From Gallionella sp. (GTDB lineage: Bacteria > Pseudomonadota > Gammaproteobacteria > Burkholderiales > Gallionellaceae), in NCBI GenBank assembly GCA_030653355.1, contig JAURZN010000183.1:1-64000 (forward strand): a stretch of DNA of 64,000 nucleotides, written 5' to 3'. The stretch's first letter is position 1. Each line of letters begins with the position of its first letter. Both the position numbers and the translations under genes were made by a program. This document shows, in pieces, positions 1-64,000 of the stretch. The notes beneath the pieces were generated by a model. That model made no database searches. It worked only from the letters and a program-made list of their open reading frames with translations, and was not told where the DNA came from.

Positions 1-985
1 CGCGGATCTGTCGCTGGAAGCGAACAAAGGCAAGCCGCAGATGGTGGTCAAGGTGAACCGGGATGAGGCGGCGCGCTACGGCATCAACGCCGACGAAATC
101 CTTGAGGTGGTGCAGGCCGGCATCGGCGGCAAGGCGGTGAGTACGCTGATCGACGGGGTCAAGCGTTTCGACATCCAGGTCTGGCTCGCGCCCGATTTCC
201 GCAACAGCGTGGAAGCCATCAACAACATCCCGATTCGCACCCAGAGCGGCGCGCTGATTCCCCTTTCCAGAGTCGCCACGGTGGAACTGGATGAAGGTTA
301 TTCCTTCATCCGGCGCGAACAGCTGCAACGTTACGCTGTGATCCAGATGGACGTGAAAGGGCGCGACGTGGACAGCTTCGTGAAGGAGGCAGCGGCCAGG
401 ATCAAGAGCGAAGTGAAGATTCCAGCCGGCTACTGGATCGAGTGGGGTGGCGCCTTTGAGAACCAGCAGCGCGCCATGGCCAAGCTGGCGCTGATCGTGC
501 CGCTCACCATCGGGCTGATCTTCATCCTGTTGTATACGGCATTTAATTCGCTTACCTACGCCACGCTGATCATTGCCAACGTGCCGTTCGCCACTATCGG
601 CGGTGTGATCGGGCTATTCATTACCGGACAATACCTGTCTGTACCATCGGCCATCGGATTTATTGCCGTATTTGGTGTTGCGATGCTGAACGGCATCGTG
701 CTGGTGACTTTTTTAAATGATCAACGTGAACGGGGCTTGTCGGTGCGTGCAGCTGTTAAGCAAGGTGCCGCATTGCGATTAAGACCAGTTTTGATGACGG
801 CTTCCATCGCCATCTTCGGTCTGGTGCCGATGCTCTTGTCTTCGGGTGTGGGCGCGGAAACTCAGCGCCCGCTGGCGACGGTCGTGGTGGGCGGATTGTT
901 TACCTCTACGGCGTTGACGTTGCTGCTTTTGCCGTTGATGTACGAGTGGGTGGAGACACGCCGCGAACGCAAACAAGCGAAGTAA
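1..985 (+). CDS. Heavy-metal efflux RND transporter, CzcA/CusA family, C-terminal part (5' end outside window)
   Basis: Open from the window edge; RND TM segments (GGVIGLFITGQYLSVPSAIGFIAVFGVAMLNGIVLVTF, RLRPVLMTASIAIFGLVPMLLSSGVGAETQRPLATVVVGGL) typical of CzcA/CusA. Confidence 0.93.
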   Translation, partial: ADLSLEANKGKPQMVVKVNRDEAARYGINADEILEVVQAGIGGKAVSTLIDGVKRFDIQVWLAPDFRNSVEAINNIPIRTQSGALIPLSRVATVELDEGYSFIRREQLQRYAVIQMDVKGRDVDSFVKEAAARIKSEVKIPAGYWIEWGGAFENQQRAMAKLALIVPLTIGLIFILLYTAFNSLTYATLIIANVPFATIGGVIGLFITGQYLSVPSAIGFIAVFGVAMLNGIVLVTFLNDQRERGLSVRAAVKQGAALRLRPVLMTASIAIFGLVPMLLSSGVGAETQRPLATVVVGGLFTSTALTLLLLPLMYEWVETRRERKQAK

Positions 986-1042
986 ACCAGTAGCGTGCGG
1001 CCTGACCGGGCCGCACGCAATCACTAAATCAGGAGAATCCGC

Positions 1043-1399
1043 ATGAAAGAAATCAAGGCTTATATCCACAACCACCGCATCGCCGATGTGATTCGCGCCG
1101 TAAAAGAATCAGGGCTGTGCAACACGGACGGAACGCCTGGCTGCCGCAATCTTGCCGTCATCCCGGTGCAAAGCCTACTGAAGGCGGTGGACGCCAAGGA
1201 GCAACACTATTCCATCGAATTGGCCGAGACAGTTATCAACGAATCGAAGCTGGAACTGGTTTGCGAGGATCTCCAGGTGGACGAGCTAGTGGCCATCATC
1301 GGGCACGCCGCCCGCACCGGCCAAGCCGAGGCTGGCTGGATTTACATCAGCGACATCATCCAGGCAGTTCCGATAGCTGGTTGGCAATCCAAAACTTGA
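1043..1399 (+). CDS. P-II-like family protein, metal-RND associated
   Basis: 118 aa, MKEIKAYIHNHRIADVIRAVKESG...GWIYISDIIQAVPI; PII-like fold pattern; RBS-like aggag upstream; directly downstream of the RND gene. Confidence 0.75.
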   Translation: MKEIKAYIHNHRIADVIRAVKESGLCNTDGTPGCRNLAVIPVQSLLKAVDAKEQHYSIELAETVINESKLELVCEDLQVDELVAIIGHAARTGQAEAGWIYISDIIQAVPIAGWQSKT

Positions 1400-1502
1400 A
1401 CGTAATGCGCCAATTAGCCGGAATTCTTGTGTTTATACATTGCGCTTGTCACCTTACGAACGAAGCAGGTGTGTACGTAATTAACGCAAAAAGGAGGAAA
1501 TT

Positions 1503-1724
1503 ATGATGTGGGAATACGGGATGGGCTGTGGATGGCTGGGCATGGCGTTGTTCTGGCTGCTGCTGATTTTTCTGGTTTTGGCGGTGGTCAAATATCTTGC
1601 TGGTAAGAATGGGGGCGGTAGTGAACCCGCCAAAGCGCTAGAGATGCTGGATGAGCGGTATGCCCGAGGCGAAATCGGTCGTGATGAGTATCTGAAAAGG
1701 CGGGATGATATGAAGGGGATTTAG
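1503..1724 (+). CDS. SHOCT domain-containing small membrane protein
   Basis: TM helix followed by LEMLDERYARGEIGRDEYLKRRDDM (SHOCT motif); aaggagg RBS. Confidence 0.85.
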   Translation: MMWEYGMGCGWLGMALFWLLLIFLVLAVVKYLAGKNGGGSEPAKALEMLDERYARGEIGRDEYLKRRDDMKGI

Positions 1725-1795
1725 CAGGAAGTTTTTGGCCGCTAGGGCGTTTGTGCGGCATGGCTTGGTTATAAATGCAATTCAAGGAGAACAAC

Positions 1796-2191
1796 ATGGA
1801 AATTCGTTATGGATTTGGCAAGAAAGCTGTACTAGATTTTGACAGTGCTTTGGAACAAGTGGTACGTGCTTTGCAGTCCGAGGGTTTTGGTGTGTTGACC
1901 GATATCGATGTGGCTGCCACGATGAAAAGGAAACTCAATGCTGAGATGCCACCTTACCGCATTCTCGGTGCTTGCAATCCCCCGCTGGCTCATCGTGCAT
2001 TGCAGGCTGAGCCGTCTATCGGTCTGCTGCTCCCCTGTAACGTGGTCGTGCGCCAGGATGAGGAAGGCTCGGTGCATGTGGAATTCATGGATCCAGCCGC
2101 CGTACTGGATTTGGTAAACAAACCTGAGATCAGCCTGCTGGCGATTGAGGTACGTCAGCGGCTGGAGCGGGTATTGGCTGCTTTGCCTTAA
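1796..2191 (+). CDS. DUF302 domain-containing protein
   Basis: FGVLTDIDVAATMKRKL...YRILGACNPPLAHRALQAEPSIGLLLPCNVVVRQ is typical of DUF302; aaggaga RBS. Confidence 0.88.
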   Translation: MEIRYGFGKKAVLDFDSALEQVVRALQSEGFGVLTDIDVAATMKRKLNAEMPPYRILGACNPPLAHRALQAEPSIGLLLPCNVVVRQDEEGSVHVEFMDPAAVLDLVNKPEISLLAIEVRQRLERVLAALP

Positions 2192-2349
2192 TCTTTAGGA
2201 ATATGCCTGTGTCCAGTGCTGTTGCTGGATGGGTCAGCCTCAGCCAGCTCCAAAATGATAACTGACAAGCGGAAATAAAGAACCCTGTGGTTTTTTCAAG
2301 CCCACAGGGCATGGAGATTCAGACAATGAAACATTTGACGAGGGAATTT

Positions 2350-2781
2350 TCAGCTTTGTATTTTATTGGGGCATTTTGGCTTGTTACAGTCTGCGTAGAT
2401 ATAGAGAGAGTGGTCGTGAATGGTAAATCCGCGATCGGTGGCGGCTATTTTCTGGCGTGCCTCAATAGTTGCGTCGTAAAACTCTTCGACATGGCCGCAT
2501 TGCATACACACGATGTGATCATGGTGTTCGCCCTGATTAAGTTCGAACACCGATTTGCCGCCCTCGAAATGGTGCCGCATCAGCAGACCAGCCTGCTCGA
2601 ACTGGGTGAGCACGCGATAAATGGTCGCTAGGCCGACATCGTCACCGCTGGTGAGCAGCAGCTTGTATACCTCCTCCGCGCTCAGATGTCGTTGCTTGCT
2701 AGCTTCGAACAGGCTCAACACCTTGAGCCGTGGCAAGGTGGATTTTAGACCGACAGTTTTTAGGTGATCAGGTTGGTGCAT
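2350..2781 (-). CDS. Fur family transcriptional regulator
   Basis: LKSTLPRLKVLSLFE...HLSAEEVYKLLL...GLATIYRVLTQFEQAGLL...HHDHIVCMQCGHVEEF. Confidence 0.9.
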   Translation of the reverse strand: MHQPDHLKTVGLKSTLPRLKVLSLFEASKQRHLSAEEVYKLLLTSGDDVGLATIYRVLTQFEQAGLLMRHHFEGGKSVFELNQGEHHDHIVCMQCGHVEEFYDATIEARQKIAATDRGFTIHDHSLYIYADCNKPKCPNKIQS

Positions 2782-2836
2782 ATCAAGACCTTTTAGATTT
2801 TTGAATCATCATGTCAGGAAATACTTGTAATTGCAA

Positions 2837-2855
2837 ATAAGAATGATTATCATTT
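2837..2855. promoter_or_regulatory. Fur-box-like dyad between divergent fur-like gene and cupredoxin/FTR1 operon
   Basis: ATAAGAATGATTATCATTT resembles the GATAATGATAATCATTATC consensus; lies in the divergent intergenic region. Confidence 0.65.
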
Positions 2856-2881
2856 GTGACTAGTTAACTACGGGGTTCGCC

Positions 2882-3199
2882 ATGAAACGTCTTTCACTTA
2901 TTTTCCTGCTACTACCATTCGCTGCCTATGCAGCCGATGCCGACTATACGCTGATCATCAAGGATCACAGCTTCCAGCCGTCTGAGTTAACCATCCCGTC
3001 AGGCAAGAAAATCAAGCTCTTGGTTGAGAATCAGGATGCCACCCCCGAGGAATTCGATAGCCACGATCTAAACCGGGAAAAAGTGATTGCCGGACGTGGC
3101 GCCGCGACGATTTACATCGGCCCACTTACGCCCGGACGCTACGCCTTCACCGGCGAATTTCACGCAGCAACCGCCCAAGGTTCAATCGTCGCAAAATAG
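2882..3199 (+). CDS. Cupredoxin domain-containing periplasmic protein (iron-uptake associated)
   Basis: Signal peptide, then DYTLIIKDHSFQPSELTIPSGKKIKLLVENQDATPEEFDSHDL...; upstream of FTR1. Confidence 0.85.
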   Translation: MKRLSLIFLLLPFAAYAADADYTLIIKDHSFQPSELTIPSGKKIKLLVENQDATPEEFDSHDLNREKVIAGRGAATIYIGPLTPGRYAFTGEFHAATAQGSIVAK

Positions 3200-3208
3200 G
3201 AAAATATC

Positions 3209-4033
3209 ATGTTCGCAACTGCCATCATTGTTTTTCGGGAAGTATTGGAAGCTTCCATCATCATCGGGATTCTCACTGCCGCGACGCGCAGCATTCACGG
3301 CAGCAAACGCTGGTTGGCCGCTGGACTGGTGGCTGGATTAGTGGGTTCGGGATTGGTCGCAGCTTCAACCGACGTGATCGGATCGCTGGCCAGCGGCATC
3401 GGTCAAGAAATTTTCAACACCATCGTACTCGGCATCGCGGTGCTGATGCTGGCATGGCACAACATTTGGATGGCGTCTCACGGTGCTGCGCTGGCGGCCA
3501 ACGCTCGTTTAGTGGGCAGTGCCATTCGTGACGGAAACAGCGAGTGTTCGGTGCTATTTGTTATCGTCGGGCTGGCTGTACTCAGAGAAGGTTCAGAAAC
3601 TGTGCTGTTTCTTTATGGCATCGCAACATCTGGTGAGGGCGGACAGTCTTCAATGCTGCTCGGCGGCATGGTTGGCATGCTGCTCGGTATTGTGGTTGGT
3701 TACACAATATTTGCCGGGCTGCTGCGCGTGCCGATGCGCTGGTTCTTTGCTGCTACTGGCATATTGGTGTTGCTATTAGCAGCAGGCATGGCCTCGCAAG
3801 CTGCGCATTTCCTGATTCAAGCCGATTTGTTGCCCAGCCTCGCCTCGCCGCTATGGGACACGTCTGCGCTACTGCCGGAAAGTGGACTAACCGGCATATT
3901 ACTGCACAGTCTGATTGGCTATGACTCACGTCCGGCAGGAATGCAGATCATTTTTTACCTTACTGCACTGATTGTCATTTTCATCGGCATGAAATGGGCT
4001 GCTCGTTCGCAGCCAACCACGGTACGAAAATAA
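3209..4033 (+). CDS. FTR1 family iron permease (EfeU-like)
   Basis: Multi-TM with two REXXE-type motifs (FREVLEASIIIGIL; LREGSETVLFLYGI). Confidence 0.92.
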   Translation: MFATAIIVFREVLEASIIIGILTAATRSIHGSKRWLAAGLVAGLVGSGLVAASTDVIGSLASGIGQEIFNTIVLGIAVLMLAWHNIWMASHGAALAANARLVGSAIRDGNSECSVLFVIVGLAVLREGSETVLFLYGIATSGEGGQSSMLLGGMVGMLLGIVVGYTIFAGLLRVPMRWFFAATGILVLLLAAGMASQAAHFLIQADLLPSLASPLWDTSALLPESGLTGILLHSLIGYDSRPAGMQIIFYLTALIVIFIGMKWAARSQPTTVRK

Positions 4034-4038
4034 TCATC

Positions 4039-4619
4039 GTGAAAAATTATTTCGCATTTTCGTTTGCTAATTTATTTTCTCTGGGCATCCTGCTCTGCGG
4101 AATTGTCGGAGCGCAGGATGCTTTTGCCGGTGCTGCGGATTATGTCTATACCCCGCAGTCGAATATGGTGAGCGGGAAATTGATATCAAGTACGGCACAG
4201 CCTCGTCACAAGCCGGAAATCCCGCAAAAGTTGCCAGTATCGGATTAGGTTTCGGCGCAAAGGAATATTGGTTCACAGAGATATATTTAAAACAGGTTCG
4301 TAGCGGAAACACAGAGGTCACGCTGGCTGAATGGGTGAACAAGTTCCAGCACACCGAGACTGGTAATATCCGCTTGATCTTGGCTTTGTCATCGAAACGG
4401 AAGCCCCGTTAAAAGGCGATGCGCCGTGGGAGCTCAAGCTGGGGTCATTGCTTCAGACAGACTCCGGCAAGCTCCAGATGAATGGCAATTTGCTTTTTGA
4501 ACGCGCATTTGAAAAGGCCGATAAAAGTGGTGTGCCATACGGCACCAATTTGACCTATCAGTGACAAGCAAGACAGGCCCAATCACACCTTCAGGATGCA
4601 GATTGAGTACGAGTTCTAA
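4039..4619 (+). pseudogene. Frameshifted secreted/outer-membrane-like protein remnant
   Basis: Signal peptide in one frame (VKNYFAFSFANLFSLGILLCGIVGAQDAFAGAADYVYTPQS), then VEYGEREIDIKYGTASSQAGNPAKVASIGLGFGAKEYWFTEIYLKQ... in a second, then LGFVIETEAPLKGDAPWELKLGSLLQTDSGKLQMNGNLLFERAF in a third, ending IEYEF. Confidence 0.75.
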
Positions 4620-4671
4620 AGAAACTCAGAATTTTTCAAGCCACAGAAACCTAGTGAAGCCAAGGTAGATC

Positions 4672-6855
4672 ATGAAACACTCAATGTTCAATATTCGTAA
4701 CATGGACTGTCCAACTGAGGAGGCACTGATCCGCAAGCGTCTCGGATCGATGCCCGGCATCGGCGAGCTGTCGTTCAACCTGATAACCCGCCGTCTTGCC
4801 GTCACGCATACACTGGACGATGAACAGCCTATCCTCGATGCCTTGCGCGAGATAGGTATGAAGACAGACCCCGAGCCGCAATGCCAGTCCGGCTCCTGTT
4901 CGAGCTGCGAAGCGGAATCCCCCGTGGTATCGCGCCGGACATGGGCGCTGATGGCGGTGTCCGGTACTGCGGCCATGGTTGCGGAAATCGTCGCGTGGAA
5001 CGGCGCGAGCGAGCAATCGGTTGCGGTGATCGCTCTGGCCTTGCTCTCCATTGTCACCGGTGGCCTCAGCACTCTGAAAAAAGGCTGGATCGCGCTCAAG
5101 AACTTCGCCCTCAATATGAATTTCCTGATGAGCATCGCCGTCATCGGTGCGCTTGCCATCGGCGAATGGCCGGAAGCTGCGGTGGTGATTTTCCTGTTCG
5201 CGCTGGCCGAGTTGATCGAAACGCTCTCGCTGGAGCGGGCCAAGAACGCAATCAAGGGGCTGATGGCGATGACTCCCGAGGTCGCCACCGTGCAACTCGA
5301 CAACGGCGAATGGCGCGAGACAGCAGTAACCGACGTGCAGGTTGGGCAAGTGGTGCGCGTCAAACCGGGAGAGCGTATTCCGCTGGACGGCGTGGTCACG
5401 GCGGGCGGCAGTTCGGTGAACCAGGCGCCGATTACCGGGGAGAGCATGCCCGTGTTGAAAGCGGCGGGCGATCCGGTGTTCGCCGGTACGCTGAACGAGC
5501 GCGGTATGCTGGAGTTTCGCGTCACCGCAAACAAGGGCAACACCACGCTGGATCGCATCATCCACACGGTGCAAGAGGCGCAAGGCCAACGCGCGCCGAC
5601 GCAACGTTTCGTCGACCAGTTCGCGCGTTACTACACCCCCGCCGTGGTGGTGTTCGCGGTTCTGGTGGCGGCCGTTCCTCCGTTGCTGTTCGGTGCCGCG
5701 TTCGAGCCATGGTTCTACAAGGCGCTGGTCATGCTGGTGATCGCCTGCCCCTGCGCGCTGGTAATCTCCACGCCCATTACCGTGGTGAGCGGGCTTGCCG
5801 CTGCGGCAAGGCAGGGCATACTGATCAAGGGCGGCGTGCATCTGGAGAACGGACGCCTGATAAAAGCCGTAGCTTTGGACAAGACCGGCACGCTCACGCA
5901 CGGCAAGCCTGTCGTGACCGATGTGGTTCCGCTGGTTGAGTTGCCTGCCGACAGCCTGCTGCAACTGGCCGCCAGCGTGGACGTGCATTCCGAACATCCC
6001 ATCGCGTCTGCCATCGTATCGGCATGGCAGACGCCTGCCGACGGGAACGGAACGCCGCGTTCGTTGCTACCCGCCATTTCGTTCGAGTCCCTCACAGGTC
6101 GCGGTGCCAAAGCGGTTGTCGAGGGGCAACTTTACTATGTGTGCAACCATCGGCAGATCGAAGAACTGGGCATCTGCGGAGTGCATGTCGAAGAGGCTCT
6201 GCATCGTCTGGAGCAGGAAGGCAAGACAGCCGTGGTGCTGGCTACGGCAACCGAGTCGCTGTGCGTCATCGGTGTGGCCGACACGGTGCGCGGCCATAGC
6301 GCGGAGGCTATCCGCCAACTTCATGCTCTCGGTGTGGCATCAGTGATGTTGACCGGCGACAACCAGACGACGGCCAGCGCCATCGCTGCCCAGGTGGGCA
6401 TAGACGATGCGCGCGGCAATCTGCTGCCGGAAGAAAAACTGGCAGTAATCGATGAGTTGATGAACCGTTACGATCATGTCGGCATGGTGGGTGATGGAAT
6501 CAACGACGCGCCTGCGTTAGCCAAGGCATCTATAGGATTTGCTATGGGCAGCGCCGGTACAGATACTGCCATCGAGACCGCCGATGTTGCACTGATGGAT
6601 GACGATTTGCGCAAAGTGCCACACTTCATCCAGCTAAGCCGAAATACTTCCCGTGTGCTCAAACAAAACATCACGCTGGCCATCGGCATCAAGGCGATAT
6701 TCTTCGCTTTGGCTCTGGCAGGGAAAGCCACGCTCTGGATGGCGGTCTTTGCCGATATGGGGGCCAGCCTGATCGTGGTATTTAATGGGATGCGCTTGCT
6801 CCGTATTAAGGGCGGTATTGAACGCGACCACATAAAATCTGGCCATACGAGATGA
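4672..6855 (+). CDS. Heavy-metal translocating P-type ATPase (ZntA/CadA type)
   Basis: N-terminal HMA NIRNMDCPTEEALIRKRL, CPC in VIACPCALVISTP, DKTGTLTHGKP, GDGINDAPALAKA. Confidence 0.95.
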   Translation: MKHSMFNIRNMDCPTEEALIRKRLGSMPGIGELSFNLITRRLAVTHTLDDEQPILDALREIGMKTDPEPQCQSGSCSSCEAESPVVSRRTWALMAVSGTAAMVAEIVAWNGASEQSVAVIALALLSIVTGGLSTLKKGWIALKNFALNMNFLMSIAVIGALAIGEWPEAAVVIFLFALAELIETLSLERAKNAIKGLMAMTPEVATVQLDNGEWRETAVTDVQVGQVVRVKPGERIPLDGVVTAGGSSVNQAPITGESMPVLKAAGDPVFAGTLNERGMLEFRVTANKGNTTLDRIIHTVQEAQGQRAPTQRFVDQFARYYTPAVVVFAVLVAAVPPLLFGAAFEPWFYKALVMLVIACPCALVISTPITVVSGLAAAARQGILIKGGVHLENGRLIKAVALDKTGTLTHGKPVVTDVVPLVELPADSLLQLAASVDVHSEHPIASAIVSAWQTPADGNGTPRSLLPAISFESLTGRGAKAVVEGQLYYVCNHRQIEELGICGVHVEEALHRLEQEGKTAVVLATATESLCVIGVADTVRGHSAEAIRQLHALGVASVMLTGDNQTTASAIAAQVGIDDARGNLLPEEKLAVIDELMNRYDHVGMVGDGINDAPALAKASIGFAMGSAGTDTAIETADVALMDDDLRKVPHFIQLSRNTSRVLKQNITLAIGIKAIFFALALAGKATLWMAVFADMGASLIVVFNGMRLLRIKGGIERDHIKSGHTR

Positions 6856-7030
6856 ATATTTGGTACGGCATCCGAATCACGGCAACCAAGAGGCTGGTTA
6901 TCAAGGCAGCGGAAACTGTATGGAATTTCAGGCATCAATTCTTACTCATGAGCCCGCTATATGTCTGATTGAACATAATTATCTTCGCCAACCCATGTAC
7001 TAAACGTTACATTGTTTGAAAGCGGAACAG

Positions 7031-8080
7031 ATGAACTGGAAAGAAGCAGTTTGCCAACCGGGCATACCCGCAGCAATAGGGGCAGCTTTGTTATTTGGCA
7101 CGGGAACACCTTTAGCGAAGTGGCTGCTTGAGTCTGTCGATCCGTGGCTGTTGGCGGGATTGCTCTATTCGGGTTCAGGTATTGGTCTGCTACTGTATCG
7201 TCGTCTGAGCCACGCGCCTGCCGTACAGCTTCCACGCAGGGAAATAGCCTGGTTTGCCGGAGCAATTCTGGCGGGCGGTATCGTCGGGCCTGTGCTGTTG
7301 ATGATCGGCCTGACCGGTATGCAAGCATCTGCCGCCTCTCTCTTGCTGAATGCTGAAAGTGTATTTACCGCGCTACTGGCATGGTTCGTTTTCAGAGAAA
7401 ACTTTGATAGGCGCATCGCGTTAGGTATGCTTGCTATTGTGGCTGGTGCTGTGGTGTTAAGCTGGTCAGGAGACGCACATATAGCCGGGTTATGGCCGAT
7501 GCTGGCAATTCTGGGCGCATGCCTGGCATGGGGCATAGACAACAACCTGACGCGTAAAGTATCGCTCACCGACGCTACATGGATCGCTTCGGTAAAAGGT
7601 TTGGTGTCGGGAGGTGTCAACCTGACGTTGGCCTTATGGTTGGGTGCTTCAATACCGGCACTCCCGCAACTGGCAGGCGCAATGCTGGTTGGCTTGCTGG
7701 CTTATGGCGTAAGTTTGACAATGTTTGTAGTGGGGCTACGTCATCTGGGCACGGCGCGCACGGGTGCCTATTTTTCAATTGCGCCGTTCTTCGGTGCTTT
7801 GCTTGCTGTGCTGATGGGTGAGCCGGTCACGTCACCACTGCTCTTGGCTGGGGCACTTATGGCGCTAGGTACTTGGCTGCATCTGACCGAGTACCATGAA
7901 CACCGGCATATACATGCGGAGTTGATGCATGACCATGATCATACTCACGACGAACATCACCAGCATGAACACGATTCCCAGACAACACCGGGTAGCCAAC
8001 ATCGCCATTTGCATCGTCATGAACCACTGACGCATGCTCATCGACATTTTCCGGATGCGCATCATCAGCATAAGCATTAG
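7031..8080 (+). CDS. DMT/EamA family transporter with His-rich C-terminal tail
   Basis: Ten-TM EamA-like repeats; C-terminus HAELMHDHDHTHDEHHQHEHDSQTTPGSQHRHLHRHEPLTHAHRHFPDAHHQHKH. Confidence 0.85.
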   Translation: MNWKEAVCQPGIPAAIGAALLFGTGTPLAKWLLESVDPWLLAGLLYSGSGIGLLLYRRLSHAPAVQLPRREIAWFAGAILAGGIVGPVLLMIGLTGMQASAASLLLNAESVFTALLAWFVFRENFDRRIALGMLAIVAGAVVLSWSGDAHIAGLWPMLAILGACLAWGIDNNLTRKVSLTDATWIASVKGLVSGGVNLTLALWLGASIPALPQLAGAMLVGLLAYGVSLTMFVVGLRHLGTARTGAYFSIAPFFGALLAVLMGEPVTSPLLLAGALMALGTWLHLTEYHEHRHIHAELMHDHDHTHDEHHQHEHDSQTTPGSQHRHLHRHEPLTHAHRHFPDAHHQHKH

Positions 8081-8144
8081 AAATGATTCCGGTATCTATA
8101 GAATGCAGGATTGGACAAAGTGCCGAGTTTTTAGGAGAGCAAGC

Positions 8145-8765
8145 ATGGATAGCAAGCAACATTGGGAACAGGTTTATGTGACCAAGGCATCCGATTCTGT
8201 CAGCTGGTTTCAGGAACATGCTGATCAATCCTTGCGGTTTATCCACAACACAGGTCTTGGTACGAATGCGGCCATCATTGATGTGGGCGGAGGAGCATCT
8301 AACTTGGTGGATGACCTTGTGGCAGAAGGCTATACCGATTTGACCGTGCTCGACCTGTCATCAGCGGCGCTGGCGGTCGCAAAGCAGCGTTTGGGAAAAC
8401 AGGCGGACGCCGTGCACTGGATGGAAGGCGATATTACCCGTGCAGAATTTCCCGAACACCGCTTCGATATTTGGCACGACCGTGCTGTATTCCATTTTCT
8501 GACTGACCCGGCTGACCGCCACGCTTATGTCGAGCGGGTCATGCAAGCAGTCCGCCCGGGTGGCCATGTGATTGTTGCCACCTTTGCCGCAGATGGCCCG
8601 GAAAAATGCAGTGGCCTACCCGTGATGCGATACCAGCCAGAAGGTTTGCACGCGGAATTCGGTGATGCTTTCCTGCTGGTCGCGCACGAGAAGGAAGTGC
8701 ATCACACGCCGTTCGGTACAGATCAGCAATTTGTTTATTGTTACTGCCGCAAGGGCAATAGCTAA
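8145..8765 (+). CDS. Class I SAM-dependent methyltransferase
   Basis: MDSKQHWEQVYVTKASDSVSWFQEH...IIDVGGGASNLVDDLVAEGYTDLTVLDLSSAAL; internal ATG chosen over the upstream ORF start. Confidence 0.85.
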   Translation: MDSKQHWEQVYVTKASDSVSWFQEHADQSLRFIHNTGLGTNAAIIDVGGGASNLVDDLVAEGYTDLTVLDLSSAALAVAKQRLGKQADAVHWMEGDITRAEFPEHRFDIWHDRAVFHFLTDPADRHAYVERVMQAVRPGGHVIVATFAADGPEKCSGLPVMRYQPEGLHAEFGDAFLLVAHEKEVHHTPFGTDQQFVYCYCRKGNS

Positions 8766-9155
8766 CACATTCTCACTATCTTCTTCTCGTTTGGAGATTT
8801 TTTCTTGGTGAATTACCTGCCTGAAATCAATTGTCACGGACGGTTGTGTCTCACTTATCAGATTCGTTAACGACTGCTTCTGAATGGGCAAAATAATTGA
8901 CCTGGATAAAGTGCCAAGTGCAGTTAACAGGCAGTGTATTATCGAAGCAGTACATCAGCAAGGTGTCATAAGCGTCACAGCTACAATCCTCGAAAAAATA
9001 TATTCAGTCTGCTGTTGTTAGTGAGGGCGATTAAGCGACACTAACACTCCCTCTCCCCCCTTGTTTAAATTATTTCCTTGCTAACGCTGGGCTAATTCTT
9101 CATTGCTATCTTCACAACCACGCGAATATCCGCGCGACTTGAAGGAGCGATCATC

Positions 9156-9488
9156 ATGAAACAAAAATATAATTTGCTGGCATTTGCCGCCTTTTCAGTG
9201 GCTGCCATCGCAACGGCGTATGCCGCTATTTCCTCGGAAAATGATGCGCTTGCGATTTCATCGGCAAAGGTCAGTCTAACGCAAGCCGTGACAACCGCCG
9301 AGCAGCATGTCGGCGGTAAGGCCGCCCGTGCGGAATATGAGCATCACAAGGGGCAATGGGTGTTTGATGTCGAGGTGGTGAAGGGTAAGCAGGTCATGGA
9401 TGTAAAGGTTGATCCACTTAGCGGAAGAATCCTTTCCTCTGTTGAGGACAATACAGATCATGACGATGCGCATGATAAGGAAGATTAA
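9156..9488 (+). CDS. PepSY domain-containing protein
   Basis: Signal peptide; VSLTQAVTTAEQHVGGKAARAEYEHHKGQWVFDVEVVKGKQVMDVKVDPLSGRILSS. Confidence 0.88.
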   Translation: MKQKYNLLAFAAFSVAAIATAYAAISSENDALAISSAKVSLTQAVTTAEQHVGGKAARAEYEHHKGQWVFDVEVVKGKQVMDVKVDPLSGRILSSVEDNTDHDDAHDKED

Positions 9489-9569
9489 TAGATTGATAAC
9501 GCCCAAGCGACCTGCCGTTTGGGCGGTTTTGATCAACGGCTCACTATCTTTATCGGGAGAACATCCAAA

Positions 9570-10340
9570 ATGAAAACCCTCTCGCGCGAAGGCGCAGTGC
9601 AGATGCTGAACAAGGTTCCTGAAATAACACTCTATTTCTGGATCATCAAAATTATGTGTACCACCGTCGGCGAAACCGCTGCCGACTTTTTGAATGTGGA
9701 TTTACAGTTCGGTCTGGTTGCAACGTCTGTCGTGACGAGCGTTCTGCTGGCTGTTTTTTTGATCATGCAACTACGCAGCAAAAGGTATGTGCCATGGTTA
9801 TATTGGCTCGTGGTGGTGCTGATCAGTACGGTGGGCACACTGATAACCGACAATCTCGTGGATAATTTCGGTGTTTCGCTGGAGACAACCACCATCGCAT
9901 TTAGCCTGGCACTCGCAGCAACATTTGCAGCGTGGTACATGAGCGAAAAGACGCTATCCATCCATTCCATATTTACGAGAAAGCGCGAACTGTTCTATTG
10001 GGCAGCGATTTTGTTCACCTTTGCGCTGGGTACTGCAGCCGGTGACCTCGTGGCAGAAGGACTGAATTTGGGTTACGCGACATCTGCGGTGATGTTCGGT
10101 AGCATGATAGGCGCGGTAATGATTGGTTACTATGGTTTTAAATTGAATGCAATTACGTCATTCTGGGTGGCTTATATTCTGACTAGGCCGCTGGGCGCAT
10201 CGATAGGTGATTATTTGATGCAGCCAAATGCGAATGGTGGAATAGGATTGGGCGCAGCACTCACAAATGCAGTCTTTTTGGTTGGTATCGTAGGCTTGGT
10301 GGTTTATATGACTGTCACGCGTCAGAAAGCAGGGGAATGA
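9570..10340 (+). CDS. COG4705-type membrane protein, copy 1
   Basis: MLNKVPEITLYFWIIKIMCTTVGETAADFLNV...WVAYILTRPLGASIGDYL. Confidence 0.82.
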   Translation: MKTLSREGAVQMLNKVPEITLYFWIIKIMCTTVGETAADFLNVDLQFGLVATSVVTSVLLAVFLIMQLRSKRYVPWLYWLVVVLISTVGTLITDNLVDNFGVSLETTTIAFSLALAATFAAWYMSEKTLSIHSIFTRKRELFYWAAILFTFALGTAAGDLVAEGLNLGYATSAVMFGSMIGAVMIGYYGFKLNAITSFWVAYILTRPLGASIGDYLMQPNANGGIGLGAALTNAVFLVGIVGLVVYMTVTRQKAGE

Positions 10341-10341
10341 C

Positions 10342-11100
10342 ATGAACGACACGACTAAAAATGCGTTGAGCAAAGTGCCAGAGGTAACTTTGCTTTTCTG
10401 GATCATCAAAATCGCTGCTACAACATTGGGCGAAACAGGGGGCGATGCCGTCTCCATGTCAATGAACTTGGGTTATCTGTTTGGAACGGTGATTTTTGCG
10501 GCCATCTTTTTTCTGGCGGTGATGGCTCAGATCAAGGCAAAGGGATTTCATCCATTTCTATATTGGACGACCATCATCGCGACCACGACGGTCGGGACCA
10601 CACTGGCCGATTATGCAGATCGTTCGCTTGGCATAGGCTATGCAGGCGGTTCATCGCTACTGCTCATTATGCTGATGGCATCTCTGGCTATCTGGTATCG
10701 GACATTAGGCTCGGTATCGGTTGCGAGCATTAGCTCTACCAAGGCAGAAGTATTCTATTGGGTTACGATCATGTTTTCTCAGACCTTAGGCACGGCACTG
10801 GGTGATTGGACAGCCGACACGGCTGGTCTTGGCTACGAGGGAGGTGCTATGGTTTTCAGTGCACTGCTATTACTCGTTGTCGCGGCTTATTTCTGGACAA
10901 AAATATCTCACACGATACTGTTTTGGGCTGCCTTTATACTCACCCGCCCACTGGGCGCGGTCGTAGGTGATTTTCTGGACAAACCAATTGATGCCGGTGG
11001 GCTGTCATTAAGTCGCTACACTGCGTCGGCTGTACTACTGGCATTTATTCTGGCCTGCATCCTGATTTTTAAACACAGGGCAGCAAAACAGGGGCATTGA
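10342..11100 (+). CDS. COG4705-type membrane protein, copy 2
   Basis: ALSKVPEVTLLFWIIKIAATTLGETGGDAVSMSMNLGY...FILTRPLGAVVGDFLDKP; tandem paralogue of 9570..10340. Confidence 0.82.
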   Translation: MNDTTKNALSKVPEVTLLFWIIKIAATTLGETGGDAVSMSMNLGYLFGTVIFAAIFFLAVMAQIKAKGFHPFLYWTTIIATTTVGTTLADYADRSLGIGYAGGSSLLLIMLMASLAIWYRTLGSVSVASISSTKAEVFYWVTIMFSQTLGTALGDWTADTAGLGYEGGAMVFSALLLLVVAAYFWTKISHTILFWAAFILTRPLGAVVGDFLDKPIDAGGLSLSRYTASAVLLAFILACILIFKHRAAKQGH

Positions 11101-11120
11101 TGTAAAAGGAGTGAAGGGCG

Positions 11121-11783
11121 ATGCGAATTTTGCTTGTTGAAGACGACACCATGATTGGTGAAGCTGTATCCGTTTCCCTCAAGGATGCCGCCTATAGCGT
11201 GGATTGGGTCAAGGATGGTGTAACCGCCAGCAGCGTGCTGGAACAGGGGGAACACCAGTGCGTATTGCTTGATCTGGGTTTGCCAAAACGGGATGGATTG
11301 GAAGTGTTGCGCCGCCTGCGCCTTGGCGGTAACACTATGCCGGTGATCGTCATCACCGCGCGCGATGGCGTGGATGATCGTATCAAAGGGTTGGACTTCG
11401 GTGCGGATGACTATCTGGTCAAACCATTCGATATTAACGAATTGCTGGCACGGATTCGGGCAGTAATACGGCGCAAAGGTGGACATGCTGCACCCCTGCT
11501 CAGCAATGGCAAAGTCAGTCTTGATCAGGCAAGCAGAGAAGCGTGCTGCGGCGATGTCGTGGCGCTTTTAAGCGCACGGGAGTTTGCGCTTTTTCATGCA
11601 CTTCTGCTGCGTCCCGGCGCGATACTTACCCGCGCTGAGCTTGAAGAGCGTATCTATGGCTGGAACGAAGAAGTAGAAAGTAATGCAGTAGATTTTTTGA
11701 TTCACGGCATACGAAAAAAACTCGGAACGGATGCGATCAAGAATGTACGCGGGGCGGGATGGATGGTGGAGAAATCGATATGA
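11121..11783 (+). CDS. OmpR/PhoB-family response regulator (QseB/PmrA-like)
   Basis: MRILLVEDDTMIGEAVSVSLKDAAYSVDWV...LLDLGLPKRDG...VKPFDINELLARIRAVIRR plus winged helix C-terminus. Confidence 0.92.
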   Translation: MRILLVEDDTMIGEAVSVSLKDAAYSVDWVKDGVTASSVLEQGEHQCVLLDLGLPKRDGLEVLRRLRLGGNTMPVIVITARDGVDDRIKGLDFGADDYLVKPFDINELLARIRAVIRRKGGHAAPLLSNGKVSLDQASREACCGDVVALLSAREFALFHALLLRPGAILTRAELEERIYGWNEEVESNAVDFLIHGIRKKLGTDAIKNVRGAGWMVEKSI

Positions 11784-13078
11784 AGCGTTCTTTACAGCGA
11801 CATCTTTCACTGGTGTTGGGGAGTGCCGTTTTGCTCGCAGGATTAGTGGCCGCTGCGGCGTCTTTTGGCCTTGCGTATTTGGAAGCAAAGGAATTTCAGG
11901 ACGACATGCTGCGACAGATCGCCCTGCTTACTCGTGGACAGAGCCTCGTTACATCAACTTCGCACCAGTCGGTATCGAACAATGAAGGAATTACTGATCC
12001 TGAATCCCGTATTACGATTCTCCATCTGCCTAGTGATACCGTGCCCACCTGGTTCAAACATGATTTGCCGCCAGGCCTACACACACTTAACACAGGTGCC
12101 GAGCAGGTGCGGATATTTGTTGGTAGCGGACAGATACGCACAGTCGTTGTACAACCCACCGAAGCGCGCGATGAAATCGCAATCAATAGTGCGCTGCGCA
12201 CTCTGATTCCCTTGCTGCTTCTGCTACCCATGCTGGTTTGGCTGATTGTGCGCATTGTGCGAAGTCAACTCGCACCGATTACTAGCCTGGCGAAGACTCT
12301 GGATGAGCAGTCAGCGCATCACCCAAGCCAGTTGCAAAGCAATGAACTTCCACGGGAAATTCTACCGTTTGTTTACGCCATCAACCGTTTGCTGGAAAGG
12401 ATCAATCACCTGATGGGGCAGCAAAGACGTTTCATTGCCGATGCGGCACATGAATTGCGCAGCCCACTTACCGCACTGTCGATTCAGGCGCAGAACCTGA
12501 TGAACGCGGAATCATTGGAGGCCATGCGTGAACGCGTGCCCCCGCTCCGTGATGGCATTGAGCGAGCGCGACAATTGACCGAACAGATGTTGAGCCTTGC
12601 CAGAACACAAGCCGGAACTGGCAGTGATTCGACGGTCAATGTTTCAATAATGGCGCGTGAATTGATAGCCGAATATTTGCCGCTTGCTGAAGCTAGACGC
12701 ATTGATCTGGGGTTGGATGAAATCGCGCCGCTTTCCCTGCGTGCTGAACCTGATGCGCTACGACTTATATTCAGGAACGCGCTGGATAATGCCCTGAAGT
12801 ACACGCCGGTAGGTGGTGAAGTGACGCTTCGACTCTTGCCCAATGATAAGGATGACGTAATTGAAGTTGTCGATAACGGCCCTGGGATTCCATTCACGGA
12901 ACGCGAGCGGATATTCGATTCGTTTTACCGGATTCCAGGTGCATCGGGTGACGGCAGCGGACTTGGGCTGGCAATTGCCAGAGAAGCCGCAAATCGTTTG
13001 GGTGGCACGGTGAGCGCACATGCGCGACAAGAAGGGAGCGGTTTTGTTTTTCGTTACCGACAAGCATCATATGTGTAA
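11780..13078 (+). CDS. Sensor histidine kinase (QseC-like)
   Basis: H-box FIADAAHELRSPLTALSIQ, N-box, DNGPGIPFTERERIFDSFYR, GSGLGLAI; overlaps the response regulator gene. Confidence 0.92.
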   Translation: MKRSLQRHLSLVLGSAVLLAGLVAAAASFGLAYLEAKEFQDDMLRQIALLTRGQSLVTSTSHQSVSNNEGITDPESRITILHLPSDTVPTWFKHDLPPGLHTLNTGAEQVRIFVGSGQIRTVVVQPTEARDEIAINSALRTLIPLLLLLPMLVWLIVRIVRSQLAPITSLAKTLDEQSAHHPSQLQSNELPREILPFVYAINRLLERINHLMGQQRRFIADAAHELRSPLTALSIQAQNLMNAESLEAMRERVPPLRDGIERARQLTEQMLSLARTQAGTGSDSTVNVSIMARELIAEYLPLAEARRIDLGLDEIAPLSLRAEPDALRLIFRNALDNALKYTPVGGEVTLRLLPNDKDDVIEVVDNGPGIPFTERERIFDSFYRIPGASGDGSGLGLAIAREAANRLGGTVSAHARQEGSGFVFRYRQASYV

Positions 13079-13384
13079 TACCACTACTGTGAACGGACGC
13101 TCTCATTTCGCGCTAATCTAGCCGATTTGTCACAGAACGCTTTGTCTCGAAACCGGATGGATCACAACCACCGTGCAATTCGACCGCTATACGTTCAACA
13201 GCAGTCGTTCGCACTGCGACATTCCGGATGGATATTTGCAGTTGGCTCAGTAATTGCAGCGGGTTTGGCATTGTAATGACTGGCGGATTTCGTTGGAACA
13301 TGCAACACGTCTAGTATATAAACACATAAATAACGAAACATGTATTATACTGTCGCATGCTCATATTATTACGAGGTGCCTGCA

Positions 13385-13828
13385 ATGCGACAGACTGAAC
13401 TGCATCTTACCGACGAGGATCATGAATTGATCGAATCATATCGTGCCAAGGGTTTGCATCATGCCCGGGAAGTCAATCGTGCACACATTTTGTCCGCCCT
13501 TGATCGCGGCATACCAGAAACCCAAATCATGGGTGTTCTCGGTGTCGGTCGAACCGCCATTTGGCGGACACGAAGCGCATATCTGGAGGGCGGTGTTAAT
13601 TACGCGCTGTGTGATGTTGCGCGTTCGGGCAAACCCCGTGAGTACGACACCAACGTTGAGGCGAAAATTACCGCTTTGGCCTGCTCGGAACCTCCTGAAG
13701 GAGCCAAACGCTGGACATTGGAATTACTGGGGCAGGCAGCACAGAAACAGGAGGATATTGGCTCGATCAGTCGTGAAACGATTCGTCGGCTGCTAAAAAA
13801 AACTGCCTCAAACCATGGTGCAAAGTAA
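13385..13828 (+). CDS. IS630-family transposase, N-terminal frame (helix-turn-helix)
   Basis: MRQTELHLTDEDHELIESYRAKGLHHAREVNRAHILSALDRGIPETQIMGVLGVGRTAIWRT; continues in the -1 frame across an A8 tract. Confidence 0.88.
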   Translation: MRQTELHLTDEDHELIESYRAKGLHHAREVNRAHILSALDRGIPETQIMGVLGVGRTAIWRTRSAYLEGGVNYALCDVARSGKPREYDTNVEAKITALACSEPPEGAKRWTLELLGQAAQKQEDIGSISRETIRRLLKKTASNHGAK

Positions 13829-14487
13829 TGTGGTGCATTGGCGCGCTCACCGAAGAATACCGGCAGCGAATGTACGACTTGCTCGATCTTTATGCTCGTC
13901 CGTTTCGCCCGAAGGAGCCTGTCGTTTGTTTGGACGAAAAAAGCAAACAACTGCTCAAGAATTCTCGCCCGTCCTTGCCAGTTCAGCCAAATTCACCCGC
14001 AAAACAGGATTACGAGTATGTCCGCGCTGGCACTTGTAACTTATTCGTAGCGGTCGAACCAAAAGGCGGGCGGCGCACAGTCATGGTGACCGATCGTCGA
14101 GCCATGACCGACTTTGTAGCTTTCGTACAGTACTTGCTCAATCATGTTTATGCTACGGCGAGACACATTCATCTTGTGATGGACAATCTCAATACTCATT
14201 TTCGCAAAAGCTTCGAGCAAGTACTCGGTGTCAAAAAAGCCAAGGCATTACTACGACGGGTTATTTTTCACTACACGCCGAAACATGCCAGCTGGCTCAA
14301 TATGGCTGAAATCGAAATTGGCATTCTTGATCGCCAGTGCCTTGATCGCAGACTGCCGGACCAAGCCGCGCTCATCACCGAAGTGAATGCTTGGCAATTG
14401 CGTCGCAACATTGAAAAACGTGGCATCGAGTGGAAGTTCACTCGGCAGGATGCAGATACCAAAATGTCGCGGCATTATGTTTCGTAA
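13828..14487 (+). CDS. IS630-family transposase, C-terminal frame (DDE domain)
   Basis: MYDLLDLYARPFRPKEPVVCLDEKSKQLL...LVMDNLNTHF...HYTPKHASWLNMAEIEIG. Confidence 0.88.
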   Translation: MWCIGALTEEYRQRMYDLLDLYARPFRPKEPVVCLDEKSKQLLKNSRPSLPVQPNSPAKQDYEYVRAGTCNLFVAVEPKGGRRTVMVTDRRAMTDFVAFVQYLLNHVYATARHIHLVMDNLNTHFRKSFEQVLGVKKAKALLRRVIFHYTPKHASWLNMAEIEIGILDRQCLDRRLPDQAALITEVNAWQLRRNIEKRGIEWKFTRQDADTKMSRHYVS

Positions 14488-14535
14488 TTAATGAGTTTCT
14501 ATACTAGGAATTCAACGAAGTAACGCAAAAAACCT

Positions 14536-14685
14536 TCACGCTCTGTAGTACGTCTCCAGCACGTCTGGGAATTTCAGTCGCACAGCTCAAAAATCCGAGT
14601 ACGTCTGTGGCACGTCTAGGAATTCAGGATGCACCGCGAAAAACTCCTACACGCTCTGTGGTACGCCTACAAATTGTCATATAAA
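14536..14685. repeat. Iteron-like repeats upstream of the replication initiator gene
   Basis: Related units: ACGCTCTGTAGTACGTCTCCAGCACGTCTGGGAATTTCAG / GAGTACGTCTGTGGCACGTCTAGGAATTCAG / ACACGCTCTGTGGTACGCCTACAAATT. Confidence 0.7.
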
Positions 14686-14788
14686 ACTCCCTGCGAAATA
14701 CTCAGCAAATTAGACGAGTAGTTCGCAGATTTTTCTTGCAAACAAAACTAGACTTTGTAGCACATCTAATCAACCACCATGGAAATTC

Positions 14789-15706
14789 ATGGAAGATCAC
14801 AGAATTATCAAGGTCAATAGCGGGGCATTCAAACATCTCATTTTTTTGGACATCTGCATCGAGTCATTTCTCAGGGACGTTGATTTGTTCTGCTCGGATG
14901 ATGATATGACGGAAGACGCGAAAGCAGTGTATCGGGAAAAACGGAAGGAGCTTATTGAAAACCTGCCATACCGTACTACTTTCGCTTTAACCCCAGGCGA
15001 TATGAATGTCCGGCGAATAGAGTACAAGGGCAAGTTTATTGAATTTTCCCCAAGCCCCACCGGGCTTCCCACCCTGCGTGATCTCGACATCCTGCTGTAT
15101 TGTGAATCGTGGATCGGCAACGCCCCAGTCGAAGACAGAGACAACGACATCTACCGTGTGTTTCAGTTTGAAGTGGAGGATTTTCTTGAATTCTCAGGGC
15201 GCAGCATGGGGGGTGATCGAGACGACAGATTGATTCAAGCGCTTGACCGCCTTGCTGGTAGCAAAATTACCACCAACACCATTCCTTTTGGACAGAATTA
15301 CAGCACCTCATTCAGTTACATTCCGAAATATCGATTGGGGCGCGATGCAAACGGGAAAATAAAAACGGTTACGCTCAAGATAACGTACCGCATTTTTTAC
15401 CTTATCCAAAATGACATTTTTGACTACTACCATCCAGACTTCTTGCGCCTCTCACCAATACGCAGGGCGATCTACATGGTCGCCATGTGCCACAAAGATG
15501 AATTGTTCTCGCCAGCAACCTTATCTTTTGCCAAGTTGCATCAAATGACTGGCGCAACGTCGCCTCTCAGAAAACTCAAACAAACCCTACGCGATTTAAT
15601 GGACAACCCTATCCCCGGTCACTCGTTTGAGATTAACGAGGCAGACGAGACAGTAACTTTTACGCAGAGAAGGGATACCGATGTAGAGGCCAGGCATGTC
15701 GGGTAG
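14789..15706 (+). CDS. Plasmid replication initiator protein A-like (RPA family)
   Basis: VFQFEVEDFLEFSGRSMGGDRDDRLIQALDRLAGSKITTNTI...YFDYYHPDFLRLSPIRRAIYMVA-type region; iteron-like repeats directly upstream. Confidence 0.75.
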   Translation: MEDHRIIKVNSGAFKHLIFLDICIESFLRDVDLFCSDDDMTEDAKAVYREKRKELIENLPYRTTFALTPGDMNVRRIEYKGKFIEFSPSPTGLPTLRDLDILLYCESWIGNAPVEDRDNDIYRVFQFEVEDFLEFSGRSMGGDRDDRLIQALDRLAGSKITTNTIPFGQNYSTSFSYIPKYRLGRDANGKIKTVTLKITYRIFYLIQNDIFDYYHPDFLRLSPIRRAIYMVAMCHKDELFSPATLSFAKLHQMTGATSPLRKLKQTLRDLMDNPIPGHSFEINEADETVTFTQRRDTDVEARHVG

Positions 15707-15987
15707 AGTGAAAAGCATCGTTGCCAAACATTCCGCTCGCCGAATCGCACGTCAAATATTTCACCCGACTGTTGCCAAACGTTCCTTCTGTAACTATATG
15801 ATTATATTGAAGAAAAATGTTCCGTTTTTGTCTGCCAACCGTTCCGGTTGCATGTATTTAGATGGTTTTGCAGGATGTGTTTTACCGCGCGAATTCAGTC
15901 TGTCCGCGTAGATGTAAAGTTGCGCTGAATCGATAGATTCCGCGCTGGGCAAATTAACGGTGTTTTTCATTTACAGCGAGGGCGGAT

Positions 15988-16434
15988 TTGACTGCATTTA
16001 CCGAAATAACCAGCGTTACACCCGCAATCGAGCTTCTGTACGGGCGACTCAGTACACTCGAAGCGCAAGCAACAGAGATGTGCAGGCAGCACTTTACTTT
16101 TGTCATGGCTGGAAACAAAAGCAGAGATTGGGCGCAAAAGAGCGTCTTGTTTGCTCAGGCCAGAATGCGGGATAACAGCCTGACGGCGAACTGGTATGAA
16201 ATCCAATGGTATGGCTCAAAAGCAGCAAAAACCCGCCGCATGACCAAAAAGCTTATCAGGAAACAAAAAAGTGATTACGGCTATAACTTGGCGGTGCTAT
16301 TCAAATTGACCCAGCCGTGGGAGGAAGACATGGTGCGGGAGGTTGAGCAGGCGCTAAGAGACATCCGCAGAGAGGTGGCCTTCATAAGTAAAGCAATCGG
16401 ACTTCTCAATCACCTTGTCAAAGAATGCAAATGA
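15988..16434 (+). CDS. Hypothetical protein preceding TraD (conjugation-module associated)
   Basis: 148 aa ORF; position upstream of TraD; overlaps the next ORF. Confidence 0.6.
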   Translation: MTAFTEITSVTPAIELLYGRLSTLEAQATEMCRQHFTFVMAGNKSRDWAQKSVLFAQARMRDNSLTANWYEIQWYGSKAAKTRRMTKKLIRKQKSDYGYNLAVLFKLTQPWEEDMVREVEQALRDIRREVAFISKAIGLLNHLVKECK

Positions 16435-16823
16435 ACGAATTCAAAACATTGGTGGGCGCCTTGGCAGTGCAGTCATTCCGCTACAACACTTTTCGCGGTA
16501 AATGGACGGATATGCCGGAAGCGACTGGGCTATGCCTCACCTTGAGCATCCTGTCGTTTTCAATCTGCACCCTTGCAATCTACGTTGAGTACAACATCGA
16601 AATGGCGTTTGCGATTCATGTGGTATGGCTATCGGCGGTCTGGTTGTTTGCAGCCGAGGAGGGTTCATGGCAAATCAACAAGCGACTTTTATCGGCCCTG
16701 GCTCTGCTTGCTATTCCAATGGGGCTTCTCCTGGTGATGTTCGGTAGCGGTCACGAATTCCTCGAAGTAACAATGGGGATGTATATGTCGGCAGCCATGT
16801 TAACGCTCAAAGCGAGAGCGTAA
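16425..16823 (+). CDS. Small multi-TM membrane protein
   Basis: 132 aa with four hydrophobic segments; between 15988..16434 and traD-like gene. Confidence 0.65.
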   Translation: MQMNEFKTLVGALAVQSFRYNTFRGKWTDMPEATGLCLTLSILSFSICTLAIYVEYNIEMAFAIHVVWLSAVWLFAAEEGSWQINKRLLSALALLAIPMGLLLVMFGSGHEFLEVTMGMYMSAAMLTLKARA

Positions 16824-16826
16824 TCA

Positions 16827-18644
16827 ATGAAAGCCTTTTACGAGTGGGAATCACCGTGGCGACCCAACATAGAAGCAAAGATGGCGGCATCCTGGGGGCT
16901 GGCAGCAACGGCAACTTTGGTTGTCGGGAAATACATGCCGGTGCCGCTCCCGTCAAAATTCAGTGCCATTGCCATGTCTGTATGCACGGCGATGGCTGTG
17001 TATCGTGGGACGCAGGCTTGGCATCGCTATGTTGATAAGACACGCATGGGAAATTACGGCATAGAGTTCATCACCATTCCTGAGTTGATGGACAAGACAG
17101 CGTTGGCGACCAAAAAATCATCCGTGTGGCTTGGTACGGGTTTTGACTGGACGGATGTCGAAGCACAAAAGATGCACGCGATGCTTGCCCAAGGCGTTGC
17201 TCAGACTATTGGCAAGATCACCAACGAGCATCACTTGAACGGCGAGTACTGGATACACGGGCTGGATAAAGAGACGGATCGGTTTATGGAGGTAGCCAAT
17301 CTGGTCGGGCATACCTTGCTGGTTGGAACGACGCGGGTGGGTAAAACCAGAATGATGGAGCTTCTGATCGGTCAGGCGATCATGCGTGGCGAAACCGTCA
17401 TTATCATCGACCCGAAAGGGGATCATGCCTTGGCGGAAAATGCCAGGAAGATATGTGCGGCAATGGGATGCCCGGAACGTTTCGTGTATTTTCATCCCGC
17501 CCACCCGGAGAAGTCCACGCCCATCGACCCGATGCGCAACTGGAATCGCCGAACTGAACTTGCCAGCCGGGTTGCCGCCCTGATTCCCTCGGAAACGGGC
17601 GCAGACCCGTTTGCGGCGTTTGGCTGGAAAGTACTGAACGATATTGTGAATGGGCTGGTGGCAACCGGCGAAAGCCCCAATCTGGTGCACTTGAAGCGTT
17701 ACATAGAAGGTGGCGCGGACAACCTGTTGCTAAACACATTGCGCCATCACTTCATCGACAAGGTGGCGGATTGGGAATCGCGCTCCAGCGGGTTTGTGAA
17801 AAAAAATCGTGACCGGATACTGGAAGCCTATATCGAATTCTACAAGCAGATCGTCATCCATGAAGCACAGTCATCAGACTTGGATGGCCTGATTTCCACC
17901 TTCGAGCACAATCGTGACCACTTCCAAAAGATGGTTGCATCGCTCATTCCGATTCTGTCCATGCTGACCTCCGATCCGCTGTCCGAGCTTTTGTCGCCCG
18001 AAGCCAAAATTGGCGATCAGAAACACGCGACTGACATGGCGAAGATCATCAACAACAACCAAGTGCTTTATCTCGGCCTCGATAGTTTGGCGGATGGCAC
18101 TGTCGGGAGTGCTATAGGTTCAATTATGCTGGCTGACCTGACCGCCGTGGCCGGTGATCGCTATAACTACGGCATCAACTCAAACAAACCAGTTAATCTC
18201 TTCATCGACGAAGCCGCAGAGGTCATCAATCAACCCACCATCCAGCTTATGAACAAAGGGGGCGGAGCGCTGTTTCGAGTGACGATTGCAACACAGACCT
18301 TCGCGGACTTTCCTGCGCGGCTCGGTGATGAGAACAAGGCGCGCCAGGTACTCGCCAACGTCAACAATCAAATTATTTTGCGAGTAATCGACGCAGAGAC
18401 ACAACAGTACATCGCTGACAGCCTGCCAAAAATCAAAGCGAAGTCACTCAACCTGCGCTACGGTCACGGCGTTGACGCGCATGTGCAAGACGAATACCAA
18501 GCCTCGTACCAGGAATCCGTTATCGAAGAGGAGGCTGAAATTTTTCCAGCGGCCATGCTGGGGCGTCTTCCGCCACTGCACTTCATCGCAAAGATGTCTG
18601 GCGGGCGAATCATCAAAGGCAGAATTCCGATACTCAAGGACTAA
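16827..18644 (+). CDS. traD: Conjugative coupling protein TraD (SXT/TOL-like)
   Basis: Walker A LLVGTTRVGKTRMMELL; TVIIIDPKGDHALAENARKIC; PVNLFIDEAAEVIN; VTIATQTFADFPARLGD. Confidence 0.88.
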   Translation: MKAFYEWESPWRPNIEAKMAASWGLAATATLVVGKYMPVPLPSKFSAIAMSVCTAMAVYRGTQAWHRYVDKTRMGNYGIEFITIPELMDKTALATKKSSVWLGTGFDWTDVEAQKMHAMLAQGVAQTIGKITNEHHLNGEYWIHGLDKETDRFMEVANLVGHTLLVGTTRVGKTRMMELLIGQAIMRGETVIIIDPKGDHALAENARKICAAMGCPERFVYFHPAHPEKSTPIDPMRNWNRRTELASRVAALIPSETGADPFAAFGWKVLNDIVNGLVATGESPNLVHLKRYIEGGADNLLLNTLRHHFIDKVADWESRSSGFVKKNRDRILEAYIEFYKQIVIHEAQSSDLDGLISTFEHNRDHFQKMVASLIPILSMLTSDPLSELLSPEAKIGDQKHATDMAKIINNNQVLYLGLDSLADGTVGSAIGSIMLADLTAVAGDRYNYGINSNKPVNLFIDEAAEVINQPTIQLMNKGGGALFRVTIATQTFADFPARLGDENKARQVLANVNNQIILRVIDAETQQYIADSLPKIKAKSLNLRYGHGVDAHVQDEYQASYQESVIEEEAEIFPAAMLGRLPPLHFIAKMSGGRIIKGRIPILKD

Positions 18645-18647
18645 GGC

Positions 18648-19247
18648 ATGGCAAGCAAAAAAGAAGAGGGCGGCTTTGGCACGTTACTGGCTGTCATTGC
18701 CATTGTGGCGGCACTGGGTACATGGATGGTAATTTCCCCAGGCTATCTTATGAAGGCGCTGACGGCGGAGCGCGAGTTCTCATCGCAGCTCGGCGGACAT
18801 GCTGCTGACCAGTGGATATACAGCAAGATGCTTTCTACCAGCATTGGTCAGGTAAAGGGCATTGCATCCTCCATCAAGGAAACGCAAACCATGCCGACCA
18901 TGCTAAAAAACTGGGCGCAAGAGCGCATTATTACCACGTGGTTGTGGGGTTCGCTGATTGTTTATCGCGCCAACATGCTCGTTCTGTACTGGTTTATCCT
19001 GATGCCCTTCACGATTGCGGCGACCACAGACGGATTTTGGGTAAGGGAGATCAGCACCTTTCGTTTTTCCTCGCAGTCACCGATACGGCACAGGTTTGGT
19101 GTACTCATTTCCACAATGACACTTGTAAGCGTGTGCGTCTGGGTGGTATTGCCAATACCGATTCCTTCGGTCGTTGCACCTTTGGCGATTGTTGCCATCG
19201 GCTTTGCGACCTGGATGTGGCTGAGTAATATGCAAAAGCGGATTTAG
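18648..19247 (+). CDS. DUF4400 integrating-conjugative-element membrane protein
   Basis: 199 aa, ISPGYLMKALTAEREFSSQLGG...WIYSKM; directly after TraD as in SXT/IncA-C-type elements. Confidence 0.75.
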   Translation: MASKKEEGGFGTLLAVIAIVAALGTWMVISPGYLMKALTAEREFSSQLGGHAADQWIYSKMLSTSIGQVKGIASSIKETQTMPTMLKNWAQERIITTWLWGSLIVYRANMLVLYWFILMPFTIAATTDGFWVREISTFRFSSQSPIRHRFGVLISTMTLVSVCVWVVLPIPIPSVVAPLAIVAIGFATWMWLSNMQKRI

Positions 19248-19253
19248 CAGAAG

Positions 19254-19760
19254 ATGCTCGCCTTTACCCATGTGGCCGCAGGCTGTGCATCTTCGTTGCT
19301 CGTCGCCGAATATATGCATGCGACACCCGTGCAAACCATACTGATTATGGCTGGCGGAATCATTGGCAGCCACTTGCCCGACATCGACCACCCTAAAAGC
19401 GCATTCGGAAGCCGCATTCTTCCGCTCTCTATCCCGATCTCAACCGTGTTTGGTCATCGTGGTATTACGCACAGCCTGCTCGCTGTTGCGGGTATGTCGT
19501 GGTTGATCTGGTGGTCGCTGTATCATTTGCACTGGCATCAAGGCTATGCCGTGCCGGTGGTGGCAGGCGTCGCAACGGGCTACTTATCGCATCTTGCCGG
19601 CGACTGGCTAACCAACTCAGGTGTCCCGCTGCTGTGGCCAAGCAAAAGGCGTTTCGTGTCGCCGCTGAAGCTATGCACGGGTGATCTGCGCGAGTACCTA
19701 TTGGCGTTTGCGATGTATGGGTGGGTGATTTTTGAGTGTACGAGGGTGTTTGCGCCATGA
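19254..19760 (+). CDS. YdjM-like membrane-bound metal-dependent hydrolase
   Basis: GGIIGSHLPDIDHPKSAFGSRILPLSIPISTVFGHRGITHSLLAV: HLPDIDHP and HRGITHS motifs. Confidence 0.85.
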   Translation: MLAFTHVAAGCASSLLVAEYMHATPVQTILIMAGGIIGSHLPDIDHPKSAFGSRILPLSIPISTVFGHRGITHSLLAVAGMSWLIWWSLYHLHWHQGYAVPVVAGVATGYLSHLAGDWLTNSGVPLLWPSKRRFVSPLKLCTGDLREYLLAFAMYGWVIFECTRVFAP

Positions 19761-20257
19761 TAGGTATTGCAAAACAATTTGTCGCGTTGCCAATCGTGGA
19801 TCATCTGCTGATCGGAATCGTTTTGGTATTCGATCTTGTCGTCGCACCACGGCTGGGGATGTGGGTGTACAGCTTGTTCTCCTTGCCTGGCACGGCGGCG
19901 CATGAATTTTGCCACTGGCTGGTTGCGCTGTTGTTAGGCGCAAAGCCCTCATTGCCAAACATCATTCCAGCACGCGACGGCAATGCCTGGCGGCTTGGCT
20001 CAGTCCGATCATCACCCAACCTTATCACCCTCATTCCAATTGCCTTGGCCCCATTCGCGTTGTTCCCGGTGGGCATCTGGTATGCCGTCTTTGTCATGCA
20101 CCCCGCAACAGAATGGTGGTATCTGGCTCATGTATGGATTAGCAGCACCATGCTGGCCGCAAGCCTGCCATCGAAACAGGACTGGTTTGTTGCCATGCCC
20201 GCAATCGTTATCGCGCTCGTGTTGTTTTTTGCGCTGCGTGAATTGGGCCACGTTTAG
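19757..20257 (+). CDS. Membrane protein with HExxH motif (putative M50-like)
   Basis: SLPGTAAHEFCHWLVALLLGAKPSL; four or more TM segments; 4-bp overlap with the upstream gene. Confidence 0.65.
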   Translation: MIGIAKQFVALPIVDHLLIGIVLVFDLVVAPRLGMWVYSLFSLPGTAAHEFCHWLVALLLGAKPSLPNIIPARDGNAWRLGSVRSSPNLITLIPIALAPFALFPVGIWYAVFVMHPATEWWYLAHVWISSTMLAASLPSKQDWFVAMPAIVIALVLFFALRELGHV

Positions 20258-20260
20258 CGT

Positions 20261-21694
20261 ATGCTCTTCAATTCGGCGATTTTTCTGTATGGCTTTTTGC
20301 CCGGTGCGCTACTGGCTTTCATTATCGCGCACCAACGATACAGTGTGCGCGCGGCGCAATGGGTATTGCTGGTGACATCCTGCGTGTTTTATGGCGCATG
20401 GGACTGGCGTTACCTCGTCATGCTGTTGCTACTGTTGTCCATTAACTTCCATCTGGGCGGATTGCTGGCACGTCGCCCATCTGTGGCTTGGCTGTCTGGT
20501 GGGATTGCCCTTAACCTGCTGGTACTCGGTTATTTCAAGTATGCCGATTTTTTCATTGGCAATTTGAATGCGGTGGCAGGGACGCAATACCCGCTGCTGC
20601 GTGTGATTTTGCCGCTCGGCATATCCTTTTTCATCTTCCAGAAGATTGCCTACTTGGTGGATTGTCACAAAGGGCTGGTGACTGACCGTGATCCGCTGCG
20701 CTTCGCCATTTTCGTGATGTTCTTCCCGCAACTGATCGCCGGGCCGATTGTGCATCACGCCCAGATCATCCCTCAGCTGCAAAAAGATCGGCTGCTGCCC
20801 GATGCGCGCAGGGTGTCCGCCGGGTTGTTCCTGCTGGCAGTCGGGTTGTTCAAGAAGGTGGTGATTGCCGACTGGCTGGGTGAATATGTGAACGAGCCGT
20901 TTGCGCATGTTGCAGAGCTTCAAATCCTCGATGCCTGGACTGCGGCACTGGCTTACTCGCTCCAACTGTATTTCGATTTTTCAGCTTATTCGGAAATGGC
21001 GATGGGGTTGGCCTTGCTGTTTGGCGTGGTGCTACCGATCAACTTCAATTCGCCCTACAAAGCTGCCAGCATCGCGGAGTTCTGGCGGCGCTGGCACATC
21101 ACGCTGGGGCGGTTTTTGCGTGATTATCTGTATATCCCGCTGGGTGGTAACAAGCACGGGCAGAGCAGGGCGGTCTTGGCGGCTTTGACGGTCATGGTGT
21201 TGGGCGGCCTGTGGCATGGTGCGGGCTGGACGTTCGTAGCTTGGGGCGCGATGCACGGCGTGTATTTGGCTATTCATCGAGCATGGAAATGGAGTGGGCG
21301 ATTCACGCTGGCACAACCGTTGGGCATGGTAATCACTTTTCTTGCGGTGCTGTTCGCGTGGGTGATGTTTCGCGCGGCATCGGTAGCCGACGCAATCACG
21401 GTCTGGAAAACCATGCTGGGTATGAACGGCGTTATGTTGCCATCCACTTATTTGGCATGGCTGGATGGGAGCGGCTTGAAGTTCCAACAATCGTCGTTCA
21501 TCAATGGCCTCGAGGTTTGGGGTATGGCGTGCCTGCTCGCGTTTGCGATGTATGCCAAAAACACTCACGAAGCACTCGCCATATTTACCAGTACCGCGCC
21601 AAGTCGCCGTTCCGCCTTCTATGTATCCGCGATGATTGTGGTGTGCGTTCTGGCTTTGGGGCACCCCACCACGTTCCTGTATTTCCAGTTCTGA
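20261..21694 (+). CDS. MBOAT family O-acyltransferase (AlgI/DltB-like)
   Basis: FFPQLIAGPIVHHAQIIPQL; MAMGLALLFGVVLPINFNSPYKAASIAEFWRRWHITLGRFLRDYLYIPLGGNK; GGLWHGAGWTFVAWGAMHG. Confidence 0.93.
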   Translation: MLFNSAIFLYGFLPGALLAFIIAHQRYSVRAAQWVLLVTSCVFYGAWDWRYLVMLLLLLSINFHLGGLLARRPSVAWLSGGIALNLLVLGYFKYADFFIGNLNAVAGTQYPLLRVILPLGISFFIFQKIAYLVDCHKGLVTDRDPLRFAIFVMFFPQLIAGPIVHHAQIIPQLQKDRLLPDARRVSAGLFLLAVGLFKKVVIADWLGEYVNEPFAHVAELQILDAWTAALAYSLQLYFDFSAYSEMAMGLALLFGVVLPINFNSPYKAASIAEFWRRWHITLGRFLRDYLYIPLGGNKHGQSRAVLAALTVMVLGGLWHGAGWTFVAWGAMHGVYLAIHRAWKWSGRFTLAQPLGMVITFLAVLFAWVMFRAASVADAITVWKTMLGMNGVMLPSTYLAWLDGSGLKFQQSSFINGLEVWGMACLLAFAMYAKNTHEALAIFTSTAPSRRSAFYVSAMIVVCVLALGHPTTFLYFQF

Positions 21695-22647
21695 TGATGA
21701 GCAACCGCACGTGGAATTATTGGGTTGCCGCTGCCTTTCTGCTTGGCGGACTGGCCGTGGTGATGTTCAACTACTTTGTCGATCCCTACGAGGTGTTTGG
21801 ACATCATTATTTGCGCAGTGGCTACGCAGTAAACGAGCGATTCCGCAAAGTGAATCACCTGTTGCATAACGAGAGCCACGATTCGTACATCCTTGGCTCA
21901 TCGGTTATGGGTGTTTTCGACCCGGACGTGGCCAACCGAATCACCGGCCATTCGTTTTACAACCTGTCTTTCTTGGCCGGCACGCCACAAGAGGCATTTG
22001 ACACGCTGCGCGCGCTCAAGCGGCATGGCAAGCCGATCAAAGAGGTGTTGATTGGCATAGATTTTTACCAGTTCTATGAGCGGCCGCGCATATTACCAAC
22101 CAACCGTCCGCATCCCGTTGTGAGTGCTGAATCCTGGTTGTCATTTTACAGCTCCTATCTGTTTGCCTCAGGGCTGTGGCAAGGGTTGACGCGCATTGCA
22201 CATCATCTACAGGGCCAACCTTCCATATTTTTTGATGTGGACGGTACGGGGATGTATCACTTGTACGAATACGACCGCACTCGGGCATCCAACCCCGAAC
22301 AATCCAACCGCGATCATTTTCAGCCAAACGCATGGAACGGGGCGGATATCCGCTGGGTGGAGGAGCGCTTTGTCGAATTCGCGGAATTGTGTAAATGGCT
22401 GGATGAGAACCAGATCGACGCAAAATTATTCATCCACCCGTTTTATCGGGATACGCTTGCGACGATCTCCGATCAGTCCTACCTTGAATTCAAGGCTCGG
22501 TTACTGAAAATACGGCCAGATATTGTAGATTTTTCGGTGGCGCGAGATATTACCCAGGACACGTCTTGGTACTACGACAAGCGGCATTACCGGGCGGTGG
22601 TAGCGGATATGATTATGGCGGTTATGTTTCAAGGTGGGGTGTTGTGA
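21694..22647 (+). CDS. AlgJ/DltD-like SGNH-type partner of MBOAT
   Basis: TM plus FVDPYEVFG, ILGSSVMGVFDPDVANRITGHSFYNLSFLAGTPQEAFDTLRAL, HPFY, YYDKRHYRAVVADMI; overlaps the MBOAT stop. Confidence 0.75.
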   Translation: MMSNRTWNYWVAAAFLLGGLAVVMFNYFVDPYEVFGHHYLRSGYAVNERFRKVNHLLHNESHDSYILGSSVMGVFDPDVANRITGHSFYNLSFLAGTPQEAFDTLRALKRHGKPIKEVLIGIDFYQFYERPRILPTNRPHPVVSAESWLSFYSSYLFASGLWQGLTRIAHHLQGQPSIFFDVDGTGMYHLYEYDRTRASNPEQSNRDHFQPNAWNGADIRWVEERFVEFAELCKWLDENQIDAKLFIHPFYRDTLATISDQSYLEFKARLLKIRPDIVDFSVARDITQDTSWYYDKRHYRAVVADMIMAVMFQGGVL

Positions 22648-23057
22648 TGTACTGAGCAATTTACAGCGGGAGCGCCGCAAGCCGTTGCTGACCGATGTGG
22701 TCGCCAGCCAAGCGCACCAGCCGTCTCTGTAATTTCCTGGCTGAGTTGGTCTTGGCGGTAGAAAACTGCTACTACCATCAATTCATGCTCTATCACGAAG
22801 CTCTCAGCCTGACTGTCGATCCACAACACCAATGGAGAAATACGCAAAGCGAATAGCATTGACAACCTGAAGGTGCCTCGGGTTTGTTCGGAGAAGACGG
22901 GGCGATGCGATTAGACGATTGCGCTGGTCGATTTTTACACGAAGCAGTACTACCCTGTGTATCCGCGCCGCATTCGCTTCAAAGAGCGCTGAGTACAGCA
23001 AGACACTCGTATTTCTCACTTGCCGATTTTTCATTAAGCGAGTAGTTTCGCACCTTT

Positions 23058-23081
23058 GATGATAACTAGGAATTATTAATG
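23058..23081 (+). repeat. 24-bp inverted repeat, left copy, ending in the ATG of the STAND-like gene
   Basis: GATGATAACTAGGAATTATTAATG; 22/24 identical to the reverse complement of 26630..26653. Confidence 0.95.
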
Positions 23082-25553
23082 TCCTTTAACGTCCTTTCGC
23101 AAGGCAACTTGGTCGCCGAACTAATGCGCCGGCTCGGGGGCGAACGGCTCGTTGGGCTGGTCGGATTGCCTGGTTCCGGAAAATCATTTACTTGCGCCCG
23201 GCTGATCCAATCGTGGACCGAGAAAGACGTGGTGGCGGTCACGGCTCCAGGCGATGAGTACCAGAAAGCGCGGCGTAACTTCCCTTTCCAACACGCGGTC
23301 AGCCAATCGAGCATGAGCAAGCAACTTTTGCTCAAGAGTGCATCTGGCGCCGTGGCCAAGGGCGCGGCCGCTATTCCGTTCGCCGGTCCACTGGCCGGAT
23401 TTGTCATCGAGAAGCTTTTCGCGCATGCGGTGGACTCCGCGAAGGAACGCTACCAATTTCTTTCGACAGAAGAGCAGAACATCCTGTATCACCTTCAAAG
23501 AATCGCCGGCAAGAAGCCGCTATTGATCGTCTGTGACGATTTGCAGTTCTGGGACGAGGCTGCGGTGTCCCTGTTGCGCCTCATGCTCTCCGGGACAATC
23601 AATGATGCCTATCCGTTCCTGCAGGCTGCACGCTATGTTGTCGTGCAGACGATCCATACGGCCGGAGATCCGCCTCCGGTCGACTTCGCATCACTTGTCA
23701 ATGAGCGTGTATCAGTCGACTATCTGGACTACGCGGGCCAAGGCGACCTTCCCCAAGTTCTCGGTATGCTGGGTTTGGAGCAACAGTTTCCGGCAGAGGT
23801 GATTCAAGCCATTCACGGCATTTGCGGTGGCCACCTGCATGTGCTGCAACAACTCGTCAGCTACTTGAAAACGGACAGCTTTTCAATGGCAGACGACTGG
23901 TCCAGGACAGCGGGGATCGACTTCGTCTCCAACTTGGTTGTCTCCCGACTGAAGGCAATGGGCCCCGTGGGCAAAGACTTGTTGGAGATGCTCAAAACCG
24001 CATCTGTCATCGGGACAATCTTCTCCGATCAGGAGTTGGCGTGCCTGTTCGAGCGTGAACCTCCTCAGGTCCGCAAGCTGCTGTCAGCGGGCGAAGGCAT
24101 GCACCTTGTGCGCCGCGGCCAGCAGTCCACGCAATTTGCCCACGCAATTGTTCATCAGAGCCTGTGCCCGGTGGGCACGTTTGAAACGGAGGAACTGCAC
24201 CGGCAATTCTCCTTGTGCCTGAAGAAGCTCAGGCCCGGGGACTACCGCTCGAGAATGCGGCACTTGACTGCGGCTGGCGACAAAGAGGCGGCAGCAGTCC
24301 TAGCAGTTTGCGGTTTACTCCAAGACAGACGAAACGGGTCAGCGTCTCTTGACGCAGGTACGCTGTGCGAACTTGCCGCCGAAGGCGGACTCACAGCCGT
24401 ACTCAACCTACTCTGCGAGGCGCAGGACAGGGTCATGGTCTACGACTTCAAAGGGGCGCTCGGTCTTCTGAACAGAATGGACCCTCGAACGCCACTTCAT
24501 CTCCAGGCAGAGGGTGGCTACATCAAGGCCATGTGCCTGATCAAGGCATATCAATACGACACCCGCGAGGAAGCTAGCAAGATCCTACAGAAGTGGCTAG
24601 GGAAGTTGCCAGACGAAGGCGATCTGGTCGTTCGAATGCTGTCGACGCAACTGGTGGCCTTGACACATCAGCGACGCGAGGAAGAAGCACTTGCCGTCGA
24701 GAGCGACATCGTTCAAATGCTGTCGCGGCGAGTTAGCTTCGACTCGGACGCGGCAGATGCTCTGATGGTTCTGGATCGCAAGGCCGATTTGCTCTATCCC
24801 GCAGACCAGTCACACGCAAGACTGCTCCGCGCTCGAAACCACTTCATGCCACCGCAAGGCGGTCAGCCGAGAAACTTCTACCAGTACTGCGCGTCAACCT
24901 TGAATCTGGCGGCAAACCGGATCGTCTGCGGCGAGTACGGGGACGCGCTTTCCTACCTTCGCGAGCTCGCGTCCTATTTGGAGTTGAATCCGGATCACAG
25001 ATTCACGCGCTTCGAGGTATTGACCAACAACCTCATCGTGTCCGAATTTCTCGGCGGGGTCAGCGACGCCGCGACGGCGGCACGCCACTTCGAGCAGCTG
25101 ACGGCGAAGAAGATTGATACGATGGACTTCGCTTTGGTCTTGTCCAACTATGGCGCATGCGCCGCAATGGCCGAAGACTTCCCCCTCGCGACCAACGTTC
25201 TTGGGTCGCTGGTGAAGAAACTCAGGAGCGAGCCGGAGGTGGATGACCTCCATATGTATCTGGCGGGGACAAATCTGGCTTCCGTTTTGTACCTCCAGGG
25301 AAACCACGCCGAGGCAACAGCGCTGTCCCATGACCTTTCGAGCATCTTGGATACGGCAATGCCACCGCACAGGGTGTACTTACGTGACCGACACCGAATC
25401 TTGCACGAGGCGATGGAGTCAGGCCGGACTTTCACGATGACAGAATGGGGCGAGCTGCCTAAGCAGGCCGCACATTCCGGCGCAGGACCATGCTGGCGCC
25501 ACTACGGTCGGGGCTTTCTGTTTACCGATCTGCAGATATTCACCGAGAGCTAA
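23079..25553 (+). CDS. STAND-like/AAA_16 ATPase with helical-repeat-like C-terminus
   Basis: Walker A LVGLPGSGKSFTCARLI, Walker B PLLIVCDDLQFWDEAA, alpha-helical C-terminal two-thirds. Confidence 0.8.
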   Translation: MSFNVLSQGNLVAELMRRLGGERLVGLVGLPGSGKSFTCARLIQSWTEKDVVAVTAPGDEYQKARRNFPFQHAVSQSSMSKQLLLKSASGAVAKGAAAIPFAGPLAGFVIEKLFAHAVDSAKERYQFLSTEEQNILYHLQRIAGKKPLLIVCDDLQFWDEAAVSLLRLMLSGTINDAYPFLQAARYVVVQTIHTAGDPPPVDFASLVNERVSVDYLDYAGQGDLPQVLGMLGLEQQFPAEVIQAIHGICGGHLHVLQQLVSYLKTDSFSMADDWSRTAGIDFVSNLVVSRLKAMGPVGKDLLEMLKTASVIGTIFSDQELACLFEREPPQVRKLLSAGEGMHLVRRGQQSTQFAHAIVHQSLCPVGTFETEELHRQFSLCLKKLRPGDYRSRMRHLTAAGDKEAAAVLAVCGLLQDRRNGSASLDAGTLCELAAEGGLTAVLNLLCEAQDRVMVYDFKGALGLLNRMDPRTPLHLQAEGGYIKAMCLIKAYQYDTREEASKILQKWLGKLPDEGDLVVRMLSTQLVALTHQRREEEALAVESDIVQMLSRRVSFDSDAADALMVLDRKADLLYPADQSHARLLRARNHFMPPQGGQPRNFYQYCASTLNLAANRIVCGEYGDALSYLRELASYLELNPDHRFTRFEVLTNNLIVSEFLGGVSDAATAARHFEQLTAKKIDTMDFALVLSNYGACAAMAEDFPLATNVLGSLVKKLRSEPEVDDLHMYLAGTNLASVLYLQGNHAEATALSHDLSSILDTAMPPHRVYLRDRHRILHEAMESGRTFTMTEWGELPKQAAHSGAGPCWRHYGRGFLFTDLQIFTES

Positions 25554-26632
25554 AAGAGCGAGAGCGTCCGGCAGTTGATTGCGACAAGGGCAGGGTAGAC
25601 TTCTTTGGCCGAGACCATGGCCGACGCGAGCGTGTAGTGCAAAGAACTTTGACTATGGATGTCGGGCATGGTCTGCATATCGATCAGGAAGAACTCCCCG
25701 GATTCCGACATTCGGAAGTCGATCCGGCCGTACCCCCTGATGCCAAGGACCTGCGCCGCCCGTTCGGCAGCCCGGCACATCTCATCGGCGGCCGAGGGGC
25801 TGATTTCTGAGAAAGCGAAGAAGTCGTAACTTCGATTGGCTAGCGTGTCGTAGTCCAAGAAATCGTCACCTAGGTTCCTGCGGCCGCCGATGCTGACACC
25901 CACAGCCATCGGTGCAAACGCGTTTGGAACACAGTAGACCGGAACATCGACGTCATACCCGTGAACGAACTCCTGAACCGTGAGCGGCTGTCGCATCAGC
26001 TTCGCCCGCGCACGGGCGAACGAGTCAAGTTCAGCATCGCTGAACCTCACACTGTCACGCGACAGTCCAATGCAGGCGGCCTCGTAGGTCGGCTTGACGA
26101 TAACTTTCAAGCCATCGGGCGGGCGGGCGCCGTGGAGCCATTCACAATCTTCCTGAAACAGCCAGGTGCGTGGCACGCTGATTCCATGGTCCCGGAGAAT
26201 GGAGGTGGCGTGATACTTGTGCCGTAGCAATGCCACGACGTGGCCGTCCGAGTTGCAGTACAACAGGCCGTGCAGGTTGCAAAAACATGGCACCAGCGAC
26301 TTGCGCGCTGGGCCTGTACCGCTCTGAGCCAAATTGAAGACAAGTTTGTGCGGCCGGTCAACGCGCTCCACTGCACCGTTCAGGACAGCCTGAATGAATG
26401 CGTCTTCCCCAACGAAGAGTTCAACGTAACTTCCAATATCCCGAAGCGACTGGACGATCTCGCGGATGACTCGCTCGGTCATGTAGTCGTTCTGGACCGA
26501 GAATCCCAGATAATCGTCTTGCACGACCGTCACGTCCTTGATATTTGCGACAATGAATACGGCTAGTTGGCCAGCGTGGAGATGGAGTTGCGCGAGGCTG
26601 TCGGCCACCCATTTTTTAGAGTCTTCCAGCAT
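25550..26632 (-). CDS. ATP-grasp enzyme (D-Ala-D-Ala-ligase-like)
   Basis: HKYHATSILRDHGISVPRTWLF; GLKVIVKPTYEAACIGLSRDSV; VQEFVHGYDVDVPVY; VLGIRGYGRIDFRMSESGEFFLIDMQTMPDI. Confidence 0.85.
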   Translation of the reverse strand: MLEDSKKWVADSLAQLHLHAGQLAVFIVANIKDVTVVQDDYLGFSVQNDYMTERVIREIVQSLRDIGSYVELFVGEDAFIQAVLNGAVERVDRPHKLVFNLAQSGTGPARKSLVPCFCNLHGLLYCNSDGHVVALLRHKYHATSILRDHGISVPRTWLFQEDCEWLHGARPPDGLKVIVKPTYEAACIGLSRDSVRFSDAELDSFARARAKLMRQPLTVQEFVHGYDVDVPVYCVPNAFAPMAVGVSIGGRRNLGDDFLDYDTLANRSYDFFAFSEISPSAADEMCRAAERAAQVLGIRGYGRIDFRMSESGEFFLIDMQTMPDIHSQSSLHYTLASAMVSAKEVYPALVAINCRTLSLF

Positions 26633-26653
26633 CGATAATTCCTAGTTATCATC
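26630..26653 (-). repeat. 24-bp inverted repeat, right copy, overlapping the recombinase stop codon and the ATP-grasp ATG
   Basis: Reverse complement GATGATAACTAGGAATTATCGATG; contains GATAA-7 nt-TTATC dyad. Confidence 0.95.
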
Positions 26654-27548
26654 AGCTACCCCCATAAGCCCTCCTTAGCGCGCTGCGCAGACCCTGGTCC
26701 GTGACGTGAGTATAAATTTCTGTTGTCGATATACTTTGGTGGCCCAGCAGTTTTTGGACATATCGAATATCCAATCCAGCTTCCAGCAATTGCGTTGCCG
26801 TTGTATGGCGCAACATGTGAGGGGTGATGCGCCTCTCAATACCCGCGTTGCAGGCAAGATTGCCAAGCAGTTTTCTTGTTTTTTGGGTGGTAAAGGGTAT
26901 TCCGGCTTCAGTAATGAACAGCTTTCTGGATTCAGTGGTTCTGGTTCGGCGTAGGGGCAGATACTGTGCCATCGCCTGATTCAGAATCGGTTCGAACAAG
27001 TACACCAGTCGCTGCCTATTTCCCTTGCCGTTAATTTTCAGACTGCTGTCCGCAAGGACAATATCCTCAATATCAATTTTTACTAGTTCACCAACTCTGA
27101 TGCCTGTGGTTAAAAGTAACTTTATTGCAATTCCGGTCGAAAATTCTTGAAAGTTTCTATTACTTTCCAGATTGACGGCTTTGGAAAGTAGATTTATTTC
27201 TTCGCTACCCAAGGCGCGAGGCAAACGCTTTGGTAGGCGTATGCGTTCATGCAGGTCATCGAAAGGGTTGATGGAGATCAGGTTTTCCTGCTTTACCCAG
27301 CGGAAGAATAGCTTTATGCAAGCAATGCGACGCTTGATCGTGATTTCCTTGAGTCCGCGTTCTTCGCGCAGGTGTCGAATAAATTGACGCAGGTTATCCT
27401 TGTCAAGAGACGACAGATAGGTTTCGCGTTTGGCGTGGTTTTGAAAGTCCTCCAGATCGAAGGTGTAGGCTCTGAGCGTGTGTTCCGATAAGCTGACGGC
27501 GGACCGGCAATGGGATAAAAATAATTTGCAGGCATCTTGCAAGGTCAT
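26652..27548 (-). CDS. Tyrosine recombinase (XerC/D-like)
   Basis: LLLTTGIRVGELVKI; GKGNRQRLV; ITPHMLRHTTATQLLEAGLDIRYVQKLLGHQSISTTEIYTHV. Confidence 0.93.
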   Translation of the reverse strand: MTLQDACKLFLSHCRSAVSLSEHTLRAYTFDLEDFQNHAKRETYLSSLDKDNLRQFIRHLREERGLKEITIKRRIACIKLFFRWVKQENLISINPFDDLHERIRLPKRLPRALGSEEINLLSKAVNLESNRNFQEFSTGIAIKLLLTTGIRVGELVKIDIEDIVLADSSLKINGKGNRQRLVYLFEPILNQAMAQYLPLRRTRTTESRKLFITEAGIPFTTQKTRKLLGNLACNAGIERRITPHMLRHTTATQLLEAGLDIRYVQKLLGHQSISTTEIYTHVTDQGLRSALRRAYGGS

Positions 27549-28031
27549 GGCATCTCCTTATAGGTTGTTGATTAGGTAAGAAACCGTGATGGTATAGATG
27601 CGCAGAAGTCTCTGGCATGGAATTGTAGGCGGTCGTCTAAGTCTTAGGTGGTTAATGCATTTTTTGTGGTGATGAGTGCGCCTTCGATGGCGGCATCTGT
27701 TGGCTGGTGTTGAACCAGAAACAGGAGGCGCAAGTGACATAGAGCTTGAAAGCTGATCCGCATGAACGCTCCGACGAATGATTGGTTTGACACAATGACT
27801 ATTGTGTACGGATGCTTTATATATGCGTGGGGTCGGTGACGTTGCAAGTGCTGCAAATCTGAGATGGCAGCTTCTCAACGGTGATGTTCAAGCGTCATCA
27901 GTGCAGTGATCAGCCCATTTTCTGGAACTTATGGAAATAGTGCCGTAAGCTACTTCGACGCGTAAGTGCCACTACGCACATCTGTGCATAGGTGCCGAAC
28001 AGCGCACTCGCAAACCACGAAAAGGAAAATC

Positions 28032-28259
28032 ATGAAACCCCGGCTACTCCCCTCAGGATTACAGCGCGGGATTCCCTTCGTCGTTCAGGATAACTGGTCG
28101 CCTGAACAGGCTTTGGCCGTGATTGAGCTACTCGATGATTTACGCGAAGTGATCTGGGCACGTTACCAACTTCAATTGCAGGAACTGCTACGTGAGCAGC
28201 GTTGTACGGAAGATGAACCGAAATCCGTAAATATCAGCGAGACAGATCCGATGTTCTGA
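28032..28259 (+). CDS. Small conserved-looking hypothetical protein
   Basis: 75 aa, NWSPEQALAVIELLDDLREVIWARYQLQLQELLREQR; aaaggaaaatc RBS. Confidence 0.55.
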   Translation: MKPRLLPSGLQRGIPFVVQDNWSPEQALAVIELLDDLREVIWARYQLQLQELLREQRCTEDEPKSVNISETDPMF

Positions 28260-28289
28260 CTATTCGGCGCATCTCATTACGATACAAAG

Positions 28290-28313
28290 CAAAGGGCACG
28301 AAAGTACCCTTTG
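28290..28313 (+). terminator. Putative hairpin after 28032..28259
   Basis: CAAAGGG-cacgaaagta-CCCTTTG inverted repeat; no strong T tract. Confidence 0.4.
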
Positions 28314-28607
28314 TGCTGCCTGCCGTCAGAACCCGCAATTTGCGCCATATTTACACGGATTTACACCGCCGCCAACAGTGATTGGGTAGCAGAAAGAAAA
28401 GGTATGGTGTTGTGAGGTTGCAAGGTAGTGGGAAGAGGGCTCTGAATCGGTTAAGGCAAGTGATATTTCTGCTATACATTTCTGACCGAAAACGTGTCAT
28501 CATTCTAGACTAGCAAGTATGGTACTTCGCAATAGTGGAGATAATTTACCTCTGGACGGAAGTGGTTTGACAGACTTCCTCCCAATAATAACAACCGGAT
28601 TCTGCCT

Positions 28608-30509
28608 ATGGATGCTTCCCAACTATCGGGGCAATGTGCTTCAAGTCCCCCCGCCAGCGCGTGGGTGCGTTTTTTGCGTTCGTACGGCCCTACGCCGAAT
28701 AATTCCAATCTTTTTGACGAATACGTAACGGGTGCGCTAGGTCGGGCAAAGGTTCAGCCGATAACGCTCACTAGTCCGCAGCTTGACAAAATGAAGCAAC
28801 GCATAGCGTCCGGATTGCCTGGCTCAATCCTAATTGCAGGAACAGCCGGCGACGGAAAAACTTATCATTGCCGCAGCCTGTGGACATCGTTAGGCGGCAA
28901 CCCAAGAGATTGGGACGATCCATCTCTCGTAAAAAAACTCCCCCTGTCTGACGGTCGTTGCGCCATTTTTGTTAAGGATCTTAGCGAGTTAAGCGATGAG
29001 CTAAGCGATGACGCGTTGGGATTGTTGGAACGGTCGGTTCTTGGCTCGGAAGATTCAGAGTTTTTGGTTGTAGCCGCGAATCATGGACAAATACTCGAGC
29101 GCTTGCGTGACTTGGGCTTCCGGCAAGGCAGAGTTCATCCACTCAGAAAGCCTGTGCAGGATTTTTTCCTGCTATCCGGCCAAGTGCCAGATAGGCTTGC
29201 AATTTACGACTTGAGCAAAACAGCTCACCGACAATCTCTTGAAGAAGTTTTGTCCGCCATCGCCGGACACCCTGAGTGGGATAGCTGCATTAAATGCTCA
29301 CTTCAATCTGCGGGACGTATATGTCCAATTTTTGAGAATCGCGAGCGTTTGCTTGGCGCCAATGATGGCGGGCGGTTTGTACGAAGGTTAGGGGACTTAG
29401 TGGAAGTCGCAAGACTCAATGGTTGGCATTTGCCGGTGCGCGATTTGCTCGCTTTGGCCGCAAACATGATCTTGGGGCATAGCGATGCTCGTGAAGGACT
29501 AATGGCCTGCGGCGATGTTGCTCGGCATCAAGATGCTGGAACTGCAGAGCACGGCAATCTTTACGACAACACCTTTGGGGTCAATCTTTCACGTAGAAGA
29601 GCTCTTGATCGCCCAGTGTTTAAAGCGTTGGCTTCTTTCGGAATCGGCGAAGAAACATCCAACGGCGCTGACGGCTTACTGGTCTACGGAGCCGATGATC
29701 AAAAGCTTGCGAATTCATTTTTCAGGCTGGTCGGCTCAGATCCGATATATGGAGCAACGCCCTCTTATTTGGCAGCGCAGCAGCATTATTTGGAGGGCGA
29801 AGAAACCGCTCGTTTAGAAAATGGGGCCGCCGAATTTTTGGGACGCTTGGCAGCTCAGCGGCGTAGGCTGTTTTTTACTTTGCCTGAAACGGAAACGGAC
29901 TATCCATTTTGGGAAATGACTGCATTCCGATTTGCTGGCGACTATTTGGATATGACAGTGGCACTTGCACTGGTAGAGCGCAAACCCGTGAACGAAACGG
30001 TTCGCGCCCGTATCGTGCGAGGGTTGAATAGAGTCATGACTGGGCTTTTAATTGAAAATACTGATCGCATTTTTGTAGCGAGTTCAGGCGGATTTACCCA
30101 ATCCAAGATCAGCGTCCTTTGCGACACGGAAGCTCCCTCCCGGCGACTCGGCGGGATTGGGATGTCGATAAGACCAGATGCGCAGACTGGGAGTCCGACG
30201 TTGGATATAGCTTTGGCACAGGGTTCAACCGGGTCGGTTACCTTTAATCTTTCACCCGTCCGTTTTGAGTTTTTATGCCGAGTTGCTGAAGGTTCTTTGC
30301 CAGGAAGCTTTTCGAATGAATGCTTGGAAGACATGTTGGCTTTCAAAGCCAAACTTTTGCGCAAAGCCGAGCTGCTTCGAGCGCTTCGTCAAAATGAAGA
30401 CGAGGTAGAGCCGGGAGAGGAAGATGGTGCGCTGACACTAAGCTTTATTGAAATCGAGCAAAATGGCCATGCCTTTTCGCGACCTGTCACAGTAAGGATT
30501 GGCTCATGA
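28608..30509 (+). CDS. SspF/DptF-like P-loop ATPase of phosphorothioation-linked restriction module
   Basis: 633 aa; Walker A ILIAGTAGDGKTYHCRSLW; first of a three-gene overlapping operon with sizes matching F-G-H restriction modules. Confidence 0.6.
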   Translation: MDASQLSGQCASSPPASAWVRFLRSYGPTPNNSNLFDEYVTGALGRAKVQPITLTSPQLDKMKQRIASGLPGSILIAGTAGDGKTYHCRSLWTSLGGNPRDWDDPSLVKKLPLSDGRCAIFVKDLSELSDELSDDALGLLERSVLGSEDSEFLVVAANHGQILERLRDLGFRQGRVHPLRKPVQDFFLLSGQVPDRLAIYDLSKTAHRQSLEEVLSAIAGHPEWDSCIKCSLQSAGRICPIFENRERLLGANDGGRFVRRLGDLVEVARLNGWHLPVRDLLALAANMILGHSDAREGLMACGDVARHQDAGTAEHGNLYDNTFGVNLSRRRALDRPVFKALASFGIGEETSNGADGLLVYGADDQKLANSFFRLVGSDPIYGATPSYLAAQQHYLEGEETARLENGAAEFLGRLAAQRRRLFFTLPETETDYPFWEMTAFRFAGDYLDMTVALALVERKPVNETVRARIVRGLNRVMTGLLIENTDRIFVASSGGFTQSKISVLCDTEAPSRRLGGIGMSIRPDAQTGSPTLDIALAQGSTGSVTFNLSPVRFEFLCRVAEGSLPGSFSNECLEDMLAFKAKLLRKAELLRALRQNEDEVEPGEEDGALTLSFIEIEQNGHAFSRPVTVRIGS

Positions 30510-32029
30510 GGAAGCAAATCGAAGGTGTTGACTTTGCAGTTGACGAACACATTTGGGGTCATCGTCTTTATGATGAACAACTTCCACATCTCGCTGTTTT
30601 GGAGTTTTTGGGCGTTCTTGGTTCGAATGTCAATAACCCGCTACAAGCAGCCCCGACTGAACGCGTGCGTTATCGTCCCCAAAGACAGATTAGATTGCGC
30701 GGGTTGCTATTCAATAATCCCTATGTTGAGTCTGTGCGCGAAAGGGCTATTCCTGACGAGGATAAATGGAAAGCATGGAAAGAGCTGTTTGCTGACGATG
30801 CAACGGGGCTTGGCGACGATGACATGAACTATCTGCAACAAGTATTTCTGAGCTTTGACGATTTTGCCAAGGCTATAGAATTGCTGCGATCGTCAGCGTT
30901 CGAAGCGCGGAGCAATAAGCGCTGGAGTTCAAAATTTGTTTTTCCGTTTGGCCCTGACGCCCTATACGAAGATTTGCGAGTTGACTCGGGCGGCGCTTCG
31001 AACGACCGCCGCTTTTTTGCGCGCACTGGCGAATTGATGTATTTGATGTTGTGCCGCGCAGCGCGAGGCCCTGAATTGGGGCAAAAACTTATTGAGCGAA
31101 TTTTTAATTCCAAAGTTCCTATGAACAGGCTCGTTAAAGCACTTCAGGGCGAACCGCAGCTTGCCAATGATGCCCGGGATGTCGGCTACCTGCCATACAC
31201 CTCCCATCCGCGCTTTGATCGCCTATGCGAAGACTGGCTGGCAATTCTTTCTCGGGACATGCCGATTTACGATGCTCTGGAGCATTTAATCACCAGCGCT
31301 GGGCTGAATCTTCTTATGTATTTCCTTGAGTGTTCGAAAACTCAGTCCGGTGATGCCGAACCCGTCGAGATTGTCTGCGAAATTGTCTCCCGTGAACGCA
31401 CAAAAGTTAGGGCGCTTTCTGGTGACTCTTATCAAATTAACCAAGCGTTGTCGCTTAGAGCAGTGCGCACTGCCGTCGAGCAAATCAAGCTTACAGATGT
31501 ATGGTCTGCTGCATTGGGATCAGAAGATCCTGAAGGGGAGTGTGCCAAATTGCTGAGGGCTTGGTTCCAATGGCCGCCGGCGTCTGGTGACGATGAATCA
31601 GATTATGAGCACATATCCGGTGATGAGCTTGTTCGCATGCTTGCCGAGAAGGCGCAGTCTAGGCACGAACAGCATTTTGGTAAGATCCATGCAGCGTGGT
31701 CTCGCGCAATCGGTCTTAGCTCACGGCGTTTGGCGAGGCGCACCCGCTATGCCCCAAATGACCGGCTTTTAAAGACTCTAGTTGTCACCATTGTCGATGA
31801 ACGCATGCAGTTTGATGAATTTTTGCATGAGGTTCGCAGACGTTATGGACTGGTCATCGGCGATGCCGAGGGGGCTCACTTGGTTAGAGAAAAACAGGTT
31901 GACCAAGAGGCCCTTAGCGAAAATCGAGGAAACTTGGAAATGCGATTGGTTGGGTTGGGCTTGGTCCGGCGGCTCTCTGATTCATGCTCTTTTGTAGAAA
32001 ACCCTTTTGGCTCCAAGGTAGATGATTGA
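30506..32029 (+). CDS. SspG/DptG-like component of phosphorothioation-linked restriction module
   Basis: 507 aa; 4-bp overlaps with both neighbours; identity inferred from context. Confidence 0.5.
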   Translation: MRKQIEGVDFAVDEHIWGHRLYDEQLPHLAVLEFLGVLGSNVNNPLQAAPTERVRYRPQRQIRLRGLLFNNPYVESVRERAIPDEDKWKAWKELFADDATGLGDDDMNYLQQVFLSFDDFAKAIELLRSSAFEARSNKRWSSKFVFPFGPDALYEDLRVDSGGASNDRRFFARTGELMYLMLCRAARGPELGQKLIERIFNSKVPMNRLVKALQGEPQLANDARDVGYLPYTSHPRFDRLCEDWLAILSRDMPIYDALEHLITSAGLNLLMYFLECSKTQSGDAEPVEIVCEIVSRERTKVRALSGDSYQINQALSLRAVRTAVEQIKLTDVWSAALGSEDPEGECAKLLRAWFQWPPASGDDESDYEHISGDELVRMLAEKAQSRHEQHFGKIHAAWSRAIGLSSRRLARRTRYAPNDRLLKTLVVTIVDERMQFDEFLHEVRRRYGLVIGDAEGAHLVREKQVDQEALSENRGNLEMRLVGLGLVRRLSDSCSFVENPFGSKVDD

Positions 32030-35000
32030 TGCTCACAGATAGAATAGTTGGGCGCGTTGGCGCAGATATCCTACAGCGCAGGCTTGCAGATTCAAGGCAG
32101 AGTGATGGCACGCTTCCTGATTCTGCAGCGCTATTCCGACTTGATAAGCTGGCTTCAGGACAAATTGCATCGATCGTGCGAGAAATTCTTGCCAACCCGG
32201 ATCTTGCCGCGCGAGTGGATTTGCGCATTCCTGCTGGGCTAGTAGAAGATCAGGACCTGCCAGAGGAAGCACTTACGACGCAGAATGCTGGCGCGGTTCG
32301 CAACGCAGGAACAACCAAAGAAGCATTGCTGACCGCTAATGGCAACGAACACAACCTAGCGGATACGTTGGGCCATGTAACCGCTCTTGGTGCTAAAGAA
32401 TTCAGGGCAAACGAAGAGGCATGGGTCGGGGCAACATGTCATGTGGCGTGCATTACTCCGAGCCTTGATGACCGCGCTGTATTCCGTGCGGCACTAAAGG
32501 GGCTGATGGCAGCTGCCGAATTGGCGCTCAACCAGCTAGGCGATTATTGCGCGCTGATAAGCGAGGCAATATCTACTCATGGTTTGCCAATTCGCGATGC
32601 TATTGGCTGGGCGCTGCCATTCGTTGGGCTTCCAAGAGATACATCACTGTTTTCCAATGCTAAGACCTACGGACAAGCAGTTGGCCCGTGGCGCAAAGCA
32701 TTCGAAAAGTTATTTTCAAATCGCGCTCCATTGTTAAATCGGTTGCGGTCCAATGGTCAGCCTCTTGATCAGGAGGAAATGCGCCAGCGACTAGATGAAA
32801 ACGCTGACTTTATCGCCGACCACGCTCGTGCTGCTCTTGAAGCGTTCATCAATGCTCCTCCTGGCGATGAGCAAACTGCAGCAGAAATTGCGGCGCTGGA
32901 ATGGGAAATGGACGGTGTTCACTATATCTTCGACAAGCCAAGAGAGCGTCAGCAGGGCTTGGCAGATTCGACTGTTCATTTTTTTGATCACGACTGCGAC
33001 GATTCGGATGTTCTTGATCAACGCTGGCGCAAGCACCTTGAGGAATTGAAGACCAGAGAGCGCCGATCAGATTGGAACGACGATGACGATACTTTCTTTG
33101 AGCTTCATCGTCGGTACATCGAGCAAAATTCAAAGCTGCACGCTCAATGGGAAAAGGTTGTCTTCGGCAAACCGATCGAGTGTTACGACTTCTTCGATGG
33201 ATTTTCCAGTGCAGCTCATCGGTTAGTGGTTAGAGCTGGGGAGCCAAAAGGTGATCGATTCTTGCGCTTTACCATCTCGAAAGGGCGCAAGGAATGGCGC
33301 GAGCGCTTCAATCATGATGTCGGCGCGTTCTTCTCGGCTATGTATCGTGGGCTCCAGGAGTTAATGGGCGCCAAAGTAGAATGGCGTATAGAACGAATGG
33401 GGGCTGCGAATTTGCCAGATCCCTTGTTCAACTACCCAGCTTTCTTCAAGAAAGAAAAAGAAATCAGGGGCGATAAACTCAAACCTGTTTCTTCGCTTGC
33501 CAAAAATGCTGTTCAAATCAAGTTTGAAGTGGCTCTGATTGAACGGATTGGCGAACATGAAGTGATTCTGGAGAAGACGCAATTGCTTTGGGTCTATCGC
33601 CCGGAGTCAATTGGCTTGTCTTTTGTCGACGATATGCTCAGGCTTAAGGAAAAGGGTTCCATCGGTTGTACCGATGTTCCGCGCCGCCTTGTAAGCAAAA
33701 AGGGTGGCGTGCAAAGCGTCTCGTTGCTCGACACTGGAACATTGGAAGCCACTTATTCGCGAGATGCAGGTTCACTGGTCCCGCCACCCAATCGGTTGCG
33801 CAGCCTGCGTGCAGAAATCAAGCGACGAATCGACGAATTAGCCTCGGATGGACGGCTATCCAATGAACAGCGTGATGAGCTGCGCGCTGCATGGGACTGC
33901 TTTGAAGCAGACTATATTCAAGCACTGGATGATTTTATTGGCTCGGGGCTTCATGGCGAAGCGGTATTGCGGCAAGCAGAGTCATTTGGCGCGCTGTTGC
34001 GCACAATGGCGATCCATGCAAGGGGTGACGTGTGCCGTTTCAAGCTGGTTGCCGAAGTTTTGTCTGTAGGCACAGTTCGGGTTTCTGGCGAACAGTCTTG
34101 CCTGATTATTCCGCCATGGCATCCAGAGAGAATGAAAGCACTGGCCGTAAAAACCCGAAGAGTCGCAGGGCTTGTGACGCATGTGTTAAATAGCAGCAAC
34201 GTCTTGTTTGGCGATAGAGGGATTTTCTTTCGCGAATTTTCGGAGGAACTTGCGCATCCGTTCTACCCTGAAATTGCTATGGTTCAGCGCGGAGGCGCGC
34301 CGATCCTCGTTTCGGAGACCAGCACGGTCAATGGTTATAGCCTTCTTGAGCAGCCAGTGCGTGGAGAAAAGGATCAATTGACGGATGTCGATCCATGGGC
34401 GGCGGCAAAGCAGGTGCGCGAGCTGCTGGAGCGTTATATTGGGTTGCAACCTCACGAAGCATCCAATCTCAGCGTCTTGCTCTACAACGCGGATGCGGCC
34501 GAATTACCGCTTGCCGTTGTGCGTGAACTTTCTAACATGCAAACGGAAACTGGTTTTCAATGCAATGTTTCCATACGGCATCGCGATCCGGTAAAACTTA
34601 GGCGTGTATACGCGGAGCTTGTGACAAAAACGGGAGATGATCCTGATTTGCCGATTGTCAGCGAGACGTCTGAAAACTTTATGTCAAAGCTGCGCATCTC
34701 GGTGGCGCCGCCTTCATCGACTCCGCCCAAGACCAACGATGGATTTCGGGCGTTTGATGTCGCGTTTCTTCATGATGTGGTCGCAAGAACTGCGGTAGTG
34801 GAATGGATTCCTGTGGATTGGACAAATGAACGTTCAAGCTTAGAGCACGCGCCATCCCGTTGGTCATATCGAAGCGTGTCGGGTGAAAACGAACTCAAGT
34901 CCACGACATTTTTAACTTGTCCTAGGCAAACCGCATCAGGCTGGGCATATATTGGGGCAATCGCCTCCGTTGTTCGTCAAACAGATGCGCCCGCAGGATC

Positions 35001-37419
35001 ACATTTTTTGCCATCCCGCCGCATTTCGTTACAAAACGAAACGTTACGCGGAACACTTGATGACGCGCACGCGTTGGCTGAATGGGTGGCGACTTACGAT
35101 GAGCTGCTTGATAAGCGGCAGCTGCAAGCAAACGGCGTTACGGTAGTTAGGTATCGCAGGGCATCCACCAATGGTCGCAACATGATTGTCAGCTCGACAT
35201 CGGAGCTTCGGTTGTTAGGTGTGCTTGCGCGGCGCAGATTGAGTGAGCTAGGCCTACCTTTTAACGCTGATGAAATGGCTGATTTGGCTGATAGGGTAAA
35301 GAAAGACGCATTGTCTGTTTCTGGTGATATCGTTCTACGAGCGGCTAAGCGCGGCGTTTCCGCAGGGGAAATGATTGGACTTGTGATGAGTCGCTATCTT
35401 CTCGAACAAGAATTCAAGGTGATTTCCGGCTCTGGAGCAAGGCCAACGTTTAGCGTCTTCTTTTTGCTAGATGACTATGCGGACTGGCTTGCGCAAAAAG
35501 AAAACCGGATTGCCGATATTCTTGGCTTGTGCGTTGAGGAAACTGAGGACGGTCCTCGTTTGCATGTGGCCGTTGTCGAATCAAAATATGTTTCGGCTTC
35601 TGGCGCAGCAGAGGCTCGACGTTCTTCGAAAGCACAGCTTATGGCCACGCTTTCAACGTTCCGCGCAGCACTGTTTGGTGATCCAGGGCGCTTGGATCGA
35701 GATGTGTGGTTGTCACGACTGGCAGATTTGTTAATTGATGCCGACATCCCACCTGGCTGCTCAGGCTTGTTGGAACGTGTTAGGGCTAAGTTGCGCGATG
35801 GCGAAGCTGAAATCTCATTGCGTGGTTACTCGCAAGTCTTTGTGCATTCCGCTGATCCGGCGGCTGCTAATTCTGGATCCGAGCAAGTTTTAATCGATGA
35901 GACTGACGGAATCCAAGCTTGGCAAGAGGTCTTTGACCGACCAGAGCTGCGTCGTCTTGTTGAATCCTATGCACGCAACGAAGATCCATCCTCAATTCGG
36001 TCAATTCTAGGGGTGGCTCAGCCATGGATTTCAGCGCATCCACGGCTACCAGCACAGCGTGTTGCATGGATAGACATGGTGGAGCAGCTTGCTTCCAGTG
36101 GTGGATCTGTGGTCGAGTCTAAGGAGACTCCACAATCGTTCGTCTCAGTTCCTGTTCAACAACGAAATCAGTCTGAGACGCCTGTTAATGTTGTTCAGCC
36201 TTTGGAATCAATTGAGTCAGCGTTCGCATCATCTGGATCAAAGCTTTCTGAGCTTATCTCCGCAAAGGCAGCCGTACTTTCGGCTGATATTGATGAGCGT
36301 GAAGCATGGGCAGATGAAATAACTCGTAAACTTAAATCCGCATTGAACGGATATGGCCTTCAGGCATCCGTTTTAGGGACTCGACTTACTCCAAATGGCT
36401 GCTTGGTCAGGCTTGCCGGTTCGGATCGGCTACGCGTTGAAGATATTGAATCAAAACGGACACAGCTGTTAACAACCCACGCAATCAATTTAGTTACAGT
36501 ACAGCCAAAACCTGGTGAGATTGTCGTCACGATTGCGGGGGCAAAGAGACAGTCTGTTTCGCTTTGGGATTTATGGGCACGCAGAAGCATTAACAGAAAT
36601 TCGGCTGGCATTAACACCTCGTTTATTCTCGGATTGCAAGAAATAAATGGGGCACTGCTATATCTTAATTTAGGTAGCGAATTCGGCGGACTCTCGGCGC
36701 ATGAGCCACATTCACTAGTTGCTGGAGCAACTGGAAGTGGCAAGTCTGTACTCATACAAGCCTTGCTTCTTGATATTGCGGCAACTAATCCAAAAGAACT
36801 TGCTCAGATCGTCTTGATCGACCCAAAGATGGGTGTCGACTATTCGGCTCTGGAAGATTTGCCGCATATGCGTGAACTGATTGTAACGACAAAAGAGCGA
36901 GCGACAGAAGTGCTGGGCGCGCTCGTTGAGGAAATGGAAAACCGATATAGATTATTTGCTGCTGCTCGCGCTCGTGATTTGGCGACCTTTAATGCAAAAT
37001 CTGCTCCATCAGACAAATTGCCAATGGTATTTCTAGTTCATGACGAATTCGCTGATTGGATGTTTGACGATACCTACAAAGGTGCGGTTAGCGCGGCTGT
37101 TCAAAGGCTGGGTGTTAAAGCACGTGCAGCCGGCATTCACTTAATATTCGCGGCTCAGCGGCCGGACAAAGACGTCATGCCGATGCAGCTGCGAGAAAAC
37201 TTAGGTAATAGACTTATTCTCAAGGTTGCTAGTGAGGCTACTTCGAAGATCGCCCTTGATCGGCCTGGCGCAGAGCTGCTGCTGGGCAAGGGGCATCTAG
37301 CGGCGAAACTTAATGGTGAGCAGGGGCTTGTGTTTGCGCAAGCACCATTCTTATCAGACGACGACATTTTAGATGCAGTATGTGCAATAAAGAACGATAA
37401 CTCGATAACCGTTTATTGA
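32026..37419 (+). CDS. SspH/DptH-like large protein with C-terminal FtsK/HerA-type translocase domain
   Basis: 1797 aa; Walker A SLVAGATGSGKSVLIQALLLDIA; VLIDPKMGVDYSALEDLPH; VFLVHDEFADWM; IHLIFAAQRPDKDVMPMQLRENLGNRLILKV. Confidence 0.7.
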   Translation: MMLTDRIVGRVGADILQRRLADSRQSDGTLPDSAALFRLDKLASGQIASIVREILANPDLAARVDLRIPAGLVEDQDLPEEALTTQNAGAVRNAGTTKEALLTANGNEHNLADTLGHVTALGAKEFRANEEAWVGATCHVACITPSLDDRAVFRAALKGLMAAAELALNQLGDYCALISEAISTHGLPIRDAIGWALPFVGLPRDTSLFSNAKTYGQAVGPWRKAFEKLFSNRAPLLNRLRSNGQPLDQEEMRQRLDENADFIADHARAALEAFINAPPGDEQTAAEIAALEWEMDGVHYIFDKPRERQQGLADSTVHFFDHDCDDSDVLDQRWRKHLEELKTRERRSDWNDDDDTFFELHRRYIEQNSKLHAQWEKVVFGKPIECYDFFDGFSSAAHRLVVRAGEPKGDRFLRFTISKGRKEWRERFNHDVGAFFSAMYRGLQELMGAKVEWRIERMGAANLPDPLFNYPAFFKKEKEIRGDKLKPVSSLAKNAVQIKFEVALIERIGEHEVILEKTQLLWVYRPESIGLSFVDDMLRLKEKGSIGCTDVPRRLVSKKGGVQSVSLLDTGTLEATYSRDAGSLVPPPNRLRSLRAEIKRRIDELASDGRLSNEQRDELRAAWDCFEADYIQALDDFIGSGLHGEAVLRQAESFGALLRTMAIHARGDVCRFKLVAEVLSVGTVRVSGEQSCLIIPPWHPERMKALAVKTRRVAGLVTHVLNSSNVLFGDRGIFFREFSEELAHPFYPEIAMVQRGGAPILVSETSTVNGYSLLEQPVRGEKDQLTDVDPWAAAKQVRELLERYIGLQPHEASNLSVLLYNADAAELPLAVVRELSNMQTETGFQCNVSIRHRDPVKLRRVYAELVTKTGDDPDLPIVSETSENFMSKLRISVAPPSSTPPKTNDGFRAFDVAFLHDVVARTAVVEWIPVDWTNERSSLEHAPSRWSYRSVSGENELKSTTFLTCPRQTASGWAYIGAIASVVRQTDAPAGSHFLPSRRISLQNETLRGTLDDAHALAEWVATYDELLDKRQLQANGVTVVRYRRASTNGRNMIVSSTSELRLLGVLARRRLSELGLPFNADEMADLADRVKKDALSVSGDIVLRAAKRGVSAGEMIGLVMSRYLLEQEFKVISGSGARPTFSVFFLLDDYADWLAQKENRIADILGLCVEETEDGPRLHVAVVESKYVSASGAAEARRSSKAQLMATLSTFRAALFGDPGRLDRDVWLSRLADLLIDADIPPGCSGLLERVRAKLRDGEAEISLRGYSQVFVHSADPAAANSGSEQVLIDETDGIQAWQEVFDRPELRRLVESYARNEDPSSIRSILGVAQPWISAHPRLPAQRVAWIDMVEQLASSGGSVVESKETPQSFVSVPVQQRNQSETPVNVVQPLESIESAFASSGSKLSELISAKAAVLSADIDEREAWADEITRKLKSALNGYGLQASVLGTRLTPNGCLVRLAGSDRLRVEDIESKRTQLLTTHAINLVTVQPKPGEIVVTIAGAKRQSVSLWDLWARRSINRNSAGINTSFILGLQEINGALLYLNLGSEFGGLSAHEPHSLVAGATGSGKSVLIQALLLDIAATNPKELAQIVLIDPKMGVDYSALEDLPHMRELIVTTKERATEVLGALVEEMENRYRLFAAARARDLATFNAKSAPSDKLPMVFLVHDEFADWMFDDTYKGAVSAAVQRLGVKARAAGIHLIFAAQRPDKDVMPMQLRENLGNRLILKVASEATSKIALDRPGAELLLGKGHLAAKLNGEQGLVFAQAPFLSDDDILDAVCAIKNDNSITVY

Positions 37420-37820
37420 AAATAGCCAAAAGAATGACTGACCTGATATCAGATGGGATCTCGTGTGAACGCATCCTTCTGGCTATCAGAAAGATTGAGA
37501 GTGGTGTGCGTATTCTGCTGAAACCCGCCAACCATAATGTTCGCAAACACGCCGCCTATAATGACTAGGTGCAGGCCAGTGAAAATGGTGTAAAAGCGCC
37601 ACTTGTTGTCTGGGCGAGTGTAAAAACCAAATGACGGTTTTTTGCCGTGCAATAATGATGGGTAATGGCACGTTTGTCCAAAAGCAGTCCATCGCTATTT
37701 CCCTCACTTTAGTATGGCAGGCAGCTGTGTTCATATACACTCAAAATGCGTGGTTGTTTTGAGATAACGACAGACCAAATTCCATTTATTTTTCATAGAA
37801 AAAAACGAAATAAGGAGAGC

Positions 37821-38246
37821 ATGATGGATCAAGATGCATTGAAAATTGCAATCAAAGAAATTGCGGACAAACACTGGGAAATGAATCAGCAGCCAATATT
37901 GTTGAGCGAGGTCGCACCAATTCTTATGAAGAAAGCGGAGGGGGGCGACTACCGGACTTTGCTTGATGGAAAATCTTTAAAGATGTTCATCAAGGACACG
38001 GGGGATAAGCATGGCTACCGATTAGTTGTGCACCCCACACAAGATGCTAAAGTTGCGCTAGCTCCCTTGAGTTCAATATTTGAATTCGCCGTCGCTGTCA
38101 CTGAAAAATTGCCGAAGAAGTTCGAAACCATCCGCAGGAGTGAAAACAAAGTTGCTGCGCTTTTGGAAATTCTATCGGTTCTGCCGGAAGATGAGTTAGC
38201 AAAAATTTCGATTCCAGTTTCGGCTCTCGTGAAACTGCTCAAATAA
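37821..38246 (+). CDS. Uncharacterised protein, possible OST-HTH/LOTUS-like N-terminal fold
   Basis: LLSEVAPILMKKAEGGDYRTLLDGKSLKMFIKDTGDKHGYRLVVHP; taaggagagc RBS. Confidence 0.55.
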   Translation: MMDQDALKIAIKEIADKHWEMNQQPILLSEVAPILMKKAEGGDYRTLLDGKSLKMFIKDTGDKHGYRLVVHPTQDAKVALAPLSSIFEFAVAVTEKLPKKFETIRRSENKVAALLEILSVLPEDELAKISIPVSALVKLLK

Positions 38247-39080
38247 ATGAACGTGTTAGTGTGCTTGATATCATCCCTAGGCAACGTTGCAGAAGTTGTA
38301 GCGCGTCAGCGAGAACGGTTAATTCCGCAGGATTTATTCAAGAAGAAAGGCCCTGACTATCCCGTAAATTTCAAGGTTTCAGTCTACAACCCCAATAAGG
38401 AAAGCATAAGCTTTGAAAAATTTCTGCTGCGCGAGGCTAAGACTAGCGAAGCTGTGATTCTGCTGGTTGAAGAAATACACTCGTGTTTGGTGGTACCTAT
38501 CGAAAATGCCGTTTTTGCCGCGACCTTCGATGTAAAAGATGAAAGAGTCAGTAATTTCAAGAACTTTTTTGGAAACCATTTTTCTCAACTATTTCGGAAT
38601 TTTTTTGTCGTAAAAACTTTAATGGACGATGCAGAAAAGCTGCAGGCGATGATTCTTCCCCTCCGAAATTTCGATGCGCCTGCATTACGTGAAATGGCTC
38701 GGTTATCGCGTGAAAACAGCAGATGCGCCAATTTCACTCTGCCTTTGGAGGTTCAGCTCGCGGAGATCGTCAAGCTAAGAGTCCCGCGCAAAAAATCGAA
38801 ATCCCCACTTAAATACTTTGTTGACCAGAAGGGAAAGCACTTTGTATATGGCTACGAAAATCACGCCAGTATCGACACCGGAAAACCACACGTCGCGGCA
38901 TGTGAATTCAACGGACACTTCAGATTCGGGAAGAGGATAGATCCACGTCGCCATTACAATGTGAGCTTCGGTGACGGGGACACGACACATATTTCTGGAG
39001 ATTTTCCAGATTGCCATGGGGTGGTACACACAGTCCCCAAAAAAAGCCATCTCAATATGTTTGCCAACGATTTTTACTAG
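38247..39080 (+). CDS. Uncharacterised 277-aa protein
   Basis: ORF begins directly after 37821..38246 stop; no recognised motif. Confidence 0.6.
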   Translation: MNVLVCLISSLGNVAEVVARQRERLIPQDLFKKKGPDYPVNFKVSVYNPNKESISFEKFLLREAKTSEAVILLVEEIHSCLVVPIENAVFAATFDVKDERVSNFKNFFGNHFSQLFRNFFVVKTLMDDAEKLQAMILPLRNFDAPALREMARLSRENSRCANFTLPLEVQLAEIVKLRVPRKKSKSPLKYFVDQKGKHFVYGYENHASIDTGKPHVAACEFNGHFRFGKRIDPRRHYNVSFGDGDTTHISGDFPDCHGVVHTVPKKSHLNMFANDFY

Positions 39081-39090
39081 CCGAAATGAA

Positions 39091-39118
39091 TAAGGGAGAT
39101 CAATTTTGATCTCCCTTA
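39091..39118. terminator. Hairpin between convergent operons (possible bidirectional terminator)
   Basis: Perfect 13-bp arms TAAGGGAGATCAA-TT-TTGATCTCCCTTA. Confidence 0.7.
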
Positions 39119-39494
39119 ATGATTGGTTATCTACCGCAATTTTCCATCCGCAGAGGCAATAGACGTTAGAGCTGCGCGAAAAATTTGAAATTACCCTCAA
39201 ATCTTTTGGTGCTTTCCGGTCTATCGGAACCTTCACTTACCTATTTGATCCCCAAATTTTTGTATTGGTGTTTCATTATAGGCCGCAGACAAACTCTCCA
39301 AAATTGTGGCTATTGGACTAAATAAGTCGGACGGCATGGAGCGTAGATAATATTTTTATTATGCCATAAGATGATCTATCTTCCTAGTGAATTCACCTCG
39401 GTTCACCTCGGTTTTGTCTTTGCCACTAGAATGCACTGCACATCAACCAGAGTATAAGGTATTCCGCCAATATGAAAACGAAGCAAAAATCAGT

Positions 39495-41420
39495 TTATTG
39501 ATCTCGTACAACCAATACAAGCGCACCATGCTTCTGCATATCCGTTTTTAATGATTCGGTGTCGGCTGGATTGCGCGCTATAAGACCAATAATGTGTTGA
39601 ACCTCTTCTCCATTCGCATCTTTACCAATACATGTCATAGTGGTGTATCCATTCTTGTTAACGTCTGGCACGTGCAGCGAAGCTGGAAGGGTGGCTGCAT
39701 TCTTAAGTCGCGTAAGTGTTTCCTGAGATTTTTGATGTATGGTGTTCTTATCGATGCCTACAATAGCCAAAGCTAGTTCGTCAATTACAGCTTCACTCAG
39801 CCCAAGCCGTGAGATAGAGTTTCCGTCTTTGTCGCGCCCCATGTAGCAGACCCCACCCTCTAGTTGCAGGGTCGGCAACACTAAAGGCTGCAACTTTGAC
39901 TCAATATTGAACGTATACGCTTCCACTGAAACAGCGAACGTGGCTGGCATCTGAGCAACCAACCCGACACGTCCAAGGTCGGCCAGTAACTTCTGTTGTA
40001 ATTCAATCGCATGAGTTTCACGAAGTCGAACCAGAATTTTGTGAGTTCCGCCATCTGCGAGTAGTGCATTCAACTCCTCCCGTCTAAGCGTTTGGATGTC
40101 TTTAAGATCCCAGCGAATCCACATGCGACGATTATCTGGCAAGATGACGATAGGGGTCTTGGTTCCGGCGGACTTGTATGTCCATGCTTTGGGTGAGAGT
40201 TGCTCAAACTTTCCGCTAATCATCAGCGCTTGACGGAAGTCAGATCGCGCAAGATCGCATGCAGGTGTCAATATTACGAGCACGTCCGAATCGACGGGGG
40301 GTGGTGTAGCACCTGCTACTGGAGTTTGCAGCGAAGTACGTTTGACGAGAATGTCTCCGAATGCTACCGGCGCACCTGACTCCGTACCCGGCACTTCAAG
40401 TCGCTTCGGGTTCTGATAGATAGTTTGGTACACAAGCTGCTGCAAGTCAGGTGAGCCAGCAATGTAGGGTGGCGGATAGGAGTCAGGCTGAATCTTATTT
40501 AATTCCTTTGCGGCCAGGATTGTTGCTGCATCGTGTTCAATTTCGTGCTGTAGCATTCGATCAAACACATCCAGCGCATAACTGCCAAGAGGCTGGCCTT
40601 CAAAGTTCAGAAGCAATTGTCGGATCTGAGCGTAGTCAGCAAGATCTAGGCGTCGTATTTTTGTAAGAAATCGAGATTTTGCTTCATCCAGTCCAACGTC
40701 CCAACTATGAAGAAACGATGCGAGGCGCAGCGAATCTTCATTATGAAGTGCTAATCTGGTGAGCACTTGGCTAAATCGTGTTTCGTTGATGAGATCATTC
40801 TTGCTTAAAACTCGGAACATGGCACCAAGCAAGTGAGCCTTGTCTCTGAAATACGCTTTTTTATCTGCAAGTCGGGGGCTGCTTGACATTAAAATCACCA
40901 AGGGAGGTGACACCTCCCTTCCTACGAGTAAATTTTTAAGTCGATCCAGCGAAGCCTCAAGGTCTGAGTCATTTTGGGCAGAACCAAGAAACAAATCGGC
41001 AAAAATGATGGAAACAGTTTTTCCAATATCTGGAATATTCCGACCGGTTGGTATAGTTTCTATACCAACCGCACGTAGCGCGGCTTCCAGTTTTGACAAG
41101 AAAGCTTTGTCAGTCTTGGACGCTTGGTTGTATTCTTCGAAGAGAGGCAGACTCAGTTCCGGTCGCAGTTTTTCGCGCAGGCCCCAAATTGTTGCAACAA
41201 AATCGTTCGATGACTTAAGTTCATCAGCATCGATCTCATCGTACCTAGGAAATACTTCAACAATGAGAGCCTTATCATCCTCCCCGACATCTGCGAAGAA
41301 ATTTTCCCAAGCTGCCCCTTGTTTTACCAAGTCCTGGGCCGTTGGCACATCGTCATAACCGTCATCGACAATAAGTGCGGTCGTCAGCTTACGATCAGAA
41401 AGCAATTCGTTGAGATTCAT
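39495..41420 (-). CDS. Receiver-like domain protein with large uncharacterised C-terminal region
   Basis: REC-like residues: LIVDD, SIIFADLFLG, LVILMSSSP, FRVLSKNDL; about 400-aa C-terminus; overlaps the kinase gene by 4 bp. Confidence 0.65.
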   Translation of the reverse strand: MNLNELLSDRKLTTALIVDDGYDDVPTAQDLVKQGAAWENFFADVGEDDKALIVEVFPRYDEIDADELKSSNDFVATIWGLREKLRPELSLPLFEEYNQASKTDKAFLSKLEAALRAVGIETIPTGRNIPDIGKTVSIIFADLFLGSAQNDSDLEASLDRLKNLLVGREVSPPLVILMSSSPRLADKKAYFRDKAHLLGAMFRVLSKNDLINETRFSQVLTRLALHNEDSLRLASFLHSWDVGLDEAKSRFLTKIRRLDLADYAQIRQLLLNFEGQPLGSYALDVFDRMLQHEIEHDAATILAAKELNKIQPDSYPPPYIAGSPDLQQLVYQTIYQNPKRLEVPGTESGAPVAFGDILVKRTSLQTPVAGATPPPVDSDVLVILTPACDLARSDFRQALMISGKFEQLSPKAWTYKSAGTKTPIVILPDNRRMWIRWDLKDIQTLRREELNALLADGGTHKILVRLRETHAIELQQKLLADLGRVGLVAQMPATFAVSVEAYTFNIESKLQPLVLPTLQLEGGVCYMGRDKDGNSISRLGLSEAVIDELALAIVGIDKNTIHQKSQETLTRLKNAATLPASLHVPDVNKNGYTTMTCIGKDANGEEVQHIIGLIARNPADTESLKTDMQKHGALVLVVRDQ

Positions 41421-43843
41421 TTAACTGTTACTCCCTCAGGTAGCTCAAGCACGAATTCATGAAGGCGCTTGGTGTCTGCGTCCGCTCGCGACGATAGAGT
41501 AAGTTTGCCACCCAAATAGGACGCATTCTCACGAGCAATATAAAGACCCAGTCCTCTTCGTTTGCTTTTTTCTTTCATGGACCAGAAAGGTCGAAACACT
41601 TTTTCTTGATTTTCTATGGCGATACCGCGACCGTTATCACTGAAATAAATTACCATCGGATCAGTATCTATCTTGATGGATATTATTGGTACATAGCGAG
41701 TTTCTCGTGATGCACGCATTTCCATCCAATAGATGGAGTTGGAAATAAGGTTCTCCAGTATTTGAATCAGCATTCCCTTCACCACGCGTATCCGAACAGG
41801 GGAGCTGGGTGGCTTGAAATTGAGGTTGATGCTGTGTCTCCGAAACTGTGCAGCATGTCCTATTTTGAGTTCCTCAATCAGTTCTCCAAGATCAAATACC
41901 TCCGAGCGCTGCCGTCCGGACACACTGAGCTGATCTAGGACGCTAAGCCGTTTGGATACGCTCTTCATTTCGATGCGTAGTGTATCCAGCTTGCTGCGTA
42001 TCTCTGGCGGCATTTCCTTGCCACGAAGCGCCTCGATCGCTTCCAGCGCACTTTCGGACGCACGTGCTAATTCGTGAGCGACAACCTCAACCATAAGGCC
42101 GACACCGGCCATTTGAACCATCTGCCGCCCATCGGCCTCTACCTCATCAATACGTTGTTGTGCACGTGCGGCCAAGTCTTGGAACTCTGCAAAAGCCTCC
42201 TGTAATTCGTCAACAACGTCCTCATGTCCCTTTGGTAATATCTTACGTACACGACTGAGCGCGACTTTAGCTCGTGACTCTAGCTTGCTGACTTCCGCCT
42301 TCACGTCACCTAAGTCAAGGGGCAGATGTTTGTGACGCCGATCAACATCTTTCATAAAATCCCAAAACAGCACTTGAATTACATGCTGGAGCAAGGTAAT
42401 GAATACTTGCTGTTCGGGTGTCGTGCGGAGGCCCTCACGATTCGTCTGATCCAAGAGTTGTGGGTTGTTGGTGCGCGTGATATTAATGTGGCCGACAAAT
42501 TGCATCTTGTTAAGTGTGTAGCCAGAACGCCCCATTGCGCGACGATCAAGTCCCAGCCAGTCGTCGTCGTCATCGCCGTAAGGAAAGACTCGGAATCCGT
42601 CGCGAAACAACAGAATGCCGGACCACTTTTTTTGAAGTTCTCGGACAGCGCGTTGATCCCCTATAGAGTCAATTCGTGCTAAGCGCTGACGGTTGTACCA
42701 ATAGACCTGAAAATCGAAATCACCAACCGAAGTCAGTGCCGAGAGAGGAACGGCTTCCGAAGTTCCGATAACCGCTCCCTCAATGTCAGGTAATGTGAGG
42801 TTCGTTACATCAATTTCGTGTGGGTGCGGGAAGCCGAGGTCAAAAGCTTCGAGCGTGACGCGCAAAACAGGCTCGCCGTTGAGTATGCGGTATGTACCTT
42901 TGAAGCCTGCGTGTGCATGCTCTAGCAGATGCTTGTCCATCCACGGGATGTTGACGCGACTGCCATTCCAAAGTAAAGCGATACGCGGTTTGGATTTTTG
43001 ATCTACAAAGGGATCAGTAATACGTGCAAAATCGAACTCTGCATACAACTTTAAACGGTTCTCTGTCCAGTCTTCAGTGAGATCGCTAATAGTGAGAACC
43101 GTACCACTCCAAGCGGTACTTGGCTTCATTCCATCGGTGAAAGCCTTTACCGGCACATCTTCGATCATTGCGTCAAGATTCGCGAACTCTCGCCAGTCAA
43201 TTTCTAACCGGTTCATCGCTGTGTCGGTCTGCTTTGCGGTCTCCAGCTTCAAATGCTCGCCGAGCCGCATGGCCGACAAACGTCCGATGCCTTTTTCACC
43301 TAGATAGGGCGATTTGACACTTTTTGCTTCAATCGCTTGATCGACTTCCCGTTTTCTGGATGGTGTGCCAATCACCAAGTAATTCTTTTTCAGTTCCTCA
43401 AGCGACATGCCTGAACCTGTGTCGGCAATTTCAATCGTGTTAAGACTCCGGTAAGCGGCATCAAGCTTGCCCAAAAATTCATCAACGCTTTTTGGTGTTC
43501 CAAGACAATCTCGGAATGCCTTCACTAACTCGGGATCGGCGGCTGGATCAAGTTGTAAAATCGTCAAATCTAACAGACTCGCAGTGGTTTCGGCCTGCTC
43601 GTTGCGCGACACGTTCTGGTAGGCATCAGACGAGGCGATTGATGAAGCTTTGCTGCGCATGCGCAAATAACTGTTCCGGCGTAGAACGACTTTGAACCTG
43701 ATTTCAACGCCATTTTTAGACCTGGCATCGAATGCATTTTTTATCAGTTCGTAGAACGCAATGGTGTCGGAGCTGATAAGTTCAGACCCTAGTTCTAGAA
43801 CGGTTCGTGCGGATATCTTAAACACGCGGGAATACCTGACCAA
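41417..43843 (-). CDS. Dual-GHKL protein: N-terminal MORC/Hsp90-type ATPase plus C-terminal histidine-kinase module
   Basis: N-term FYELIKNAFDARSKNG, IEIADTGSGMS, GEKGIGRLSAMRLG; C-term H-box VEVVAHELARA, ENLISNSIYWM, YFSDNGRGIAIENQEKVFRPFWSMKEKSKRRGLGLYIAR. Confidence 0.85.
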   Translation of the reverse strand: MVRYSRVFKISARTVLELGSELISSDTIAFYELIKNAFDARSKNGVEIRFKVVLRRNSYLRMRSKASSIASSDAYQNVSRNEQAETTASLLDLTILQLDPAADPELVKAFRDCLGTPKSVDEFLGKLDAAYRSLNTIEIADTGSGMSLEELKKNYLVIGTPSRKREVDQAIEAKSVKSPYLGEKGIGRLSAMRLGEHLKLETAKQTDTAMNRLEIDWREFANLDAMIEDVPVKAFTDGMKPSTAWSGTVLTISDLTEDWTENRLKLYAEFDFARITDPFVDQKSKPRIALLWNGSRVNIPWMDKHLLEHAHAGFKGTYRILNGEPVLRVTLEAFDLGFPHPHEIDVTNLTLPDIEGAVIGTSEAVPLSALTSVGDFDFQVYWYNRQRLARIDSIGDQRAVRELQKKWSGILLFRDGFRVFPYGDDDDDWLGLDRRAMGRSGYTLNKMQFVGHINITRTNNPQLLDQTNREGLRTTPEQQVFITLLQHVIQVLFWDFMKDVDRRHKHLPLDLGDVKAEVSKLESRAKVALSRVRKILPKGHEDVVDELQEAFAEFQDLAARAQQRIDEVEADGRQMVQMAGVGLMVEVVAHELARASESALEAIEALRGKEMPPEIRSKLDTLRIEMKSVSKRLSVLDQLSVSGRQRSEVFDLGELIEELKIGHAAQFRRHSINLNFKPPSSPVRIRVVKGMLIQILENLISNSIYWMEMRASRETRYVPIISIKIDTDPMVIYFSDNGRGIAIENQEKVFRPFWSMKEKSKRRGLGLYIARENASYLGGKLTLSSRADADTKRLHEFVLELPEGVTVK

Positions 43844-43940
43844 TCATTCCAACCGAAGAGGGCGTGTACAGCAATGCAAGTGCTACGTCTTCAACTTCAC
43901 GTAAACGCTCTGAGGTGTGATGATAATTTCGCAGATGCAT
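43818..43940 (-). CDS. 40-aa small ORF overlapping the start of the dual-GHKL gene
   Basis: GGGAGATAGCTC RBS, then MHLRNYHHTSERLREVEDVALALLYTPSSVGMIGQVFPRV*. Confidence 0.4.
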   Translation of the reverse strand: MHLRNYHHTSERLREVEDVALALLYTPSSVGMIGQVFPRV

Positions 43941-44015
43941 GAGCTATCTCCCTATTTAAAGCTTCCATTGTTAAAAAAAGATGTTGGATCAACAAGCGCA
44001 GTCGCGTTATAAAAG

Positions 44016-44852
44016 TTACTTATGACAAATCAGGCATGCTCCACCACCCTCATCCTCACCATATAAGTCATCAATATCTATGTTACTTTGGACTGGCCGT
44101 AGCGGATTAACTGGGCGTTTGCTCAAATCTCGCTGCCGCCTACGCTCATAATCTTCAATTATCTGGTTTGCTCGTATAGGGTTTTCGAGGTCACTCAGAG
44201 GCCCTCCCTGTGTCCAGGTAAAAGGCGAGCCGTGTTCCAACGCACTTTTCTCATAGTTCTTGGCTTCTTCAAATGCTGCTGGATGACGTTCTTTTAAGCG
44301 AACCCATTCAATTTTTTGTTGATAAAAGCAAAACGTACATCCGCTGCGTGATCGCCACTCATAATACTTTGGATAGCCGACACCTGAAGCTTCTAAAATA
44401 TCCATGACCCCCTGCTTATCTATACCATCCTCTCTGAAGGGGAGCTTCACGATTAAGTTATCTTCATTTGAAATATACCCCTGGCGGTATTCTTCATCAG
44501 ATCGGATCGCAACATAACTTGTTACGACATCTCCTGCTTTGAGCATTGGATTAACCCATTGCTTAAATGGTAATAACTTAAGCTGCCGAGTGCACCAGCG
44601 AGTGTGAGGAGAGGGTAAAAAGTGATTGTATTCTCGTAACCAGAAATCAAAATCACGAGTAGGATTAAGGCGCAGGATAGGCTTCCCTAGAAAACCTTCA
44701 AGTCGTCCAAGAAAGTCATAAACTTCCGGCAACTCTTTCCCTGTGTCAGTAAAAAAATAATCAATATTCAATTCAGGATGATGTTGGCGCATGTATACCG
44801 CAAGGGCAGCGCTATCTTTACCCCCAGAAACTCCTAGAACATGACGTTCCAT
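44016..44852 (-). CDS. sspD: SspD/DndC-like PAPS-reductase-family sulfurtransferase
   Basis: PP-loop VLGVSGGKDSAALAVYM; YFFTDTGKELPEVYDFL; TRWCTRQLK; RSRSGCTFCFYQQKIEW. Confidence 0.82.
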   Translation of the reverse strand: MERHVLGVSGGKDSAALAVYMRQHHPELNIDYFFTDTGKELPEVYDFLGRLEGFLGKPILRLNPTRDFDFWLREYNHFLPSPHTRWCTRQLKLLPFKQWVNPMLKAGDVVTSYVAIRSDEEYRQGYISNEDNLIVKLPFREDGIDKQGVMDILEASGVGYPKYYEWRSRSGCTFCFYQQKIEWVRLKERHPAAFEEAKNYEKSALEHGSPFTWTQGGPLSDLENPIRANQIIEDYERRRQRDLSKRPVNPLRPVQSNIDIDDLYGEDEGGGACLICHK

Positions 44853-44854
44853 CC

Positions 44855-47800
44855 TCAGCCCTCTTTTCTTTGGTCTATGGCTTGAGTGCCAGCCTGAGCA
44901 AGTGCAGCAAGGAATACCTCGGGCCTAACATTATTCATATGAGTCATAATTATTTCAGCCAAATCACGAACGTGACTCTGTTCTTGCTCAGAAATATCGA
45001 ACGACTCTGAGACTGTTTTTCCGTCTTTACCAGTTCCGAAAACCACGGCTATCGCCTGCCTTGTTGGATTGCGATCACGTACTGCTGCGAGTACTTCTAC
45101 CTGGCGGAATCGCAAAGCCAAGTCGGCAAGAGAAATCAATGCAACATCAATATCTTGATCATTCCAATCGCGAGATGGCTTGTTGATAGCTAAGCCCAAT
45201 AAACTCTCGTAATATTCTCGTTTATTCTCAAATGTTGCTAACCGAATTGCGAAACCGTCTAATCTCAAATCACCAGAAATGCCAGAGACAACTTTGGCGC
45301 GATGCTTGATTAACGATAAGTCATCAAATTCAGCATCAAGAGCTACTAGCATTTTTGAAATGACTCTGCGCAACATCAAATCGTATGCATCCGTCATTTC
45401 AGAAAGAGATGCACCGAGTCCTTCAATATATTTATCGACCTCCCCCCCGAATAATAATGGGAGGTCGATAAACAGCACTTTATGAGGATCGCTAGCCCGT
45501 AGGAGTACATCACGAATCTTGCGCGTTGTATCGGATATGCTTGTAGTTCTCTGCGCCCAAACAGGCAGTCCATACACAATAGAAACTAGTGTTCTCGCTG
45601 AATCCAGTGGGTCTAGATGGCTAGTTCGCCCAAGCCTATTTTGCATTTGCTTATTCAGACCTTCCAGAATATCGCGATGATATTCATCAAGTTGAACATG
45701 ACGGAGAGAAATGCGTGATGGCTCTTGCAACGCTTCGTCAATATCAGCTTCTTGCAACTCAGGTACAAACATTCCATTTTTGTAGACAGCCACGCGATAT
45801 TTATTTGCTAAAACGAAAGCAAGCATGAGTATTGGCAGAACACCCTCACGAATACCAAACGGTGGTTTTGTCCACAGTTGATAGAGTGAGGACAAATCTA
45901 TTCGATCACCCGTTCCAAATATTAGCTGATCTGCGGCAGCCCACGCTTTTACAAACGTTTTGCTCTTTCCACTGTTCTCGGGTGGTAGAAAGGAAAATTG
46001 CCCTGCTTCATTTTTCCGGTATAAAGAAGTTGATCCTATCAAAGTATGAAAAAGTCCTGCTTCTGCAGGAAAGCCTTCGAAGCCCAAAGCTGCGAGCCCT
46101 TCGTTATTAAGCATCGCATATAATAATTCACGCCTCGCCTTGGAGCTACTTCCAGAGGGTTTGTCGCGGTTTATCAACTCGCTCAAAATAAAAGGAGTAT
46201 CGACATATAATTTGTCAGCCAAATCAGATGCTAAGGACGAGAGTCCGATTTGACCCGGATTGGGCAAATACTCACCGTTGAGATGCCAATTTGCGTTAAT
46301 GAAGGCGTCTCTAAGTTCATTTTCTAACTGCGCTCGAATTGTAGATACACGCCCGCTAATTTCTCTCCTGGCAACAGCGTCACCATCAAGCTCTGGATGC
46401 TGTTTTCGGACAGTTTCAATGGCCAGCAACTCACGCCCTAGCTCCCTGACAATTTCCCCATTTTTTGAAGACCCAAGCACAACTGGGTATACAGAACATT
46501 TTTTAGATGCAATCTTACTGCGATTATCTAATTGCTGAATTGTTGTATCTCGATCAGGGATTGCCAATACAAATTGGCCAAAACTACCATCTGATGGTTC
46601 AAAACTTGTAACCTGCGAATCAAGTTCTGATACCTGGCACAACGCAACCTTCATCCAGCGCAATGTCCCGTGAATGTAGTAGTGCCGCTTTGCGATAACG
46701 GGAAATAAGTTGCTGAGTTTAGTCAACGTTTTAAGATTTGGATCGCCAATAGATCCTAGTGCATCATTCACAGCCGAATCAATATCAAAATCACTACCCG
46801 CAAACACTCCCCACGCGCCTAAGTGCTTGCGATGAACAATAACGGACCAACCGCGAAGGTCTTCTAGTGCAGTCTCGATACTAGTTTCGGGATGCTCTGG
46901 CAAGCATGAATAAAGCGTTTCATTATCCGCCGCAAGACCAGACCCGTTTCGAAACAGTTCGATTAACGCAATGGTCTTCGTTAACTGCGCATGTATTGAG
47001 CGTCCCTTGGCTTCCGCACGCTCTACAGCTTCTGCTGCCTGGGCCCATCTATGCCCGTCTGGCGAGGCGAGAATCGCTGTTTCAAGATTGATTCTGAGGT
47101 AGTCCCAATAGGTAGAGGGTAGGTACAGGCTCTTTTCATTAGCGGTGGTTGACTGTAAAAAGTCCATGAACCCTTTCGGTTCAACTGAAACAAGAAAGCC
47201 AAATGTACTACGTTCATTCTGCCCAAAACGACGTTTTGAAATCGGTCCTAGCAGGGCTGCGGTGGCAGGGTGCAATGGCCAGCAATTATCAAGCCTTGCC
47301 CAAAAATCAGGATTTACGGTTGGCCTGCGCATTTTTATTGAGAGCGCGATTTTCTTCGACAGCGATTTTGTCCATGGATGCGGCAAGCTTGTATCAATGG
47401 CCTTGCCGGTAAGCTCTACCAACTCATCACTTCCCGCTATGAGCGGAATATCAACAAATCGCCCCTGTATCTTTGACCACTCTTCACGAGCATCGCGCCC
47501 CAACTTGGTTGCATATTGCTCGAATGCTTGATGAAGAATGCCAACAACTACCAATTTTCCACGGCTACGGCTAGCCATCTCAGCCAACTCTTGGTAAAAG
47601 TACACATCGTCCCCATTGTGTACCGCAGACTCTAGGAATTTACCTAACTCGTCAATTACGACCAAAACCCCTGCATTCTCCCCAGACTCGGCTTCTCTCA
47701 CTAATATTTCCAGCAAATCTGCGGAAGTAACATTGGCAATACTTTTGTTTTGCGATTCAGCGGGGAGTGATTTGGTAAGTGCTCGATATAGTTCTTGAAC

Positions 47801-48187
47801 AACGCTAGTTCTTCTACCTACAACAGGGATAACCAGCCAGCCATTTTTACCTGAATTGAATGCTTCCAAAACCAAGTTGTCATTGTTTAGGCCGAGCACA
47901 TGCTGGGCAGTTTCACGAATAGACGGTTGATGATGTACCAAGGAACAAAGTGCCAGTGCAAGGGATGACTTTCCTCCGCCATAAGGCCCTGTCCATGTAA
48001 AAGCCCTCTGCTTAGTTTCTAAAATCTGGCGCGCAGTACCCTCAAGAACAGCTCTTGCAGTTCCTTGGCAAATATATCCCTGCAGGCCGTCTTCCCGACC
48101 AAAATCTGTATCTATTCTTATCGATCGTTGAAACTGCCTAGAGATGCTAACCACATCTGCTAGTACCTGAATAACCTTGGCCTTCAT
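44855..48187 (-). CDS. sspC: SspC-like large P-loop ATPase
   Basis: 1110 aa; Walker A FTWTGPYGGGKSSLALALCSL; Walker B VLVVIDELGKFLE; between DUF4007 and PAPS-reductase genes. Confidence 0.72.
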   Translation of the reverse strand: MKAKVIQVLADVVSISRQFQRSIRIDTDFGREDGLQGYICQGTARAVLEGTARQILETKQRAFTWTGPYGGGKSSLALALCSLVHHQPSIRETAQHVLGLNNDNLVLEAFNSGKNGWLVIPVVGRRTSVVQELYRALTKSLPAESQNKSIANVTSADLLEILVREAESGENAGVLVVIDELGKFLESAVHNGDDVYFYQELAEMASRSRGKLVVVGILHQAFEQYATKLGRDAREEWSKIQGRFVDIPLIAGSDELVELTGKAIDTSLPHPWTKSLSKKIALSIKMRRPTVNPDFWARLDNCWPLHPATAALLGPISKRRFGQNERSTFGFLVSVEPKGFMDFLQSTTANEKSLYLPSTYWDYLRINLETAILASPDGHRWAQAAEAVERAEAKGRSIHAQLTKTIALIELFRNGSGLAADNETLYSCLPEHPETSIETALEDLRGWSVIVHRKHLGAWGVFAGSDFDIDSAVNDALGSIGDPNLKTLTKLSNLFPVIAKRHYYIHGTLRWMKVALCQVSELDSQVTSFEPSDGSFGQFVLAIPDRDTTIQQLDNRSKIASKKCSVYPVVLGSSKNGEIVRELGRELLAIETVRKQHPELDGDAVARREISGRVSTIRAQLENELRDAFINANWHLNGEYLPNPGQIGLSSLASDLADKLYVDTPFILSELINRDKPSGSSSKARRELLYAMLNNEGLAALGFEGFPAEAGLFHTLIGSTSLYRKNEAGQFSFLPPENSGKSKTFVKAWAAADQLIFGTGDRIDLSSLYQLWTKPPFGIREGVLPILMLAFVLANKYRVAVYKNGMFVPELQEADIDEALQEPSRISLRHVQLDEYHRDILEGLNKQMQNRLGRTSHLDPLDSARTLVSIVYGLPVWAQRTTSISDTTRKIRDVLLRASDPHKVLFIDLPLLFGGEVDKYIEGLGASLSEMTDAYDLMLRRVISKMLVALDAEFDDLSLIKHRAKVVSGISGDLRLDGFAIRLATFENKREYYESLLGLAINKPSRDWNDQDIDVALISLADLALRFRQVEVLAAVRDRNPTRQAIAVVFGTGKDGKTVSESFDISEQEQSHVRDLAEIIMTHMNNVRPEVFLAALAQAGTQAIDQRKEG

Positions 48188-49095
48188 GCTTTACTCCCAA
48201 GAACGTCTATTGGAGACATTGCGCCATTTACACAAACAACGTGTCGCAGACCTGCGGTATCAGACCACACATATCTCCGATGAGAAATCGCCTCAAGGCT
48301 GATGAGTCGCTCTGCAATTGAATTTTCATCCAGCTTAAAAACTCGCCCGGGGGAACCGGGATCATACGCAATAGACTCAAAGGATAAGGTATTCTGATTA
48401 GGAGCAACACATTTCCAAAATTCAATAAGGGCGTATAGAAACACTTCGTCAGGAAGAGTCGATTTAGCCCCTCGCCGAAACTCATACAGTCCGTCTGTGC
48501 TCATTTGGATCAACCCTAACTCCCCAAGCATCGGCTCTGCAATGTCTTCCATTGTGGCATTTCTTGACTTTGGAACATAGCTCCTCAGAAACACCTCAAT
48601 ATCACGATCCAGTGAATTTTCGGATACCTTTATCCTCGGTGTTTTTTCATCAAGATACTCAATCAAGCCTTCTTTAACTTGCTTTGCGGAAAAGCTTTGT
48701 TCGCTTAAATGATTAAATACCCAGTACCAAGTTGTGGCGCGGGGAATAGCTTCCGTTCGTCCCGCCAAATTCCAGTGCATGAGCCAAGAGGTTGCATAAT
48801 GTTCGCAGTAGGGATCTAGCCCATCATTAGCAAATATTTTTTTACCGAGGTCTGTTGCTATATGCCCACCATTTTTGCTTTCGATAATCCCACAAGCAAG
48901 AGCCCAATGACGAATTGAGCCAACCATGTTTTTTCCAACGCCAAAGGTGACTATTGCGTCGTCGCTAGAGAACACCCCCTTTTTTTCGTAACTAACTGCA
49001 TCAAAAGCCTTTTTTAGCCACATCTGCCTGAGTGGGAAAGTTTCATGCCCGGAAAAATGTGGCACATAGTTAATATCAAAAATTACACTTCGCAT
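48184..49095 (-). CDS. sspB: DUF4007 family protein, SspB-like
   Basis: N-terminus HFSGHETFPLRQMWLKKAFDAV...VTFGVGKNMVGSIRHWALACGII is characteristic of DUF4007; overlaps the SspC-like gene. Confidence 0.82.
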   Translation of the reverse strand: MRSVIFDINYVPHFSGHETFPLRQMWLKKAFDAVSYEKKGVFSSDDAIVTFGVGKNMVGSIRHWALACGIIESKNGGHIATDLGKKIFANDGLDPYCEHYATSWLMHWNLAGRTEAIPRATTWYWVFNHLSEQSFSAKQVKEGLIEYLDEKTPRIKVSENSLDRDIEVFLRSYVPKSRNATMEDIAEPMLGELGLIQMSTDGLYEFRRGAKSTLPDEVFLYALIEFWKCVAPNQNTLSFESIAYDPGSPGRVFKLDENSIAERLISLEAISHRRYVWSDTAGLRHVVCVNGAMSPIDVLGSKA

Positions 49096-49106
49096 AGGGT
49101 TCCTTT

Positions 49107-49160
49107 ATCACTGGATGATTGTACCAGTAATGGAGTTTGCTGGTGAAATCATCCAGTGAT
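49107..49160. promoter_or_regulatory. Interrupted 54-bp dyad directly upstream of the SspB-like gene (candidate operator)
   Basis: ATCACTGGATGATT gt ACCAG taatggagtttg CTGGT ga AATCATCCAGTGAT: perfect 14-bp outer and 5-bp inner arms on one symmetry axis. Confidence 0.75.
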
Positions 49161-49830
49161 GATTGACAATCTTTAAGACCTAAATATCTCTTGTAAAATT
49201 ATATTTTTCAAATTAATTATAATATTCAATGTATTAGATGCATATTGTGGTGAGTAATTAAGCGGAGCTACTATTTGGAATATTTTGATTTGTTACATGC
49301 ATTGAGCAAGGATGCATTGTGTATGATTTGGTTCAGGCTCCGAATTTGCTTAGGCTAAAGCTGCGCTGGCTATACAAAATTAGTCCGGATGCGAATTATG
49401 AGCAGAAAAGGAATACAGATAAAAATTAATGCAAATCACCATGAGTAACCGGACATTTCTACTTGCCGTTGAACGGCAAACGAGTTCGCTGGTAGTGTTG
49501 CGCTAAGTCCTTCAGCCCCTTGGTACATCTGCCGTACATCCGTGCAATGTTATTGCGCGCCCAGTATAGTTATTGTACCGATTTGTACGAAATCGGCTTG
49601 CTGCGTAAATTTCGTTTTTTTCGAGTGTTATGATGTTGTGCAAATCAACCAGCTTGCGTCGGCCAAGCAGATTGAGTGCCTGCAAAAAATACTGCGCTAC
49701 CCGCCATTCATGGAGGGCTTGCTGGTTCGTTCAGCAACAAAACTGCTCGCCTCGCAACTCCAACTCGCTACAATACAGCAGTGTTACGCCTTGCCGTTTT
49801 TGCCCATCTCTTACCAGTCTCGCCAACGTA

Positions 49831-50052
49831 TCATCTTATTTGCTTCAGTTGATACCCATGTCGCATTCGACTGCGCTCAATTTTAGCTACCTCACGCATG
49901 GCATCCTCTTCTTCAACAAAGATCTGCTGTTTCATTCCGCCTCGTCTGTTGGTCAGTCCAAACCAATGTCGTCTGAGAACGTAGTCGCCCAGCAAATCCC
50001 GGCTCAGTTCCAGCACATAACCGCGTCCTGATGATCTAAAGTCTAGTCTCAT
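49831..50052 (-). CDS. WGR domain-containing protein
   Basis: MRLDFRSSGRGYVLELSRDLLGDYVLRRHWFGLTNRRGGMKQQIFVEEEDAMREVAKIERSRMRHGYQLKQIR; overlaps the recombinase 3' end. Confidence 0.75.
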   Translation of the reverse strand: MRLDFRSSGRGYVLELSRDLLGDYVLRRHWFGLTNRRGGMKQQIFVEEEDAMREVAKIERSRMRHGYQLKQIR

Positions 50053-52036
50053 TTTCTCCCCCAAATCCAGCCAACTCAACCGCGCGCCACAGATTTTCAT
50101 CGGAGGTGTCCGTGTATATGCTGGTCGTTTGCAGACTGGTATGCCCAAGCAAACGCTGGACGATATTGAGCGGCACACCAGATAGTGCCAAATGACTTCC
50201 ACAAGTGTGGCGCAACCAATGTGCTGTGGCGTGATCAAATGCCTTGGCTTCGATATGCTTGCCATCCATCATCAGGGATTGTGCAATCTCCCCAAAAAAT
50301 GAACGCAAGGACTTGGATAGCGCGCTGGTCGTCACAGAACCTGTCCCGATCTCGCTTGAAACAAGCGGGGTGTCTGGTGGATTGCTGGTGATGTCCAGGC
50401 TCAACCCGCGATACTCGAAATAGGTTTGCAACGCCTGTATGACTTCGCTGGAAAGTGGCACAGCGCGCCATTTACCCCCTTTGCCACAAACTTTGAGCAT
50501 CCAGCGTACACCGATCTCATTTGAGAGCGGCATCGTGTACATGCGCGATACTTTTGCATCAACCAGCTCGGATATGCGCAGGCCGGTTGCGTAGGCGAAT
50601 GGCAGCACAAAACGTAATCTCGCCGAACAGCTGGTTGCGGGTAGTTGACGCAAACAAGCCATCAAATAATTCCATTGCCCCGCAGAAAACGCCCGCATGA
50701 ATTCGACATCAGGATTTGACCGGGAATCAGCAACAACCAGCGATTTGGACACCGCGCTCCACGGATTGAATGAGCAATACTGCACGCGCACCAACCATTC
50801 AAACAGGTTGCCGACAACAGTCAGTGCGTACCGAACGCTGCCAGGCGAGAGCGCCCCATCAAACGGCTTCCATGCCGGATCGTGCCGCTCCCTCTTTTTT
50901 GCGCTAATCCATTCAGATTGCGTGATGCGAAAAGGCCAGTTGTCGGGTTCGGTTCTGCCTATCATGGACAGCCAGTCTCGATAGGATGCGCAATCCTCAA
51001 CTGTCAAATCAGACAAAGCCTTGTCGCGCTCAATAATCGCCCATAACAGCATCTTTTCCGCTTCCTTTTGATAGGCGCGCTGAGTGTTTGGATTGCCGGA
51101 CTTTGTGGCAAGCCAGGCGAACACGGCTTGATAGTCGTTTGCGGCAGCAATACGCGGCACACCATGATAACGATTCGATCCAACCGTACCATCCAAATCA
51201 ACGGGTACGGCAAAGGCCTCCAGTGGTACAACACGTGTTTCCCTGTTTCGGTCTTGAGCTCGCAACGAGGGTGCTACCGTGCGCGCAGGGACAAGTGAGC
51301 GTTGTGGCAATGCGCCTAGCGATGATTCGTAACCTTGCAGCCACGCCACAATTCGTGCCGCGCCCTTGTTGCCCAACCTAGGCACGTCTATCCACCAGCG
51401 ATAACCGCGTACAGCAATCCTGTCGACTAAATGTCCTATTGTCGGTAAGCCGGCCAACACAAAACGGTTGGAGATCACCGGGTCAAACCAAGCCGCGATC
51501 AAGTCCTCACGCACCGGATCGGTGGCAATCAGTGGCTCAATCCACTTTAACGCAAGCAACTGCTTGTCGATCAGTCGTTGCCTTTTATTTTGCCCGGTAT
51601 CGACTGCTTGTGGGTAGGCATCCAGGTAAGAGCGAATGAGTTCTTTTTCTGTAAAGAATCCATCAGGATCAAACTCAGCGCGGTAATCATCAAGGGTGGG
51701 GGCAGGGGAGCGCGCGGATTCCCCGCCGCCCGCACCAATATGCATCCTGATTAGATGGGCTTCGCGATGCTTCCCACTTCGCAGCGCAGCCTGTCTGAGC
51801 GTATCCCGAATCCAGGTCAGTGTTGTTTTTGCGCGACGCAAATCCATCCCGATTTCAAGATAGCGATCAGACATTTCGCCAATATCCATACCAAGAATGG
51901 CCGCCCTGAAAAAGGCAATGTGATGGCGGCCGATTTTCCGTTCGACCGATTTTTTGGATATTGCCCAATCTCCACTCAATGCAGATCTCCCCTTTTGCAA
52001 AGCATAGTTAGATGCACTGCCCACAGACATACCCAC
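50036..52036 (-). CDS. Large tyrosine recombinase/integrase with extra N-terminal domain (DUF3701-like)
   Basis: C-terminal LPFAYATGLRISELVDA, CGKGGKWRAVPL, HWLRHTCGSHLALSGVPLNIVQRLLGHTSLQTTSIYTDT; about 300 extra N-terminal residues. Confidence 0.88.
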   Translation of the reverse strand: MGMSVGSASNYALQKGRSALSGDWAISKKSVERKIGRHHIAFFRAAILGMDIGEMSDRYLEIGMDLRRAKTTLTWIRDTLRQAALRSGKHREAHLIRMHIGAGGGESARSPAPTLDDYRAEFDPDGFFTEKELIRSYLDAYPQAVDTGQNKRQRLIDKQLLALKWIEPLIATDPVREDLIAAWFDPVISNRFVLAGLPTIGHLVDRIAVRGYRWWIDVPRLGNKGAARIVAWLQGYESSLGALPQRSLVPARTVAPSLRAQDRNRETRVVPLEAFAVPVDLDGTVGSNRYHGVPRIAAANDYQAVFAWLATKSGNPNTQRAYQKEAEKMLLWAIIERDKALSDLTVEDCASYRDWLSMIGRTEPDNWPFRITQSEWISAKKRERHDPAWKPFDGALSPGSVRYALTVVGNLFEWLVRVQYCSFNPWSAVSKSLVVADSRSNPDVEFMRAFSAGQWNYLMACLRQLPATSCSARLRFVLPFAYATGLRISELVDAKVSRMYTMPLSNEIGVRWMLKVCGKGGKWRAVPLSSEVIQALQTYFEYRGLSLDITSNPPDTPLVSSEIGTGSVTTSALSKSLRSFFGEIAQSLMMDGKHIEAKAFDHATAHWLRHTCGSHLALSGVPLNIVQRLLGHTSLQTTSIYTDTSDENLWRAVELAGFGGENETRL

Positions 52037-52051
52037 GGTTTTTGTGGATAA

Positions 52052-52285
52052 CTATCTGGTTACGATCATCCACCGCCAAACGCCCATCAAACTGGTCGCG
52101 GTGAAGCCGACTTGCATGACGACCATGCCCGTTGCATGGGTGAGCAAACCGAAATATATCCACGCGACATTCGATAGCAGAAACAACACAAAACCCCAAC
52201 CGGAGTAGCGATTGTTCAACGCCAACAGAGCCGCGCCACACAATCCAGTCGCACAGCCAATCCACTCAATAAGTTCGAGCAACAC
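52052..52285 (-). CDS. Small membrane protein (nicotinamide-mononucleotide-transporter-like)
   Basis: 77 aa, three TM segments, LLELIEWIGCATGLCGAALLALNNRYSGWGFVLFLLSNVAWIYFGLLTHATGMVVMQVGF. Confidence 0.6.
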   Translation of the reverse strand: MLLELIEWIGCATGLCGAALLALNNRYSGWGFVLFLLSNVAWIYFGLLTHATGMVVMQVGFTATSLMGVWRWMIVTR

Positions 52286-52297
52286 AATCAGCGCCTC

Positions 52298-52564
52298 CTA
52301 AAATTGACCAAAAACGCTCTTCACAATGGCTTGGGTTGCAGGCCGTTCGGTTTCCGGCTGTTCTGGCACTGGCTCAAGCGAAGTTTTGACTACCGCAGCA
52401 GCACCTCCTCTGGCAACATCAACATGCACCATCTTGCCGCCCAAAACCGACAGCCCCATTGAGGCCAGCATCCGTAATCGTTCAGCTCGCGCGCGCAGTG
52501 GCAACGCAGACAGATCGGCCTGTAGCTCGGAATGCCCCTCAAAATAATTGACCGTGATGCGCAT
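52298..52564 (-). CDS. Small protein downstream of ParM-like gene (possible segregation partner)
   Basis: 88 aa from an internal ATG; begins 1 nt after the ParM-like stop codon; context only. Confidence 0.45.
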   Translation of the reverse strand: MRITVNYFEGHSELQADLSALPLRARAERLRMLASMGLSVLGGKMVHVDVARGGAAAVVKTSLEPVPEQPETERPATQAIVKSVFGQF

Positions 52565-52565
52565 G

Positions 52566-53543
52566 TCAGGCCGCACCGCCGCGCCAAAAGCCTCTTGCGT
52601 TTGCAAACACAGCCTCCTTTGCCAGGTTGATAGGTGTTTTGGTGAACGCTTCTTTGATGGACGCTTCAAAGAATGGCGCACCGCCCCCGACAAGGACGAT
52701 CTGATCAATGCTGGAATTTTCCTTGCGCAAGGATTCCTGTATTTGTGAGCACGCAATATGTCCAACCTTTGCCGATGCGTCAGCCAGGTAGGGGGCGATC
52801 TCAATGCGCTCACCAAACACGGATACAGTGGAGCGCTCTGCTCTGACGGCGTTTTCCAGTTTGCTTCTGCCGGGATTGCCGCCGTGATCCTTTGCAATCA
52901 GGGCTGCGGCCTCATCCAAAACCACCGAGGTGGCATCAAGGCTCGTGCCGGAGGAAGCACGCTTGAACTCACCATTAACCAGCAACACCCAATCAACAGA
53001 GAAAAAGCCGGGGTCAACCACCAGCACACTGGAATCTTCAATTTTGCTGGGATCATCCAGGCCGTGCATCCAGTCAACGAAGCCGCCCAGTGGCTGCGGT
53101 ACGATTTTGATGTTATGTACTACCACCTTGCGCCGGGGCGTGATCTGATGTTCGCCGCGCATGATTTTTGTTAAATGCTCACGTAATCCAGCATCCAGAT
53201 ACTGGTTGGTCGGCAATCCCGTTACCACGCAATCAATCTCGCTCATTTCCGTCAAAAGTAACCCGGCGTTAAACAAGGCGCGATAAGATTCCGTTGCGGT
53301 GTAATCTTTATGCAGTTCACGCGGCCAATTCTCGATGCGGTCGTGACTCACCGCCGCCGCAAACTCCTTGCCATCCACCAATACGTGCAACGAATCGTCG
53401 CTGCCCATAATTCGCTGTCCAAGATGATCCAATGGGGCAGCGCCAGCGGGACGCTTAATCATCTTGGGCGACACCTCTGTGTTGTCGCCATAAACAATCT
53501 TGAGATTCGAGTAACCAATATCCAATCCAACTGTCAGCATCAT
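52566..53543 (-). CDS. ParM/StbA-like actin-family plasmid segregation ATPase
   Basis: MMLTVGLDIGYSNLKIVYGD; VLVVDPGFFSVDWVLLVNGEFKRASSGTS; IDQIVLVGGGAPFFEASIKEAF; start at the internal ATG with aggagg RBS. Confidence 0.82.
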   Translation of the reverse strand: MMLTVGLDIGYSNLKIVYGDNTEVSPKMIKRPAGAAPLDHLGQRIMGSDDSLHVLVDGKEFAAAVSHDRIENWPRELHKDYTATESYRALFNAGLLLTEMSEIDCVVTGLPTNQYLDAGLREHLTKIMRGEHQITPRRKVVVHNIKIVPQPLGGFVDWMHGLDDPSKIEDSSVLVVDPGFFSVDWVLLVNGEFKRASSGTSLDATSVVLDEAAALIAKDHGGNPGRSKLENAVRAERSTVSVFGERIEIAPYLADASAKVGHIACSQIQESLRKENSSIDQIVLVGGGAPFFEASIKEAFTKTPINLAKEAVFANARGFWRGGAA

Positions 53544-53562
53544 TCCTCCTAAAAATTTCACA

Positions 53563-53740
53563 TGCTCTGTAGAGCGTCTGTAGAACGGGTGAAACAAATC
53601 ATCGCAATACCACGAAAATCCGGCACGCCCGTAGCGCGACTGTGGCGTGTTTTCAGCATGACTAAACGCCATCAGCCGAACCGCCTAAAAACCCCACATG
53701 CGCTGTAGAGCGTCTGTGGCGCGTATGGAAATTATTGGGC
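53563..53740. repeat. Iteron-like repeats upstream of the ParM-like gene, related to those at 14536..14685
   Basis: ACATGCTCTGTAGAGCGTCTGTAGAACGGG and ACATGCGCTGTAGAGCGTCTGTGGCGCGTATGGAAATTATT. Confidence 0.65.
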
Positions 53741-53748
53741 AACTGAAA

Positions 53749-53802
53749 ATATAAATCCTCGAAATACCTTGCAAATTTGCAAGGTATTTCGAGGATTTAT
53801 AT
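53749..53802. repeat. 54-bp perfect palindrome
   Basis: ATATAAATCCTCGAAATACCTTGCAAA|TTTGCAAGGTATTTCGAGGATTTATAT; both 27-nt halves exactly complementary. Confidence 0.97.
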
Positions 53803-53850
53803 GGATGTTTGAAGCATGATTGCCCGTGGCAATATCCGTTCAATTCACAA

Positions 53851-54582
53851 ATGGAGCGTTACATGGAAGAGAAAAAGGCTGCGAAAGGGGCAATCAGAAC
53901 GCCAAAAAAATACCTGGAGTTCAGTAATCCGTTCGTCATTCGAGACACAACTATTTATACGACGCCAGCCCAATTGGTCTATGAGACGGCATTCGATGAC
54001 TGCGCCGTCTCAATGCGCAATCTAAGCGCCGTGCTGCCGACACTGGTCAAAAATGCCAGCGAAATGATGGCCATCAACGGTGCCGTCGATCACCTGATTA
54101 ACAATGCGCTTGCGAATCTGCGCAATGAAGGCGCGCGGATCAAGAAGATCGCCGAGGACAATGGTATCGAGATTGGCAGACTGAATTACACCAACACAAA
54201 ACAAGTCGAAGCCAAGCTAACCTGCAACAAAGCCGGTCAATATCTGCAAATAATATCGGAGCTTGATGGGTTGCTCTGCCTTGTTCACTCGGCATGGTTT
54301 GCCGGATTTATTGATGACGATGCAAAGGCCAGCCTGGAAAGACAATGGCGTAGAAAAATGATCGGGGTTGCCGCCGAAATAAAAAACATCACCAACCGCG
54401 CTTTCCGTGCAGCTGGAAAACTGGCAGAAACTGATGGCGCGTCACCAAGCGAGGTGGATAACACAAGCCTCTTGAACGAGGAGGAACCTGTCGCAAAACA
54501 GAAAGCTGCCAAAGCCACCAAAACCGCAAAAACTCTTCCTGCCGAAGACGAAGCACTGACTGTCACTGAGTCCGTATCCTGA
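53851..54582 (+). CDS. DUF1845/AcaB-like ICE protein
   Basis: MERYMEEKKAAKGAIRTPKKYLEFSNPFVIRDTTIYTTPAQLVYETAFDDCAVSMRNLSAVLP; ATG start chosen within ORF 53809..54582. Confidence 0.65.
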   Translation: MERYMEEKKAAKGAIRTPKKYLEFSNPFVIRDTTIYTTPAQLVYETAFDDCAVSMRNLSAVLPTLVKNASEMMAINGAVDHLINNALANLRNEGARIKKIAEDNGIEIGRLNYTNTKQVEAKLTCNKAGQYLQIISELDGLLCLVHSAWFAGFIDDDAKASLERQWRRKMIGVAAEIKNITNRAFRAAGKLAETDGASPSEVDNTSLLNEEEPVAKQKAAKATKTAKTLPAEDEALTVTESVS

Positions 54583-54583
54583 T

Positions 54584-56281
54584 TTGCAACTCAATCAGCA
54601 ACAAGCCAGAGCGGTTAATGCGCTAGGGCATTGTTCGGTGCTGGCCTGTCCAGGGTCAGGAAAAACACGCGTACTATCCATGCGAGCAGCCCGGTTGCTC
54701 AGTGAAAACAAAACCGGGCGGTTGTGCGCCGTTACGTTCACACGCGATGCCGCCGCTGAACTGAAGTCGCGCATTCTGCACTTATGCGGCGAGCGTGAAG
54801 CAAAGCGTCTGGCGGTCGGGACATTTCATTCGGTCGCGCTGTCACAGATTCGACGGTTGCCGCAACTGTCAGGCATGAAGCTGCTATCGGACGGTGAGCG
54901 CATGGGTTTGCTTAGGCGGTGTTACTCACAATACAAATGTGATGTACCTTTTGACAAGGTGCTTTCCGGCATTGATCGCGCCAAATCAAGGTTGGGGCAG
55001 ACCATATTCAGCGATCCCGCCATCGAGGATGTGTTCAATGCCTACCAGCATCTGCTTGCCACAGAACACGGGATGGATTTCGCCGATATTTTGCTGACTG
55101 TCGTTAATGGGTTTCGAGACGAGAGCATTAAGCCGCTTGCCGTGCGCTGGTTGCTGGCTGATGAGTTTCAGGATGCGGACGAGGTGCAGGCGCAATGGGT
55201 GATTGAACATGGCATGGCTGGCATTGAGGTCACGATTGTTGGCGACGACGATCAAAGCCTATACTCGTTTCGGAATGCGCTGGGCTACGCGGGGATGCTC
55301 CGTGTTTCGCAAACGCTGGTTGCCCAGGAAATCACGCTGCCAATCAATTACCGCTGCGCACCTAATATATTGGCTCACGCAGCCCGTTTGATTGCCAACA
55401 ACCCGAACCGAGCCAACAAAGCCATCGAATCCGCCCGCGCCGCGAGCGGCATCGTCAAGACACATCGCGCCGCAGACAGAAGCGACGAAGCCAGCCTTGT
55501 TGTTGAGGCGATAAAGAAATCTGCCGACCAAGATTGGGCAATACTCGCGCGCACCAATAGTTTTCTGGAGGTAGTTGAGGCAGAATTGCTGGCAAGCGGC
55601 ATTGACTATACGCTTTCAAGCGGAAAATCTGTTTGGGATGGTGTCACGGGCAGCGCCTTGGTTGGATTGCTTAAAAGCATACAATCGGACGGCTGGACGG
55701 GCATGGCCAACGCATTGTCGGTTTGCGGGATCAAGTCGGAATTGCTTAATTTGCATCACGACGATAAAAGTTGCGGGCAAATGCTGGAAAGAATCTTGAT
55801 CCAAGCACCAGAAAACGATGTGCGTACCAGAAAGATCATCGAGAGTGCGCGGCGCGGGTACGTTGAATGGCGGAGGCAGATAGCGGATGGCAATATGACG
55901 CTTGCCATCTATGCGGCAGCCAACTGGCTTGCGCAGCACGTCAAACAGGATCGCGGTAATTTGGTGAAAAAACTGGCCAGCATCATTGCCAGGTTTAAAG
56001 GATCGTTGGCGCAACGCTTAAATACGCTATCGAGAACAACAGATCGTACCAACGACACCGGCGTAGTGCTATCCACCTTGCACGGCAGTAAAGGTCTGGA
56101 GTTCGACAGTGTGTGGATTATTGGTGTGGAGGATGGCAATTTGCCACACCCGGATTCCACCGAAGACGAGGAACGGCGATTGTTCTATGTGGGGATTACG
56201 CGCGCCCGAAACCGCTTGGAAATCAGCAGTTCGATTGAAGATGGATTGGATTCACGTTTTATTATAGAGGCGGGGTTTTAG
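54584..56281 (+). CDS. UvrD/Rep-type superfamily I DNA helicase
   Basis: SVLACPGSGKTRVLSMRAARLL; VTFTRDAAAELKSRI; LADEFQDADEVQ; GDDDQSLYSFRNA; STLHGSKGLEFDSVWIIGVEDGNLP; FYVGITRARNRL. Confidence 0.92.
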   Translation: MQLNQQQARAVNALGHCSVLACPGSGKTRVLSMRAARLLSENKTGRLCAVTFTRDAAAELKSRILHLCGEREAKRLAVGTFHSVALSQIRRLPQLSGMKLLSDGERMGLLRRCYSQYKCDVPFDKVLSGIDRAKSRLGQTIFSDPAIEDVFNAYQHLLATEHGMDFADILLTVVNGFRDESIKPLAVRWLLADEFQDADEVQAQWVIEHGMAGIEVTIVGDDDQSLYSFRNALGYAGMLRVSQTLVAQEITLPINYRCAPNILAHAARLIANNPNRANKAIESARAASGIVKTHRAADRSDEASLVVEAIKKSADQDWAILARTNSFLEVVEAELLASGIDYTLSSGKSVWDGVTGSALVGLLKSIQSDGWTGMANALSVCGIKSELLNLHHDDKSCGQMLERILIQAPENDVRTRKIIESARRGYVEWRRQIADGNMTLAIYAAANWLAQHVKQDRGNLVKKLASIIARFKGSLAQRLNTLSRTTDRTNDTGVVLSTLHGSKGLEFDSVWIIGVEDGNLPHPDSTEDEERRLFYVGITRARNRLEISSSIEDGLDSRFIIEAGF

Positions 56282-56671
56282 GGGTGGATGCCGATTTCAA
56301 GGTAATCCGCCACTGATCTCAATCGCAAACCAGCCACCCGTTACGACAACAGCTCGGCCAGCAATACCAATCTCAATGACTACGATTTCGGCTGGCAGCT
56401 ATGAGTTCATAAGCAGGCGTACAAACAAGGGTAAAATCGACTAATCCATGGCCTGCTGAGTGCCATAAGCAGTTCGCCACTGCTGATAATTCGCCGCCTT
56501 AAACCGGATATTCGTGGCTCGCGGGTTAAAGCACCCTCATCAATAGAAGTTCACCGAATACCCTCCCATCTCAAATTCCTGACAATTCACAAAAGTTTAA
56601 TAAATCCTTCATTGGCTTGAAATAGTTGTAACTCACAATGTGTCGCATTACATATCTAGACATCTATCGTC

Positions 56672-57397
56672 ATGAGTCTTTACGCAATTGATCGCGATAC
56701 CGGAATTACCCTTTACGCACAAATCGCCGAAGTGCTCGAGCGCGACTATGTTCGTCAGGGCGCGGCGGGCGACCGATTGCCTGCGGAAGGTGAGTTGGCG
56801 GCACGCTTTGCCGTAAATCGTCATACCTTACGTCGTGCTGTCGATGAACTGATTGCTGAAGGATTACTTGAGCGTCGTCACGGAGTGGGTATCTTTATTA
56901 CCGATCTATTGCTTGATTATCGCGTGGGCAGCAATACGCGTTTTACTCAGACCCTGGCTGATATCGGCATCTCTACCGATACACGGGTGATACGAAAAAT
57001 GATTACCCCCGCGCCTGCGGGTGTTGCGCGCAACTTGGCGCTGACAGCTGACGAACCTGTTCTTTGGCTTGAAACATTACGCTTAGCCGATGGCTTGCCC
57101 TTCTGTGTTATTTCCCATTTTCTGCCTGTTAAACCATTTGGCGAGTTGCTGGATGGCTATGCTGGCGGCTCGTTGCATGATTATTTAGAGAAAAATCACG
57201 GCGCACTTCATCGTACCGAAAGTCTGGTAACCGCCGTGCTTCCGCAAGGCGACGATGCAAAGCTGCTGGGAATTACCCAAAATCGGCCCGTGTTGCGTGT
57301 CAAGAGTTTGAACGTGCTGGATCGGGATAACTCTCCGGTCGAGTACGCCATTACCCGGTTCCGCGCAGACCGGATCCAACTGCGCATCACACCCTAA
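56672..57397 (+). CDS. phnF: Phosphonate metabolism GntR-family regulator PhnF
   Basis: GntR N-terminus (YAQIAEVLERDYV...LPAEGELAARFAVNRHTLRRAVDELIAEGLLERRHGVGIFI), UTRA C-terminus, start of phn operon. Confidence 0.9.
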   Translation: MSLYAIDRDTGITLYAQIAEVLERDYVRQGAAGDRLPAEGELAARFAVNRHTLRRAVDELIAEGLLERRHGVGIFITDLLLDYRVGSNTRFTQTLADIGISTDTRVIRKMITPAPAGVARNLALTADEPVLWLETLRLADGLPFCVISHFLPVKPFGELLDGYAGGSLHDYLEKNHGALHRTESLVTAVLPQGDDAKLLGITQNRPVLRVKSLNVLDRDNSPVEYAITRFRADRIQLRITP

Positions 57398-57435
57398 AAC
57401 CTCCCTACCAAACTGAATCCAACAGGAGTTTCAAC

Positions 57436-58305
57436 ATGCAATTTAACAAACTTGTTCTTTCCATGCTGATCGGCGCTTCGCTGATGAGTGCAACTGCAGC
57501 GGTACAGGCTCGCGAATTAGTACTTGGCTTGATTCCAGCTGATAACAACGAAGAAATGATCAAAACCTTCGAACCGATGCGCGCCTATCTGGAAAAGAAG
57601 CTGGGTCAAAAAGTGAAAATGTTCACTGCAACGGACTACGCCGGCGTGATTGAAGGCATGAAAAAGAAGCGTGTGGATATCGCCTGGTTCGGCCCTTTGT
57701 CGTATTACCTGGCTGAACAAGAAGCAGGCGCTGAAGCCTTTGCTGTCGGCATTCGTGAAGGCAGCAATTCAGCTACCTACAAAAGCATCATCGTTACGCC
57801 TTGCGACAGTGGCATCAAAAGCATTCTCGACCTGAAAGGTAAGAGCGTTGCGTTTGTTGACCCAGCCTCTACCTCAGGCGGCTTGATGCCGAGCTACATG
57901 GTGAAGCAAGCAACCGGCAAGATGCCTCAGGAATTCTTCGGTAAGTTTACCTATGCCGGTTCACACGATGCAGCGGAATTGGCTGTGAAGAACAAGACCG
58001 TTGATGCGGCGGCTGACAATGACATTACCTATCCAAAGATGTTGGAAAAAGGTCTGATTACCAAAGAAAGCAATTGCATCATCGCCGAATCATCACCGTT
58101 GCCAGGCTCTCCACTGGTTTATCGCGGTGATTTGCCTAAGGAACTGAAAGCACAAATTCGCGACGCAATCTTGAATGCAGACAAGGAAATCAAAGTAACA
58201 GGCTACGGCAAGATCAGCCATTACGTTGCGGTTGAGCCTAAAGATTATCAAATGATCCGCAATATGGTTAAAGAACTTGGCCTTAAGAAAGAGCAGCTGA
58301 AGTAA
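57436..58305 (+). CDS. phnD: Phosphonate ABC transporter substrate-binding protein
   Basis: LVLGLIPADNNEEMIKTFEPMRAYLEKKLGQKVKMFTATDYAGVIEGMKKKRVDIAWFGPLSYYLA. Confidence 0.94.
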   Translation: MQFNKLVLSMLIGASLMSATAAVQARELVLGLIPADNNEEMIKTFEPMRAYLEKKLGQKVKMFTATDYAGVIEGMKKKRVDIAWFGPLSYYLAEQEAGAEAFAVGIREGSNSATYKSIIVTPCDSGIKSILDLKGKSVAFVDPASTSGGLMPSYMVKQATGKMPQEFFGKFTYAGSHDAAELAVKNKTVDAAADNDITYPKMLEKGLITKESNCIIAESSPLPGSPLVYRGDLPKELKAQIRDAILNADKEIKVTGYGKISHYVAVEPKDYQMIRNMVKELGLKKEQLK

Positions 58306-58361
58306 TTGAAGTGTCGCGGTCGGCAAAGTAGATGCAGACCGCGAATTAATTAGGAGGTCGT

Positions 58362-59141
58362 ATGGCTAAAATCATTATAAAAGACATCGGCAAACGTTAT
58401 GCCAATGGATTTGAAGCACTCAAGGGCGTTAGCGCAGAAATTGCAGCGGGTTCTTTCACGGTTATTCTTGGCCCGTCTGGCGCGGGGAAGTCTACTTTAT
58501 TACGCACTATCAATGGCTTGGAAACACCTACTGCAGGCAGCATTCAGATAGGCGAACAAGTCGTCACGCAAAACAATCTTCGTGAAGTTCGTTCACAAGT
58601 TGGCATGGTGTTTCAGCATTTTAATCTGGTGGATCGATTGTCGGTCATGACCAATGTGCTCACCGGGCGTTTGTCGCATCGCTCATGGCTGGGCAGCCTT
58701 TTGTATTTATTTCGTCGCACCGATCTGGATCTTGCGCACGATGCGTTAATTCGGGTGGGATTGACAGAAAAAGCCTGGAATCGTGCCGATAAACTCTCCG
58801 GTGGACAACAGCAGCGTGTCGGGATTGCCCGTGCGCTGGCGCAGCAACCGCGTGTGATTCTGGCCGATGAGCCGGTCGCCAGCCTGGATCCGGTTGCCAG
58901 TGAAGAAATCATGGGGCTGCTGCGCGAAATTTGTACGCGCGACGGCATTACCGTGGTGGTCAATCTGCATCAGGTCGAATTGGCTAAGCGTTTTGCTGAT
59001 CGCATCATCGGACTGAATGACGGACTGGTGGTGTATGACGGTCCGGCCAGCGGGCTGGATCGCGTAACGCTGAGTCGAATCTATAGTCGCAACGGAGATC
59101 AAGTCGATGAGCAACTCGAAACTATGCTGGCCTACGCCTAA
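58362..59141 (+). CDS. phnC: Phosphonate ABC transporter ATP-binding protein
   Basis: GPSGAGKSTLLRTINGLETPTAG; LSGGQQQRVGIARALAQQPRVILADEPVASLDP. Confidence 0.94.
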   Translation: MAKIIIKDIGKRYANGFEALKGVSAEIAAGSFTVILGPSGAGKSTLLRTINGLETPTAGSIQIGEQVVTQNNLREVRSQVGMVFQHFNLVDRLSVMTNVLTGRLSHRSWLGSLLYLFRRTDLDLAHDALIRVGLTEKAWNRADKLSGGQQQRVGIARALAQQPRVILADEPVASLDPVASEEIMGLLREICTRDGITVVVNLHQVELAKRFADRIIGLNDGLVVYDGPASGLDRVTLSRIYSRNGDQVDEQLETMLAYA

Positions 59142-59904
59142 CGGACGACCTGGCTTGGTGCCAACGCTGTCGCTACTCGCCTGCATTTTGCTTTTGGCGG
59201 TCAGCGCAACGGCGGTCGAGCTTGATTTAGGCCGGATCGTCACCGCCATTCCTCGCATGTTGGCTTTTGCGGGAAATTTGCTGGTTCTCCCCGATTGGGA
59301 ATATTTACCGATACTGGCTAAAAACATCTTGCAGACCATCGAAATGACGTTTCTGGCGACCAGTATTGCGCTAGTCATCAGTCTGCCATTGGGTATTCTG
59401 GCGGCTAAAAATACCAGTCCGCATCCTGCTGTGTTTCATGCGACACGCAATTTACTGTCCTTGATGCGCGCGTTGCCCGAACTTGTCTGGGCGCTGGTGT
59501 TTGTCTCTGCTGTGGGCTTAGGACCTTTGCCGGGAATCATGGCTTTGTCATTCGTGACGGTCGGCTTCATGGGCAAGTTTTTTGCCGAGAGCATTGAAGT
59601 GGTCGATCAGCGTCAGGTGGAAGGGGTGGTGGCACAGGGGGCAAGTTGGTTGCAACTGCGTACTTTCGCTCATTTTCCGCAAGCGTTTCCGGACTTTGTC
59701 GGCACTGTGATGTATGTGCTGGATCACAACCTGCGCGCCGCTGCGATTCTAGGTTTAGTGGGCGCGGGCGGTATCGGTTATGACCTGGTGATGGCCATGC
59801 GGATGTTCGACTATGACCGACTACTGCCAATTGCGCTGTCTATTTACATCGTGGTGACGCTGCTTGATCGCGCATCCGATCACTTTCGCATGAGGATGAT
59901 TTAA
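59107..59904 (+). CDS. phnE: Phosphonate ABC transporter permease (copy 1)
   Basis: NLLSLMRALPELVWALVFVSAVGLGPLPGIMALSFVTVGFMGKFFAESIEVVD. Confidence 0.92.
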   Translation: MSNSKLCWPTPNGRPGLVPTLSLLACILLLAVSATAVELDLGRIVTAIPRMLAFAGNLLVLPDWEYLPILAKNILQTIEMTFLATSIALVISLPLGILAAKNTSPHPAVFHATRNLLSLMRALPELVWALVFVSAVGLGPLPGIMALSFVTVGFMGKFFAESIEVVDQRQVEGVVAQGASWLQLRTFAHFPQAFPDFVGTVMYVLDHNLRAAAILGLVGAGGIGYDLVMAMRMFDYDRLLPIALSIYIVVTLLDRASDHFRMRMI

Positions 59905-60699
59905 ATGGCTGAGCAAATAATCGAACGTCCTGCCTTACCCAAAAAGCCGTTCAATCCGACCTCCGTCTGGTTGTCGGGTTGGCTGGCGCTGATTTGGCTA
60001 ATTATCTTCGATCTTGAGTTGTCATTTGAGACGCTGCTGTATGGCGTACAGGACATTTTCGAGTATTTCAGCCGCTACAGTCGACCTAATTTTGAAGACT
60101 TATCTAGATATGTAGAACTGTTGGGGCAAACGCTGGCAACGGCGTTGTGGGGAAGTACGCTGGCGATTGTCGTGGCGGTGCTGTTAGCGCCGTTCGCCGC
60201 TCGAAACCTGTCACCGAATGCCGTGACCTATCGTATTGCGCGTGAATTGCTCAACTTTATGCGTGCCATGCCGGATTTGTTACTGGCATTGATATTTGTT
60301 GCCGCATTGGGGCTGGGACCTTTGCCGGGCGCATTGGCGTTGGGCGTACATACAGCCGGATTTCTGGGTAAGTTCTTTGCAGAAAGTCTGGAACGCGTCG
60401 ATAACGGGATTTATGAAGCCGTCACAGCGACCGGTGCATCGCGCATTCAACTGGTGATGTATGCCGGATGGCCGTCGATTCAACGCGAAGCGCTGGGTTA
60501 CATGCTCTATATCTTCGACCGCAATGTACGCATGGCCGCAGTATTGGGTCTGGTAGGTGCAGGAGGCATAGGTCTTGCGCTACATGACACCTTACGCATG
60601 TTCAATTACGACCAGTCAGCCGCGCTGATTGTGGTGATTCTGGTCACGATTTTAACGATTGATTATCTGTCTACCTGGATAAGAGGAAAACTTAACTAA
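59905..60699 (+). CDS. phnE: Phosphonate ABC transporter permease (copy 2)
   Basis: ELLNFMRAMPDLLLALIFVAALGLGPLPGALALGVHTAGFLGKFFAESLERVDNG. Confidence 0.92.
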   Translation: MAEQIIERPALPKKPFNPTSVWLSGWLALIWLIIFDLELSFETLLYGVQDIFEYFSRYSRPNFEDLSRYVELLGQTLATALWGSTLAIVVAVLLAPFAARNLSPNAVTYRIARELLNFMRAMPDLLLALIFVAALGLGPLPGALALGVHTAGFLGKFFAESLERVDNGIYEAVTATGASRIQLVMYAGWPSIQREALGYMLYIFDRNVRMAAVLGLVGAGGIGLALHDTLRMFNYDQSAALIVVILVTILTIDYLSTWIRGKLN

Positions 60700-61163
60700 T
60701 GAATATTCCAAGAAATGATTGGCCGCGCGCGCTCTGTCAATTAAATGCGACTGAGATCAAAGCGGTCGCGGCAACACTAAGCGGTGACATTGACGTGCGC
60801 GATGTGGTCTTGCCACAGGCAGGATTAGGTCTATTGAGCTTAACGGACGGTGCGTTTCATGAACCATTTTACTTGGGTGAAATCCCGGTGGCACGCGCCG
60901 AGGTGATCTTGAAAACAGCTGAGGGCCATGAAGTTCAAGGTGGCTGTGTACTGGTTGATGACCGGGCGCAACTGGCTCGTTCCATCGCCATTCTCGATGC
61001 AGTCCTGTCGGGTAAGTTGCCCGGTTGTGACGTAGCCGAAAATCTGGTTGAAAAGGGAGAGTTGTTGCGTATGCAAAAAATAAGCGAACGGCGTCAAATT
61101 CTGGCTGCCACTCGTGTCGATTTTTCGCTGCTGGAACAGGAGGATGACGAAGATGCTGAATGA
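60699..61163 (+). CDS. phnG: C-P lyase complex subunit PhnG
   Basis: PhnG-size ORF between phnE and phnH; FYLGEIPVARAEVIL...GGCVLVDDRAQLARSIAILDAVL. Confidence 0.9.
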   Translation: MNIPRNDWPRALCQLNATEIKAVAATLSGDIDVRDVVLPQAGLGLLSLTDGAFHEPFYLGEIPVARAEVILKTAEGHEVQGGCVLVDDRAQLARSIAILDAVLSGKLPGCDVAENLVEKGELLRMQKISERRQILAATRVDFSLLEQEDDEDAE

Positions 61164-61734
61164 AACGATCAATTGTTCGCCGGCTATCTGGCAACCCATG
61201 TTGCAACAGCAGGTATTTCGCGGCTTGCTTGATAGCTTTAGCTATCCGGGACGCATTACCCCCTGTGCCGATCATGAGACAAGCGCTTGTCTTGCAATTC
61301 TGATTGCGCTGGTTGATGGCGAAACCACGCTGGCAGATCCTCAGCAATTGTTGAGTTCAGCATTGTGGGACAGGTTGGAAACGCGCCCCTGCGTTTCGGA
61401 AAAGGCGGCGTTTATTCTGCTCGATGGCGCTCAAGCACCGGATATTAATCCGTGTATAGGCACTCTGGATGCCCCTGAGAAAGGGGCGACCCTATTGTTA
61501 CGCGTCAGCTCATTGCGGTCTGATTTGACTGGCAATCATAGCTTGCATTTGAGTGGTCCCGGCATTGAAAGTACAACGTCTATCCGTGTAGACGGGCTGC
61601 ATCCCGCGTGGATTACAGCACGCAAGGAATGGGTTTCGGCTTTTCCGCTTGGCGTCGATTTACTGCTGTGTGATCAACATCATTTTGTGGCAATACCGCG
61701 AACCACGCAGATCACAATGGGAGGCGCAGCATGA
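61153..61734 (+). CDS. phnH: C-P lyase complex subunit PhnH
   Basis: MLQQQVFRGLLDSFSYPGRI; PEKGATLLLRVSSL; GPGIESTTSIRVDGL; FPLGVDLLLCDQHHFVAIPRTTQI. Confidence 0.92.
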   Translation: MLNETINCSPAIWQPMLQQQVFRGLLDSFSYPGRITPCADHETSACLAILIALVDGETTLADPQQLLSSALWDRLETRPCVSEKAAFILLDGAQAPDINPCIGTLDAPEKGATLLLRVSSLRSDLTGNHSLHLSGPGIESTTSIRVDGLHPAWITARKEWVSAFPLGVDLLLCDQHHFVAIPRTTQITMGGAA

Positions 61735-62837
61735 GTTACGTTGCAATTAAGGGCGGCAAAGCGGCCATTGATGGTGCTGCCGCTGCGACCGACTATATGC
61801 GCTGCAAGAATGCAGTTGATGAGCCGATCAAGTTGTCCGTTATCGAAGATCAATTGCGTTTATTGACATCAAGGGTGGTCTCCGAAGGCGGGCTTTATCA
61901 TCCGAAACTAGCCGCGCTCGCCCTCAAGCAATTTCAGGGCGATACGCTGGAAGCCGCTTTCGCCTTGCGCGCCTATCGGTCAACCAAACCAAGATTGCTG
62001 GAAACACCGCTACAAGACACCTCGAACATGCGCTGCATTCGTCGCATCTCATCGGCCTTCAAGGATATTCCGGGCGGTCAAATGTTGGGGGCGACGTTCG
62101 ATTATGCCTTGCGTCTGTTGCGTCTTGATCTGGCAAATGAAGACCCTGCTGCATTTCGAGTCGTGGCCAAAAATTTCCTCCGTAATACGCCAGAGGCTGA
62201 TTTGCCGGACAGTTTTCCGAAGGTGCTGGATGCACTGCGCGCAGAAGGTTTGCTGCCGCCATTAGGTTTGATGCAGGACCCGGCCTTCGATATCACCCGC
62301 GACCCGCTGGTGTTTCCGGTGCCGCGCTCAGCAGCACTCGCTACCATGGCGCGTGCTGAAACCGGCTCTTTGCTGGCGATGGCGTATTCAAATATGCGTG
62401 GCTACGGCGATGTGCATCCTACCGTGGCCGAGCTGCGCGTGGGTTATCTGCCGGTCATGCTGCCGCATCCGGTGACCGGTGAATTGATGGAAGCCGGTGA
62501 GGTTTTAATGACCGAATGCGAAGTGGTTGCGATGTATGAAAGCGGCAACGCCGGTGACATGCCAGTCTTCACCTTGGGTTACGGTGCGTGTTTTGGTCAC
62601 AATGAAGTCAAGGCAATCAGCATGGCGATCCTTGATCGCGCCTTGCAAAAAGGCATGCGTGACGGTCCTGATAATCCATCAGAAGATCCTGAATTTGTCT
62701 TGTTGCATGTGGATGGGGTTGACTCAATGGGTTTCGCATCGCATTACAAAATGCCGCATTACGTCACCTTTCAGTCTGATATGGATCGCTTGCGCACTAC
62801 GCAAGGCAAGGTGCGTAAGTCAGGAGAGACAGCATGA
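61731..62837 (+). CDS. phnI: C-P lyase complex subunit PhnI
   Basis: MSYVAIKGGKAAIDGA; LAALALKQFQGDTLEAAFALRAYRSTKPRL; FVLLHVDGVDSMGFASHYKMPHYVTFQSDMDRLR. Confidence 0.95.
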   Translation: MSYVAIKGGKAAIDGAAAATDYMRCKNAVDEPIKLSVIEDQLRLLTSRVVSEGGLYHPKLAALALKQFQGDTLEAAFALRAYRSTKPRLLETPLQDTSNMRCIRRISSAFKDIPGGQMLGATFDYALRLLRLDLANEDPAAFRVVAKNFLRNTPEADLPDSFPKVLDALRAEGLLPPLGLMQDPAFDITRDPLVFPVPRSAALATMARAETGSLLAMAYSNMRGYGDVHPTVAELRVGYLPVMLPHPVTGELMEAGEVLMTECEVVAMYESGNAGDMPVFTLGYGACFGHNEVKAISMAILDRALQKGMRDGPDNPSEDPEFVLLHVDGVDSMGFASHYKMPHYVTFQSDMDRLRTTQGKVRKSGETA

Positions 62838-63721
62838 ACGAAAATTATGAACTGCCGCTAGAAGATGCCGGCTACTCGTTTGGGTTCCTGGATGAGTATG
62901 CCAAGAAAGAAGTGCGTCGCTGCATCCTCAAAGCCATTGCTATTCCCGGTTATCAAACACCCTATGCCTCGCGTGAAATGCCGATGGGTCGAGGGTTTGG
63001 TACGGGTGGCCTGCAAATTACCCTGTCGTTGATCGGCTTTCAAGACACGCTGAAGGTGATCGATCAAGGCTCGGATGATTCGGTCAATGCCGTGAATTTA
63101 CGCCAATTTGTGCAGCTGACTTGTCCGGGCGTTGACGTCACCGAAAAAACGGAGGAGGCGAGCTTGCTGCAGTCGCGTCACCGCATTCCGGAAAAGCCGC
63201 TGACCCAAGCGCAGATATTGATTTTGCAAGTGCCGTATCCCGATGCGCTGGTGGTGGTTGAAGCATCAGAAGCACGGCGAAAAATCATGCATGCCGAGGC
63301 AGACTATTCACGTTTGCTGGTCAAACTTTACGAAGACATCGTGCATTTTGACGAGATCACCATCTCGCATCGTTATCCGACGCGGATCAACGGGCATTAT
63401 GTGATTGATCCTTCGCCGATTCCGCGCTGGGATGTGCCTAAATTACATCAGTCCAAAGCCCTGGTTTTGCTAGGTGCGGGACGTGAAAAGAAGATTTACG
63501 CCGTGCCGCCTTACACGCTGGCTGAACCGCTTGTTTTTGATGATATCGCTTTTCGTGTGGAAGATTTCCGTGATGCGACGGGTGTGCGTCATGCCTGCCG
63601 ATGCTGCGGTTCAACGGTAAGTTTTCTGGATGAGTTCAGCAATGATCAAGGAATGGTGGCATATCAATGCTCGGATTCCGCCTATTGCGAAGAACAGCAA
63701 CAAACTGGGAGTGCAGCATGA
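62834..63721 (+). CDS. phnJ: C-P lyase radical-SAM subunit PhnJ
   Basis: AGYSFGFLDEYAKKEVRRCILKAIAIPGYQTPYASREMPMGRGFGTGGLQ; HACRCCGSTVSFLDE. Confidence 0.96.
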   Translation: MNENYELPLEDAGYSFGFLDEYAKKEVRRCILKAIAIPGYQTPYASREMPMGRGFGTGGLQITLSLIGFQDTLKVIDQGSDDSVNAVNLRQFVQLTCPGVDVTEKTEEASLLQSRHRIPEKPLTQAQILILQVPYPDALVVVEASEARRKIMHAEADYSRLLVKLYEDIVHFDEITISHRYPTRINGHYVIDPSPIPRWDVPKLHQSKALVLLGAGREKKIYAVPPYTLAEPLVFDDIAFRVEDFRDATGVRHACRCCGSTVSFLDEFSNDQGMVAYQCSDSAYCEEQQQTGSAA

Positions 63722-64000
63722 GTCGCAAAATACTCGAAGTACGCGGACTGTCGCGTATCCACGGCAAGGGCTGTCCGCTCTGCACGCAACATACTGGCCC
63801 TGAATTTGATACTAATATCTGCCCTTTTTGCGGGAGTGTGGTCGCAGCTCATGATATTAATTTCGATCTGTATCGGGGCGAAATTCTGGGCATCATCGGC
63901 GAGTCCGGCAGCGGTAAATCAAGCACGGTCAAAATGCTGTATTTCGACGATGCGCCGACTTCCGGACAAGCAACTTTCTTCGATGGTGCAGAACAGCACG
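63718..64000 (+). CDS. phnK: Phosphonate C-P lyase ABC protein PhnK (truncated by window end)
   Basis: Opens with ATGAGTCGCAAAATACTCGAAGTACGCGGACTG overlapping phnJ; Walker A GESGSGKSSTVKMLYFDDAPTSG. Confidence 0.9.
   Translation, partial: MSRKILEVRGLSRIHGKGCPLCTQHTGPEFDTNICPFCGSVVAAHDINFDLYRGEILGIIGESGSGKSSTVKMLYFDDAPTSGQATFFDGAEQH

Follow-up and report, generated by a model that had tools for sequence, protein, structure and literature searches.

Known systems and the Ssp locus of Gallionella sp.

In Detocs, the defensive two-component system, a kinase that defends against phages transfers phosphate to a receiver-effector, and the effectors are of known types. The SspABCD-SspFGH phosphorothioation (PT) system was described with mention of neither a histidine kinase nor a two-component system (Wang et al. 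2021, PMC8092258). That study found that SspFGH damages the cell when it is not restrained by PT and that most sspBCD loci in its survey had no known restriction partner. GHKL ATPases of the MORC and paraMORC kind are known from restriction-modification (R-M) systems, and the study that described them does not mention receivers (Iyer et al. 2008, PMC2292703). Kinases with GHKL, DHp and HATPase domains and a diverged receiver partner were described in 2021 beside type II R-M genes and are termed HEF_HK/Response_reg_2 (PF19191/PF19192; Bellieny-Rabelo et al., PMC8011034).

The window analysed here is a stretch of 64,000 nucleotides of Gallionella sp. DNA. It contains a histidine kinase (HK) and a receiver protein (RR) together with six Ssp genes:

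28608..30509, (+): SspF (PADLOC SspF, E=2.3e-234)
30506..32029, (+): SspG (PADLOC SspG, E=5.2e-218)
32026..37419, (+): SspH, FtsK/HerA-type (PADLOC SspH, 2457 bits)
39495..41420, (-): RR, receiver and output protein of 641 aa (ATG start; 4-bp overlap with HK)
41417..43843, (-): HK, dual-GHKL sensor histidine kinase of 808 aa (TTG start; HATPase_c_3 and HATPase_c above the Pfam cut-off)
44016..44852, (-): SspD, PAPS-reductase-like (PADLOC SspD, E=1.1e-138)
44855..48187, (-): SspC ATPase (PADLOC SspC, 1353 bits)
48184..49095, (-): SspB (DUF4007, E=8.4e-91; PADLOC SspB, E=2.5e-111)

The initial annotation had placed the pair in an Ssp-type locus, which was borne out by very strong PADLOC matches to SspB, SspC and SspD and also to SspF, SspG and SspH. 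The sspBCD modification genes and the sspFGH restriction genes thus occur together in the window, as in the SspABCD-SspFGH system, but the HK-RR pair is an addition, and elsewhere it accompanies SspBCD without detected SspFGH. No SspA/IscS cysteine desulfurase was found on the contig of the window in a genome search with PF00266, which gave several matches elsewhere in the genome; in V. anguillarum, IscS does this job (PMC8092258). Both genes of the pair are under purifying selection, with dN/dS values of 0.09 (HK) and 0.13 (RR) against a relative that is 85-88% identical.

Anatomy of the kinase and its receiver partner

The two reading frames lie exactly at the positions listed above and overlap by 4 bp (ATGA), in which the TGA stop of HK and the ATG start of RR coincide. 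Their parts are:

43154..43843, (-): HK residues 1-230, N-terminal MORC/Hsp90-type ATP-binding domain, the proposed input (HATPase_c_3, E=5.7e-17)
42404..43153, (-): HK residues 231-480, presumed transducer after the N-terminal ATPase (conserved RxxPYGxxxDDWLxLD...DQTNREGL blocks)
41894..42118, (-): HK residues 576-650, DHp with predicted phospho-acceptor His590-Glu591 (H590 conservation; HEF_HK match below cut-off)
41435..41770, (-): HK residues 692-803, C-terminal kinase ATPase with N698, N702, D736xGxG and GLGL (HATPase_c, E=5.2e-18)
40746..41420, (-): RR residues 1-225, divergent receiver in which a long insert follows beta1 (hhalign to receiver candidates)
40386..40745, (-): RR residues 226-345, helical linker (helices in a low-confidence AF2 model)
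39921..40385, (-): RR residues 346-500, conserved output domain with G355, C388-D389 and R484xG486 (hhalign, alignment)
39498..39920, (-): RR residues 501-641, C-terminal tail of the Ssp branch only (missing from methylase-branch RRs in alignment A9)

HK shows HATPase_c_3, a DHp with a His followed by an acidic residue, and HATPase_c in this order. Its earlier description as a dual-GHKL kinase with an H-box held, as both GHKL domains score above the Pfam cut-off and H590-E591 is invariant, H590 also across the Ssp and methylase branches. The motifs NAFDA (36-40), ADTGSGMS (140-147), GEKGIGRLS (182-190) and VVAHELARA (587-595, including H590-E591) mark the domains. The N-terminal ATP site consists of E32, N36, D141xG143xG145 and G182xKGxG, motifs that are invariant in 11 family members, and this domain matches the endoplasmin/GRP94 N-domain with E values of 0.004-0.009. 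Residues 231-480 presumably form a transducer, putatively S5-like. The C-terminal kinase ATPase matches histidine kinases in the PDB with E values down to 8e-13. HK resembles paraMORC proteins in its N-terminal GHKL ATPase and in the R-M contexts of such proteins, but it carries a histidine-kinase core where paraMORC families carry nuclease, TIR or other C-termini.

RR has no match in Pfam (including PF00072), NCBIfam, PADLOC or PHROG. Nevertheless, the receiver landmarks VDD (18-20), FADLFLG (140-146), MSSS (178-181) and SKND (206-209) stand where the initial annotation had them and supply, in order, two acidic residues (D19/D20), the predicted phospho-acceptor D142 (codon 40995-40997), S179 and K207. 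D20, D142 and K207 are invariant among 15 RRs, and D19 and S179 are nearly so. Aligned with hhalign to 25 receiver candidates from its own genome, a few of them taken from a wrong frame, this part of RR scored 40.3 (P 89.8) versus 13.6 for the best of 100 column shuffles, which supported its assignment as a receiver. H590, both ATP sites of HK, and D142 and K207 of RR are invariant in the 11 family members, and the signature residues of the two proteins go beyond chance matches.

The proposal that about 400 non-standard residues, and no DNA-binding domain, follow the receiver agrees with the empty database searches. A canonical OmpR-type regulator was ruled out by the absence of a DNA-binding output domain from RR in Pfam. 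A MazF/PemK barrel, suggested by eye from GDI..VLVILTP, was rejected with hhalign scores at the level of the shuffled null. A profile search of the PDB with 15 RRs gave no significant match and no solved relative. The AF2 model of the window RR (8 sequences) was poor, with a pLDDT of 47.9, and no fold claim is based on it. For the relative L133 (19 sequences) the mean was 67.8 and the output domain was modelled confidently, mostly at 75-94. Foldseek found no match to the L133 model with E<=0.001 in PDB or BFVD; its sub-threshold list includes the response regulators RcsB and PorX. The nuclease or NADase fold that had been considered for the C-terminal region could thus not be assigned by structure prediction and Foldseek, and alignment, AF2 and Foldseek revealed neither a catalytic signature nor a known fold in the output domain, where a single Cys, Asp and Arg are insufficient by themselves to indicate an enzyme. 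By description, the pair would resemble Detocs in its way of working, as a kinase with a receiver-effector, but it differs in its sensor, and no domain of Pfam, NCBIfam or PADLOC (in a copy that may predate Detocs) follows the receiver of RR in the place of a known effector domain.

Distribution and history of the pair

Among 72,556 plasmids, SspD was present in the same cluster in 16 of the 16 that carry a close HK relative, while about 0.014 records (16 x 65/72,556) would be expected by chance. The initial annotation had named co-occurrence with phosphorothioation genes as its own test, and the result came out in its favour. The next-best HK (E=4e-21) lies in a cytosine-methylase dcm/Vsr/type II R-M locus. 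SspD occurs on 65 of these plasmids, only 16 of which carry the pair, and the pair is optional, since none of 10 SspBCD loci sampled at random across the phylum contained it. It is also accessory, as SspBCD-SspFGH of V. anguillarum protects without the pair being reported there (PMC8092258). When genomes were sampled across the class with RR and across the phylum with HK, only the genome of the window was recovered; the HK search scored just two candidates per genome and may miss distant ones. The family is therefore considered rare. HK-RR and SspD were also detected on one viral contig; a viral scan with alignment A1 yielded zero loci, and the RRs of the C5 branch proved too diverse for their alignment to serve in scanning.

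The loci sit on plasmids, on elements with integrases and on a Tn7-like element. Their neighbourhoods are similar from Chloroflexota to Proteobacteria and represent approximately 11-12 independent lineages after removal of near-copies. The pair often occupies its own strand, with no single promoter arrangement; in Chlorohelix it is flanked by sspC and sspD, all on one strand and joined by short overlaps. SspBCD and HK-RR without detected SspE, SspF, SspG or SspH were found in A. baumannii, M. extorquens, R. leguminosarum and the viral contig L040, the absence of SspE resting on record annotations and on PADLOC scans of a selected, non-exhaustive set of neighbours. An Ssp locus has been reported for A. 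baumannii global clone 2 (PMC12421847), in a study that is not known to deal with the pair, the family it belongs to or how widely it occurs.

The histories of HK and RR are one and the same, and they match the history of the Ssp genes only loosely. Their distances correlate with r=0.94, compared with 0.27-0.50 between HK and Ssp proteins and mostly 0.8-0.99 among the Ssp proteins themselves, and the pair behaves as an autonomous module. Its cousins adjoin C5- and N4/N6-methylase genes. The architecture had been taken as new, but a kinase of this architecture with a diverged receiver beside R-M genes has been known since 2021 (PMC8011034), and HK-RR is not a wholly new device. Common to both are the order HATPase_c_3, DHp and HATPase_c, an adjacent diverged receiver protein, a location beside DNA-modification genes and a homologous RR output domain in which CD and RxG are conserved. 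They differ in that the Ssp HKs form one separate clade (100/100) whose partner is phosphorothioation and not a C5 methylase, in a kinase of about 780-810 aa versus about 1000, and in the extra RR tail. The window HK missed the HEF_HK (PF19191) cut-off with 15.0 bits versus 24.1, and three relatives scored 14.2-18.8 bits. Response_reg_2 (PF19192) matched neither the window RR nor the Ssp relatives tested, but it did match related viral RRs from the C5 branch.

A novel effector specific to Ssp, as first suggested, is not what the comparison of output domains returned. The RR output domain matches those of the methylase branch with hhalign probabilities (P) of 96.6 and 97.4 and E values of about 1e-9 to 1e-11 (best match P 97.4, E 1.4e-11), and in 19 proteins its G, C and RxG are invariant and the Asp is almost invariant. 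Sequence comparison thus indicates an output domain common to three branches (N4/N6 methylase, C5 methylase and Ssp), a trait shared with Response_reg_2 proteins that was found here and lies outside the Pfam definition.

Possible roles in phosphorothioation defence

With moderate confidence, we regard HK-RR as a dedicated phosphorelay that moves as a module of its own, joins Ssp loci and licenses or executes restriction. The N-terminal MORC/Hsp90-type ATPase would dimerise on DNA or on a DNA-bound Ssp complex and report modification status. The kinase core is predicted from the invariant residues to phosphorylate His590, from which phosphate would pass to Asp142 of RR. Phosphorylated RR may then use its G..CD..RxG domain as a restriction or abortive output, or may license SspFGH; direct output is favoured because several loci with SspBCD and HK-RR have no detected SspE or SspFGH. 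As some Ssp loci have the pair, in certain cases with no other partner detected, HK-RR is a tangible candidate to fill part of the gap left by sspBCD loci that lack a known restriction partner (PMC8092258). The occurrence of one module beside three DNA-mark chemistries further points to a signalling device of general use in modification-based immunity, an idea made directly testable by the residues E32, H590, D142, C388 and R484. In a wider and rather speculative form, a MORC-type clamp kinase would read a host mark of any chemistry (backbone sulfur, 5mC, N4/N6-methyl) as a reusable self/non-self switch, the output domain of the phosphorylated receiver, possibly a new fold, would be the restriction or abortive effector, and HK-RR would be the missing partner of some orphan sspBCD loci.

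It is possible, if somewhat unlikely, that RR is a regulator and not an effector, its output domain binding DNA or an Ssp protein and thereby governing how strongly SspBCD/SspFGH are expressed or how active they are; it could, for instance, hold restriction back until the genome carries the mark. Such timing control would be valuable given the harm done by SspFGH without PT (PMC8092258), no enzyme signature is visible in the output domain, and a regulatory role was proposed for the R-M-linked cousins (Bellieny-Rabelo et al., PMC8011034). However, RR has no recognisable DNA-binding domain, the pair accompanies SspBCD where SspE and SspFGH are undetected, the output domain is common to unrelated modification systems, and a pair often on its own strand is not bound to one promoter arrangement. 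It is improbable that HK, through its N-terminal GHKL domain, responds to NTP pools or to a phage protein and not to DNA, and that HK-RR is an abortive-infection unit in its own right whose only tie to the Ssp genes is the common island. Hsp90-type domains do bind ATP and proteins, NTP sensing was suggested by the 2021 authors (PMC8011034) and the history of the pair is loosely tied to that of the Ssp genes, but a clade found exclusively with Ssp among plasmids, with cousins beside methylases, argues for a function linked to DNA modification, and the pair is interleaved in the ssp gene order of Chlorohelix. Mere clustering of a passenger in mobile defence islands, to which the mobile settings and the minority of SspD plasmids with the pair would be congenial, is very improbable in view of the excess of 16/16 over chance, the similar neighbours across independent lineages and the insertion inside the Chlorohelix ssp genes.

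The HK-RR pair and its Ssp neighbourhood

The initial annotation had described a histidine kinase with two GHKL modules and a receiver partner, and both ORFs were found, overlapping by 4 bp (ATGA). They lie in a locus for Ssp phosphorothioation (PT) defence, whose modification (SspBCD) and restriction (SspFGH) genes each gave a strong PADLOC match.

41417-43843 (-): HK, dual-GHKL histidine kinase, 808 aa
HK residues 135-227 (-): HATPase_c_3 (Pfam E=5.7e-17)
HK DHp (-): contains H590-E591
HK residues 692-803 (-): HATPase_c (Pfam E=5.2e-18)
39495-41420 (-): RR, receiver and output protein, 641 aa
Directly upstream of HK-RR (-): SspB-C-D
28608-37419 (+): SspF-G-H

Solved histidine kinases matched the C-terminal half of HK (best 8e-13), GRP94/endoplasmin weakly matched its N-terminus (0.004-0.009), and RR gave zero matches in Pfam, PADLOC, NCBIfam and PHROGs. 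The RR receiver profile, with a long insert cut out, scored 40.3 against receivers of the same genome (25 sequences, a few from the wrong frame), compared with a shuffle maximum of 13.6 (n=100). Across 11 aligned homologous pairs, H590 and both HK ATP sites were invariant (N-terminal E32, N36, D141xGxG and GxKGxGR; C-terminal N698, N702, DNGxG and GLGL), as were RR D142 and K207, which were also invariant, together with D20, in a 15-sequence RR set where D19 and S179 were nearly so. Against the 85-88% identical pair of a close relative (L003), dN/dS was 0.09 for HK and 0.13 for RR and low in every domain, so both genes are maintained.

SspA was absent from this Ssp locus; class V aminotransferases are present elsewhere in the genome, and in the characterised V. 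anguillarum system its role is served by IscS (PMC8092258). Two small ORFs between SspH and RR (37746-39080 (+); 166 and 277 aa, GC 0.43-0.45) had no family match, were missing from the otherwise collinear L003 and are likely an insertion. Beside SspB, an integrase-like ORF (50036-52036) and a ParM/StbA-like ORF (52566-53672), both judged by eye, suggest a mobile element.

Linkage to Ssp genes and modularity

The predicted co-occurrence with PT genes was borne out when HK was searched by tblastn against 72,556 plasmids: all 16 records at E<1e-30, or about 11-12 independent lineages after removal of near-copies, fell among the 65 SspD records, in the same locus each time. The A. baumannii HK returned the identical 16 plasmids and then nothing until E=4e-21, where the match lay in a Rhizobium locus that carries dcm, Vsr and type II restriction genes. 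Annotated HK-RR neighbours of SspBCD were seen in Agrobacterium, Rhizorhabdus, Ensifer, Sinorhizobium, Devosia, Methylorubrum, Polaromonas, Acinetobacter and Chlorohelix (Chloroflexota), where sspC and sspD flank the pair; the same association held in an R. leguminosarum plasmid that lacks annotation and in one viral contig (L040). In the other direction the link is weaker: none of ten SspBCD loci sampled across the phylum carried the pair, which is therefore an optional module.

Over 15 loci, HK and RR pairwise distances correlated at 0.94, HK and SspB-H distances at only 0.27-0.50, and those of Ssp proteins among themselves mostly at 0.8-0.99; over the wider range, HK-RR tracks neither Ssp block closely. 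Between L003 and the window, HK, RR and SspFGH are 84-90% identical and SspB and SspC only 45-48%, which looks like an apparent exchange of modification genes within a conserved locus. SspF/G/H were not found by BLAST in four SspBCD and HK-RR loci, from A. baumannii (L037), M. extorquens (L026), R. leguminosarum (L039) and the viral contig L040, and SspE was not seen among their annotated or scanned neighbours. Tn7-like genes (TnsB, TniQ, endonuclease; L037:4452-9990) adjoin the A. baumannii set and suggest carriage by a Tn7-like element. Two further Ssp and HK-RR loci without SspFGH encode instead a protein of 805 aa that matches GHKL weakly (L011:6499-8916; L013:14209-16629; 69% mutual identity), a possible alternative partner. 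Convergent to the Ssp and HK-RR genes of L039 lies another signalling-type conflict system (21690-25594), in which a 533-aa protein with a receiver-like start (LLIEDDRERR) and TCAD9 and APH-type kinase matches adjoins a 772-aa unknown protein.

Cousin branches and the shared output domain

Kinases with HATPase_c_3, HEF_HK and HATPase_c adjoin Response_reg_2 proteins, and such pairs are enriched close to type II R-M genes (Bellieny-Rabelo et al. 2021, PMC8011034). The pair itself is real, conserved and under selection; its kind was already known beside R-M genes. With 15.0 bits against a cut-off of 24.1, the window HK misses the HEF_HK model, and its partner RR does not match Response_reg_2. 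Viral contigs and genomes supplied two cousin branches, one beside N6/N4 methylases (HK about 770 aa, RR 440-480 aa; L041-L044, L048) and a Response_reg_2 branch, many members of which lie beside C5 methylases (HK about 1000 aa; L050-L063, L125-L136). Ssp kinases formed a single clade (support 100/100, tree of 41 HKs), and Ssp genes were seen in 0/7 PF19192 loci within the stretch examined. A DUF4365 protein following the methylase-HK-RR set of a viral contig (L043:14011-15057) is a candidate partner of the N6/N4 branch.

The RR output domain (residues 346-500) is common to all three branches; profile alignment of the Ssp domain gave P 96.6, E 6.7e-10 with N4/N6 and P 97.4, E 1.4e-11 with C5 (full-length RR with N4/N6: P 97.6, E 2.8e-12). 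Two receiver Asp, one Gly, one Cys and RxG were the only invariant positions in 19 RRs, the Asp following the Cys being nearly so. For the window RR, the AF2 model was unreliable (pLDDT 47.9). The model of a relative (L133, 19 sequences; mean pLDDT 67.8, output domain mostly 75-94) predicts a mainly beta output domain with some eight strands; the CD pair sits in a short helix that follows strand two, and RxG comes behind the final helix. Foldseek with this model gave zero matches at E<=0.001 in PDB or BFVD, and a MazF/PemK identity failed in profile alignment. What is new here is the dedicated Ssp branch and an output domain common to three DNA-mark chemistries. HK-RR was analysed in none of the Ssp papers searched, a set outside which preprints and most subscription papers lie; one paper mentions in passing a two-component system close to A. 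baumannii Ssp (PMC12421847).

Proposed working of the pair

HK-RR is intact, under selection, linked to Ssp and modular, and the pair singled out initially is real and informative. From the invariant residues, phosphotransfer from His590 of HK to Asp142 of RR is predicted. The N-terminal MORC-type ATPase may sense DNA or an Ssp-DNA complex, and phosphorylated RR would be the output itself or would license SspFGH. A licensing switch is plausible because SspFGH damages host DNA when PT is absent (PMC8092258); that loci without detected FGH and SspE retain the pair makes direct output by RR plausible too. We lean slightly towards such a phosphorelay to restriction. That the pair is a pure regulator is possible, if less probable, an unrelated sensor is doubtful, and a mere passenger is very unlikely.
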